The position numbers and the translations under genes were made by a program. A DNA stretch of 64,000 nt, from NCBI GenBank assembly GCA_019054805.1, contig JAHQIY010000003.1, forward strand, positions 6,758,001 through 6,822,000, in the 5' to 3' direction. Below the pieces are notes generated by a model that saw nothing but the letters and a program-made list of their open reading frames with translations, made no database searches and was not told the DNA's origin. Of the stretch, positions 1 through 64,000 are shown piece after piece (the first letter of the stretch is position 1; each line of letters begins with the position of its first letter). This DNA comes from Brachionus manjavacas. Lineage: Eukaryota > Rotifera > Eurotatoria > Ploima > Brachionidae.

Positions 1-3000
1 AAATTCGGAGAGACTTTTCGCCGGACATTTTTCCTATAATAGAGAACTTGATCAGCCTTCCAATAAGCTTTCTCGCGGAAAATATGTTTTGAATGCTAAC
101 TTCGGCTCCGAGACATATAAGAATTGTGAGTTAAACATTGAATCTAAGCAAAATTATTACAATAAATTGGAATGTAAAATAAAATCAAGCAAACTTCCGG
201 TTGAATTGAGCTATGGTTTTTCTCTAAAAGCCGATGGTGCTAAAGATCTCCCAGATGGAAAAAGAGACATTGAAATCACAGTTAATTTGCCAACAACAAG
301 ACAACTTAGAATTGAATATCAATCTAATCGTGCTTTACTCACTGATAAGCAATTTGATGACGATGACGACTATAATAATGAACGTGAATTTTCATCTGAT
401 ATCAAATATTTTTGGGATTATGGTAAAGATAGTTCAAAAGTTTTACGATTGTCTGTTAAACGTGATAACTATGGCAAGACTAATACAAAAATAAGTGCCG
501 AAGTGATCAGTCCATCGTTTAAATCATTGAAATTCAATATTGATCGAAAAAGACTTTCTAACGAAACTCAGTTAGATGCAAGTTTTTCGTATTTGCTCCC
601 AAACAATGTCCAAAATGAGATTCAATTTTATTCAAGACTTTCATCTGATTTTGAATCAAATCAATTTTCAGTCGAATTAAATTTAGCCAGACCTTCTTTT
701 AACATACAATATGAAAACAAATTTAACAAACTTAATGGTCGACTAAGATTCCTATCAATTAGACTAGCAAATTTGCTTAAATTCTCGGTCGATAAAGAAT
801 ATGATCCAGATAACCGTTTGATACGTCTCGAACTCGTTAGTCCTAACGATTCAGAGTTTATTGCCGAATCTTCAAGTGAATTAAAGACTGGTAATGTTTA
901 TGTTGTAAAATCAATTCTTAAAGAAAAGTCGACTGGCCAAACTTTATCGGCCCTAGAGAGCAGTTTTGATTCCAACAATAATGTCTTTGACATAAATTTA
1001 GATGCAATACAAGCAGGACAAAAATACAATTTAATTGTTGGTATTTACAATGAATCATTGGCGAACGCTGCAATAAAGCACATAACAAATAATAATCAAA
1101 TAATGGGTGTCGGTTCATTGCAGATTGTAAACATTTATGATCAGGAAATTACAAATGATAATGACAACAGATATTTGCAATTGAGTCTTAAATGGAATCG
1201 ACTTTGGAACAAGATTTATGGCGATATCTTAGCCAATCAAGTCAGCGAGTCAAGAGCCTCTGAAAACAAAAAATTCAATTCCTACTTCGGAGATGTATAT
1301 GGTTCATTTATTGGCGATTTAAAAGAAACATATGACAAAATTAAAATTGATCGAAAGCAAGTACGAGGTGAATTGAAGCAGCTAGGTTTATTGATTGTAG
1401 ATTTCTATTCGAACTTTTTGCCATCTAATGCAAAAAATAGATTAGTTAATCAATTTAAATACAATCAAGATCAAGATGACCAAGAAGAAAAAATTTTGGA
1501 TGAGCTTCCACTTCATAAGCGCATATTCGTGAAATATAACGCATTTGCCAAGAAAGTTAATAAGCTTCACTTCAAAATTAGAAAACTCTCTAAAACATTA
1601 GCAAGATTTATTCCAAGGCTAACGATGATTTCTTACAACAACCAAAACCAATTAGACCGAGTAGCTCGACATTTTGATAACACTTTAGTTGCGCAGCGTC
1701 CGATTTACAACGCTCGTAATTTGTATCAGTTTAATGCAGAATATAGAGATACGCTAAGAAAATTAGGAAACAGAATCCTATCTGTTAAATCTAATTTGCT
1801 ACGCAACATTCAGGGTGCAAATATACGATCATTGATAAATAAATATAAACCAAGATCTCTAAATGATTATACGATTGCAGGCCATATTTTCAACAGAAGA
1901 AATTTGGTTACATATAATGGAGAATCAAGACTCCTAAAATCCCGGTGCAAATTCTTGTTGGCCCACGAACTAACTAGAAATCAATTTAGCGTAATATTAA
2001 ATAGTTACGTTGATAAATCTTGGCTCAGTGTAAGCGCTTACGGCCAACCTTCAATTGATATAACTCCGAATTCGGCCTCGATTAACAAAAGACCTCTATC
2101 ATTGCCACATTCAATTGAAATAAAAGACAAAAAGGCCAGAATTGTTGTAAAGAGATCGTTTAACTCCGTTTCTGTTGAAGTTAATAATGATTTACTAGTT
2201 ACTTGTTATGAAGATTCAAAAAGTTGTAGTGTTGCTTTGACAAGGTGGTATACAGGCAAGGTGAATGGATTATTAGGCAAGTCAAATTACAACTCGGAAC
2301 AAGTCGAAGAGGACTATTGGTTTTTGGACAATTCATGCCGATTGCCAAATTTTCAAATGAGAAATCCGAGTGATGAAGCTGTTAAGGTTTGCTATTCAAT
2401 ATTTGGCAAACATAGAAAGGCCATTTTTAGAAATGCAATACAAGTAAATTGTTAAGAAATTGTTTCTTATTTTCATTTAATTTTACCATAAAGGCGATTA
2501 ACCCAATTGGTTGGCAACGATTATGTGAGTTAGCTGTAAACGCTGATTCTAACAACAAGTGCCCAGTAATGAAAGCTTTTGCAAATCATGCCAGACTCCA
2601 GTCTATTGATGTGAATGAGCCCAACGAATGCTGTAAATATTCGAAATTAAATAATTTTGCTCAATTTTTTAATTTTTTAAATATAATTTATTGAAGATAA
2701 TTGTCAAGCAAAAGGGAAATCATTTTATATAGGTCAAAAACCTTCAAGCTCATCAGCTAATTTATTCGATAAAGGAAATGATTATGTTTTTGTTCTATTA
2801 CCATGTGATAAATCGAAATATTCAATTGACTTGTCATCAAGCGCTCGAAAATTGTTGGCTAAGCAGCGTAACTTTCTATTTTGAATGAATTTTCATTCAA
2901 TTGAGTTATATTTTTTTAATTTATTTTTTCCTTTTAATAGCTCAAAACCGATACTACTTTGTTAAAGTACTTGGAAATAATGGCGCATCAGTTTACCAAT

Positions 3001-3602
3001 CTGAATATGGTCAAACATTTAATTTTGATGTTAAAAAGGCATATCAATCGATAGCTGAGGACCAGACAAGCAATATTCAAAAGGATGATCTCTACAATGC
3101 TTTGTTTCTTGCTGGTAGTTTGTTTACAAATCGATTGGCTCAAAATCGTCACTTGATTATTGTTGGCTGTGGTAACTGTGTTGAATACTCAAGTAAAGCT
3201 GCTGTTTTGTTGGAAAGATTGTTATCAAAGCGAAACATTGTTGTGAGTTCTTGGGACGATTACAATATTGCCGATCCGGATTTGTTTGGTGAGAACATAA
3301 TTGGGTATGGCCAAAACAAAGTCTTCTTAACCCAACAAGGATCACTTGGAGTCGACGAAGATTCCTTTGAAAGCTATCGTTTCGAACACAGGCTTGATTT
3401 ATGTACAAGACTTGCAACCAAAACCAATGGAAACGTTTTTAACATAAATTTTATCAGAAAACCACAGGTATTTGAACAGGTTGCTGAAAAATTAGCTAAG
3501 ATGGAATCCAGGCAAACTTCACAATTGAAAACTTGTGAAAGAGTCGAAACACCTTTTGGTGATGTTGATGATTTTTCATTTAAAAACGTTAGATCAGATT
3601 AA
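1..3602 (+). CDS. Large lipid transfer protein, copy 1 (3' part only)
   Basis: This is the C-terminal part of an apolipophorin-like large lipid transfer protein, cut by the left edge. Deduced exons are <1-2443, 2494-2632, 2697-2867 and 2941-3602, matching the last four exons of the full copy. The first exon ends in a von Willebrand type D (VWD) domain at about 1940-2340, with the typical GLLG motif and scattered cysteines. The last exon encodes a Cys-containing C-terminal domain ending at the stop 3600-3602. No frameshift or stop separates it from the full copy, so it is probably the tail of an intact gene starting left of the window. Products of the two copies should be almost identical here. 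The role, lipid carriage in body fluid or yolk supply, is inferred from the family. Confidence 0.9.
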
Positions 3603-3673
3603 ATTGAATCAAACTTTTTTTTGATTTTTAAATTTTGATATTGTTTTAGTATTAGACATTTACGTTTATTTGA

Positions 3674-3679
3674 AATAAA
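3674..3679 (+). promoter_or_regulatory. Poly(A) signal AATAAA, lipid transfer copy 1
   Basis: AATAAA lies 72 bp after the stop codon and is conserved in copy 2 at 15630-15635. It sits in AT-rich DNA, so the motif alone is weak; its position just after the stop supports it. Confidence 0.5.
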
Positions 3680-5375
3680 TTTTTATGAGCATTCAAAAAT
3701 ATTTTTCCTCTTATTTTAATAACAAACTGAAAATCAAACAAAGCACCTTTTTTTTAAATTTTTGTTCCTAAATTTTAAAATCATAAGTTTTAAAACATAT
3801 TCTCTTCTTCAATTTAAAAGGCTTTATATTAATACGTAGAGTTTCTAAGAAAAATAGAAAATCATTGGTATTTTTAAACATATGTGGAAGAAGCAATTCA
3901 ATTATTAATTAATATTTTAATTAAATCTTAATAATTTTAATTAACTTCAAATAAAAATTTTTTTTTTTAAATTTTGGTTCATTTTCAAATTTTTTTTTAC
4001 ATTCGATGATTTCTTTGAATAAGCAATCGTTCAAGGCAATATTTTTGATTCTAGCCACCTTAAAAGAATGCTAATTTTGAAAAATTGTCTTGCTTCTGAA
4101 CGAATTGAGTAAATTTTAATATTTCGTTTGTTTAAAAAAAGGCTCCTAATAAATAAATTCGTTATGAAAGATGCTTCAAGAATTTTGTAATTTATTTCAT
4201 AAAAATCATTGTTAATGACGTTTGTGATCAAAATCAGATTCTAGAAAATTGATCCTTTTACAATAGATCTTTTTACTTACTGATTAAAGATATTTAAATT
4301 TTTAGCAAAATAAAATTAAACTCTTTCTATTTCACTAAAAATTTTAATTTCAAATATAAAAATTCTTGCAATATTAACTTTTAATTTTTTCTATTAGAGT
4401 ACATACATTTTGTAATTTAAACACAAAAAATTAAAACTTTTTAATTTTATTTAATTGCTAATATTTTATTTGTGTCTTCTGCTAGATCTGGGCAATAATC
4501 GAAAAAAATATTTAAGGTGATCTTAAAATTTATAATTAAAAAGTGCCAACATAAAACAAAAAATACATTTTGATGATTTCTGTTTTTAAATTTTTTTAAT
4601 TTAATAAATATCTAATATTTTATTAATATTATATTTAATTTGATAAAAATTCACATAAAAATACGAATTTCTTTACTAGATTGATGTTCTTACATTTTAA
4701 ATATTATTCCTACCTATTTGGTATTTTAAGGACCCTTAGCTGGGAACAGTAAACAAATAAATTCTGTGATGTTACTTAAATTTATCCATGTAAATTAAAT
4801 TGACAGTTTTTCGTAATTTACTAAAGAAATAACAGAGAAAATTATATGATAGAGCAAGTTTTCTTGGAAGATCAGTTAACTTTAAAATTTACTGGTTTAA
4901 ATAATTTACTATATCATGGACAATAAATAAAAAAATTTTCCTTTTAATTTTCAAGATCTGTCCTCCATATTCAATTAACAAGGAAAAGTAAAAGATATTT
5001 TGATTTTACTCTAAAGTGTAAAAATAAAAGAGAAAACTACAAATATGTCGAAATTTCATCAAGCTTTACTCTAATTTCTTCTAATTAAGCTTTTAAAAAT
5101 CAAAAAATCAAAAATAAAATATGCAAATATATTGATTAAATTATAATTTACTACCAGGAGAAAAAAACTGGTTGCTTAAAAGACTTTTTAATAAACCTTA
5201 ATTTTAACTTGCATTAAAATTTGAATGGCATTTGATTTAAAATGTACCTTATTCAAGATAAAAAAAATGTTTAATGTAGACAAGATTCGAAAAAAAATTT
5301 CAAGTGCATACTAGAATTGATAACAAAATTTAAAAAAATTGGACTTTTGATATCTTATCAAATGAATATGTTGAA
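3680..5375. other. Intergenic DNA between the two lipid transfer copies
   Basis: This is very AT-rich, with homopolymer runs and no coding frame I can support. 3680-4546 is duplicated 3' flank; 4547-5375 is unit-2 upstream DNA. The duplication junction lies at 4546/4547. Confidence 0.6.
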
Positions 5376-5409
5376 TATAAATATGAGCAAATTTTAAAAT
5401 GTTTTTCAG
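5376..5409 (+). promoter_or_regulatory. Candidate core promoter of lipid transfer copy 2
   Basis: TATAAATA at 5376-5383 is followed 32 bp later by TCAG (5406-5409), which fits an initiator with the A at 5408. That spacing matches animal TATA/Inr promoters and would give an 87-base 5' leader before the ATG at 5495. TTTTTCAG at 5402-5409 also looks like a 3' splice site, so a 5'-UTR intron or spliced-leader acceptor is an alternative. Confidence 0.45.
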
Positions 5410-5494
5410 CAACAACAAAAAGAAATAATACAAAAGCCAAAAAGTAAAATAGAATAGATCGAATATTCAATTTTGATTAAACAAGTGCTCAAAA

Positions 5495-8400
5495 ATGTTA
5501 GGAAATAGAAACTATTTCCTGCTAGTTGTTTGCTTTTGTTTATTGCAATCAGTATTATTGGCACCTTTGGCTGAGCCAAATGTAAGTGAGGATTTTTGTT
5601 CGGGAGACGATTTTTTGCGCTACGAAAATGGAAAAGAGTACTCGTACGAATACAATACACAAACAGATTTATGGATAAATGATGTTTCTGAAGAGTCTAG
5701 GTCAAGAGTCGAATTGAAAGCTAGAGTATTTGTGCGAAGTGTTGGACCATGTTTGTATTTGTTGAGGCTTCAAGATTCAAGTCTGGATGGAGAGTCGATT
5801 GATGCAAAAAATGTTCAAAGTGTTTTGCAAAATTTGAATGACTTTTCGGTTCAGTTTAGACTAAACTCAAAAGGTGAATTGGACCCGAATGTGGACTTTT
5901 CTGAAGGTGATTCGGCTTGGTCAAGAAACATAAAACGTGGTATATTGAGTGCATTACAAGTTAGATCGGTGAATGTGTTGAGAGACTTGGATGAATCAAG
6001 TGAATCAAATGATGAAGCAAAATCAGCTGTTGTCTATGAGACTGATGTACTTGGACGATGCAGAACAACCTATTTGGTCAAAGATTCGTCCATTATAAAG
6101 AGAAAATCACTTCAACGATGCACTTTGAATGAGAACAGTAAAACAAGTGCCGTCCAATACGTGCCATACAAAAGCATTCCGGTAAGTTTATGGTCAAGCA
6201 GAATTTAAAAATTTTTTTTTTTTTAATTTTTTTTCTTTTTTGTTAATCTTAAGGAATTTTATCAAGCAAGATTGTTTGTAGAAAAATATGAATGTGATGT
6301 GCAAGTAAAGAATGGAATTGTTGACCAAGTGAAGTGTGACGAACATTCAACATATAAACTGGGCTCTCGAGGCGACAAAGGTGTTCAAGCAGTTGTTAGA
6401 CAATCGCTTAGATATTTGAGTGCATCGAATGGTTACGATAGACGAGCTCAAGGTCCATTTAAAACGCACAATATTCGATTTGAATATACTGACAAATCAG
6501 TAGATGATATGGAATACAAAAACTTTAACATTGATAAGTATTTGAACGATTTGTGTTCATTGGTGAGTAATGGCCAAGGCCTAGAAAATGAACACTCAAA
6601 CAACTTTAGAGCTCTAGTGAATACTGTTGAATCAATGTCTGCTAACGATTTGGTCAAATTGTACCGATCAAGTAGCGAAAAATGTAAATTGGCCAGTTTG
6701 ACTGTTTTACAAAGTTTTGTTTTTGCCAATTCGGAAAAGTCATTCGAAGTTGTTTTGAAATTGATGGAAGAAAACGCATTTGACGAACAACGCTTGATCA
6801 ATGAATATCCAGTGTTAACTGCTTTGGCAAGACTACAAAAGCCAGGATTAGAATTTTTAGAATATTTAAAATCACATTTAATAAATAAAAATAGTGATTA
6901 TGTCTATATGAACAAATTGTATTTGGTCTATTCATCACTAGTCAAGTCCTATTGTGACACCGATCAGTGTGATCAATCATTATTGGTAAAAATTTTTACA
7001 ATTTTTTGTTTTAAACAAATTCTCTATTATTTCTTTATCATTTACTTATTATTTGCTTATTTTTTGTAAATCTAAATTTTACTAGCTAATTATTTAAAAT
7101 TCCTTTTCATTTATTAAATTTGATTTTTTCAAGAAAAGTTTCAGTGCTTTGTTCGCCAATAATCTTGGAACAAATTGTGCCGACTCGCCAAACAAACATT
7201 TGGTTACTACATCACTCAAGGCTATTGGAAATATTGGCTTTTACAGCGATGTAAACACATTGATTCAATGTGCTTTGAACAACGAGAACAACTTGGAAAC
7301 TAGAGTGTCGGCTGTGCAATCATTTAGACGCTTTGACATAAATACAATTATAAATGCCCAAGGTTTAATTGATTTGCTCAAGAACACCAATGAAGATACT
7401 GAATTGAGAATAAATGCTTTTCAAATTCTGGTCAAATGCATTGAAACCCAACGATTCCAACAATTTGCCCGAAATTCGTTAGTTGACTTGTTGCTCAATG
7501 AAAATGACATTCAAGTAATTTAAAATAAACATTTTAATTTAAAAAATTTATTTCCTTAATTTATTTGATCAATTTTTTCCTTTTCTTAATTAAGCTATTC
7601 ACATATGTTGTCGATTATGCACGCGAGCGTGGCTTGACCATATTGTTGAATCCGATAATGTCTAATCCTGAATTGAAAGAAAAATTCTCGGTCAATTTTA
7701 AAGAATTGTCCTGGAACAATTTCAAATACAGATATTCGCTTAGCAGAGATGGTGCATTCGAATTGGACACATCTGTCATTTACGTTAGTGATAGATCTTT
7801 CATTCCGAGAAGTATTCGTCTAAATGCCACATTTCACATGTTCGGAATGTCTATAAATTTTGCTGATATTACATTGCGAACCGAGGGACTAGAGGATATT
7901 TTGAAATCGGTTCTAATTGATAAGCTAACATCAGAACAACTATTGAAGCGTCTCATGTCACAGCCAGAGCAAATAATTGACATCGTTCAAGCGATTGCTG
8001 ATAAGGTTTTTTTTTTTTACTTTTTTTTTCTATTCGCAAAATCCTGATCAATTTTATTTCCATTAAAAGCTCAAATATACCAAAGACAAACCATTCATGT
8101 CAATTTTGGTTCGAGTCTATGGATCAGATGTTTTCTACTCCGAACTGGACACTATTTATAAGTTGAAGCGTTTGTCTGACTTTTTGAGGAATCCACGTGA
8201 ACATTTACTTTATTCTCAAGTAAATACAATCAAAAACATGTTTTTGATTGATTCAAGAGTAAGACAACCACTAATGAATGGCTTTGAATTCAATACCTTT
8301 ATGGATACTACTTTTGGTTTGTTGTTGATAAAACAAAGCTCAAAATCAGAGTCAAACGATTTGAGAAATTTCAAAATCGACAACTTTTACAGGTAATTTT

Positions 8401-11400
8401 ATTTTCAATTGTAGACTTGAAAAATCCAACATTTAATTTAAATTTTGTTTTATTTTTAGTGCTTCATTGGCTGTAAACAGACGATTTGAAGTCCAAATAA
8501 ATAAAGACAATAAACTTGCGTTGAAGAAGAAGGCATTTATGAATGCCAGGCTTAGACTTGACATTAATGGCCAGAAAAAAGCCGACTCAGTTGAATACAA
8601 TTGGAATTTGACTCCATTAAGAGAAATACCATTGCTTGTCTTGGAGTACGATACATAAAATTTCATCAAAGTTTAAAATTGTGCTAATTTTTTTTTCACT
8701 CTTTAAAGTGGAAAATTTTACAAACTATCTAATGGGCAGTATAATGAGGTAAAAAAATTTGATGTAGACAGACGCGCATATCAAAATTGTACAAGCAGCA
8801 ACTTTCATAATGGCCTCGGCATTGATCTGTGCTTATCAATTGATAGACCAAAACAAGGTTCACTCTGGGATGCTCTTAAGCCAGTTGATTTTGACAGAGT
8901 TTTGAACAATTTCAACGACCAAGATGACGAAACAGACGATGAAGATGAAGAACAAAGCATCTATGGTAATGCGAATAGACCAAAACTAGTCTTGTCTGGT
9001 CCATATCGCTACGAAGTAATTTATTTAAATTTTAAAAAGATTCAAATTCTTGCCAGTTTCTAATTGATTATTACTTTTCTAAATCATAAATACTATTTTT
9101 TTACTAAATATCTGAATTAATTTGAAGATAACACTCAAAAATCCTGAAAATGTTCGAACAATTAGTCTTAGTGGAAATCGTGTAAAAACAGAAAACTCGA
9201 AAACTCTCAATGCCTTTTTACAAACAATATCTAATTCAAACCAAGTAACCAAGAGAATGCAATTTACATACTCGAGTAAGTTTTTCAAAAATGATATTCA
9301 AGATAACTAATTAACTAAATAATCAAAAAATTAAGGGAGCAGACAGGATACAAATAGAGGCATTCATAGACATTTAAACATTGAGTTGAAAAATCTTCAA
9401 AGCAATGATGTCCGATTTAAATTATCAAGCGATATTGTGTATAAAAAACAAGAAGCCTTGAGTGCAAAATTGTTGTTGCAAAACAAAATTTTGAGAGAAT
9501 TAGACTTGAATCTTGAATTAACAAGGGAAAAAAATGCAGAAAATGTAGTACCAACATATAAAATTGAATTGTTGCTTGATTCTAAATTGAGACAACACAA
9601 GTATAGACGATTCTTATTAAATGTCTCGCCACAAGGTAAAGACATTCTATCAAACTTGGTCATTGAGAAATTAAGCGAAAATACCGACTTTAAAATGGAA
9701 AAGATTGCAGATGCAAGCTTGAGCCTAAGATCTAGATCAGGTGCAAAATATGACTATGATGTTGACTTTAAGATGCAAACAAAAAGACCTTCATCTTTGA
9801 GTGTTACAGGCGTTTTTTCTTTTGATTTATTGAAATCAAATTTAGACTTATCTGCAATATACTCTGGTCCTCGTTTCACATTAGTTTCTCCGGTCATTAT
9901 TCGACTTTCGCATGCTTTCGATTTATCATCGCCGAATGCTAAATCTCATGTTCAAATGGGTGTTAAATATGAACCTAAAAATGTTGATCATAGTGTTAAG
10001 ATTTTATTCAAAGCTGATCCTATCGCATTAACCCTTAATCATTTGGAAGCTCAAGTTCAAACACCCAAGACACAAAGCTCTTCACCGTACATAGTCTTTT
10101 TTACCAAAGAAATAAAAGACCAACAGCCTAATTCAAAAGAAGTTCATGTTCGAATTGGAGTTGATAATTTTGCAATTGATTTGTCCACAAGAGAAAGCAA
10201 AATTGCTAAATCCTTAACAAAACTAGACTCTAATAATTTAATCAAGTCGATTACACTCGATTATGTACGAAATGTTGACCAAAATTCAAATAAAAGAAAT
10301 TTAAAGTTGTCTCTCAGTAAAAATGATGCCGAGTTTGTTGTTGTCGAATCAACTTTAAATGGATGCTTGGATCGCGTTAGATCGAACCCTAATGAGGTGC
10401 CAAGACAATCTTTGAGTTCTTCACTTCAAATAAAAGTTTTTGAAAACTCTGCTGGCGTTACAACTCAATTAGATTTTGAGAGTTCTGTTCAAAAGAGGCA
10501 ACATTTTATGAATTTTGACTTAAAAACTGATGGTTTGCTTAGAATATTAATCAAGGTCTTGTCGATCGAGACCAAACTATCGGTTAATGGACCTAGAATT
10601 GATGCCCAATTTGAAATGAAAAAAATTGGCGAAGTAAGAAGCTTTGGCTTAAAAACCAAACCAAATTCACAAATAAGACAAAGCACTGGTGGATTCAACG
10701 AATTCGATGTAGATTATGTTAAAGTTTTGGGTGGCAATATAAAAGTTACATCATCTGGCGTTGTCAAATATAAATTTGTTAATTTAAAAAATTTCGAATC
10801 TTCTCTAAATATGCCAGGCAATTTTAGATATCAATTAGTTTTTAAAAATGAACGAAGATTAAGTGATAAATTTTTTGGAGTTCATGAATTTCGCTTAAAT
10901 TATGCGCATCTTGATGCCCAACAAACTGAAAAGAGATTTGCAAGTATTTATTGATGGTGAAAATCAACCAAATGGTCTTGTTTTTAATATTTTGGCTAAA
11001 AAAGGTCAACCCAATACATTAGGAAACGTTGATCAGTTGGATTACATTTTTGATTTGAAAACAAGAAACGTATTTTGGCAATTTGATGGTAAAAAGCGAT
11101 TTGAAAGTGGCCAAAACTTCTTAAAGTTTAAATCAACTAAATTGAATTTTGATTTTGATTTGAAATGTTCTGCATCCACAAATAAACAATCTAATAAATT
11201 CGATTTAAATGCAAGTATTGATGCACAATTTCCGGCCTTAATAAGCGATCCTGGATCTGTTAATTTCTTAAAACATTCACTCGTTATCAGCAAAACTTTG
11301 GATGGTAGTTCAAAATCAATTTCAGGTTCATTGGAATCAGATAATAAGTTTGTAAATCGGGTTTTTAAATCTCTTAGTGTAGACTATTCGAGAAAACCAG

Positions 11401-14400
11401 TTAATTCTGATATGACGAATATAAATGCAAAGGTTAATCTTGTCAATGCGAATGATCAGTCAAAGTTTATCGATATATATATTCAGCGAACGCACTGTGT
11501 AAATAGTTCAACAAGAGATGTAATCGAAAGTGATGAAGTTGAAGATTCAGAAGAGGATGTGATTGATAGCAATGAAAATTTAAAAAAACTTTGTTCTGGA
11601 ACAAAATTAAATTTAAAGCAAAATATTTTAACAAGCTTGGATTCTCGTATAATTGAAGGCAAAACATTTGACACATCTGATTGCTCGCTTGAAACAAAAT
11701 TGATTAGAAGCAAGGAAATCAATCCCTCTTACAAATACCTTTTGGATGTTTTACTTTCTGCAGAATGTAAGAATATCGTATTTTTAAAAGATGCCCTGAC
11801 AATTAAAAGATCATCCGACAAAAATAGAGATGGTCAAAAATCTACCGATTTGATTCTACACTTACAATCTGATTTGTACTTCCAATCAAGACACATTGAG
11901 ATAAAGCATAAGAAATTTTACTCAAAAAGTGGCTCACTTGAGATTCAATGGGATAGAAATTCGGAGAGACTTTTCGCCGGACATTTTTCCTATAATAGAG
12001 AACTTGATCAGCCTTCCAATAAGCTTTCTCGCGGAAAATATGTTTTGAATGCTAACTTCGGCTCCGAGACATATAAGAATTGTGAGTTAAACATTGAATC
12101 TAAGCAAAATTATTACAATAAATTGGAATGTAAAATAAAATCAAGCAAACTTCCGGTTGAATTGAGCTATGGTTTTTCTCTAAAAGCCGATGGTGCTAAA
12201 GATCTCCCAGATGGAAAAAGAGACATTGAAATCACAGTTAATTTGCCAACAACAAGACAACTTAGAATTGAATATCAATCTAATCGTGCTTTACTCACTG
12301 ATAAGCAATTTGATGACGATGACGACTATAATAATGAACGTGAATTTTCATCTGATATCAAATATTTTTGGGATTATGGTAAAGATAGTTCAAAAGTTTT
12401 ACGATTGTCTGTTAAACGTGATAACTATGGCAAGACTAATACAAAAATAAGTGCCGAAGTGATCAGTCCATCGTTTAAATCATTGAAATTCAATATTGAT
12501 CGAAAAAGACTTTCTAACGAAACTCAGTTAGATGCAAGTTTTTCGTATTTGCTCCCAAACAATGTCCAAAATGAGATTCAATTTTATTCAAGACTTTCAT
12601 CTGATTTTGAATCAAATCAATTTTCAGTCGAATTAAATTTAGCCAGACCTTCTTTTAACATACAATATGAAAACAAATTTAACAAACTTAATGGTCGACT
12701 AAGATTCCTATCAATTAGACTAGCAAATTTGCTTAAATTCTCGGTCGATAAAGAATATGATCCAGATAACCGTTTGATACGTCTCGAACTCGTTAGTCCT
12801 AACGATTCAGAGTTTATTGCCGAATCTTCAAGTGAATTAAAGACTGGTAATGTTTATGTTGTAAAATCAATTCTTAAAGAAAAGTCGACTGGCCAAACTT
12901 TATCGGCCCTAGAGAGCAGTTTTGATTCCAACAATAATGTCTTTGACATAAATTTAGATGCAATACAAGCAGGACAAAAATACAATTTAATTGTTGGTAT
13001 TTACAATGAATCATTGGCGAACGCTGCAATAAAGCACATAACAAATAATAATCAAATAATGGGTGTCGGTTCATTGCAGATTGTAAACATTTATGATCAG
13101 GAAATTACAAATGATAATGACAACAGATATTTGCAATTGAGTCTTAAATGGAATCGACTTTGGAACAAGATTTATGGCGATATCTTAGCCAATCAAGTCA
13201 GCGAGTCAAGAGCCTCTGAAAACAAAAAATTCAATTCCTACTTCGGAGATGTATATGGTTCATTTATTGGCGATTTAAAAGAAACATATGACAAAATTAA
13301 AATTGATCGAAAGCAAGTACGAGGTGAATTGAAGCAGCTAGGTTTATTGATTGTAGATTTCTATTCGAACTTTTTGCCATCTAATGCAAAAAATAGATTA
13401 GTTAATCAATTTAAATACAATCAAGATCAAGATGACCAAGAAGAAAAAATTTTGGATGAGCTTCCACTTCATAAGCGCATATTCGTGAAATATAACGCAT
13501 TTGCCAAGAAAGTTAATAAGCTTCACTTCAAAATTAGAAAACTATCTAAAACATTAGCAAGATTTATTCCAAGGCTAACGATGATTTCTTACAACAACCA
13601 AAACCAATTAGACCGAGTAGCTCGACATTTTGATAACACTTTAGTTGCGCAGCGTCCGATTTACAACGCTCGTAATTTGTATCAGTTTAATGCAGAATAT
13701 AGAGATACGCTAAGAAAATTAGGAAACAGAATCCTATCTGTTAAATCTAATTTGCTACGCAACATTCAGGGTGCAAATATACGATCATTGATAAATAAAT
13801 ATAAACCAAGATCTCTAAATGATTATACGATTGCAGGCCATATTTTCAACAGAAGAAATTTGGTTACATATAATGGAGAATCAAGACTCCTAAAATCCCG
13901 GTGCAAATTCTTGTTGGCCCACGAACTAACTAGAAATCAATTTAGCGTAATATTAAATAGTTACGTTGATAAATCTTGGCTCAGTGTAAGCGCTTACGGC
14001 CAACCTTCAATTGATATAACTCCGAATTCGGCCTCGATTAACAAAAGACCTCTATCATTGCCACATTCAATTGAAATAAAAGACAAAAAGGCCAGAATTG
14101 TTGTAAAGAGATCGTTTAACTCCGTTTCTGTTGAAGTTAATAATGATTTACTAGTTACTTGTTATGAAGATTCAAAAAGTTGTAGTGTTGCTTTGACAAG
14201 GTGGTATACAGGCAAGGTGAATGGATTATTAGGCAAGTCAAATTACAACTCGGAACAAGTCGAAGAGGACTATTGGTTTTTGGACAATTCATGCCGATTG
14301 CCAAATTTTCAAATGAGAAATCCGAGTGATGAAGCTGTTAAGGTTTGCTATTCAATATTTGGCAAACATAGAAAGGCCATTTTTAGAAATGCAATACAAG

Positions 14401-15559
14401 TAAATTGTTAAGAAATTGTTTCTTATTTTCATTTAATTTTACCATAAAGGCGATTAACCCAATTGGTTGGCAACGATTATGTGAGTTAGCTGTAAACGCT
14501 GATTCTAACAACAAGTGCCCAGTAATGAAAGCTTTTGCAAATCATGCCAGACTCCAGTCTATTGATGTGAATGAGCCCAACGAATGCTGTAAATATTCGA
14601 AATTAAATAATTTTGCTCAATTTTTTTAATTTTTTAAATATAATTTATTGAAGATAATTGTCAAGCAAAAGGGAAATCATTTTATATAGGTCAAAAACCT
14701 TCAAGCTCATCAGCTAATTTATTCGATAAAGGAAATGATTATGTTTTTGTTCTATTACCATGTGATAAATCGAAATATTCAATTGACTTGTCATCAAGCG
14801 CTCGAAAATTGTTGGCTAAGCAGCGTAACTTTCTATTTTGAATGAATTTTCATTCAATTGAGTTATATTTTTTTAATTTATTTTTTCCTTTTAATAGCTC
14901 AAAACCGATACTACTTTGTTAAAGTACTTGGAAATAATGGCGCATCAGTTTACCAATCTGAATATGGTCAAACATTTAATTTTGATGTTAAAAAGGCATA
15001 TCAATCGATAGCTGAGGACCAGACAAGCAATATTCAAAAGGATGATCTCTACAATGCTTTGTTTCTTGCTGGTAGTTTGTTTACAAATCGATTGGCTCAA
15101 AATCGTCACTTGATTATTGTTGGCTGTGGTAACTGTGTTGAATACTCAAGTAAAGCTGCTGTTTTGTTGGAAAGATTGTTATCAAAGCGAAACATTGTTG
15201 TGAGTTCTTGGGACGATTACAATATTGCCGATCCGGATTTGTTTGGTGAGAACATAATTGGGTATGGCCAAAACAAAGTCTTCTTAACCCAACAAGGATC
15301 ACTTGGAGTCGACGAAGATTCCTTTGAAAGCTATCGTTTCGAACACAGGCTTGATTTATGTACAAGACTTGCAACCAAAACCAATGGAAACGTTTTTAAC
15401 ATAAATTTTATCAGAAAACCACAGGTATTTGAACAGGTTGCTGAAAAATTAGCTAAGATGGAATCCAGGCAAACTTCACAATTGAAAACTTGTGAAAGAG
15501 TCGAAACACCTTTTGGTGATGTTGATGATTTTTCATTTAAAAACGTTAGATCAGATTAA
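5495..15559 (+). CDS. Large lipid transfer protein (apolipophorin/vitellogenin-like), full copy
   Basis: This is a secreted lipid carrier of the large lipid transfer protein superfamily. Deduced exons: 5495-6181, 6254-6985, 7134-7514, 7595-8005, 8070-8392, 8460-8645, 8709-9015, 9128-9275, 9336-14399, 14450-14588, 14654-14824 and 14898-15559. Phases agree throughout except for one surplus base inside 10899-10951, where the frame shifts within the 5-kb exon 9. Corrected for that, the product is about 3069 aa, close to the size of insect apolipophorin precursors. It starts with a hydrophobic signal peptide (about residues 5-23), followed by a vitellogenin N-terminal lipid-transport module (exons 1-5), an acidic stretch near 8920-8960, a long beta-rich lipid-binding region, a VWD domain at about 13900-14300 with GLLG, and a Cys-containing C-terminal domain. 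The ATG at 5495 is chosen because it opens the signal peptide. Apolipophorin versus vitellogenin cannot be settled by eye; size and the C-terminal extension favour apolipophorin. Confidence 0.92.
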
Positions 15560-15629
15560 ATTGAATCAAACTTTTTTTGATTTTTAAATTTTGATATTGT
15601 TTTAGTATTAGACATTTACGTTTATTTGA

Positions 15630-15635
15630 AATAAA
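15630..15635 (+). promoter_or_regulatory. Poly(A) signal AATAAA, lipid transfer copy 2
   Basis: AATAAA lies 70 bp after the stop and has a counterpart at 3674-3679 in copy 1. Confidence 0.5.
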
Positions 15636-17164
15636 TTTTTATGAGCATTCAAAAATATTTTTCCTCTTATTTTAATAACAAACTGAAAATCAAACAAAGC
15701 ACCTTTTTTTTAAATTTTTGTTCCTAAATTTTAAAATCATAAGTTTTAAAACATATTCTCTTCTTCAATTTAAAAGGCTTTATATTAATACGTAGAGTTT
15801 CTAAGAAAAATAGAAAATCATTGGTATTTTTAAACATATGTGGAAGAAGCAATTCAATTATTAATTAATATTTTAATTAAATCTTAATAATTTTAATTAA
15901 CTTCAAATAAAAAATTTTTTTTTTAAATTTTGGTTCATTTTCAAATTTTTTTTTACATTCGATGATTTCTTTGAATAAGCAATCGTTCAAGGCAATATTT
16001 TTGATTCTAGCCACCTTAAAAGAATGCTAATTTTGAAAAATTGTCTTGCTTCTGAACGAATTGAGTAAATTTTAATATTTCGTTTGTTTAAAAAAAGGCT
16101 CCTAATAAATAAATTCGTTATGAAAGATGCTTCAAGAATTTTGTAATTTATTTCATAAAAATCATTGTTAATGACGTTTGTGATCAAAATCAGATTCTAG
16201 AAAATTGATCCTTTTACAATAGATCTTTTTACTTACTGATTAAAGATATTTAAATTTTTAGCAAAATAAAATTAAACTCTTTCTATTTCACTAAAAATTT
16301 TAATTTCAAATATAAAAATTCTTGCAATATTAACTTTTAATTTTTTTCTATTAGAGTACATACATTTTGTAATTTAAACACAAAAAATTAAAACTTTTTA
16401 ATTTTATTTAATTGCTAATATTTTATTTGTGTCTTCTGCTAGATCTGGGCAATAATCGAAAAAATATTTAAGGTGATCTTAAAATTTATAATTAAAAAGT
16501 GCAAACAAAAAATAAAAAAACTTTTTAATAATTTCTGTGTATCTATTGAAATATTAATATTTAATAGATATCTAATATCTAAATGTTCATTAACATCCCT
16601 CTTACTCATTTCAATTTTTTCAGCAATCAATTTTATCCAGACTTGTTTTTTAGTCACAAGTTTTAAGTCAGGTCATGACTTTGACTTAAATTTTTTTGAC
16701 TTAGACTTTAAACTGTGACTTTTAAACAAGTCTGATTTTATCTTTTATTATTAATTAAGTGATCAGTTCATTAAAATTAGATTTGAGATGTTTTTTCACA
16801 ATGATTATTTTAAAATCGACCCGACCCTAATAGGTGCGATCAATAACTGTATCTTTACTTTTATCATTGTTTTTTTTTTAATTTAGTTTTAATTTACATC
16901 TTTTCACTAATTTTTGAAATTATTCCAAATTTATAAAAATAAATTCAATTAGATGTGTAAACTTCGATATTAATTTAAAAATTTATTTATAAAAAAACCA
17001 AGATAATGTTAAATTGCTTCTACACTTAATCGTCTTGGAAATAACTTTGCTTTTTAGATTACAAACTAATAGAAAAAAATTTCAAAAATTATAATTTTTT
17101 TGTCGGCTAATTTCATCAATCTAGTTTATCTTAAAAATATTTTTTATCTGAAAAAAACGTTACA
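15636..17164. other. Intergenic, lipid transfer gene to EXOC5
   Basis: 15636-16502 is the duplicated 3' flank; from 16503 the sequence is unique. It is AT-rich with no supportable coding frame. Short GTCA/GTGACTT words recur at 16640-16735 (alternating TTTGACTT-like and GTGACTT-like runs), which looks like simple low-complexity expansion. Confidence 0.5.
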
Positions 17165-20100
17165 ATGGCCCATTTGGTTTTAAAGGAAATTGAGCAAGTA
17201 TTGATTAAGTGTTTATTTTTTAACGAAAAATTATCTTTTTTATGCCTATAATAGGAAATATTTAACGTTGATAATTTGATCGAAAACTTAACCTATAAAG
17301 CAACTGATGGACGTGTTGGTCAATCTGATTTTGATTCATTGCTTCTTGAAAACATATTTAAAAAGACCATCGATGATTTGAAAATAATTAATGATAAGAC
17401 TAAGCAAAATATTCGAGCACTAGAGACTGATTGTCAAAGGGAAAAAGAAATTTGTAAAGAGAAAATTTTGCTTCTCGAAAATTCTTACAAAGATTCGTAT
17501 GAATATTTAACTGTTTTAGACAAGCGAATCAGTAATGTATCATCTACCATGTCAGATATGGGATCACAATTGGAAAATTTGAACAGACCTCGGTTAAATT
17601 TATTTGAGTCACACAAGACTGCTAAATATTTTGACAAATTTATGGATGGGATCGACAATAGTGGAGTCTTTGCAGACGACTCCAAATTGGAGCAAGCTGC
17701 TGAAGTAATTTACAAACTTCACCTTTTATCCAATGACTTAACTGATGATAGGTTATCTTTTATCAAATTTCTAAAATTCTTTCCCTAAAATAAAAAAATT
17801 TTTGCTAGATTTCAGAAAGCTAACGGATTAGTCCTTAAAAAGTATTCCGAAATTGAAATAAAGCTTATTCAACGATTTCATGAGGCATTCTACAGAAATG
17901 ATAGAAAAGAAATGAAAAAATGTTTAAATATCCTTTCTAATTTTAAGGTAAATCTTGATGTTAAAATTTTTTATAGAAATCATATTCAATTTTTTTGTTT
18001 AGAACTACCAAGAATGTGTAAACCAATTCATAAAAAATTTACAAATGGTAAATTTATTAAAGATCTGATTTGAAACTTGAATGACGGGCTTAATTTTTAT
18101 AGAGTTTTAAAATTTTAACACGAAAAATTATTTAAATTTAAATTTTATGTTGAAATTAAAAAATTCCATTTAAAAATAAAAAATCTGTCATTTCAGTATT
18201 AGATAATAGATTTTTTAATAAAATTTGTTTTTTAGTCTATGAAAAATTCAAATGATCTATTTTCGGATATAATGCCACTTTGTGTTAAAACAAATGATAT
18301 AATTAATGAAGTTTTTTTGAACAACGAAAGAATAATGGAACAATTTGTTAAAGATCTGTTTTTAGATAGAGTTCAGGTATTTTAAATTTAAATTAAAAAC
18401 TATTAAATTATTCTTCTTAGTTGATTGTATTTAAACAAAATACTTAAATTATAAAAAATTTTATTTAAATTTTGTGTTAAATATTTAAAATTTTGACAAA
18501 ACATAACAATAATTATTTAATCAAAAATGTTAACTTTTTTTTTCCCGTAAAAGTGATAAAAGTTTCAAACCACTTTCAATTCTACTAATTTATGTTGGCT
18601 AATCAATATCAAATTAGGTGAATCAATCAAAAATACCAAAACCATTATAAACAAATTTTTTTTTTTAAATTTGTTTAAGTCAAGAAAACTTATTAAGAAA
18701 AATGGTCAATAGATTTTAGTTCAAAATAGAATTGCTGAAAAATTTAAACTATGTCTTATAAATCGAGAATTTTTGAATAAATAATTTAGTTTAAAAAAAA
18801 AGATAAATAAAAAATTCATAATCTATCAAAAAATCATGAAATATATATTAGATTTCAAAATTTTATTTTGAATAAAAATTTTCACAAATGAAGTTAAAAC
18901 AAATCATTTTGTTTTAATTTTTAAACTAATTTAGTTCGAATATATTTAAATTGAAATTAACTCAGTATAATTGTTAAAGAGATATATTTTTTGCTTTTTT
19001 CATTCAATTTGTTTATTCATTTAATAAATTTTAGATTTATGTAACAACAAATCTCGACAAACATCGAGAAACTGATCTAGAAAAATATCTTGATATGCTT
19101 TATTTGTATTATAACAAGTAATATTTAGACCCACTTGTAAGAAGATAAAATAACTTGTCTCTCAAAGGACCAAGAAAATTTCAAAAGAACTCTCTGAATT
19201 GATGAAGATCTCAAGCGAGAGTACTTTTTTCAGCAAACTATTAAATGAAGTTTTTCAAGTGCATCTAAAAGATTATATTAAGTAAGTACTTGGATTAAAA
19301 TTTTAAAAATAAACCAAATTTTATTAAATTTTTAATTTATTTATTAAAAACATTAAGCCTTGAGAAAACAAATTTGCAAAATAAATTCAAAGCTCATTTG
19401 GAAAGATTTTACGAAAAAATTGGGCATACTAAAAGAACACAATCTGGGTATATTTAAAAATGCTTAAAAAAAAATTTGCTATATTATTTGATTTTAGTTT
19501 TGTGTCTAATCTACTTTCCAAACCTATAAACGAGATAATTGATGATAGATTTTTGTCCCATGATGTGACTACATTATGCATTGATGATGCCAAGAAATCA
19601 ATCAACAGATCACTATTAGTAGGTTCCATTTTCAGATCTGAAATCTCTAACTTTTCTTTCATTTCTTTAAGCTGTGTGATGTTAATAGTCAACCAAAGGC
19701 CATTGACGATATGTTTGAAATAGTTTGTCAAAATCTGTGTCGAGATCACCTTTATTATTCTCTTGACTTGCACATAAATGCTTTGCCTTCGGTCGAATTT
19801 AGACAAGAGTTGAATCTACACATTTTTCCTTTCATCAAACAAATGAACGATTTGATGTATCTTTTTGAACAGTTCACCAATGTCAGTGTTATTCCTCCTG
19901 TTATGTAAGCTAAATATCTATTCTCTTATTTTTTTTATATTCTAACTATAAGGAACTCTCCTTATTATCAGAAAATAATGAACAAGTTAAATCAAATTTG
20001 TACTGATCTGGAAGTAAAAATAGACACGGGTCTGGAAAAGTAGAATTGTAAAATTTTGTTCAAAATTTAATTTATAATGCTAAAATTTAAGAGCATTTAC

Positions 20101-20706
20101 GGTAATTTGTAACCACATTAGACATGTATTGCAAAATGAACAAAAAAAGACTGATTTTAAATCAGAAAATGATGAAATTTTTAATCAATCGACAACTGCT
20201 TGTAGCAAGGCAATAAAAGTGGTTGAAAATCAAGTTGGAAAGATAAGCAATTGTCTAGATGGAAAAAATGTCAATAATGCTCTGAGGGAATTCGGTATCA
20301 AATTCCATAGATGCATTTATGACCACTTGTTAAAATTTGAATATAATGAACTTGGTAATACTTATTTAAGTTTAAAAATTAATTTTAAGCATCTTTTAAT
20401 TTTAGGAGCAATGGCTGTAATCAGAGATATAAATGAATATAGATTATGTGCAAAGAATTTTAACAGCCCAGTTGTGGATAAACTGTTTGCGGTCTTATAT
20501 TCATTGACTAATTTGCTTGTTGTTAAACCGGAAAATTTGCAAGAAATATGTTCCGGCGAAAATTTGGTACATTATTAGATTTTTTTCTTTTTTTAATTTA
20601 TTGAAATTTTTTTTAAAAGGTACTTCTGAGCAAAGATACAATTGAATCATTTGTTCAATTGCGCTCTGATTATAGAACGACAAAATTTCAATATAACAGG
20701 AAATAG
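17165..20706 (+). CDS. EXOC5: Exocyst complex component 5 (Sec10)
   Basis: EXOC5/Sec10 is a subunit of the octameric exocyst that tethers secretory vesicles to the plasma membrane. Deduced exons: 17165-17197, 17255-17751, 17809-17947, 18003-18047, 18236-18376, 19035-19117, 19168-19281, 19358-19447, 19498-19618, 19672-19904, 19953-20039, 20092-20354, 20406-20566 and 20620-20706. All phases agree and give 697 aa, against about 708 for the human protein. The N-terminal half is coiled-coil rich. Segments resembling the vertebrate protein in order include AAEVIYKLHLLSNDL, EQKKTDFKSE, MDGKNV-type (LDGKNVNNAL), LLVVKPENLQEICSGE and ESFVQLRSDYR near the C-terminus. The start at 17165 gives a short 11-residue first exon; another start is possible. 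It is a single-copy housekeeping gene with no functional link to its neighbours. Confidence 0.95.
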
Positions 20707-21111
20707 AATTTAAAACATCTTTTAAAATGCAATTGTGAAATTCGCTACAAAAAACACTTCAAATTAATATGAAATTTTTTGATTTTTTTCCATTTAGTTG
20801 CAGAATTTGCCAGTTAATACAAAAATTTAAATTTTACCGTCTTGCATTTACCGAATAAAATTTAGAAAAAATCATTAAATTTTGAATTATAATGTATTGT
20901 TTTTTTGTACAGAATTTTACAATACCTATTAAAATGTTAGCTAAATTTTTTAAATGAAAATTAATTTAATATTTTTAATTATGAAATTAAAATAAATTGT
21001 TTATAAAAATGACGTATTTTTAAAATGTAAAATTGAGCGTTAAAATGTTCAATTTATTTGATAATTCAATTTTTTAATCTATCTTTAATTAAATTTTGTT
21101 TAAAATAGAAA
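20707..21111. other. Intergenic, EXOC5 to FSIP1
   Basis: AT-rich spacer of about 400 bp with poly-T and poly-A runs. It should contain the EXOC5 3' UTR and the FSIP1 promoter, but no clear TATA box or other element stands out. Confidence 0.4.
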
Positions 21112-24100
21112 ATGAATACTCAAAATGTAAGTAATTTTTTTATTTTTTATTTTTTTTTTAATATTTCGTCAAAGCTCAAAAATTTTAGAAAGTAATATTA
21201 CAATGATCATAGGTTCTAATCATAGGTTTGAGTAGCCTTAAAAGCTACCCAAACTCAACAAAGCCTACTAATCCGAAATGAAGGTTGGAACTCACGATAA
21301 GAATCGTTTACCTCTTTGCACGCTGTAAAGCGATCCAAAAAATCAGTACTTCAAAGTACTGCAGCGCTCCCTTTCGATAACCCAAAAGCAATTTACCACA
21401 GACTAAAGCAATATGCCATGCATTAAATAATTATAAAAAATACATGTAAATATATGATGTAAAAGAGATAAGAGAAAGCTATTAACTTAATAAAAAAAAA
21501 GTTTTAAGATTATTACAAAAAAATCTAAAATAAAAATTTACTAAATTTTTTACTGTTAGAGCATCGTTTACAATGATATGAGTTCCCTAGTGTTAAATTA
21601 AGTTAAAGTTAGCGCAATACTAATTTAATTAAAATAAAAAAATATCTTTTAAATCTGAAAATATCACTGAAAAATAAGCTAGTTATAAATATGAGCTGAA
21701 ATTGAAATTCTAGTTGCCAGAAAGCATCAAAATTTGGAAAAAAGTCCAAGAAGGTTCAAATATTTTGTGCATATTTTTTAGTTTTCTGCTCGAAATACTC
21801 TAGAAATCAGGGGAGCAGTTTAGTCATAAAAGCAAAAATTAACTAAATCTTGGAAAATAGATTGTCAAGCTATTTATAAAAAATCAAATAAAAAATAATG
21901 ATTGAAAAACAAAATTTAGTATAATATATAATTTTTTTATAAATTAGGATGACGTAGAAAATATAGAATCAGATAGTAAAAGTGAGGGGCGATCCTCCAT
22001 AGACACTTTAGAACTTCTCAAAGGTAAGATTATGAAAAAAGGGTCTAAATTAGAACTTAGCTAAATTTATCTAAATTTGAAAGAAAGCAGTGATTTTTCT
22101 GGGGACAAGACTGAAAATAACGAAATTGAAGAAGATCCAAATGATTCCGATACGGATACTCTCAATGACAATAAAGAGTCAGAAAATGATAGCTTATCCT
22201 TCCAAAAAGTTCCTCAGCAGCAAGAACCAACATCCATTGAACACAAAAAACTTGATGATGAGTTTTTTAAAAATTTGAAAAATGATGATGAAATCGATAC
22301 CTCTGACTTGAATCATCTAGAGCCAAAGTTACGCGAAGCTTGGATTCAAATGAGAAAACTGGATAAAAAGTTGTCCCTTGTGATCAAAAAAGAGAAACAA
22401 GTTAAAAGAGAAACAATTGCCTTTATAGAAAAAAATCGAGCAGAGCTAGAGTTACTGAGACTCACTTCTGATCACAAGGAATCAAAATCAGAAGCTGAAA
22501 ATACAGCACATTTTCTTGCTCTAACTAATGTGGATCTGGATGCTGATCCCGAGAACGACTCGGAATCCAATGCTTCTTATTCCAACCTGACCCCAATTTT
22601 TAAGACTCAAGTTTTTGACCAAAACGATAGCATCAATGGCTCGAGAGTCCAAACTCCAAAAACTCCAAAAGCTCCAGATTACTTTGAAAATATGCCATCT
22701 AGTTCAGAGACCTCATCAAATTGCACACAATCGAGCAAGTCCAAGTCTTCGACAAGAGCGAATTCTAAATCCAAAATTAAAAATCAAAAAGGTGCAGACA
22801 AAAACTTCATTCAAAGAAATATCAAGCTAGCTCAAGATACAGGTGGTGTTTTGGCAATGACTGAGGAGGAAAAGCAACGACTTAATGAAATACTACTTGA
22901 TATGGACAATGTGGACGCCAAAAATTCAAGTGTTTCGCAATTAAATCAAGAGAATGTGATGATTGTAGAGTACAATCCGAGATTAGTTGAGTTATCTGAC
23001 GGAGATGGCTTTAAGCCAAATCAAGACGAACTGGAAAAATTGAAACGGATTAATACAGCTTTAGAAAAGCGCAACTATTCCAGGAGTACGATTAGTCGAG
23101 TTAGCGGAATTTCACAGTCTCAATTCAGTTCATACACTGTTGACCAAGATGCATACCATGGACTTTGGGTAAGAAAAATAATTATTAAAGAATTTTTTTA
23201 GTTTTTTTTTTAGTTTTTATTTTTATTCAGGAAAAAATATTTTTTAAATATTTTTAAGTTGCCTTAAAAAATAAGCAATTATTTTAACAATTAGAAGCAA
23301 ATGATTTATTAATTAAGGCGTTGGTTTGACTGTACCGAGCCACATTACTTTTTAAGATTAAAAAAACATTAAAAGATATTAAGGAAAATTTAAAAATATG
23401 GAAAAAAAGATTTTGATGGTTAGGATCTAAAAAGATTTAGATTGATTCAATTTATTTAAGAGGGTTAATTAAATAATCAGTACATAAAAATAGATAGTAA
23501 AGTTAATTACAGAAAAAACACCATCAAAAAAATAAATAAATAATCATTTAAAAAATTTTTTTTTATTTAATAAGATTTATTTAAATTTTTATGCAAGTAA
23601 AAAATAGAAAAATTAAAAAAAGTTTGCAATATATTTTAGTTTTTTTTTTTTAATTTTACTTTTTAATTTAATTTTTTAATTTTAGTTATAATGTTTATTC
23701 TAAAATCTTAATGTATTTATCCTGTTGACATTAAAATTTGGTTAATTCAACTGATTACTTTTTATGTTCTTACAATCAAAGGCTCTTTCTTTTTTCAATT
23801 TATCTCGTTAGTTTGTTTTAATCAATAATTTTTATCTATTTTTATTAACAAAAACGAAACCAAAATGTAATTATTTATAAATATTTGTAATTTGTAATTA
23901 TTAAAAATATAAATATTTGTCCTAAATCTTTGTTTGTGTCCTCGAATATTGTTTGCAGGACCATCCTCTGTAAGGGAATTACATTTAAGTACAGGATGCT
24001 GCCAGGTTACCAAGTTTAGCCGTTTAATACATTTAGAAAACTGTTTAAGGTCTCCTCTTTCTCGTCTCACTTTTAGAGATGTTAAACCGAGCACTACTAA

Positions 24101-26085
24101 TCTGTATTCATAATTTAAGTTCCTGATCTCAGGGATCAATTTAGTTGCACGCCTTTGTTTTTTTTCTAATATTTCTAAATCTTTTTTCAATAATGGATTC
24201 CAAGCTGCAGCAGCATACTCTAGGTGATCATTTAATTAATAAACTAATCAAATGGATATTGATCAGAACATTTCAATAAAAAACGGATCAATTAAATAAC
24301 TATCTTTATTTAAAAATGAATTTTAAGACTTTGTTTTTGTAAAATAACAGCATGATGCACTATTTTGCAATTTTTTCCGAAAATTTTGTTTTATCTTTGA
24401 TTTCGATTTTTCGTAAATGACAACAATGATTTTTTCATTTTCTAATTTATTTAAGTTTTTTTCAGATTGTGATTTTTTCATAAAACTAACCCCGTAAACA
24501 CATCCTAATCAAATTGAATAAAAAGTTGTTATCAATAATTTAGAATGAATTTTATTAAAAGCTATTTATTTATTTCTCTTCTAAACATTTTGGTAATTAT
24601 TCATTTTTTCTTTTTTATCAGAGGTTGATTTTACTTAAAGTATTGAAATAATAATTAATTTAAGTAAAAATTATAATTAATTTTTTCATATTCGAAATGT
24701 TTTTAGCATGTTTTATTAGTTTATTTTTTTGGGGCTTTTTAATTAGACAACAAATAAATCTAAAGAAAAAATAACAAAAATTAAATTAAAATGATATTGA
24801 AAATTATTTGTTTTGGATACAAATTTTATTTTCATTCATGGTAAAATTTTGTTTCTAGGGACCTGAAAGCAAACAAATTAAGCTCAATGACGATTTTGAT
24901 GAAAACGAATTTGGTGACAAATTTATTAGAGAAGCCAGAATTTCTCGCGAACAAGAAATCAGATTAAAGTACCTTGACTCTCAATTGGAAAAAATAAAAA
25001 CTATCAACCTAGAGACACAATCAGTATCAGAGCTTGAAACGGTATTTTTTTTATGTTTAATATCTAATGACATTTTAAAATGTTCCAAGGTTTTAATATG
25101 GGTTTCCATCAAAATACAACAAAATTAAAAAAAAAGATATCATTTTTTTTAATTATTATTTAAAATATAAACTATTTTTTTCACAATTGGAAAAATTAAT
25201 TGATTATCATATCAATGAAATTGTAGAAAACGATAGATTTTTTGAAGGAGGCCCATTGTTTTAAATTCAAAATTAAAAAAAAACGACTGTTGTATAAAAA
25301 TATAATGAAATGATAAGAAATTTTAAAATAAATAATATTTCAAGAGACCTGAATCGCTAGTTTCTTTAGTAAGCGAAGACCAACTCCGACTATTAATTGA
25401 TGAATATTATACAGAAAATAGTCAAAATATACTTGAAAACGGAGACCGGTATAGTGAAAGTTTTCAAATTAGACTTTTTTTAAATGATGATTTTATTTAA
25501 AGTGAACTAAAAAAATTGGAAACTCTGGCCGAAGAAAAAGATAATTTAGAGGATAATGAAGAAAATCAAATGCCGAAAATAAATGAGAACCTTATTAAAA
25601 TGTTATTAGATGAGGCCAAAAATGAAGGGTTATATCAAATCGTTGAATCTCATCGCACTCAGTCAGGTATTTTTAGATTATTTTTTCTCTTTTTTTTCTA
25701 ATTTTGTTTAGTGAGCAATTCCGAACATTCTTTTTATGATGAGGCTCTTGAAGTTTTGAAAGAAAGAGAAAATACATTGAAAAACCAAAATGAGCAAGTT
25801 ATACAGAATGCAGGAAAACATGGTTTTGATCCCGAAGATGACACTTCAACTAATGAAAACCAAACCGAAGACATGGAGCATATTTCTTTAAGACCAAGTA
25901 TTATCAATTCAAACCAATTTTTAAGTGACGAGAAAAATTTTAAAGGAATCCTCCCACCCTTGATTAATCGAAGTGAACCTGCCGAGCTAAACAGAGATGA
26001 TACAAAATTGAGCATTAATAGCACTAGCTCAACCAACAGTTCTACTTATTTTCCAAAAATAAGCAATCGTTTTTTACCAAAATGA
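21112..26085 (+). CDS. FSIP1: Fibrous sheath-interacting protein 1 homologue
   Basis: FSIP1-like coiled-coil protein, known in vertebrates as a component linked to the sperm flagellum fibrous sheath and cilia. Deduced exons: 21112-21126, 21948-22023, 22084-23168, 24859-25041, 25345-25448, 25503-25666 and 25712-26085. Phases agree and give 666 aa. The order of conserved blocks follows the family: an acidic Ser-rich N-terminus; a charged coiled coil (EPKLREAWIQMRKLDKKL); a FLALTNV block; NFIQRNIKLAQ followed by EEEKQRLNEILLDMD; then ISREQEIRLKYLDSQL; and SEDQLRLLIDEYY. The tail is acidic and Ser/Thr-rich. The five-codon first exon, with a strong GTAAGT donor, is the least certain part. Intron 1 (about 820 bp) contains a structured GC-richer island and intron 3 (about 1.7 kb) contains a LINE fragment in reverse. 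Its presence implies flagellated sperm or motile cilia. Confidence 0.85.
21205..21420. other. GC-richer hairpin island in FSIP1 intron 1
   Basis: This region is visibly richer in G+C than its surroundings and can form several hairpins: 21221-21250 (arms GTTTGAGTAGC and GCTACCCAAAC, one mismatch), 21321-21332 (CGCT/AGCG) and 21344-21361 (a perfect 8-bp stem CAGTACTT/AAGTACTG with a 2-base loop). On the minus strand, GTGAGTTCCAACC resembles a degenerate pol III B box. It could be a SINE remnant or an intron-encoded structured RNA; I do not recognise it. Confidence 0.35.
23820..24228 (-). mobile_element. Non-LTR retrotransposon (LINE) fragment in FSIP1 intron 3
   Basis: Read on the minus strand, 24228 to about 23890 encodes the end of a LINE reverse transcriptase ORF: LEYAAAAWNPLLKKD, then LEILEKKQRRATKLIP, then LKVRRERGDLKQF. 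This is the conserved segment after the polymerase domain in CR1/Jockey-like elements. It is 5'-truncated and decayed, and lies antisense to the host gene. Confidence 0.85.
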
Positions 26086-26944
26086 AGTTTTATTCTACTT
26101 TTTATTTTAAACCTCAATTTTTTTAAAAATAAATCCTTTTTTTAACTTAGTTTTTTTTGTTGGTGTAACTTTTAAAGTTTTTAGCTTTATTTAGAAGCTA
26201 AGTATAACAATTGAGATTTTTTTAATTCCCAACTTAATACAGTTTTATTTTTTTCAAAAATCAAAAATGTATTATTTTAGAATATAAAAAAGATTGGCTA
26301 AAAAATTTCAAAGAAAAATAATTAATCACTACAATTAGATAAATATTTTTAAAATAGCCAAAATGAAATTTGCAAGCTTTCATATTGTCTGACAATTAGA
26401 AAATAATTAAAAATATGATTTTATGGTTCAACTATTGTTTTTAAAATTGTTGGAATTAAAAAAATCATGAAATAATTAAGGTTATGACTCAAACTTTTAA
26501 TTACAGTAACAAATGCAAAAAATTAAAAAAAACATTAAAATTTAATAGTTTTTTATTTCAAAAATTAGCCTGTAGTATAAAAAATTATCAATATTTAGAT
26601 AATGTCAAAAATAACGAAAACATCTTTATATTTTAATAATCATTATTTTTAAAAATATAATTAAGGAAATACCAAGGCAGGCATGAATGGATATTAGTCA
26701 TTCCCATCAGCCAAATTGTTATAAGCTTATAATGTTTTAACTTGATAACATGCTTTGTTAGCTTAAAAGTTTTCAAATTTAAATTGAGCTCTCAATAATC
26801 ATCAAAAAGTCCATTTGTTTCATAATAATACAAATAAAACAAATAATTAAAACTAATAATTTATTATATTGAATTCAAATTAATTATTTTTTATTAATTT
26901 TTCATTTATTAAACGAATTAGAATGAATTAAAAAATATATTTAA
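26086..26944. other. Intergenic, FSIP1 to PLAC8-like A
   Basis: AT-rich convergent spacer between the 3' ends of FSIP1 (+) and PLAC8-like A (-). I see no coding frame or repeat that I can name. Confidence 0.4.
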
Positions 26945-27636
26945 TTAGATAGTGATGCCTTGTGATCTCATTTCTAGTTTCAATTGAATTGCAGCACAAC
27001 ATGGGCACCTTAATAATAAATGTTGAAAAAAAGTACAAAAAATAATCAATCGATTAAATATATTACATTCCCGAGTATAAAAGATCTTCTTGAACGCTTC
27101 CCTTTAAGATAATTTTTAAAAGCTTAATTTTAGATATTTATTTTAGCACTTACATGAAGTTTATAAGCACCTCTAATTTTTGTTCTCAACATACTCAAAT
27201 TAGACCAACAAAAACCGGAACATGGCCATAAAAAGGTAAAACATTGCCAGCATGCAGAGCAGGAACCTTCCTTTGATGTAAAAATAAAAGTTTTAATTTT
27301 AAATTTCAATGTATTAACATGTTTACTTTGGCATCTTGAAATATATCGCATACAAGGCTAAGATATTTTTTAAAGCTCAATAAAATAGAAAGTAATTTTG
27401 GATAATTTTACCATGGTAAGCAAAATGTTCCACAGCAACAAAGTTTGCAATCCACACAGCAACTGCAAAAGTCATAGTTAAATTTATTGTCATAAGTAAG
27501 CTCAGAAAAATTTTTTTGAGGTGAAGTTGTGATTACACTCACTCTTTTGAATAAAAATAAATTGATAAAAAATTAAATTGTTATTAAAATACCCAGTCTG
27601 ATTTAATCGTTTATTGCTACGGCGTTTGGAGTCCAT
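26945..27636 (-). CDS. PLAC8-like Cys-rich protein A
   Basis: PLAC8 family member, about 140 aa, in six small exons read from 27636 down: 27636-27593, 27543-27412, 27357-27327, 27270-27154, 27101-27067 and 27008-26945. Phases agree. The core is FCSCCVDCKLCCCGTFCLP followed by C..C, and near the C-terminus CPCCAAIQLKLE, both diagnostic of PLAC8. An extra Cys/Trp-rich stretch in exon 4 (CSACWQCF...) gives a hydrophobic segment. PLAC8 proteins are small membrane-associated Cys-rich proteins, linked in various organisms to cell-size control or cation export; the role here is unknown. It is divergent from PLAC8-like B and most similar to C. Confidence 0.88.
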
Positions 27637-28249
27637 TTTTTTTTCAAAATTCTATATTGAAAATAAATTCAAATCAAATAAATAAATTCTGCTTGAAAGT
27701 TTCCAAATTAACTTCTTTGTGCTGTTTTAAATTACCTATGTTTTTAAACACCTTTTATAAAAAGCCAATGAAACTTTTTAAAAGCAGACATTTTCAATTT
27801 TATTCAAATAGCTTATTCGTCTGCTTAGTTATAATCAAATGTTTAGAAATTTAAAATTATTATTTCAAAATTGTTTATTTAATATCAGAATAATAATCTA
27901 AGAATAAAAATCATGAAATTTCGATTTTTTAATTGAGTTTTATTTAAATTTCAAAATTTGTATTTTAAATCAGTTAAATATTTCAAACGAATTTTCAAGC
28001 GTTTTTACTAAAAGAATTTTTTAGGTCAATATCAAAAAATTTAAGGGCCATTAGCAACGAAATATTTATTATTTTGACTGTTTTTTATTAATTATGTTTC
28101 TATTAATCGATCACATTCATTTTTTATCATATCAGACTTTAGAATCATCATATAATTTTTTGTTTTAAAATAATTCTAAAAAATGAGCAAAGTGTAAAAA
28201 ACGAAAAAATTTTAAAATTCCGGAAATTCTAATTTTTTTTATTAAATAG
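27637..28249. promoter_or_regulatory. Shared upstream region of PLAC8-like A and B
   Basis: About 610 bp separates the start of A (-) from the first secure exon of B (+), so both must be driven from here. It is AT-rich; no TATA box or repeated motif is convincing enough to name. The paralogous pair C/D has the same head-to-head arrangement with about 356 bp between. Confidence 0.4.
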
Positions 28250-28764
28250 TGCAAGTGTCAATAATACACCCAGATTCATTCAGCCAAAAAGAATGTATAC
28301 TCCTTTAGATTTTCAAGATGAGTGGCAATATGGTCTCTGCGAATGCTGCAGCGATTGTAGAATTTGCTGTCTAGGTTTTTTTTGTGTACCATGGTAATTT
28401 ATATTTTATATAAGTAAATATTTACTTTTTGCTAATAGAAATATTTATCAATTAAGTATGGAATGTATTGTCATGACAGATGCTAGAGAATACATTGGCA
28501 CAGTTCCACTTGCTCATAGCATCGCGAATCTTAGAACTAAAATAAGAAGCACATATAAGATAAAAGTAAGATAAATTGTACTTTTCTTTTAAATAAAGAT
28601 TAATTTTTAAGGGAAGTCTTGATGGTGATGCAGCAACAGCTTTATTGTAACTTTTATAAATTTCATATAAAGTGAATCTTATAAATATTTTGTTTAGCTG
28701 CCGATGCTGTGCTTTAGTTCAATTGAAAAAAGAATTAATGGCTCGTGGCGAAATATTTAATTAA
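28250..28764 (+). CDS. PLAC8-like Cys-rich protein B
   Basis: PLAC8 family member. Secure exons: 28250-28393, 28457-28565, 28612-28646 and 28698-28764. The core reads WQYGLCECCSDCRICCLGFF then CVPC, and the C-terminal motif is CRCCALVQLKKELMARGE. The first listed exon begins in phase 2 after a clear acceptor, so a short upstream first exon is expected. ATGAGCAAA at 28182 lies nearby but its donor does not fit the phase; an in-frame ATG at 28293 is the fallback start. Best paralogue is D (same strand, same second-pair position): shared TDAREYI, K(I)R.TY.IKG and KRELMA-like blocks. Confidence 0.85.
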
Positions 28765-28916
28765 TTACCAACAAATTGATTAAATTTTATTTCTATTTTA
28801 CTTGGGCTTATGAATAAAACTTAAGTTTTGTGATTGAAATTTTTTATAAAAAATATTTTAATTTTAAATTTTATTAATTAACTCCAAATTTTTTGAAAGC
28901 TTGTCTTGGTTACAAT

Positions 28917-29708
28917 CTATTGAAAATTATCCAGAAAATTGTCCTTTTCAGTTTCAAATATTTCATCATCAAAAAATGCTGGATGGACACCACTAAATTT
29001 AGCCTTCATAAAATCTGAATTTTTTTTGATGGGCATTTCAAGCTAAAATTTTATATTGAATTTGAAAATTTGAAAATCACCTAAAATACCTGTAGTATTT
29101 GTAAATTTTCACCATCAAAATTTGGCTTCGTTTTTTTTTCTCTTAAAAATTAAATAATAAAGAATCATTAATATTTAAAAAAATAAACTTCTTATTATAA
29201 TTCAATCGTTGTGAAGTCATCAAATTATCTATATCAGAATCATCCCCATCCGGTAAATTAGATATCTCTTAAAAAAAATTTAATTTTTAATAAGAAAAAA
29301 ATTTATCATACTTTCTGATTTGTGCAAAAATTGATCGAAACTTTTATCCAAGAGAAAATTTTTATGAATCATTCTTAAACCAGACTGGATAAAGTCAATT
29401 TGGTCCTCTTCGGAATCGAATAGATAATTATTGATAAGTTTTTGAATGTTTGATTCTAATTGTGATATCTTTAGGTAGAATTTTTTTATTTCACCATTGC
29501 GTAGCTCCTTTAACATAGCCTCTTAGACAAAATTTAATTTTTCGTAACTACCTACTGTTTTAAAAAAATTAAAATATTCGTTGAGCTTTTCTAGTTTAAA
29601 AGGTTCAAAAAGATTTTCTTTGAGTCGATCTGTGGTCCTCTTATTAATGAGCATTTGACATTGAGACAAATCAATAGTTAGATAGATTAGAAAAAATATT
29701 TTAAACAT
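28917..29708 (-). CDS. Unrecognised secreted protein, 207 aa
   Basis: No family recognised. Deduced exons read from 29708 down: 29708-29552, 29521-29312, 29267-29189, 29141-29090 and 29042-28917. All phases agree. The first 17 or so residues (MFKIFFLIYLTIDLSQC) form a plausible signal peptide. The rest is helical, charged and Cys-poor, with an acidic DGDDSDIDN patch, a Lys-rich patch and an acidic C-terminus. Intron 1 comes out at only 30 nt (29522-29551), which is unusually short and might mean that the junction is misread. It sits between two PLAC8 pairs; no evidence links its function to them. Confidence 0.6.
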
Positions 29709-30273
29709 TTTCCTCTAAAAAATTAATTGAATTTTATGATATTTAGAAAAAAGATTTTATCTTTCTTATAAGTTAATATGATTGTTTCTAATTTTATCCT
29801 TAAATGAAAAGATAAAATTCAAAAAGGTAACTTTCTAATTTTAAAGAGATAACACTATCTAAATTTCTAGAGATTAGGAAGATTTTTTAATTAAAAAGCA
29901 TTTTTAAAAGATTTCTAAATGGCGGCGTCAGATAAATAAAAAAAATAAATTTTCAAAGTCTGAGTCAAATCTGACTTTTTAATTTTGACGTTGACTTTTG
30001 ACCAACTCTGGCTGTTTGATTTCGGTTTTTTATGTTATTTTTTTATGAATAAGAGTGAAATTATTAAAAATTTGATTATCCGAATCATGACCGATTTCTG
30101 ATTAAATTCGTTTAATAATTTTGATTAATTTTTGTTAAAAAAAAAATTAGAATCAAAATAAATTAAATTATTTTTTACCACACGTTGGTCTTCTTCAGGT
30201 TTATGATTGAAATAAAAATAAATTTAATAAATTTAATCTATTTAAGGCTGATATGTTTTTGTCAAATATATGA
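29709..30273. other. Spacer with no gene
   Basis: AT-rich. It contains the upstream region of the 207-aa secreted gene. I see no further gene or named repeat. Confidence 0.4.
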
Positions 30274-30594
30274 GGCTGTGAAGTTCGCTCCAATTCAGAA
30301 AAGCTTAAATAACTTTTTTATTAGAAGAGATGAGTTAATTCTGTAAAATGCTTGATTTTAAGTAAATTTGCTCAATAAAATAAAATAAGTCTGCGAAAAA
30401 CTGCAATTCTTTGCATTTTGTACGCTATTAAAAAGTTCTCTAATCAACTGCGCAGTTACTTTGCAGAGTTCCTGAAGACATTTATTTTAAGGTTAAACAA
30501 CAAAGCTTAAAATTAAGCATTTTACAGAAAAAACTTATCACTTTTAATAAAAAAGTTATTTAAGCTTTTCTGAATTGGAACGAACTTCACAGCC
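30274..30594. mobile_element. Foldback MITE, copy 1
   Basis: A 321-bp imperfect palindrome. The outer arms, starting GGCTGTGAAGTTCG at 30274 and ending with its complement at 30594, match over about 50 bp with very few mismatches, and weaker pairing continues almost to the centre. It has no coding capacity. The same family appears at 53911-54287 (full), 46980-47100 and 49850-49990 (partial), which shows that it is a dispersed nonautonomous element. Confidence 0.85.
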
Positions 30595-32574
30595 CCCAAA
30601 TTTAACTTTCTACTTGCTAAAATAGACTTTGTTTTATAAAGAAGTAGTTCACTTCTTTTTTTTCGCTATATTACGGCATATTCCGGTTATTTTATTAATA
30701 CATTAACCTTGTTTAATTAAACAATTGGATCTCTTTAATTGACTAAATAATCTAAATAATATGTAAAAATTATTCTTATTCAGATAAATAAAAGGGATTC
30801 AGACCGAAGCGATGACTTTTAATGAGATTAAAGATTGTGACTTAAAGATAGGTCTGATTTTTTCTTAATTTTGGAAAATTTCAGTCAATTTTTTACTTTT
30901 TAATTCAATCAAAAATTTCAGTCAATTTTAAAAAGTTTAGCTATTATCGTTTGTTTTAGGCGTTTATTTTACTTAAATATGAATAAAATTAAATTCAATT
31001 AAATTTTCAATCGTTTAAAAATTTTATATATAAAATATGTAGATTACATATTTTAAATATGTAATCATATATTAAATATGTCTGTAATTTTCCCTAAAAG
31101 CATAACTCGTCATTTTATTAACCGTACGAATAAGATTTCCTTTTTATCAAAATAAGGGCCTTATTTTGATAAAAAGGAAATCTTATTCGCTTAAATTTAA
31201 ACAAAAAAGCCTAAAAAAAGCCTGAGATATTAAGATAGCGTTTTGGTCATAAAATTTATTTTCAAAAATAACTCAGTTAAATTATATGAGCAATAGGTCA
31301 CAAATGTAATGCATGTGTCAATTTAGATAATAATTCAATTTTTTTTACTATTTTGAAAATCTCTTAAAAATTTATTTAGTTCTTTTGTGTTAAAATCGGT
31401 TATTTGGTTGTATAAAACTATTTTTATGGCTAAAATGAAACCATGTCTCTTTTATTTTTAAAGATAATTTATTTTATTATTAATTTTTTATTCAAGTTTC
31501 ATTGTTATTAAATAAAATAAATAAAAATAAATAAATTAAGTATTTCACAGAAAAAAAAATTTGAATCTAATGTTCCATGCAGAAAAGCAAAAAGGTAAAA
31601 ACGTTTAGAAAAAAAAATGCCTTCATGAGACTACGATAAAGTTACTAATCATTAAATTTGAATTTTTTAATCCAATTTTTAAATAAATTGAGTCAACTGT
31701 TTTGATTATTATTGCGCAATAATAATCAAATTTCGCCTTAAGTTGCATTTAATAATATTTAGTAAAAACAAAATCTTTTTTCGGTTAGTTTTAAATGTCA
31801 CTGTAAACAAGTGTTTACGGTACATTACGAAAAGAATGTAATTCATTTTTTGTGAATTTTTCTAAAAACTCTGTAATTTTACGTAAGTTTACATTAAAAA
31901 TGCTAAAAACCCAAAGACATAAACGCATGATAAAAGGCTCATTTTAGTCATTTTTTATTGCTATTTAAAAAAAGGTATTAAACATAAATTTTTTCTTGAT
32001 TAAAAATTAGAGGACAAGCGTGATTTACAGGTTAAGGTGTTCTAGGTGGCCTTTTTCTTTTAGTAAAAAAAAAGGCAACCTGAGACAACTAGATTTTTAA
32101 TTTTCTTAATTGTTTAAGTTTATTAAATATTTGTACAGAATTTGGTTGAATTCGGTCAATAAGAACATTTTATTTTAAATTTTTCATCCTATGAGACTAA
32201 ATGAAAAAAAAAAAGTAGTCTGAGGTAACAGTTTAAAATTCATTTGACAATTAAAAGGTTTGTTTTAATTTACTTTAAAAGCCAAGGGATTAAAATGAAA
32301 ATGAAATTTAAAAAAATTAAGGTTGTAACTGAGTCTCAGGTACGGGGCTTACGGCTACAGACCCACGAGACAGACCCAATTTTGCTAGGATTGACCATAG
32401 ATCTTACCATTCCCTTTTGTTTTATATGATTTAAAAAAGATAAGAGTAAGCTTTTACTTAAATAAAAAATGGGTTCTCTAGTTAACATTAGAAATAAAAT
32501 AGAATCTAATATATTGATTAAAGCATAAAAAAATTAAGTATTTAATTTGAACTAATTTTCCATATATATATATA
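30595..32574. other. Gene-free region between MITE and pogo-like element
   Basis: AT-rich non-coding DNA. Apart from the perfect palindrome at 31127-31189 and a GC-richer patch at about 32325-32415, I see nothing that I can support as a feature. Confidence 0.4.
31127..31189. repeat. Perfect 63-bp palindrome (31-bp arms, 1-base centre)
   Basis: 31127-31157 is the exact reverse complement of 31159-31189, centred on G at 31158. No mismatch was found. The base pairs just outside do not match. Confidence 0.95.
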
Positions 32575-33301
32575 CAGTCATCCCTCGATAATCCGAACAT
32601 TAAATATTTCTGAAATTTTCTTCGGAATAGCGAAATTTCGGATATGCGGTAATCCGAATAATGGTAAAAAGTAGAAAAACTTCGGATTAAGAAAATTTAA
32701 ACTTTATTTATACGAAAAAAATACAAAAATAACATTAAGTTTATAATTTTGATTAATTAAATTAAAATTTCTAACGGTTAATAAAATTATATTCTAACAA
32801 AAGTATCCAAGCTAGTCTGTTTTTTGTCCAACTTACAAAATCTCAATTTATTAGTCAATTGCATAAAATGAATAAATTCATCTTCGGTAAAACATTTTTT
32901 TTGTTCATTATATTTAATTAAATTATCCAAAGACTCGACTAAATCAGAATAAGATCAGAATAATAATTCAACTCTTTTCCTTGGCGGAGTAGGTGACATT
33001 TTTTTTCTGAACTTTTGACTTATTAAATAAACACTTGTTTTTTTACTTTTTTTATAATTGAAAATAACGTAAGTAATTTTCGAAATGATTTTATAACACT
33101 GAAACAATAAAATTATATAAATTTTAGCAGTTTCAACTCAACATTTTTTCTAAATTTTCTTCGGATTAGAGAATTTCGAATCTTCGGATTAAAGAGTGAA
33201 AATAACATGTATTTTACATGTAACAGCTTTTATTTCCTAATTTTTCTTCGGATTTGCGAATTCTTCGGGATATCGAACTTCGGATTAAAGAGTTTTGACT
33301 G
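32575..33301. mobile_element. pogo/Tigger-like DNA transposon, decayed
   Basis: The element begins CAGTCATCCCTCGATAATCCG at 32575 and ends with ...CGGATTAAAGAGTTTTGACTG at 33301, flanked on both sides by TA-rich DNA consistent with a TA target duplication. CAGT ends with 'TAATCCGAA' internal words are typical of pogo/Tigger elements. At 727 bp it is too short for a full transposase. On the minus strand, 32999 down to about 32788 reads as a remnant frame with one internal stop, ending in KKQTSLDTFV, like transposase C-termini. Confidence 0.8.
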
Positions 33302-34365
33302 TATATATATATATTAAGTAAGCCATGGCGATATCAAATTAATCAGAATATTCATTTTCTAAATTCAAACGACGGGTTTAATTTTAAAAAAAACAAGCTG
33401 AAATCAAATCTATCAGCATCTTTTTTTCTTCACTTGATATTTTTAGGACAAGGCTATAATAGTGATCTTTAATAAAGATTAATAATTCAGTGCAAGTTTT
33501 TTGAATAATTTTTTCATCTTTGTCAACTTTTATTGATTCGAACATCGTAATAAAACTTGCAAATTACTGAATAAAAAAGGTGTTTCTTAAAAAATCTTAA
33601 AAAAATCACGCCTAACAAAAATCTCAAGTTAAGTAAAAAAGAAAAAAAAAAACAAAATTTTCTAAGCAATATAATAATTACAAATTTTTTTGACTAAATG
33701 AATAGAGTTTAATAAAATATACATTATTTTCACTTAAATATTTTTGATTTAGTGTTTATTTCTCATCAGAGATAATACTAATTAATACAAGGATAATAAT
33801 TATTACAGTAGTAAATTTTATTTTTTCTAGTAGTAAATTTATTATTTTATTGTAGAAAAAAAAAGTAGCAATTATTATATCAAAACGAAGTAAAAATTTT
33901 TTTATTAGTAGTAACAAAAAAAAAAAAAAAAAATCAATTAATATTCAATTAATTAATCAATTTTGATTTACTTTTCTCTTTTTACTCTTTTGAATAAATT
34001 TTTATTTCGATTAAATTTTAAGATTTTAATTATTTTATTTTTTATATCTCAAAATGAGTAATTCAAAAAAAAAAAAAAACAATTAAAAAATCTCTAAAAT
34101 TTAATGACTAAATTAGATTAAAATAAAATAATAAACTGTTAAATTATTTTTTCAAATAAAAATTATTTAGTTTCCAATATGGTAACTCGTGGAGCATCAA
34201 TTAATTTTAATTTAAACAAAAAAGCTTTAAGAGTAATCAATTCAAAAATAATAGTGGGGAAAAATTATATTATTTAATTAAATTAATATTTTCCGAGTTA
34301 ATAATTACTTTCTCAGTTAATTTTTGTTAGTTAAATTTTCTATCTAAAATCAAATTCTATCTGGG
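33302..34365. other. Low-complexity spacer
   Basis: Starts with a (TA)n run next to the pogo-like element, continues with many A and T homopolymers, including an 18-base-scale A run near 33910-33930. No gene seen. Confidence 0.5.
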
Positions 34366-34969
34366 TTAATCTATGACTCCTTGATTCTGTAACTCCAGTT
34401 TCATTTGTATAGCTGTGCAACAAGGACAGCATGAAGTGTAGAACATATCCTCTAGGATACTTCCCTTAAGAAAATATTGAGAATTTTAAGTCAAATTTTG
34501 AAAAAAAATCTTAATTTTACATGAATTCTATAAGTTGATCTTAATTTAGTACGAAGAAAACTCATATTTGAGCAGAAAAAATTAAGAGGAACAAAAATTG
34601 TAAAAAATTGCCAGCATCCAGCACAACAGCCTTCCTAAACAGAATTTCTTTTTATCTTAAAACATAAAATTTCAAAAAAAAAGACTTGAGCATCCATGTA
34701 GAGGCTCCATATCATACTGAAAAAAAAAGTTTAAATCTAAAATTAAAATTATTACCAACAATACCAAGGGAGACAAAATGTTCCACAACAACAAAGTCTA
34801 CAATCTACACAGCAACTACAAAAGTCATAAGAAAATTTATTGTCGTATGTTAATTCAGAATATTGTTTGGTTGGCTGATTATCAAATATTGGATGAATTC
34901 TAATAATTGTTTAAAATTTTTTTTTCAAGAAAATATCAAATCATAAAAACTATACTTTCTATGCGACAT
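34366..34969 (-). CDS. PLAC8-like Cys-rich protein C
   Basis: PLAC8 family member, about 130 aa, exons read from 34969 down: 34969-34956, 34899-34765, 34716-34686, 34634-34521 and 34464-34366. Phases agree. The core FCSCCVDCRLCCCGTFCLP is nearly the same as in A, and the C-terminus carries CCPCCTAIQMKLE. The extra Cys/Trp-rich segment in exon 4 (CCAGCWQFF) is shared only with A. Compared with A, the intron between the last two coding blocks is missing (99 bp here versus 35+64 bp in A). It is divergent from D. Confidence 0.88.
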
Positions 34970-35325
34970 CTTAGGCAGCGAAATTTTCTTAAGTGAAAAT
35001 TTTAAAGATTTTACCAAAGGATCTTTAACAATAGGGATAAAAATATGGCTTAAAATTATTCCAAAAGTTAGTTAAAATTACCTTTAATACTAAATAACTA
35101 TAGCAATTAATTTTAAGGATTTAAAACTTTTTAAATTTGTTTTCGATTCAGGTTGGTAAAAAATAATCGAAAACAAATAGAAAATTAGTTTATAAAAATT
35201 TCTTTATTTTGATAAAATTGAATTTTTTTCAAATCAATTTTTGAAAGTTTTTTGAGTTTTTAAAATGTACAGAAATTTTTTTCAAAATATTAGAGATGAA
35301 ATTTTATTAGAATTTATTTTTAAAG

Positions 35326-35860
35326 GCCTACGCGATTTCAAAACCGAACTGTTCAACCTAAAAAATCGTTTAATTCGTTCAATTATGAATATAGTTGGAC
35401 TTATGGCTTGTGTGATTGCTGTTCCGATTGTGGTTTATGTTGCATGGGATTTTGGTGTCTACCATGGTAATCCGAATTTTTTTTCTTAAGTGCTAAATAA
35501 ACTTTATTTAAACATAGTCTTCAATGTATTTTGTTCACAGATGCAAGGGTAAATTTGGATTTGAATAAAGGATTACTTATTGATTTTTTAAGGAATATAT
35601 TTGTACTTATATTAAACCTAAAAGCTTAGGTAATTTACGATCAAAAATAAGAGGAACTTACCGAATAAAAGTTTGGTTCAATTTTTTTATTATTTAATGT
35701 CTAAACGTTTTAATTAAAGGGTCAAATAGACAAAGACGCAATGGCAGCTATTTGGTAAGAGATATTAATTTAGATTAAAATACTTAGATCTATTTCTAGT
35801 TGTCCTTGCTGTGCAACAATTCAAATGAAGCGAGAATTAATGGCTCAAGGCGAAATTTGA
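35326..35860 (+). CDS. PLAC8-like Cys-rich protein D
   Basis: PLAC8 family member. Secure exons: 35326-35466, 35518-35548, 35593-35670, 35720-35754 and 35800-35860. The core is WTYGLCDCCSDCGLCCMGFW then CLPC, and the C-terminal motif is CCPCCATIQMKRELMAQGE. The first listed exon starts in phase 2, so a short first exon carrying the ATG lies upstream but was not identified; the ATG at 35265 belongs to a different frame. The closest paralogue is B. D keeps an intron (between 31- and 78-bp blocks) that B has lost (109-bp exon). The divergent partner C starts 356 bp away. Confidence 0.82.
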
Positions 35861-36009
35861 AGTTTTTTTAAAAATGATAAATTATTTGAAATTAAGATTT
35901 AAATAAAATAGCTTTATTTTTATAATTTTTAATCAGCTTGTTTTTAAAGTTAAATAATTAAAAAAATTCTTTAAAATATATTGTTATAAAAATTATTCTT
36001 AAATTAATC

Positions 36010-36950
36010 GCAGGAATCGGTCCTCGGGTTCCTTTTATTTATAATTTTCATAAAATATTTTTCCGAATCGTTAAGAAATGAACCAAAAGTCTGTGCTGAC
36101 GGTATGAAAGCCATAGCAGCGGTTTACCATTTTGAGGATAATTTATCTTTACAAAGCGAAATAGATACTGTTTCAAGCTGAGCGATTACTTGGGCGACTG
36201 ATTTAAACATAGAGAAATGTAAAATTAATGTCATAATTTGTGTATAAAAATCCTAAGTTTACCTACAAAATTTTTAATAAACATGAAACAGATTCATTAG
36301 ACAAAACAAATTTGGAAAAGGATCTGGGTGTGCTTTTTCAGAATGATCTGGGTTCACATTTTAACTACTAATCTAGTAGAGCGAATAAGATTTTGGGAAT
36401 GATATGGAGAAATTTTAAATTTTTAGACTGTATACTGTATACCTTATAGGTTAGACCTCTGATTGAATATGGAGTGTTTGTTTGGAATCCGTATTTGAAA
36501 GAAGATAAGAAGGAATTAGAAAAATTACAGCATAAAGCTATGAAGTGGATTCTAACTTTGTAGAATCTTGAATATGAAGATAAGTGAACAAAAGGGGTGA
36601 TTTAATTCAATTCTTTAAGATTATGAATGGTCTGTAATTGTTAAATTATTAAATGTTATCAGATGTGTTCAAAGAATATAATTTAAGGGGCCATGCAAAA
36701 ACGGTTACAAGAAAGCTAATTAAAAAATGTCCATCACGTTTCAACTTTATTATAAACGGAGTTTTAAATTACTGGAACCGTTTACCTATAGATGTCGCTG
36801 AAGCAAACTCGCTAAACTCTTTCAAAGCAAGGCTTGATGAATGGTTTTATGCTACAGAACTGGTCTGATTGCAAATAACTGCTATAGCATTATGGCTCAT
36901 TTCGACTTGTTCGGGTCGCAGTTATTTCATCCTACTACTACTAAGTGATC
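36010..36950 (+). mobile_element. LINE fragment with (TAC)n-type tail
   Basis: Eroded reverse transcriptase 3' part: CADGMKA near 36090 (a decayed FADD box), LEKDLGVLFQNDLGSHF at about 36310, VRPLIEYGVFVWNPYLKED at about 36450, and an uninterrupted C-terminus at 36653-36868 with YWNRLPIDVAEANSLNSFKA. Several stops interrupt the rest. It ends in a short CTACTACTACTA run at about 36933-36944. Confidence 0.85.
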
Positions 36951-37248
36951 AGATGGTTTATATAATTATAAAATAAATTTTTTCTCTTTCAATTTTTAAA
37001 TCTTAGAAAATTAAAAAAAAGAATTAAAATTTTGTAATTTTTTCTAAATAAATTATTTAAAAATTCTAATTGATTTCAAAAGAGACTTTGTTTAAGTTAG
37101 TCACGAGTAGTTTCATTTAAAATTGAAACTTTAAAGACTTTTTTATGAAAAAAAAAATCATCTAAGACAGTCCGAGTGCTTTCTGTTGGACATAGTTAAT
37201 GATTTCTAAAGGTTTTCTGGCTATAGTCTGTTAAGTGAATGCACAAAT

Positions 37249-37930
37249 TTATTTATTTATTTATTTGTGAATCTGTACCCAGCTAATGCTCCTTCAGAAT
37301 AAAAAATATAAAAATGAAAAACAAATAAAAATTAAATTAAAAATAAAGTTGAATAGGAAAAAAAGGATTAAACAATGAGAAAAAAAATTTAAAAAAGTTA
37401 AGTTGAAATAGCTAGAGGTTAGACATGTTTAAATATCTGATAGTTAAGAAAAAAAAGAAAAAATTGTAAGGTAGCTATTAAATATTCGAAAAATCTTGAT
37501 TCAAAGCCTTATCTATATTCTTCCACCAGTTTTACGACCAATGGAACAGAATGACTCAAACCTGCTCTGACATTTCTCTCACTCAACTCAAAAAGTCGAC
37601 TTGATACTGTTAGTTGTTTAAGTTTATTGTAAGCCTCTTGGTGCATAACTAAGATTGGAGAGGGTATCATATTTCAGCTTCGAAATAGATCGAACTGCTG
37701 AATTTTGAATAACTTGTATTTTTTTGATGTTAGTTTCTGAGAATGAATTTAAACAAGGAAAATCATAATCCAAGATTGATCAATTAACATGACTTTTCAC
37801 TAAAAATTTTCATTTTCCATTTGAAAAGCCATCTTTTTGATTTCTTTTAGGTCGCTCGCCCTTAAATATAGATTTATGAACGTGGGTTAATTTCGATAAC
37901 ATACTTTTATTGAGAAAAAAGGTGTGGTCA
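37249..37930 (-). mobile_element. LINE 3' fragment with (AAATA)n-type tail
   Basis: On the minus strand, 37930 down to 37500 encodes a decayed LINE C-terminus (blocks like NIKKIQVIQNSAVRSIS and LSERNVRAGL.HSVPLVVKL). The minus-strand 3' end is marked by TTCTGAAGGAGC at about 37290 followed by a TTTA-repeat run at 37249-37266. The same 3' end occurs at 55405-55455 and, in part, near 23325. Confidence 0.7.
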
Positions 37931-37942
37931 TTTATTCAATTA

Positions 37943-38248
37943 GCCCTTATAGCAGAATGGTTTGCGTGTTAGTCATGCAAGCAGGCGATCGAGGGTTCAA
38001 AACCTACTGAGGGTGAAAAAATCTTCAAAATATCTCTGCAATACGGGGCGAATGTTTAAAACTCTTTCATCATAAAAATAGGTGGACCAGTTTCGACTGG
38101 GTAATAATTGCGGTGTAGATGATCAACTTGATGCAGTAGCCTCTGTGTCAGATCGAAGCAGTTGCTCAAAAAGGTACTTGAAAAGGAAATGAACGCCTCC
38201 CCATTATCCACTAGGATAGAATAGGGAAAATTGTTATTATTATTATTC
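37943..38248 (+). mobile_element. tRNA-derived SINE
   Basis: 37943-38015 folds like a 73-base tRNA: the acceptor arms GCCCTTA and TGAGGGT pair at 7 of 7 positions counting G-U, the D stem and 4 of 5 anticodon pairs form, and the T loop is TTCAAAA. Pol III boxes are TAGCAGAATGG (37950-37960) and GGTTCAAAACC (37994-38004). The anticodon position reads CAT. A GC-richer body follows, ending in a (TTA)n tail at 38234-38247. There is no pol III terminator directly after the tRNA part, so this is a SINE rather than a working tRNA gene. Confidence 0.8.
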
Positions 38249-38343
38249 AATTAATCAAAATATGTATTTTAGACAAGTCCAATTCAGTTTTTTTGCATTC
38301 GACTTTTGTGAATTTTCAAACCTCATTCATTTTGTAAATACTT

Positions 38344-38597
38344 TTAAACACCAACTTCTTTACACAAATCACATTGTAGCTTACCATTATTTTTTGGCTC
38401 AACTAAAACTTCTAAAATAGCTTGCTTAGATGGTTTAGGATTTTTAAGGGAAAATTTTTCGATCTCATAGGCTTTATTATTAAATTTAATTTAGTGCAAC
38501 AAAAATAACATAAATCGTCAGATTTTAAAATGCCCGTCTTTTTAAAATTCCTAATTGGATTGATTTCATCTTTTTCAATTTCATTTTTATTTTTCAT
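38344..38597 (-). pseudogene. Small CxxC reading frame with a frameshift
   Basis: From ATG at 38597 the minus strand reads a charged N-terminus to SDDLCYFCCTKL. Near 38495 the coding character moves to another frame that continues NPKPSKQAILEVLVEP to CDLCKEVGV and stops at 38344. Two CxxC pairs suggest a small zinc-binding protein. One base is out of frame, so it is broken, has an overlooked short intron, or contains a sequence error. I recognise no family. No expression evidence is visible. Confidence 0.35.
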
Positions 38598-39544
38598 TTT
38601 GAAAAGATCAAGTAATATTTATTATACAATCACATAATTTATACTTGATCACATATTCTCAATTTTTTGAAAATAAGTGATCGCCCGTTCACATAACAGA
38701 CTATAGCCGGTTTTTTTACTGGTATGTGTGTAACTTATAATTTATATACAGATAATCGAAATGATGATTAAAAGTCTCGCTTCAAATACCATGATAAGAT
38801 TTTTTGATGTAAAATTTTAATTAATTGAATTATTAAAGAATTTTTTGTTCAATATTTTTAAAATTTAGACTTTTATTGAATAAAAATCTTCAATAACCAA
38901 TTATGCAAAAATTTATTTGATTAATTAAGAAAAAACTATAAAAAATTTAATATAGAAAATTCTCCTTTCATTAAACAGTTGTCAAAATTAGAGTATTTGA
39001 CTCATTTAAATTGCACAGAAATTGATCTCGCTTTCAGTGTTCTTTCGATTGAATGGTTCTTTGAATTTCATAATTCTGGACTAACTGAATTGATATAATA
39101 CTATTTTACCTAATCGAATTTTGAATGTTAAATAATCATTACCACTTTTATGTATTTAACTTTAATTAGATAAAAAAATATTATGTCATTGTCATTTTAC
39201 AAATTGGCAGTAACATCAACATCAAACTTCTAGTTTTGTTTGGATTCATGTGAATAGAATAAGTTAATAAAATATTATTTTTTCAAATTAATAAATCGAC
39301 TCTGTAAAATTTATTAATGATTGCTATCAGAAAAATTGCAAAACAAAATGAATTGAATTTTCGATTTTGAAAGAAACTATAAAATATTTAAAATCGATTA
39401 ATATTCTAAAAATTAAAAAAATTATTTTCCTGAATTGGATAGTTTTACAAAATTAAGTTTCTTGCTAGAAAAATTTGTCTTTGCAAATAAATTGCAAGTC
39501 AGCCTTTTTTTAAAATTCGATCCAATATAAATATCGTTTTATAA
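38598..39544. other. Spacer upstream of MKK paralogue 1 3' end
   Basis: AT-rich. It carries the 3' flank of the minus-strand kinase gene. No gene seen. Confidence 0.4.
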
Positions 39545-41922
39545 TTAAGAATCAACTTTATCTTTTTTGACTTCGTCCATTACTTTTTTAATGTATTCTA
39601 GATCATTTGGAATTTCTAAATATTTTCTGATGAACTCGTGATCCAACAACTCTGAACAAGAAGCTCTATTATCGGGCATTTTGACCAAACTATAATTAAA
39701 AAAAAAAATATTTTTTCTGATCTAACTTAATAAAAAATTACCATTTATTTGCAAATTCACATAATTCAGGACTAAATTTTGTCTCGTCTAGCTTCGGTGG
39801 ATCTTTTGAAACAATAACTTTAATTAAACCTAGTAAACCAGGCGAGTCTTTGAATGGATGATGACCTGTTGCTATCTCGATCTAAAATAAATTAATTTTT
39901 TAATCATAATTCTATAATGAACAATATGGTTGACATGTTTATAGTGATGGGTGGCCAGTTGGTCACATATTATGTCATATTACGGCCAGTCCCTTTCATC
40001 TAAAATTTGTGACCAAGACTGGTCACCTAATTTTAGAAAGGGTAATTTGTGGCCAGAAATTGGTTACCTATTTTTTGTTTGAACACATATTTTATTTAAC
40101 GTTTAAATTTTTTTAATCTCTTTTAAAATAATTTTTCGAAAATTCAAACTAGTAAAAAAGTTAAGTAAAAGTTAAGTACTTCTATAGAAGAAGTAAAAAT
40201 AAACTTTAATTAATAAGAGAAGTCCAGTTAAGTGTCTTGCATTCGATAATTACTTTAGACGAAAAAGGTTAAAAATATACAACTTAAGTATAAAATATCA
40301 CAAATACTTTACTTCTTGGATAAAAACTAGGCACATTTTTTGAAAGCTAATTAAATTCTCTTTATGGAAAATGGGGGTAAGTAGTATAAAATTGGGAGTC
40401 AGGTTTTTAAAACATAAAAATATTCACTTTTCACAAAAAATAAAATTTTTGGAGAAAAACTAGTTAAATTTTCAAAAAAAAAGTGAAAAAAATGCTTTGC
40501 AAAAAAAATGTGCGTCAGTGTTTTAGTAGGGCCCTAGAATTGAGCTATCATATTAGTTTAAAAAATGTCCTTAATATATTCTCGAATAATTTTTTTTAAT
40601 CTGAGAAACATACTTTAAAAACTGTTTTTTCAACTATTTCACGATATATTTTAAATCAAATCAGATATTTTATTTTGATTTTTAAGTGATCTAATTATAT
40701 CTAATTTTTTTTCCTTAAAAATAATGAAAATTTTAGAAAGAAAATGAAAACTTTAGAATTATTATATGAAAATACTGTTTGAAAGGACATGACTGTGTAT
40801 TTTATAATACTTTTGTAACAAAATTGAATCAATCTTAAAAAATCAACAAGAAACAAAAAAATTTTGATAATATTTAAATAAATAAATCAAATCTTGGAAA
40901 CTAACAAAATGATCAAACTTTGTTTGCTTTTAAGTCAAACAGAGTGAGTTTTAAGTGACTTATAAAAGCATTGTTCAGTAACAAAATTTTAAAGCCTATA
41001 ATTGGCAAAAATTAAAAAAAAATATTTACCAAGCTAATACCCAAGCTCCAAATATCAGCTTTTATAGAATATCCTTCACCAGTTAGAGATGGATCAATTT
41101 TCTCAGGCTAAAACACAACTAAACTAAAATTTTGCTTTGAAATTTTATTTCAAGCAGTTACCGGCATATATCGTTGACAACCTTTGAAAGTTTTACAAAC
41201 AGAATTTGTTGTGAAACCACTTATACCAAAATCGCACACTTTTATCTCACCAGTATAATTTAAAAGTATATTGGACGGCTTAATATCCCTATGCATCATG
41301 TGCAATTGTTTCATATAATTCAAAGCAGCTACAACCGCATTAGCAACTTTGGATAAAAATAACTCTGTCATTTGCATTTCCAGAGCAAAAACCTTGGAAT
41401 AGAAGCGATCTAAAGATGTATCCATTACTTCTGTCAGGATCCAAAACGCTGACTAAACAAATAATTTTATTGATGGATTAAATAAAAATTTTGTCTACCT
41501 CAGCGTGAATTGCACCAAAAAATTTGATCAAACTAGGGCATTTGTCACCCATTTTCAAAGGTGCTTTTAAATCCATGGCTTGATTTTGACTATCACTGCC
41601 TTCCATTAAATCATCATTAATCATCTTTTAAAGATAACTTTAAATTCAAAAAATTTCTTAAAAATTAAAATACCTTGACTGCAAAGGTCAAGTTCGAAGG
41701 CTTATGGAACATTCGTGTTACAGTGCCAAACTGTCCTCTACCGAGCAAATCTCCTCTTTCAAGCTCATTAAAATTTACAACATATTCTTTTGGTTCACCA
41801 TTTTCATTTATTGTAATTTTACATTCTCTTGCCAAGTCTAAATTTCTGGAAAAGGACAAAATTAAAAATGACATATTTTTTTAATGATCATACCGTCTTG
41901 GTTGGGGTACTGGCAAAGACAT
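39545..41922 (-). CDS. MAP2K3/6: MAP kinase kinase, MKK3/6 type, paralogue 1
   Basis: Dual-specificity kinase that activates p38-type MAP kinases. Exons read from 41922 down: 41922-41894, 41845-41674, 41624-41499, 41452-41162, 41107-41030, 39881-39742 and 39689-39545; phases agree, giving 326 aa (human MKK6 334). Visible motifs: glycine loop GRGQFGTV, AVK lysine, MDTSLDRFY (the MKK3/6 hinge signature), catalytic HRDIKPSN, CDFGISG, activation loop SVCKT with Ser and Thr kept, and DIWSLGI. The APE motif reads PPE across the exon 4/5 junction, an unusual substitution. Intron 5 is about 1.15 kb, much longer than the rest. A paralogue with the same exon lengths lies at 59009-60224. Confidence 0.9.
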
Positions 41923-43822
41923 TTGAAGTTTGTGTGTTCTAGCTTTAAGTGGCAAATAAATATTCAATTTTTAACTCAAAATAAAATTAATTTTACGCTC
42001 TCTTTTTTTACTCATTTTTACGGTTACGTTCGTTTTCCTATTTTAAAAATTTCAAGATTCAATTTTTTAAATTTGTTGAAATTATGCTCTAAAGGATTAC
42101 AAAAACATTTAAAAATTTTTAAAAAAAAATCATAGTTCAAATAAATAAAAAATGCAAATTTTAAAGTAAAATGTAAAAGAAATAAATTTGATATATACAT
42201 TGATGTACACATGAAAAATATTAATTATTTCAATATATGCAGTTTTAAAACAGTGAATTTTTAGTTCAATTGTTAAGTAACAAAATTAAGCTTTTTAACA
42301 AATAGAGAAATTTTGAATTATGCAAATTTATCTGGTTAATTTCCGGCTTTCATCTTGACCTAAACCTTCAACTTAAATCTATTTAATTTTCAGCTTTTTT
42401 TTAAGAATTTTTTAGAAGTGAGAAAAATTTTATCTAAAAGGAAAAATATAGAAAACAAAAATATTTTTGTTTTCTAATGCTTTTGGTAATTTTTTAGAAT
42501 TTATTAGGGCTTAGATGTTTTCGATAAAAATTTCAAAGGTAAGAAAAAATTTACTTACGTCAAAAAAATGAGTCACAAAAAAGAAAAAAAAATCTTGATA
42601 ATTAAATGGTTCTTTTAATTTTTTTGATACTTTTCTATTTTCACTGCGTCACTAAAATAATAAAAACGGAGAATTAAATTTTCTATTTCATTTTTTAAAA
42701 AATAATTGAAAATAAACTTTACTAGAATATAAGATATTTTTTATTTATCTTTTGTGCTCATATCTTAGAAATCTAAAATTTATTTAGAACGATAAATATA
42801 ATGAAAAAAAATTATAATTCATTTTTATACTCTTTATATATAATTATTGAAGATTAACTAGTATTTCGATCGAAAGACAATTTGGATCTTACACAAGAAA
42901 ATGTATTACTTATTACTTTATTTCCTGAAATTTAGCTTTAAAGCTAATTTGGGGTAGTGAACGACCTTTCAATTTTCGAATTACTCATATTAAATTTGAA
43001 CTCATTCTAAAACTTTTCTTATTTTAATAGCAATTAATTAAAATTCGCTCATTTGGAAAAATAAACTTTACTTGAGGATTTTTTTAGAATTTTTCCGCAA
43101 AACTCATCTCTTACTAGCACAATTAAACTTGATTCACGCTTTTGCCAATTAACAATTTTACTTCTTAAAAAATTTTGAAAAGTCTTTTTTATTTCATTCA
43201 ATTTATCACCATAAACTATTGCATACTAAAAATCTCTTCGAAAACTAAATTTAATTCTAAAAAAAAAATAAATTTTTTTAAAATTTTTTTGAAAATTAGA
43301 ATATAGCTTAATAATCAAGTTTTAACTTCAAGATCGCCTTTATTTTAAGAAAAGTAAACAAAATTTTACTGAAAGAATTAAAAAAATTTGACACCCTGAC
43401 CTCCTTGGAAGAACAAAAATCAGGAAATCGAAATATAAATATTTCCAAGGAGAAACTTTGGTTAAAAAGTTAGTTTCCAGAAATCAAATTTTTTTTAAAT
43501 TTTATTAACACATTGGGTTCCCTATTATTACTTATTCGAAGTTGCTAAGATGTTGCTAGTTATTTGGTTTATTTAAGTGAACTAATCAAAAGTGTTTTGG
43601 ATATGAAAATGAATCACAATTTTTATAGCTTATTCACCTTGCTTATCATTCAGGATTTTAAAAATTAATATAAATAATACATTTTAATTTGAAAAGACAA
43701 AATCACAAGCTTCTTCTAAGCATTTTTGCATTTTTTAAAAAATTTGCAATATTAATAAATTTAAATGAATATGGCATGCTTTTTGAATTTATAACTATTT
43801 TTCATTAAACACTAAATACAAA
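41923..43822. other. Divergent spacer, MKK paralogue 1 to NOP53
   Basis: About 1.9 kb of AT-rich DNA between two head-to-head genes. It must hold both promoters. A 10-bp inverted repeat CTCCTTGGAA (43401-43410 and 43443-43452) is the only structure noted. Confidence 0.4.
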
Positions 43823-45723
43823 ATGCTTACCTTAAACCTAGAGGATTCTCTTAAGCCCGCTGCTTCGGATCAAAATAGAAAGAAAAAGCAAAAATTAGTT
43901 AAGCATAAGAGGAAAAATTGGAAAAAAACTGATATTGCTGAAGTTGAACAAGGAATTGATGATTTTAGACAGCAAAAAAATCACGGGTAAGATTTTAATT
44001 GTTTTTAATTAATTAAAATTTTAATCTCTGATTATAGAGGAGTTTTATCCGAGAAAAAAGACGAAGATCTTTTTTTCATTCAAAAAGAAAAAAAAGCAGA
44101 TTTGATCAACGAAAGTGAAGAGCCAGCGCGAAAAAAACGCCTTTCTCTGGAAGAAAAGCTTCTTAATTTAAAATGCTATAAAAATCTTCAACCTGATTCT
44201 CTCAGCTATCCGGCTCATATTATGAACAAAAATCAAGAAGCTGATAAAAATTCCAAAAGACAAAAAAAACAAAAAGAAAAACAAGTCAAATTGTCAAAAA
44301 ATAAGTTACAAAACATTCTCAAGAGTAAAGAGATTGATAAAGAAAACACAATTGTTTTAAAGGATATAATCAAAAAAAAGAAAAAGACAAAAAAAATTGT
44401 ATCTCGAACCAAGGATCGCAAAAATGTTATTATCGAAACCAATTTCGAGCAGGACATATGGAAAGGTATATTTTATAGTTCATTTTTGCATTACGACAAA
44501 ATATTTATTTGAATTTTTGATGATGAAATAACATTTGTCATTAAATAATTATTTTTGTCTTATGACATTAATGAGTCATTTTATGATCATAAAATTTAAC
44601 ATGCATTTTAAAAAGCTGAAAATAAACCAGTAAAGGATGAAATTGAAGAAAATTTTCTTCGATATACAAAACAACTTTTGCCAAAGGTAATTATTTTTTA
44701 AAGTTTTTATTATTCTATAAAAAAAAATATTTAAATTTAGAAGCCAGATAATCCAATTCAGCCAAAATCAGCGGTTCCCAAACTCGAAGTTCCTCATCCG
44801 GGGGCTTCATACAACCCAGACTATGATGATCATCAGGATTTGTTGCTAAGAGCCCATCTGATAGAGCTAGAAAAACTTAAAAAAGAAGAAAAAGAGATGA
44901 GAAAAAAGACGAATAATATTAAAAAAATGAGCTGGGATGAAATTGAGGTTGATTTTATTTGAAAAAAATCTTATCTTGGAACAATAATTGTAAATTTGCA
45001 TTTAGAAACTTTGGATGGAAGAGATGGCAATTGATACTTTGTTTAATCAGACCGAAAATAAAGAAGAACATAATTCGGATGAAAATAGCGAAATGAATTC
45101 TGTCAAAAAAGAGAAAAAAAATAACGATTCAAAGGCCAAGCGAAAGCGTAAACAACTTTTAGAAAAGATAAAAGTATTTGATGAATTTTTTCAATTTCTT
45201 TAAAAAAAAATATTTTTTAAGTTAAAACAAAAAGAAAATGAAAAACAACAGCGTGTTCAGCAAAATGAAATTTTTAGATTGAAGTCAATCAAAAAGGAAA
45301 TAAACGATGAGGAAAAAACACGAGAAGAACAACGTCTCAAAAAAGAAACTGAGCAGAAACATCAAGAATTGTTTGCACCCAAACGACTTGGTTCGTTGAA
45401 ATATGAAGAGCCCGAAATTGAGCTAAAACTCAGCGATGAAATAACAGGAAATTTAAGAACATTAAAAGTATTTTAATTTAAAATTTTAGTGAATTTATTA
45501 ATAAAAATTATTGTTATAGCCAGAAGGAAATATCATGATGGATCGGTACAAAAGCTTACAAAAGAGAAATATTATTGAGCCTAGAGACAAAGCAAAGTAA
45601 ATATTGTATTGTTTTAAATTTAGATAAAAAATTAATTTATTTTTCAAAAGATCACAGAGAAAATATTGGAAAAAGAAATTTGACAAAAAAAATGCTTATG
45701 AAAAAACATATTTTGTTAAATAA
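43823..45723 (+). CDS. NOP53: Ribosome biogenesis protein NOP53
   Basis: NOP53 (GLTSCR2/PICT1) is a nucleolar factor for 60S subunit maturation; in yeast it recruits the exosome-linked helicase Mtr4 for 5.8S processing. Exons: 43823-43986, 44038-44465, 44616-44686, 44741-44947, 45006-45173, 45222-45467, 45520-45596 and 45651-45723. Phases agree and give 477 aa, about the length of the human protein. Family blocks: KRKNWKKTDIAEVEQ, GVLSEKKDEDLFF, PHPGASYNPDYDDHQ, KRLGSLKYEEPEIELKLS, then NLRTLKPEGNIMMDRYKSLQ and RNIIEPRDKAK. Lys-rich stretches serve as likely nucleolar signals. It is highly charged, with long coiled-coil-like segments. Confidence 0.95.
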
Positions 45724-46843
45724 ATCAATAAATAAAATCTTGAAAAAAAAACATTTTTTATTTTTAAACAAAATGGAGTTCAAATTTAAGGAAAATATGC
45801 TTATTAATTTAACTTATTTCAAAAGATTATACTAGGACAGGAAGACCGTATTTTTAAAACTTAAGACAAAAATGCTTTTGAATCAAAATAAACTTTTGAA
45901 TTTAAAAATTTACTACATGAATTTAAAAAGAAATTAATTCGACATGGAAATTCAAATGCTAAAGGTAAAAATATTAAAATAATTTACTGGATTTACATTC
46001 ATCATTCAGATATTCAAGTACAATTGGCAAGTTTTTTTTTCTATTTAACTTTTTTGAAATTTTGAAATTACGTTGTTTCATTAAAACTCAATACTTAAGC
46101 ATGCGAAAATTTGAAATATAATTACGCAATTATTTTTAGAAATGAAAAAAAGAAAAGAAAACTTGCCAATTGGAAATTCACTTTTTATTACATATTTCAA
46201 TTTTTTAAAATAATATTAAATCAAAAAAATTCAATCTAAAAAATTTCCGAAAAATTATCAACTTCGACTTCTTGATCGGTTCAAGATAATTTTAGAATTT
46301 TTGTTTGTTTAAACCCTTTGACTAATAAATTGAAAATTTAATTATATCGTTTTTTGTTAATAAATTAATTAGTTTACTACCCTACTCTTGTTCTTAGATA
46401 AAAAAGATCTAAAAATATTCTTTAAATAAAGATAAAAATGTAGGGGAAAAAACTAAACCAGTCAGTTCAATAAATAAAATTTTCAGTAAATTTATTAATT
46501 ATTTCTTTTGTCATCTCAAAAAGTAACATATAAATTTTTCACAAAAAAAATTAGTTCTGTGAGCTAAAATGACTGAATAACTGGCCATCGGTCAACTATT
46601 CAAAATAGATAGTCAAATTTTTAAAATGAATGTAAATAGTTTTAAATCGAAAACAAAAAGTGTAGCCTTCTTTTCGAAAACATAAAAAAAAATTCTTTCA
46701 AAAGTAGCAATGCTTCTGCAAGCCAAACAAATATAACTTGTGCTGCTTTATAAGGGTTTGCAATTGTCGCAGAAAAAGTATTCTCCTAATGTAACTTCTA
46801 CATTATAAAAAATTTAAAATAAAATTGTTGGTCACTAAATTAT
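45724..46843. other. Spacer downstream of NOP53
   Basis: AT-rich. It holds the NOP53 3' flank and a small inverted-repeat element at 46021-46172. No other gene seen. Confidence 0.4.
46021..46172. repeat. Short inverted-repeat element, possible MITE
   Basis: CAATTGGCAAGTTTT at 46021 is repeated as its reverse complement ending ACTTGCCAATTG at 46172, giving a roughly 150-bp element with about 18-bp ends. The interior is AT-rich and non-coding. No second copy seen in the window. Confidence 0.45.
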
Positions 46844-47100
46844 TCATATCTAGACGATTTTTTTTAATTTTTTTTTAAATTAAAGTTTAATTTAGAAATT
46901 TTTTATTTAACCAAAAAATGGAGACTTTAATTATCTTTATGCTATAACAATTAGTTGCAGTCCATAAAATCTATATCCCATCTATAGATAAAGGCTTGTA
47001 AAGTTCGTTTCAATTCGACCATCGATTCAGAAAAACTTGAATAACATTTGAAAATAAGTTGATGATAGATTTTGTATAGTAAATGATTTTAACTAAAGAA
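46844..47100. mobile_element. Foldback MITE fragment plus shared flank, copy 3
   Basis: 46980-47100 matches the left arm of the MITE family (CATCTATAGATAA...GTAAAGTTCG...AAAAACTTGAATAAC). The preceding 46844-46980 also matches 53733-53911 upstream of another copy (shared words TCTAGACGATT, GATCTTTATGCTATAA-like and CCTATATCCCATCTATAGATAA-like). So a longer version of the element exists, or both sit in the same older repeat. Confidence 0.65.
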
Positions 47101-47309
47101 ATAATATTGGACATAGAAAATATGCAGATATCACCAACTCTTCAAATTTTTCAAGCTAGGAACGCAGTTACTTTTGAAAAAATGGAAAAGAACCATTTAG
47201 ACAAATTCATCCATCAAAGAATTTTTCGATTATTTTTTTAAAGAATGGATTAATTTTCATTCAGGATGGTTTGAAGGTGCACATTTATTTATTCCAAGTA
47301 CAAATAATG

Positions 47310-47800
47310 CATTAGAAGCTACTAATAAGTTAATCTCTAGTTTGCAAGATCTTGAATATTCAAAGCGTTTATTGAAACTCGGTTTAACTGATCTTAGAAT
47401 AAAACGACTTCGAGGTGATCTTATTCAAATGTTTAAGATTGTAAACAATATGGAAAGAGATAATTTTGAAAACGGGATCAATTTTAGTCAAAACAAAATA
47501 CCTGATACCAGAAGATACGACTTGAGAAGGAATAACAAGAACCTAATCTGGGAATGTGTTAAAAACTGTCTTCCAAGATGTAACTTTTTTACTAATAGAG
47601 TTGTGAATGAGTGGAACAAATTGCCAGAAGAAATAATAAATGCAAAGTGTCTTAACAGTTTCAAGGCAAATATTGATGGGTGGTTGGCGAAGCATATTGT
47701 AACGACTGCTATAGCTTATTAAAGCTTCGCTTGGAGAATCTCCAATTTGCAGTTAATTTTACTACTACTACTACTATTACTACTACTAATAGAGTTATTA
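47310..47800 (+). mobile_element. LINE 3' fragment with (TAC)n tail
   Basis: An open frame (47342-47722) encodes a LINE C-terminus: LQDLEYSKRLLKLGLTDLRI, GDLIQMFKI, then FFTNRVVNEWNKLPEEIINA. It ends in a (TAC)n/(ACT)n tail at 47759-47790. It belongs to the same family as 61150-61925 and 36010-36950 and is heavily 5'-truncated. Confidence 0.88.
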
Positions 47801-47934
47801 AGGATCAAAAAACATTCCGAAATAGGAAACCTTTAAGCCAGTTCCTACAGTAAGCAGTTGATATTGTATCTGGATGGTCATTTGACCACAATCCAACTAA
47901 TATTAATTATTAAAAGTTTATTTTAAAACTAACT

Positions 47935-49340
47935 ATTACTCTTAATTTTTGGACGAAATTTACCAATGGGCAAAGGAATCGAAGGAAATTAAAATAATAA
48001 ATGGTAAGTTTTGCATTCCTTCAGATGATTTTAATAAGATTTCTGATGCTGAGTTTAAGCGTTACCGATCTGAAAAATTAACGACTTTTGATAATTTTGT
48101 GGAGTCATTTAATATGGTTCCTTGATAGAAAAAGTTGTCAAGATTGGAAACAAGCTAATGTAATAGCGACATCTTTGTCGATATCACTGATTAACTTAAC
48201 CATGAGCGTTTAAGTTAACAAAGAGCATTAATAGCTACTCCAATACGTCTAACGAGGAAAAGCTAGCTGTCTTGGAAAAGTTCTTTAAAGAAGTATTACA
48301 AATAGGCTTTACAATTTCCTTGAAGACAAGAGTCTCATCTGCAAAGAACAGTCTGGTTTAAGGCAGGACCGACGTACTTCCGACAATTTAGTATTTTTAA
48401 ATCAAAAGGTCTCTGAGACTTTAGAAAGAAAGAAAAAAGTATGTTCCCTCTTCTTCAACATCTCTCAAGCTTTTGACAAGGTATGGCGCAGTGGTTTAAT
48501 CTACAAACTTACCAAAATTGGGACCCCTCTCTACATTTAGGAGTGGATTGTTAACTTTTTAAAAATTTGTCTTTGTGAAAATAAATAACTTTGTCTCGGA
48601 TTCAGGTTCCATAAATACTGGAGTTCCCCAGGGTGCAGTTATTAGTCCTCTACTCTGCTATATTTAATAATGATATCCTTAAGCAAGACAAAAAAAACAG
48701 TCATATTCTTTGTTATTTGCCGATGATCTGCTGTCCTTTTTTATCTTAAAGAAAATATGGCAACATTGCTAACATTATAAATAGCTATTTTAAAAAATTG
48801 CAACTGTGGCTACAAAAAATGGAGGCTAAAGATGTGTCCAGATTCCCAGAGTATAAAATGTAGCTAAATTTTATATTCTTTGTTTCAACTCCCAGGTTGA
48901 ATTCATTCGTTCTAGATGTCATGATCGCGTGATTTAAATTAAAATTTTGTCACACAAATGTTGAAAGTTAAGTAAAAATAATTTAATCGGAATCAATAAT
49001 GCACTTATAGGTTAAAATAGAGTTTTTTCATTCTAGCCCATGTCTCCCATACAAGCATTCAAAAACTACAAGTAATTCAAAATACATGTTTTAAGTCAAT
49101 CTATCACTTACCAAATGACACACCGTCTTCGGTAAACATTAAAGTACATAAATTTAAAAAAAAACCCACTCATTACTTTTATCATACAGGATTATATTGA
49201 TGTTTTTGTTGAAAGCTTAAGAAGTTCTGAACTTAAAACCCTTCTTTGTAAAGTCTCAAATGAACTATTCCAATGGACAACTATTTTTCTGTAACATTTC
49301 CAATTTCTCTTTCAAATTCTAATTAATTTAATATAACTTT
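47935..49340 (+). mobile_element. Decayed LINE reverse transcriptase
   Basis: Conserved polymerase blocks are spread over several frames with stops: SQAFDKVWRSGLIYKLTKIG at about 48465, INTGVPQGAVISPLLCYI at about 48610, and LFADDLL at about 48715. A C-terminal block like LQVIQNTCFKSIYHLPND lies near 49080. The order fits one old Jockey/CR1-like element, different from the (TAC)n family. Confidence 0.8.
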
Positions 49341-49429
49341 TTATGGACACTTTTTTTTTAATTTTAAATGGCGAAAGGAGTTTTATTACTAAAAGCCATT
49401 TATTTTAAATATTAAATAAACAATTTAAA

Positions 49430-49660
49430 AAAAAAAGTCTAACGAGGATATCTGATAGACGAGCCCAAGGTACTAATGAAAACATTATAGCTAAATGCAC
49501 TTATTCTTGTTTTCTAAAAGAGTTTATATGCAAGCACGTAGTTGGTATGCTTTTTAGATTAAAAGAAGTCAATCTTCCATTCTAAGGCTAAATCAGCTCC
49601 CATCGGACAAAAAAGAAAAAGATGCAGACCTACACTAACAAAAAAACATCTATTATTTTT
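49430..49660 (+). mobile_element. SWIM zinc-finger transposon fragment, copy 1
   Basis: Reads CTYSCFLKEFICKHVVGML, a SWIM-type CxC...CxH zinc finger, followed after one frame change by a GQKRKRCRP.LTKK segment. The same layout occurs at 55680-56352 and 57090-57360. SWIM fingers of this kind are common in MULE-type transposases. It is broken by stops. Confidence 0.65.
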
Positions 49661-49849
49661 TATTAATTTTTTAATCTCAATAATAATTTATCTAATTCTC
49701 ATTAATAATTTAAAAAAAAAATGAATTCATTTATAATTTCTTTAGCAATAATTTTGATTTTTTATTTTTAGATCCAAATAATTAATAAATACCCATTTAA
49801 TAATAATCCTGATTTTACTAAAAGCTATAATTCAGTTCTGCAAAATTTT

Positions 49850-49990
49850 TAATGTTTAAAACTTTGAACAAATGAAACTTTGCTTAATCCGAAAATATGT
49901 CTTTAGAAACTCTGCATAGTAGTTGCACAATTGATGAGAATACTTTTAAATGGCGTGAAAAATGCGGAAAATTGCAGAAGCTTACTGCAT
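49850..49990. mobile_element. Foldback MITE fragment, copy 4
   Basis: Resembles the reverse complement of the central part of the MITE at 53911-54287: words AACTTTGCT, AATCCGAAAATA, TGTCT, AACTCTGCA, TTGCACA, TTGAT and AATGGCGTG occur in the same order. Termini are missing. Confidence 0.6.
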
Positions 49991-52014
49991 CTCTATCATA
50001 ACTATCTCGTTAAATAAAAAATTATTAATTTTTTTTGAATTGAAAAGAGATTTATAGACAAGTTAATCAGTCCTTGATTAAGAAATTTTTATTTGACTTT
50101 CTTAAATATTTACACAAAGAGTGAATCTAAAGTTAGTCATTAAGAATTTATTAAATTGTAAATACAAACTACTTTTTTAATCAATTTTTAATTGAAATTA
50201 AAATTAAATTTGTTTTTTAAAAAGATCGAAAAGATTGACTGATGATTCAAAGTAGTCTAGGATTTCATTCCAAAATTTATTAAAATAATATTTTAGAAAG
50301 AAAATAGTCGAAAATTATTTAATAGTCATAATATGATTTTGTCCTCGCTGAATTTTGTTTTTTTAGATTAATAAAAATAGATTTTAGAACCATTTTTATT
50401 TTCAGTTTTTGTTTTGGCTAAAAAATTATTTGAGAATCATAAAGTATAAAAAAATAAACAAAATTATTTTTAATTAACAAAACAAAAATGATAGTTTAAT
50501 TTAAAAATTAAAAATTTTATAAAAAGAAATAGGAAACAGTAAAAGTTACGTTGATCTGGTAATTACTCGCATATTATATAAAACAAAAACTTTGAAAATT
50601 AATATCAATTTTATTTGGCTTAGTAGTTTTGGCAATTGATGTCTTTAATTGTTTTTGAAGCTCATTGAGTTCTAAAATTATTTTAAATTTCTAAAATTTT
50701 TGTAATCTTTTTATACCTATAAGTTTGTTATTTTTACAAGAGTGTTTGTTTTTCAATACTTTTTAGCTTTTTTTATTCGAATTCGTTTATTTATATTTAT
50801 ATTTTATTAAATTCTTTGGGCATTTTTTCCAAAAAGTAATCTTAGAACAAAAATTGTCAAAAAGAAAATATTGCAATCAAACATTGAAAAAAATTAAATT
50901 CGATCTATTAAAAATTGAAGCTATAATTAAAAAAAAATGAATTAAAGGCAGAATCAAGCAAGCAAAAAGTAAATTAAAATTTCCTCAATTAATCTTCAGT
51001 TTTAGACTAAAAAAATTTTTTTAAGGATTGATCTATTTTCTTCAAAAATAAGTAAATTATTTAATTTGAATTATTTTTTTATGAATAAGGTGAATTTTTA
51101 AATTAATTTTTTAGCTATTTTTAATTGATTTATCTAAAGTTTAAAGATGCTCTAAAATTTTATTAAAGATTTGAATATAATCCTTTAATTCCTTTCAAGA
51201 TTATCAAAATACTCTTAAGAATGAATGAAAAAATAAAAAAAAATTTTTGAGTTTTTGGGTTGTGAAGCTCAGCTTGTTTTAGAATTAAATCAAAAAAAAT
51301 AAAACAGGAAACTTCACTCTCATAAATTAAATGTTTCATGGCAAATAGCATTTTCTTAGATTTTGACACTAATTTTAATAATCAATCGCTTTAAAATTTT
51401 TGTCAACAAATAAATCTTTTCAAATTTGGAGAAACATAATTTAAAAAATCAAGTCTTTATAAATTTCAAGATCTAGAAAAAAAGTATTTTTTATTATTCA
51501 ATTTAAAATCTTTCACAAAGCTTTAGAATTCGCTCAAGGAATTTATTCGTTAATTATTTATTAATTTGCCCAGCATATAACAAAATGCTGTTAAATTGTT
51601 TCTAAATTTCTTTAATTTTAATTTAATAGACTGTTTACCTACTAATAAAAGTTATACTTAAAATTAATACTTTGCAAAAATTTCTATAGTTTCGGCAAGC
51701 ATTTTTGGAAACATGAAAAATGGCTAAGTGAAAGTAATAAACTTATTTGATAAAGAAAATTTTTTGTTTTAAATTGGTAGAATTTAAAAAAAAATAAAAA
51801 CAAAAGATGGAAAAAATTTAATTTTAATTTTACTTTTGGCTATGAACATTATGCTACTGCTTCTGCATTACTGTTTAGTAGCTAACTAATATTTTTCTCT
51901 TAGAAACCTTAATCGATTTTTAAATTTTTTTTCCAAAGAAAATTATTGTCCTTATATTAACTTTATTTTTCAGTAACTTTGGTAAATTTAAGATACAAAT
52001 TTCAAGATTTTGGT
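49991..52014. other. AT-rich spacer
   Basis: About 2 kb of very AT-rich DNA with no coding frame or repeat that I can name. TTTTTCAG at 51966-51973 may be a 3' splice site for an upstream exon of the SAXO-like gene. Confidence 0.45.
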
Positions 52015-53722
52015 ATGCCTAAGATTCACAATCCGGACTGGAATAACTTGAAGCTCTCAGATTTTCCCCAATTTAAGTGTTTATGTGAACTTTGTGACTG
52101 CGGGTAAGTCAATGGAAATTTAATCTAAAAATCCTCGTTGTAAAAATTTTTACTTCAAGGTGTTTTGAGAGAAGCAAAAAAAAGCACACAAAACTATGCA
52201 AAAAATATGTGACTAAGATATCGGATGCTTTTGAGTCGAGTTTAATAAATCCCCATCCATTTGATGGAGCATCATTATACACAGAAACTTTCAAAAATTT
52301 TGATTTTAAACCGCAAGATAAAAATTCAGTTCCTAGGACCGGTTCTGATAAATCTACAGTCCATGTAATACATTTGTACTTCTATAGAAACACCAGATTC
52401 TTCTGTAGGATTTCTCAATTATTCATTTAAATAGATTTCTGATTTTCTAAATAAACAACTTCTTAAATGAAGCACTAATTAGCAAAAAAATACCTCTATG
52501 ATTTTTGCTAAATCAAATTTGCTATTTTTTTAAATTTGAGTTTATTAAGGCTTCTAGAAACACCAACTTTTTAAATATAACAAGAATGTTTAATTTAAAT
52601 TCAATTTTTTAGATTAAGGCTCCGTTAAAGCATGGACCAAAAGAATCAAAGTTAGACTTTTAACTCAAAATTTGATTGATAAAATATTTTTTTTAAATTA
52701 GTATTGAATTACCTGATAAAAATGTTAAACTTACCTCACATACAACTAACAAAGATCATTTCAAATCATGGGGAAGCAACCCTGCAAAGCCTATTCCAGA
52801 ATATCCTGAGTTTACAAGTATACATTTTTGCTTTTAAATTATATATCAACGACTTAAAATTATTTCCATCAAGGTAGACTCCTTTATCCAAATCATAAAC
52901 GCGATTTATTGACCACTAATGAAGCGCTTTTTTACAAGAACTATGGAAAACATAGAGCTGAATCATCATCACTGAATATATTTGAGAATACTTTTAAAAT
53001 AAGCCAAGGACAAATGAATTTGGACACTGTCTATACCAAAGATTTTCACAAGATTAACTTTAAAGAATTCATGAAACAGCGTGGACCAAGTATGACCAAA
53101 GAAATTGTTGAATCACGAAACAAATCGATTATTTCACGCATTCCGATGGATGCAAAAACGCAAAATATGGTTGATTTTAGTTATGATCCCGAGGCTTTTA
53201 AAACCATTGCCAAAAAAAATAAAGAGCCCTATGCAATAGATGCGTTTAGATCTAGACTAAAAACAGGCCTTAAACCAGAATCAGAATCAGATAATCATAT
53301 GTTTGATTCAAACTATAATTATTCATTTAGTGATAAGACAAACCGAGCTAACCAAGAAAACAGAATTCCGTCATCCAACACCTACAATCCATCTTTTTCT
53401 GACTCCAATCTGACGCATAATAGAAATATAGTAATTGTTTTTCTGGAATAAAAAAAAAATTTCTTTACTTTAATTATTTTAGAGATTTATTAGTACCCTT
53501 GATAATCAATTTATTCCGTCTTTGAAAGTAAAGAAAACAATCGTAAAAAATTCGGACAGCAGAAGAGAATCCCAGGCATCAAATGATTATAGTTCAAGTA
53601 TTGATTTTGAAGAAAAGAATCATTCAAGTACCTATAAAGTAGATTATAAAGATAGAGGTGTTGATATCTGTATGGCCAAGGCCTATGACTTGGTTGCTAA
53701 TAAATTGGTTGATTCAAATTGA
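52015..53722 (+). CDS. SAXO-like axonemal microtubule-stabilising protein
   Basis: Resembles the SAXO (FAM154) family, proteins of cilia, flagella and centrioles that bind and stabilise microtubules. Exons: 52015-52103, 52160-52364, 52613-52650, 52702-52817, 52874-53430 and 53483-53722; phases agree, about 414 aa. The N-terminus has the family's Cys cluster (CLCELCDCGC then a later C). Short repeat motifs resemble SAXO Mn repeats: TTNKDHFKSWGSNPAKPIPE and DLLTTNEALFYKNYG. The C-terminal third is Ser-rich and probably disordered. The ATG at 52015 is the first in frame, but the frame stays open upstream to an acceptor-like TTTTTCAG (ending 51973), so an extra 5' exon is possible. The family call rests on motif spacing, not alignment. 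Confidence 0.7.
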
Positions 53723-53910
53723 GTATACGAATAAATAATTATCTAGACGATTCTTTTAAATCTAAATAAAAAATCCAAATTAGATTTTGTTTTAATTTTT
53801 TTTCTTAAGTTAAAGTTTAGTTGAGAATTTTTATATTTAAATAAAAATATGGAGAATATAATGATCTTTATGCTATAAAAATTAGTTCCAGTCTATACAA
53901 CCTATATCCC

Positions 53911-54287
53911 ATCTATAGATAAGGGGTTTTGAAGCTCATTTCAATTCTATCGTTTCAATTCAGAAAAATTTAAATAACTTTTTTACTAAAAATGATAAAT
54001 TAGTTCTGTAAAATGCTTAATTATAAGCAAATTTGCTTAATTTGAAAATACTTTATGTCTGCAAAATACTTTACAATTATCTGCATTTTGCACGCCATTA
54101 AAAAGTATCACAATCAAGTGTGCAATTAGATTGCAGAGTTTTTGCAGACATTTATTTTCGGATTGAGCAAAGTTGCTTAACCATTAAGCATTTTACAAAA
54201 CTAAATTATCTCTTTTATTAAAAAAGTTATTCAAGTTTTTTTGAATAGAAACGATCGAATTGAAAAAAACTTCACCCCTATAGATAA
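53911..54287. mobile_element. Foldback MITE, copy 2
   Basis: About 377 bp. The left end ATCTATAGATAAGGGG...GAAG is answered on the right by CTTCACCCCTATAGAT. The inner arms TTCAATTC...AAATAACTTTTTTA pair with TAAAAAAGTTATTCAAG..., as in copy 1. It is more diverged than 30274-30594 and shares its internal words (TTCTGTAAAATGCTTAATT, GTCTGCAAAA). It lies 188 bp after the SAXO-like stop codon. No coding capacity. Confidence 0.85.
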
Positions 54288-54639
54288 TGAGTAAAAGCAT
54301 TAATGGAAAGTTCAACGAGCAAACCAAAGGCCTGTTTCTGCATTGTAGCTTTGACACTAACTCAAAAAATTGTCACTCAAGGTTAATCAAAAAAAACATG
54401 AATCTGTAAGAACAAAGAATAAAATGTTAATGCCAAAATATTTTATTGTCAAAAAATATTATAAGAAAAGAATGCTACATTAATTTATTGCTAATTTTTC
54501 ATATAAGAAATTGATGTAAAAAAAAATGAAAAAGTAATATATTTACAATAAAACTAGCGACAAAAAGATCTATTGTATCAAGTAATAAAAAATAATAACA
54601 AATAAGAAATTCTAGAGATAACTTTGAGTCTCGCCATAT

Positions 54640-54870
54640 TTGTTAAGAGGCTCATTGATTTTTGAAATTGCATACTCACCATCAATTACAAGCTCAGCAA
54701 GGACGTTTGGAATTGTAGGAAGTTTTTTTCTTCACTTGTTGCTTGTATTTGAAGCGTGGTAGCAATTCTTTTTAAAGGCGGAAACTTGTCTGCAATCATT
54801 CTTTTTGGAGCATTTTGATTTACCAATTGAGTTAGAGTTGTTGTTACAGATATGAATTTAACCGACGAGT
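54640..54870 (-). pseudogene. Decayed reading frame, possible transposon remnant
   Basis: On the minus strand 54860 down to about 54640 reads TLTQLVNQNAPKRMIADKFP, then after a one-base frame change LPTIPNVLAELVIDGEYAIS. The block resembles C-terminal or FLYWCH-linked parts of transposon-derived proteins, but I cannot assign it. The frame change marks it as broken. Confidence 0.35.
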
Positions 54871-55679
54871 TGAACTATTAATTAACTAATTAAATCATTG
54901 ATGAATTTTTTTATTAAATAAATCAATTTCCAATATTTTTAAAATCTTAAGTAAAATAACCAAAAAATGAGTCATAAAGAAGCCAATCTAGTAAATTTTT
55001 TGTTTTTTTATAATGAAATATTATGTAGAACAAAATGAATTCTCTATGATTTAAGTTTCGAATTAAAGGTTAAAAAAATCAAATTTATTTTCCTTATCTA
55101 AACGCTCGACGTTTTTTTTTTCAAAATAAAATTTTAAATTTTCTCAAAGTTCTTCGAATATTTAATTTAATTTAAATCATAAATTAAAACTCTTAAATTT
55201 TTAATTTAAGTTAGTAGTATCATTTTCTTTTCAAAAAGTACTCTTAAAGATTTGTGAATTTTATTTTGCACATATTTGCATGAAAAAAGCAAATTTCACG
55301 AGTTTCATGTAAAAGTTTTAAAAATTAATAAATCATCATTATTAAACGGGTATTATTAATCGATCTCTTACATTACTTAAACGATCACTTAATAAAATAA
55401 ATTGTTTATTTATTTATTTGTTAACTGTACCGAGCTAAAGCTCCTTCAGAATAAAAATAAAAAATTAAGTTAAGTAAAATTAAAAATTAAAAAAAGTTAA
55501 GTAAAATAAAATCAAAAAATAAGGAAAATAAAAAAAAAAAAGTTTGTAAGAGTTAATAACCTGGAATAAAAAATAGATATTTATTTTTTCTATTTATAAT
55601 ATTATTTATTCGATTAATTTGATTAATTAACTGTCTCTAATAATAAATATTTATGTATCCTGAGTTTTTTTGTCACTAA
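54871..55679. other. Spacer with a LINE 3' end
   Basis: AT-rich. 55405-55455 (TTTATTTATTTATTTG followed by CTGTACCGAGCTAAAGCTCC) matches the 3' end of the minus-strand LINE at 37249-37310. 55187-55255 is one half of a direct repeat with 56050-56117. Confidence 0.5.
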
Positions 55680-56117
55680 ATTTACTGAAGATGAGTACGA
55701 TTATGATGAATATAGCTCTTAACTTAATTAATAAACAGTTGAAATTATCTCTTGATTTAATTTAATTATCTCCTGTGAGAGTTTTTTTTGTCAAAAAAGG
55801 GAAACAAGAATCAGCTCGGATAGTAACTCCGATAACTGGATGCAAACAGCTAGTTGTTCCTGTCCTTCCTTCTTTAAAGATCATATTTTTAAGCATCTTG
55901 TTGGCTTTGCTGCAAATATGAAACTTATCAAAATACCAATCGAAGCTAAGCAAGTAGTTATTGGACAAAAACCTAGAAGAGGTAGACCGTGTAAGTCTAA
56001 AAAGGCGCTTGAGTACCAATCAGAAGCAGATAAAGAAGCTTCAATTAGTAAACTCTTAAATTTTTAATTTAAGTTAGTAGTATCATTTCCTTTACAAAAA
56101 GTACTCTTAAAAATTTC
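55187..56117. repeat. Direct repeat pair bracketing a SWIM-element fragment
   Basis: 55187-55255 and 56050-56117 share about 68 bp with only a few differences, 863 bp apart. The second copy includes the stop region of the SWIM reading frame, so the pair may be the ends of two related element copies rather than a target duplication. Confidence 0.6.
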
Positions 56118-56352
56118 TCTCAATTTAAAACTTTGATTGAGAGTTGTCAGCTCAATCAAAGTTATAAAGCGAAAGATAACAGAAGTAGAGGAAGAAATTC
56201 CACAAGAAACAGTTATACCAACAAAAAAGAACAAAAAAACAATTGATAAGGAAGCTGAAAAAGTAGTGCAAGCATCAACCAGCAGTGGTATAAGTAAGAA
56301 AGTAGAAGCTCCACTAAAGAGAGGTAGAGGTAGACCAAGAAAATACTTATAA
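55680..56352 (+). mobile_element. SWIM zinc-finger/AT-hook transposon fragment, copy 2
   Basis: The open frame 55840-56067 contains CSCPSFFKDHIFKHLVGFAA, a SWIM zinc finger in which the third ligand Cys is replaced by Phe, followed by an AT-hook-like RRGRPCKSKKAL. A second open stretch, 56137-56352, ends in KRGRGRPRKYL, a classic AT-hook. The two could be exons of one protein or neighbouring remnants. The missing Cys and similarity to 49430-49660 and 57090-57360 favour a degraded transposable element. Confidence 0.6.
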
Positions 56353-57089
56353 GATATTATTTTATTTGAAATTATTTGAAATTTTTTATAATTCTTTTTT
56401 TTTAAATCAATTTAATAAATAAAAATAAGAGATAATTTAAGTAAAATTAGTTGCTGATTTATTTAATTTAGGAGACAGATTAATAAATATAAGTTAAGGG
56501 TATTTAGTAAAATAAGAGAAAGAAAAATGTTAGTGATCGATTAGGTAATTTTAGAGATCGATTAAATACCTCCCATTATTAGAAATAACAAAATTCATAT
56601 TTATATTGACGATTTTTTTAATTTAAATTTCTGATTGCATCACTAAAATTACAGGAAAAATATTTTCCCTTATTTCTCTATGGGAATGTTGTGTCACCAC
56701 ACTCTAATTACTGATGAGCACACAAATTGGATATTACACACATACTATTATTATTATATGTTTCAATGAACGCCTTCAAGGTGATGTTAAAAACAAAAAA
56801 ATGAGATAAAGAAATTAAATACAAATGTTTGAATCCATTCTAAATGAATTTTGTAAATAATAATAATTAAATTTTTTTACTTATTTTTTCCACTTTAGTT
56901 AAATATTATTCAAGTTTTCTTTTCTTTATTTCGATCTAGGAGGGAAGAATTCAACAAAGTGTGTTTTTAGGTTATAAAAAATTATATTTCGATCAATTTT
57001 TGGTGAGTGATCAATCGTAATTCCAAAAAATGGAAATGACTTTATTCTAACCACAAAAGACAAATCAATGTTTATCAAAAAAAAATCCT

Positions 57090-57360
57090 TTATGGCAACT
57101 ATACATATTACAAGAATTTGGATTTTGATGTAGCCGTACGCTATATGAAAATAAGCAAAGTTTCTCTAGTTCGAGAAAATTGGGTAAATAGTAAATGTAC
57201 ATGTGGATTTTTTCAAAAAAAATTATATGTGTTACCATGTGATTGCAGTTGCAACTCATCAGAAACTAGTGAAAATATCTCTTAAGTTCAAAAATGTTCC
57301 TTTGGCAAAAAAAAAAGGCTGGTAGGCCTCCAAAAGCTAAAAAAGCTCTAGTAATGCAGT
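57090..57360 (+). mobile_element. SWIM zinc-finger/AT-hook transposon fragment, copy 3
   Basis: Reads VRENWVNSKCTCGFFQKKL, then with a one-base frame change MCYHVIAVATHQKLVKI, together a SWIM CxC...CxH finger. A further frame change leads to KKAGRPPKAKKALVM, the AT-hook block seen in the other copies. Two frame changes show that it is dead. Confidence 0.6.
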
Positions 57361-58482
57361 GATTTTTTGTTTTGTTTTTTTTTTTAAATTAGACTAAAAA
57401 TAACAATAATTGGAGTTTTTTTAATTTTATTTTTCATACAAAAAATCACAAATTTAGGGAAAAATTTACAAAAATATACTAGTTACTTCTATAAATTAAC
57501 AAATTTAGCAGAAATAGTAACATTATCTCATAAAAAAATTCAGTAATATACAATAAAAAATAATTCACCTTTTTTTGATATGATTTTTTTTTTTTAAATG
57601 AGCTATTAGTCAATAATTAGATAAAATAAGGAGGAATAGACAATGACAATATTATAAAATAAAAATCCCTTCTGTACTTTTTGTACTTTATCTGAATTTT
57701 ATTTATTTTGGCCTTGCTCCTTTATATACTTAATAGAAATTAATTTTACATTTTAATTAATTAATGGTTTAATTTTTAATTTTAATTTCAACTAATATCT
57801 CTCTAATCTACAGCTTACCCAAATCCACCCGTTTAAATTCTAAAATAATGATTAAAATAACCAAAAAGCATAAAAATTATGAAAAGGAACAGGGAAAAAT
57901 ACCATTAAATACAAAAAGAAAAATTGTTTTTTAATAGTTAAATCTCATTGCCTATCCATGAAAATAAGAATGTTTAACATACTATTTGTAAAAATAAAAT
58001 CACCAAGTAAAATTATTTAAGAAATGTCCATAATTTTTCTCATCGCTAATTTAATAAAAACTACATCTTTTCTTATAAAAAATATGAAATCGGATATTAG
58101 AGTTTTTTAAAATTAACATTCCAATTCACTATGAAGCGTATGTAGGAAAGCTTTCATAGAAAATGAAACTTTTTCTTTAAATATGTGAATTGAATAGAGT
58201 CTAATTATTTTTTGATTTTAGATTTTATTGAACAAGAAACGAAAAAAATAACTTTTGATAATTAATTTTTTGCCTTGTTTGTATAATTTTTAGTGTAACA
58301 AAATACAATATTAAAGTAAATCTGCTGCGAAAAATAAATTTTATGTATTTTTTTTAAATTAATGATCTAGCTGCGAAACAAAATAACTAAGCGCTTTGAA
58401 ATAGTAAATGGCAATGGCTAATTAATTTAATTTAAATCTTGTTGATTAGTTTAAAAATAGGCATATAAAGTTAAAAAATTTA
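57361..58482. other. AT-rich spacer
   Basis: About 1.1 kb without a supportable gene or repeat, between a SWIM-element remnant and MKK paralogue 2. Confidence 0.4.
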
Positions 58483-59008
58483 ATGGACGACCTTAGAAAA
58501 AAAGAAGATATGATAGGTAGAAGAAATGATGATTTAAAGGTAATTTTTTAACAAAAAAATAATTAGATCTAAAATTCTAGTTGAAAAATACTTCATGCTT
58601 TACAATTCAGAATTAATTCATTAAACTATTAAACGCGTAATTGACTATCTTTAATTATATTTTATCTTACCTAATTAAAATATTTACATAAAATTATGAA
58701 CTAAATTAACTGGCTAAATACCATTGAATAGTTGTTATGACTATCATAAATGAGTAAGTAAAAGTGGTTCATATTAGTTAAGTTTCCAAAATTTCGATTT
58801 TTTTCCAATATTCTACAAAATATCTTCTAAAATGGACAAAAGAAATAAAAGTAACAAATTCTATGAAAACCATTTTGTTCTCTTATTAATTACATAAATT
58901 GAAGCTAAAATTTCAAAATTGACGACACTAAAAATAGAAAGAAAGCAAGCAAAGTAGACAAAGCTATTTTTTATGATAAATTTCTGATTTTGAATTTTCT
59001 GAATAAAG

Positions 59009-60224
59009 AAATTTCAACTTGACCAGAGAATGCACAATTGTGCTTGATAATGATTCTGAATCAAAAGAAGAGATGGTGGTTAAATTTGAGGAATTGGAAA
59101 AAAAAGAGCTCCTTGGCAAAGGTCACTTTGGAACTGTGATAAAAATGCTTCATAAACCTTCCAATCAAACTTTTGCAGTCAAGGTACTTAAATTTTTTTT
59201 TTGATTTTTATAATCAGATATGATTATGTACTGTAAGATGATAGAAGAAAGTCAAATGGAAGCTAACGATAGCAAAAATGAAGGCATGGATCTTAAAGCT
59301 CTTCTAAAAATTGGTAATCAGTGTTCAAGTTTGATTAAATTTTATGGAGCAATTCATGCCGAAGTTAGTTAATTTCTTTTTCCAAATTAAATAGAGAGTT
59401 AATTTTGTTTTTAGTCTGCTATCTGGATTTTAACAGAAGAAATGGACACATCTTTAGATCGTTTTTATTCCAAAGTATTCGCTCTGGTCAAAGAAATGCC
59501 GGAGTTATTCGTATCCAAGGTTGCTCATGCAGTCTCAGAAGCTTTGTATTTTATGAAGCAAATAAAAATGATCCACAGAGACATTAAGCCATCTAATATC
59601 CTTTTAAATTATACTGGTGAAATTAAATTATGTGATTTGGGAATAAGTGGTTTTGCACAAAATTCCGTTTGTATGACATTTGAAAAAGGATGCCAAAGTT
59701 ATATGGCAGTAAATTATTATAAAAATTTTTTTTGAAAAAATAAATATTTTTAATATAAGCCTGAAAAAATCGACACTTCAATGACTGGTGGACAACACTC
59801 TATTAAATCTGATATTTGGAGCTTAGGAATCAGTTTGGTAATGTCAAGTTTTTTATTATTATAATAATAAAATTAAGATTTATTAGATAGAAATATCAAC
59901 AGGCTACCACCCATTCAATGGTTCGTCCGAACTATTGACTTTGATTAAGGTAATAGTTTCTAAGGAACCTCCGAAGCTGGATGAGACAAAATTTAGTGCA
60001 GAGTTATGTAACTTGGTGAAAAATTGGTATATTTCATTAGCCTTGAGTAATTTATTTAAACAATTTTTTTTCTTATTAGTTTGTACAAATGGCCTGATGA
60101 GAGGATTTCTTGTTCTGAGCTACTTGAACACGAGTTTATCAAAAAATATTTAGAAAATCCAAACGATCTTGAGTTCATAAAATATATAATTGATGAAATT
60201 GACGAAGATTTAGAAGATTTTTGA
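59009..60224 (+). CDS. MAP2K3/6: MAP kinase kinase, MKK3/6 type, paralogue 2
   Basis: Paralogue of the kinase at 39545-41922. Secure exons: 59009-59183, 59238-59363, 59415-59708, 59760-59837, 59887-60026 and 60080-60224. Exons of 126, 78, 140 and 145 bp are identical in length to the paralogue. Motifs: GKGHFGTV, AVK, MDTSLDRFY, HRDIKPSN, activation loop SVCMT, MAPEK, DIWSLGI. The Mg-binding DFG is DLG here (CDLGISG), a known tolerated variant in some kinases but unusual in MKKs. The first secure exon starts in phase 2 (RNFNLTRE block), so a short first exon with the ATG is missing from this call; an exon-like 58483-58539 lies upstream but ends in the wrong phase. Confidence 0.85.
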
Positions 60225-61149
60225 TCCTGAAATTTGTATTTTTCAAATTGTAGAACACAGAAAATTGGCCCAAATAGACATTGAAATTTCATATAATTAT
60301 TTTAATAAAAAAATTGATAATTATTTTTGCAAGCGAAACCATTTTGAAAAAATGAAACAATGTGCAAATTTCTGCGAAATTTCACGTTATTTAAAAGTAC
60401 TTAAAATAAATATGTAATCAATTAAAGAGTTTTTGCAGACATATTGGTAAAACTAAAAATGTTTTAATTTATCATTTTTGCAGAAAAATTGTAAAACCTT
60501 CGATTGATTTTTTGTATTTAAGATCTATATGAAATTTCACAATGTCATCAAAACGTATTTTAATTTAAACTATTATCTTATTAATTTTTGTGATTATTTT
60601 TTTTTAAATTTAATAATTTAAAAAAGAAAATTCATTATTTTTATTCTTAATTAAAATCGATTAATTATCTTATCTTTTATTTATTTACATATAACAATTT
60701 AGGCCGACTATTTCGATGTAAGAATTAAAATTGACTTTTTATATCTTCTTATTTTAAATTAATATTAACATTGAACATTTGTCTGAAATGAAAGACTAAA
60801 TTCTATTTCAAACTGCCCGTTTATAGCTCAAACAATATTTTTAATCAATAAATAAATTAATTTTAAGAAATACTGCCAGAATAAATAATAGGCATCAATA
60901 AAAATTTTCTTTTAAATTTTGAAAAAAAATAAAAAAATGTCTTCTCACATAAAATTTTTGTGAATTTTTTAATGGCATATAATTATTAACTTTGTTATTT
61001 TCATGCATAATATAAACAAAAAAACTGATGAAAGAAATAATTTTATTTATTGATATTTAATATAATTAAAAAGGAGCAAAATTGTGTGAATTGATGCAAA
61101 AAAAAAACAAAATTTTTATTTTTATTTAGAAAAAAAATAGTAATAATTT
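60225..61149. other. AT-rich spacer
   Basis: No gene seen. AGAGTTTTTGCAGACATA near 60425 resembles a short internal word of the foldback MITE family and may be a fragment. Confidence 0.4.
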
Positions 61150-61893
61150 TTTTAGAATCAAATTTTATGCGATCAAAATGGAATAGCTCAGCGTATATCT
61201 TCAAGCAATGGTGAAAAAGATTTGGGAGTGATTGTTTCTAGTGATTTAAAATGGCAAAATCAAGTGAATTTATCAGTAAACAAAGCTAATAAAGTCCTTG
61301 GTATTTTGAGAAATGGTTTCTCTAGACTTATTAAAAATGCATTCAAGCTTTTATACCAGTCTCTTGTTAGACCTCAACTTGAATATGCGATTTGTGTTTG
61401 GAGCCAAGTTCAAAAACGTGACATAAACATATTGGAAAAATTACAAGAAAGGGCTACAAAAATGGTTGATGACTTTCACATTGTTGAATATGAAGAAAGG
61501 CTCAAACAACTATCACCAGACTCTTTAAGTAAGAGACGTGTTCGTGGTGACTTAATCCAGTTCTTTAGAATTATCCAAGGTTATGAGAGAGTGAATCTTG
61601 TTAATGGAATTAATTATGCGAATAACAACCATATGATCAGGGGAAATCAGTTCAGGCTTAACCTTGGACTGGCTAAAACCAGTCAGAGCAGACATACGTT
61701 TTTAAAAAATCGAATTGTACCAATTTGGAATAAATTGCCTATTGAAATAATTACAGCGAAAAGTTTGAATACTTTCAAAGCGCAATTAGATAAATGGATA
61801 ATGGAAACTAATAAAGCTCATTTATGGGCTAGGTACTTACTGTACCGCATCTCAATGTAGCAGTTTATAATACTACTACTACTACCAATACTA

Positions 61894-61925
<32 letters not shown>
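61150..61925 (+). mobile_element. LINE 3' part with long (TAC)n tail
   Basis: 5'-truncated non-LTR retrotransposon. 61222-61860 is an intact 212-codon stretch of the end of the reverse transcriptase ORF: EKDLGVIVSSDLKWQ, LVRPQLEYAICVWSQVQKRD, LEKLQERATKMV, RRVRGDLIQFF and NRIVPIWNKLPIEIITA. The stop is followed within 10 bp by a (TAC)n tract, 61869-61925, with few interruptions. This is the best preserved copy of the family in the window and probably the youngest. Confidence 0.9.
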
Positions 61926-61926
<1 letters not shown>

Positions 61927-62089
61927 GAATATACTTGATTTCTTTTTGGCTCAATATTCTATTTCCATTAATTTTTTAGTTTAGACTATCACTCTGTTTT
62001 TTGTACTTAGAAAATACTACTGAACACGACTTTTCAACTGAAATCTTCTTTTTCCGCTCAATTGTTCTGGTTTGTTCGTGTTTTTATTT

Positions 62090-62340
62090 ATTTTATTTTC
62101 TAGGTTCCCCTTTTTGTTGTAAATGAAGAATGTAACTAGATCATCTGCGAAAAGCAGAGAGTATTCATTAAATGTTTTGTTTCTTTTGGGGATTTCATTA
62201 ATATATATACTAAATAAAAGAGGACTGAGACTGAGCCTTGAGGGACACCTGCAGTTATTTGGTTTTCTTCGCTCAAGTAGTCATTCACATTTAACTTAAA
62301 TGTCCTAGAGTCTAGAAAGGAAATAAAATACACTCAGATA
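62090..62340 (-). mobile_element. LINE reverse transcriptase fragment
   Basis: On the minus strand, 62333 down reads VNDYLSEENQITAGVPQGS, the GVPQGS motif of LINE reverse transcriptase, with a frame change before FADDLVTFF near 62140, the catalytic box. The fragment is short and broken. Confidence 0.85.
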
Positions 62341-62514
62341 CGATTGTTAATTAAAAATAACCCTATTTTCAGTATTTTTGTTTTCCAACTAATAATTTTT
62401 GATTTTTAATATATATTATAAGCGTTTTTTCTTTTGAAAAGTGCCAATAATTCATGAGATAGAAATTTAATAAAGTTTATGTTGATTAATAATAATAATA
62501 ACAATAAGCTACAG

Positions 62515-62770
62515 CAGTTCGAAATTGCAACCAAAGATTCAATTTTTTCAGCAACCGTGTTGCAAATGCTTGGAACAATTTGCCAAGGGATGTTGTCGAA
62601 CAAACAACAATAAATGGTTTTAAAAACAGACCTGATGCACATTTTAAAAAAAATATTAGCAAAAATTAACAGGCTAATATAGTGCAACTAATCCTTGCGC
62701 TCCGTTTAAGGATAATGTAAAGTCATCCTTTTCCTATAGACTTATATTATTATTATTATATTATTATAAT
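62515..62770 (+). mobile_element. LINE 3' fragment with (ATT)n tail
   Basis: SNRVANAWNNLPRDVVEQTT near 62530 and INGFKNRPDAHF mark a LINE C-terminus, followed by a 3' UTR and an ATT-repeat tail at about 62746-62768. The tail differs from the (TAC)n family, so it is a separate LINE lineage. Confidence 0.75.
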
Positions 62771-62939
62771 AGTTAAACTAGAATAATATTTAATTAAAAA
62801 AACTATTAATTTGTCAAAAATCGAAATTTTTTAATTTTATTCATTTTTTAAATAGGCTAAGATAAAATTTTAAAATAATTCACATAAATCACTTAAAATT
62901 AAAAAATCATAAAATTGGAATAGCTATAGTTTAAAAAAT

Positions 62940-63973
62940 CTATTCATCGTTGCTAACGTATCCTTTCACAGTTCCTTCTTTTATTTCCTGTTAATTATTC
63001 AAAAGTAAAATTTGTTCAAAATTTTTCAAAAATAAAACTCACCTTTGACAATTCTTTTTGAACTTGTTCTTCAATTTTTCTGATATCATCCATTGTTAGT
63101 CCGTGCCATTCATCAATCCAGCAAAATAGTTGTCTATGAAATTTTGTAAAAAGCCTTCTTTCACTCTAAAAAATTTCAAAAATTCTTAACCTTTGACTAA
63201 ATTTCAAATCAAAAATTAAATTACAGTTTGAATAAAATTTTCAATTCTTCCTTGAAGACCAAACCATTTAAATTCAACAGTTACAAGTTTGTATGCACAC
63301 ATCATGGGTTTTGTGGTCTGTTTCCAGTTTGGTCTGAGCTGACCTCGGCCGGTTTTTTGAGATAAAAATTTCGTCGGATCCTCGTTCTCAGCATAATCCT
63401 TTTATTATATAATTTTAAAGATATTTATTTAATTTTAACTCACTCCTGCAGCAACTGGATCATTTGCAATGTCTATGTTGATAATTTCTCGTTTTTTTAA
63501 TTGATCTTTAGATAAATTAAAAGGCTATAATTAAATAAAATATGAGTAAAATGTAGTTAAATTAGTGACCATTTTACATTGTCTAAAGATCCGTCATCTT
63601 GAATATGAAGAGATTCAATTCGAATAAAAAAGTTTTCTTTCATGTAATCAGGATTCTAAATCGAGAACTGGTCAGCGAAAAATTTGACAAGACAAAGAGC
63701 AAATGTTACGTCAATAACTGTTTTGCAGTATGGATATGCATTCCATGCCTCTTCATGTAATTCTAAGCTTCCTTTGGGTGCAAGTTTGCGCACCCACCAC
63801 GGAACTTTGCTTTGCAATTTGTAAATTTTCTCTGTAAATTGACCTGACATGTAATTTTCAAATAGATCTGTTTTGTTGTCAAAGGGTTCATTTTTCAAAA
63901 CTACAATTCCTTCGCCGCCACCAGTGTTTTCTTTACTTGATTTTGCGACTGACCATAGCTGAGCAACTTGGTA
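62940..63973 (-). CDS. PITP: Class I phosphatidylinositol transfer protein (5' end off the window)
   Basis: PITP alpha/beta-type protein that exchanges phosphatidylinositol and phosphatidylcholine between membranes and supports phosphoinositide signalling. Exons read from the right: 63973-63710, 63655-63578, 63524-63444, 63398-63225, 63165-63043 and 62987-62940; phases agree. Family blocks are [76 protein letters not shown] and [19 protein letters not shown]. About the first 20 residues lie in one or more exons beyond position 64000; the last bases of the window are intron. The C-terminus is short, without added domains, so it is not an RdgB-type protein. Confidence 0.93.
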
Positions 63974-64000
63974 CTAAAAGGAGTCTTTAAATATGGCCAA

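Follow-up and report, generated by a model that had tools for sequence, protein, structure and literature searches.

The lipid-transfer gene in the window, the 64-kb stretch of DNA that we analysed (C3:6758001-6822000 in a 114-Mb genome), belongs to a set of six near-identical copies. Their sequences favour an old array in which conversion or unequal crossing-over has homogenised the copies, rather than one recent duplication or two joined haplotypes. An exact match to a 26-base mate-recognition primer assigns the genome to the Brachionus plicatilis complex of rotifers.

Organisation of the array

The repeat unit of ~11.95 kb is present six times in the assembly, as plus-strand copies R1-R3 and minus-strand copies L1-L3. 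These form two inverted arms of ~35 kb, three units each, on either side of a 22.5-kb spacer. The spacer carries a multi-PDZ (GRIP-like) gene. In the 8.5 kb of its 22.5 kb that we tested, all but a ~330-bp dispersed repeat was single copy, with scoring of 40 out of 862 first-look candidates. A UBX-domain gene lies beyond the left arm and Sec10 beyond the right arm, and the two outer flanks of the array differ from each other. The dispersed repeat in the 3' flank of R2 matched at least 62 further pieces of the genome, with scoring of 40 out of 998 first-look candidates. Neither Rfam nor a tRNA scan gave any match in the 64-kb window. Features of the window are listed in Table 1.

The sequence-only reading had described positions 1-4546 and 11957-16502 as near-identical at an offset of 11,956, which was borne out. 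BLAST lengthened the match to 4618/16578 (1-4618 against 11957-16578, 99.48%, 12 mismatches, 11 gap openings). Within the shorter interval, the only clean substitution lies at 13544 (equivalent to 1588) and is silent, in agreement with the one silent change of that reading; the remaining differences are homopolymer lengths, as it had said, plus one run-adjacent column at 15914. The single head-to-tail junction that it placed at 4546/4547 did not hold, as there are six copies and not two. Position 4546/16502 is instead where divergence of the terminal copy R3 from the internal ones sets in, its first private substitution being at 16503; it is not a duplication joint. Extending the contig leftward, as it had proposed, revealed that the first unit of the window is complete and starts upstream at C3:~6751332. 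Overall, its observation was partly confirmed and its interpretation partly supported.

Table 1. Features of the array and its right-hand neighbour, in window positions
Feature	Position	Strand	Remark
Array copy R2, 3' part of gene	1..3603	+	Copy starts upstream of window; equals 11957-15559 at offset 11,956; from gene model
R2 3' flank	3604..4618	+	Contains dispersed repeat, ~3969-4470
Internal-joint intergenic stretch "i", ~0.66 kb	~4619-5277	+	Complete only where tandem copies adjoin (four joints)
Terminal copy R3 of repeat unit	5278..16578	+	Likeness to internal copies decays from ~16503
Large lipid-transfer protein gene, 12 exons, 3,069 aa in six-copy consensus	5495..15559	+	Splice sites by eye, all GT-AG
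Exons 1-6	5495-6181, 6254-6985, 7134-7514, 7595-8005, 8070-8392, 8460-8645	+	
Exons 7-12	8709-9015, 9128-9275, 9336-14399, 14450-14588, 14654-14824, 14898-15559	+	
Run of 4 A (3 A in five of six copies)	10929..10932	+	Shifts frame of the window's complete copy; probable consensus error
R3 3' flank	15560..16502	+	Contains dispersed repeat, ~15925-16426; arms most different here
Decayed outer edge, right arm	16503..16578	+	
Sec10 (exocyst) exon, right-hand neighbour of array	17276..17788	+	Sec10_N, E 3.9e-15

Shared joints, decayed edges and exchange among copies

Per 11.1 kb, 9-24 sites differ between copies of one arm and 58-71 between an R and an L copy, and the copies cluster by arm, not by position (support 100/100). 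Such clustering, with very low within-arm divergence, would also be expected from a recent amplification in which one unit was copied inverted and each arm then tripled independently, with no need for conversion. Independent triplications, however, would not be expected to yield the same internal joint in both arms, and a 698-base stretch spanning this joint matched at 99.1-100% at all four joints, R and L. The duplication breakpoint probably lies inside the ~0.66-kb internal-joint stretch. Because the joint sequence matches in both arms, at least one tandem joint is older than the arm split; because the copies nevertheless group by arm and not by position, homogenisation within arms followed that split. 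The shared joint refutes the simple form of recent amplification.

The outer edges of the array also speak against recent amplification, having decayed far beyond the interior. At the 3' end of R3, 90 of 90 columns were identical to the interior, followed by only 59 of 78 (11 mismatches, 8 gap columns); at that of L3, 86 of 90 were identical, followed by 78 of 99 (9 mismatches, 12 gap columns). Beyond these edges neither R3 nor L3 aligned to the interior. Leaving gaps aside, the decayed edges are still 84% (R3) and 90% (L3) alike over fewer than 100 columns, so the age that they imply is loose. The 5' ends carry private substitutions, three in R1 (5285-5324) and six in L1 (5324-5395). Past the edges, within 400 bp to either side, the flanks of the arms aligned no better than shuffled sequence. 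Over 2 kb, the 5' flanks scored 256 and their shuffles up to 262. The outer flanks of R3 and L3 scored 208 over 2 kb, with 54% identity, and their shuffles up to 166; we tentatively took this as AT-rich background.

Among the six copies, 48 sites were clean and informative, 33 of them arm-diagnostic. Positions 12190, 12514 and 15306 are examples of arm-diagnostic sites. The sites that vary among the L copies supported all three possible groupings (6, 2 and 1 sites) and those among the R copies two (4 and 1 sites), while a single clean informative site crosses the arms. Incompatible site pairs numbered 69 of 1,128, requiring a minimum of three exchanges, and such conflicting groupings within an arm are at odds with amplification alone. 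Between-arm divergence is likewise uneven along the unit. Fixed arm differences occupied 28 of 925 columns of the 3' flank, in 12 clusters (3.0%), compared to 11 of 9,201 in the CDS (0.12%) and 2 of 838 in introns. The excess in the 3' flank was significant against CDS plus introns (Fisher p 4e-21) and against introns alone (2e-6). Part of the internal joint (16800-17299) had no arm differences in 468 columns. Taken together, these results make recent amplification of the whole array unlikely. The "very recent gene amplification" offered by the sequence-only reading thus fails for the array, whose internal joint is common to both arms, although recent copy-number turnover may have occurred inside an arm. 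Of its three options, ongoing gene conversion is best supported, by the four-gamete conflicts, the shared internal joints, the edge decay and the sharp shift in between-arm divergence. Unequal crossing-over would also serve as a homogeniser within an arm. Within-arm paralogues are closer than positional counterparts across arms, with recombination among copies, a pattern of concerted evolution scored here from one genome, the usual test being the orthologous locus in a second species.

Near-identity of old copies might instead be maintained by purifying selection alone, without exchange, as might be expected of a long and probably important gene. This is very improbable, since conservation between arms is similar in exons, introns and the compared part of the joint, the fixed coding changes comprise nine nonsynonymous and two synonymous differences, and the SNP conflicts require exchange.

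We also weighed an assembly artefact, with haplotypes or read foldbacks making a smaller array appear larger. Repeats of this length and likeness are hard to assemble, and the homopolymer indels reveal poor consensus quality in the array. Foldback artefacts, however, are expected as near-perfect arms without a spacer. Here a spacer exists with its tested 8.5 kb single copy apart from the dispersed repeat, 33 SNPs separate the arms, and the outer flanks of the two arms differ; we therefore consider an artefact improbable. The joining of two haplotypes, the third option of the earlier reading, fits poorly with three copies per inverted arm in the assembly, the single-copy part of the spacer and the clean arm-diagnostic SNPs. 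Copy number inside an arm is possibly inflated or collapsed in the assembly.

Collectively, we consider the following history of the array, its homogenised copies and its likely use in dosage to be probable. An apolipophorin-type lipid-transfer gene would have been tandemly duplicated long ago in a rotifer of the Brachionus plicatilis complex, and the array would have become an inverted pair of arms, each with three units of ~11.95 kb. Conversion and/or unequal crossing-over would hold the copies near-identical, chiefly within arms and less between them, while homogenisation would not reach the array's outer edges or the 3' flank, which would diverge. The likely use would be dosage, with large amounts made of the principal extracellular lipid carrier, probably the carrier that supplies lipid to eggs. 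We infer the expression, the yolk role, the dosage advantage and the order of events from the sequence. In place of an inverted duplication, we also considered one inversion within an array of six units, which would have divided it into two arms, and the data fit both.

Coding indels and selection

The reading frame of the gene is open throughout in the six-copy consensus, and each copy carries one to four single-base coding indels relative to it. The sequence-only reading did not mention the extra A (Table 1), which puts the complete copy in the window out of frame. All 12 exonic indel sites are changes of one base within A/T runs of 3-7. Coding and non-coding runs varied alike, at 1/147 and 1/60 for length 4, 3/51 and 2/27 for length 5, 5/12 and 5/14 for length 6, and 2/4 and 2/3 for length 7, a comparison that covers 11 of the 12 coding sites and omits runs under 4. 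None of the coding indels distinguishes the arms, and three of the sites are hit in both, at 8575 (R1, L1), 8751 (R1, L2) and 10619 (R1, R2, L1). We therefore prefer consensus error over real slippage or a genuine break of the gene, which we consider less likely. The indels are confined to 8575-11047, a clustering that the location of long runs explains only in part.

Substitutions among copies in the CDS numbered 25 nonsynonymous and 12 synonymous (7,304 and 1,903 sites). These counts, like the nine to two among fixed arm differences, are close to neutral and so do not demonstrate selection preserving the function of every copy.

The encoded protein

The sequence-only reading was correct in calling this a giant lipid-transfer gene. 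Vitellogenin_N (PF01347) matched with E 2.9e-51 (175.2 bits against a cut-off of 24, profile positions 1-570 of 590), and Vit_open_b-sht (PF09172), after the LLT helices, with E 3.7e-18 (66.3 bits, cut-off 23.7). The PF01347 module together with the PF09172 open beta-sheet domain places the protein in the large lipid transfer protein superfamily. A C-terminal VWD also matched (E 7.7e-6, 26.7 bits, cut-off 22.9), a domain of apolipophorin and apolipocrustacein that does not discriminate the APO family (apoB, apolipophorin II/I, apolipocrustacein) from Vtg because it also occurs in Vtg; to our knowledge, it is absent from vertebrate apoB. DUF1081 reached 19.0 bits, under its cut-off of 25 (E 0.0019), when a chosen 537-residue piece was searched, at residues 994-1062 of the protein; a search of the entire protein at E 0.001 did not pick it up. 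In the excerpted text of PMC1783640, DUF1081 is described as a domain of the central region exclusive to APO and lies at 957-1072 in human apoB, near its position in the rotifer. No RX[RK]R convertase motif occurs anywhere in the consensus protein; the same excerpt places an RX(R/K)R site at residue 725/728 in Penaeus apolipocrustacein. The length of 3,069 aa does not fit a classical vitellogenin, at ~1,600-1,800 aa (PMC1783640, partial text). With DUF1081 sub-threshold, these matches suggest an apolipophorin-like large lipid-transfer protein.

A PDB search with the first 1,009 residues gave three sequences at E up to 1. Of these, lamprey lipovitellin (E 4.4e-6) alone belongs to the family, and the remaining two were oncostatin M (E 0.49 and 0.54). 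A PDB search with one single exon gave no match, and the predicted fold of the C-terminal 219 residues had a mean pLDDT of only 39.5.

Relation to known systems

The tandem vitellogenin genes of Anopheles gambiae and the converted Vtg pairs of Culex are likewise large lipid-transfer genes in concerted evolution, and their copies, 98-99% alike, share near-identity with the rotifer array (PMC2875236, partial text). The An. gambiae genes are head-to-tail with strain-dependent copy number (PMC2875236, as above), whereas the rotifer gene is apolipophorin-like, has 12 exons and lies in two inverted arms of three, which show signs of having exchanged sequence with each other over part of the unit. 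Decapod apolipocrustacein is also an APO-type lipid-transfer protein with a VWD and is reported to be the major yolk precursor in decapods, a role that we infer for the rotifer protein. It differs in its ~2,600 aa (3,069 aa in the rotifer), and the rotifer protein has DUF1081 only sub-threshold and no RX(R/K)R motif (PMC1783640, partial text). Sex-chromosome palindromes with arm-to-arm conversion have inverted multi-kb arms that are likewise >99% alike, but each rotifer arm is a tandem array with identity higher within than between arms (excerpts of PMC3723533 and PMC3403216).

Brachionus plicatilis ESTs gave no vitellogenin match, and lipases were suggested as yolk, in the part of PMC2667189 that we drew on; the sixfold amplified lipid-transfer gene is a direct candidate for the carrier missing from those ESTs. 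The titles and abstract openings listed from the open-licence literature contained no apparent description of a rotifer apolipophorin or vitellogenin array, and the main text of PMC3701536 contains no vitellogenin or apolipo- term. Tentatively, monogononts might use an apolipophorin-type protein as general lipid carrier and yolk precursor, encoded by a six-gene palindrome of tandem arrays that is kept uniform by exchange at two levels, often within arms and more seldom between them, giving a tunable dosage for egg provisioning in clonal animals. In such a small animal, clonal for most generations, the locus makes conversion within and between inverted arms measurable, and the amplified carrier may answer what rotifers load into their eggs.

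Other family members in the genome

Exon-by-exon family searches, which may miss a diverged second gene, returned 19 Vitellogenin_N matches in the genome, 18 in the six array copies and one at C16:1875205, and six Vit_open_b-sht matches, all within array copies. The frame adjoining C16:1875205 matched MTP_lip_bd (E 9.5e-19), and this MTP gene is the sole other relative detected. A tblastn search of the protein against the genome has only a short reach, as it missed even the MTP locus and gave no significant match. A search for the cuticle family PF00379 also gave no match, but its controls matched nowhere either, which leaves this negative uninformative. In a separate COX1 search, one long frame was found, on C21, and was read as bacterial.

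Six copies in two inverted tandem arrays

An earlier sequence-only reading had described positions 1-4546 of the window as repeated at 11957-16502 and had found one silent substitution between the two. Both claims were borne out. Alignment of 1-4618 with 11957-16578 gave 99.48% identity, far beyond chance, and the only substitution within 1-4546 lying away from homopolymer-length differences was that at 13544. The genome assembly comprises 114,169,980 bases in 61 contigs, in agreement with flow-cytometric estimates of 109-129 Mbp published for B. plicatilis s.s., B. manjavacas and B. 'Nevada' clones (PMC3087684). It was searched with window 1-4546 as query. Scoring covered 40 of 998 first-look candidates, which makes the match counts lower bounds. 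At least 68 matches were found, of which six were full-length, all on contig JAHQIY010000003.1 (C3), where the window occupies 6758001-6822000. C3:6640001-6800000 was then joined to the window and the region compared against itself. The locus consists of two inverted arms of ~35 kb, 99.2% alike, flanking a spacer of ~22.5 kb. As assembled, each arm is made up of three units of ~11.95 kb arranged head to tail (L1-L3 in the left arm, R1-R3 in the right). Region GC is 27%, consistent with a GC peak of ~25-26% reported for a relative (PMC8447722).

Positions of full-length matches and arms on contig C3
Feature	Position on C3	Strand	Source
Full-length matches, plus strand	starts 6746039, 6758001, 6769957	+	genome search
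Full-length matches, minus strand	starts 6681801, 6693754, 6705695	-	genome search
Left arm	6681752-6716864	minus-strand copies	self-comparison
Right arm	6739413-6774550	plus-strand copies	self-comparison

The other matches to the query (at least 62) were short pieces within 3904-4471 at 67-94% identity. They mark a dispersed repeat that every unit carries in its 3' flank (window 3969-4470 and 15925-16426), where the arms diverge most.

A UBX-domain gene (UBX E 1.4e-25), taken for UBXN1, lies outside the left arm and a Sec10 gene outside the right. The spacer carries a multi-PDZ gene, GRIP-like by inspection; each of the three frames tested matched PDZ, at E 3e-16 to 4e-28. Apart from one 47-base piece and a dispersed element of ~330 bp, the 8.5 kb of spacer spanning most of this gene were single copy. 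The element, at C3:6720380-6720704, is self-complementary and MITE-like, with at least 39 other places at 80-96% identity.

The sole lipid-transfer gene of its kind detected

The gene has 12 exons with GT-AG introns, and in the six-copy consensus its reading frame stays open over 3,069 codons. The consensus protein begins with a hydrophobic segment resembling a signal peptide and contains Vitellogenin_N, Vit_open_b-sht and VWD domains. A sub-threshold DUF1081 match was found at residues 994-1062 (957-1072 in human apoB; PMC1783640), and no RX(R/K)R site was present in the consensus protein. Its size, together with the DUF1081 hint, suggests membership of the apolipophorin/apolipocrustacein branch (PMC1783640). 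Genome searches for the family were run exon by exon, such that a diverged relative could escape. All six Vit_open_b-sht matches and 18 of 19 Vitellogenin_N matches fell in the six copies. The remaining one was at C16:1875205, beside a frame matching MTP_lip_bd (E 9.5e-19); tblastn of the protein against this MTP stretch returned nothing significant.

Probable homogenisation within arms and possible exchange between them

A 698-base query over the internal joint was recovered at all four internal joints (99.1-100% identity) and, at the array ends, only in fragments. Both arms thus have the identical internal joint, and a tandem joint therefore predates arm separation. The copies nevertheless cluster by arm (R 100/100, L 100/100). 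Over ~11.1 kb, the R copies show 9-19 differences from one another and the L copies 19-24, against 58-71 for pairs drawn from opposite arms; positional counterparts in opposite arms, with 65, 63 and 64, were no closer than other pairs. Homogenisation within each arm after the arms separated would explain this grouping despite the common joint. Clean informative sites numbered 48. The arms are distinguished by 33 of them, and the rest conflict (L2L3 6, L1L3 2, L1L2 1, R2R3 4, R1R2 1, cross-arm 1). In the four-gamete test, 69 of 1,128 site pairs failed, requiring at least three exchanges.

The outer edges of the arrays have decayed. Compared with the interior, the 3' end of R3 was identical in 90 of 90 columns and then in 59 of 78, and that of L3 in 86 of 90 and then in 78 of 99. 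With gaps left out, identity in the decayed parts was 84% (R3) and 90% (L3), and past them no alignment to the interior was found. At the 5' ends, R1 has three private substitutions (5285-5324) and L1 six (5324-5395).

Divergence between the arms is uneven, with differences in 28 of 925 columns of the 3' flank, 11 of 9,201 of the CDS, two of 838 of the introns and none of 468 from a portion of the internal joint. No arm-diagnostic substitutions were found in 5420-8350. The simplest reading of this patchiness would be partial exchange between arms. Alternatively, the 3' flank, home of the dispersed repeat, may import changes from elsewhere. The 28 differences in the 3' flank form 12 clusters and hence represent fewer than 28 events.

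Coding substitutions and indels

Among the copies, the CDS contains 25 nonsynonymous and 12 synonymous substitutions, and fixed arm differences number nine and two, respectively. Both ratios lie close to the 3.8 to 1 that site counts predict under neutrality, and strong constraint on all copies therefore cannot be demonstrated. Relative to the consensus, every assembled copy has single-base coding indels (R1 4, R2 3, R3 1, L1 3, L2 3, L3 2). Because they sit in A/T runs, show a run-length dependence equal in coding and non-coding DNA and recur across arms at three of 12 sites, we read them as probable consensus errors in a hard-to-polish repeat. All 12 sites lie within 8575-11047, 2.5 kb of the unit, a clustering for which run length accounts only partly.

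Function and relation to known systems

Large lipid-transfer proteins carry lipid outside cells and are loaded with it by MTP, which is also encoded in this genome. An EST study of B. plicatilis reports that vitellogenin was not found and proposes lipases as yolk (PMC2667189). Given that report, six copies and the sole gene of its kind detected, the array gene is a good candidate for a general lipid carrier and yolk precursor. For yolk-lipoprotein genes, concerted evolution has been described before; Anopheles gambiae has three tandem Vtg genes, 98.1-99.2% identical, whose copy number differs among strains (PMC2875236). What is new here is the family branch, the animal group, the palindrome of two tandem arrays and the two apparent levels of exchange.

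Other observations

The 26-base MMR-B mate-recognition primer of B. manjavacas (PMC2746195) had one exact genome match and two with one mismatch; the reversed primer, used as control, had none. The three sites lie within 107 kb (C7:5017989-5124088), two of them on the plus strand and the third on the minus, so that this reproductive gene family, too, has copies facing both ways. An FSIP1-family open reading frame (E 1e-24), sperm-tail-related judging by the family name, lies at window 22077-23201. The window also holds a direct repeat pair (30285-30583 and 53950-54254, 79% identity), part of which also matches inverted, and an inverted pair (41026-41607 and 59255-59841, 73% identity). A COX1 match at C21:120555-121901 lies in a stop-free frame of 667 codons, and C21 may be a bacterial contig within the assembly.
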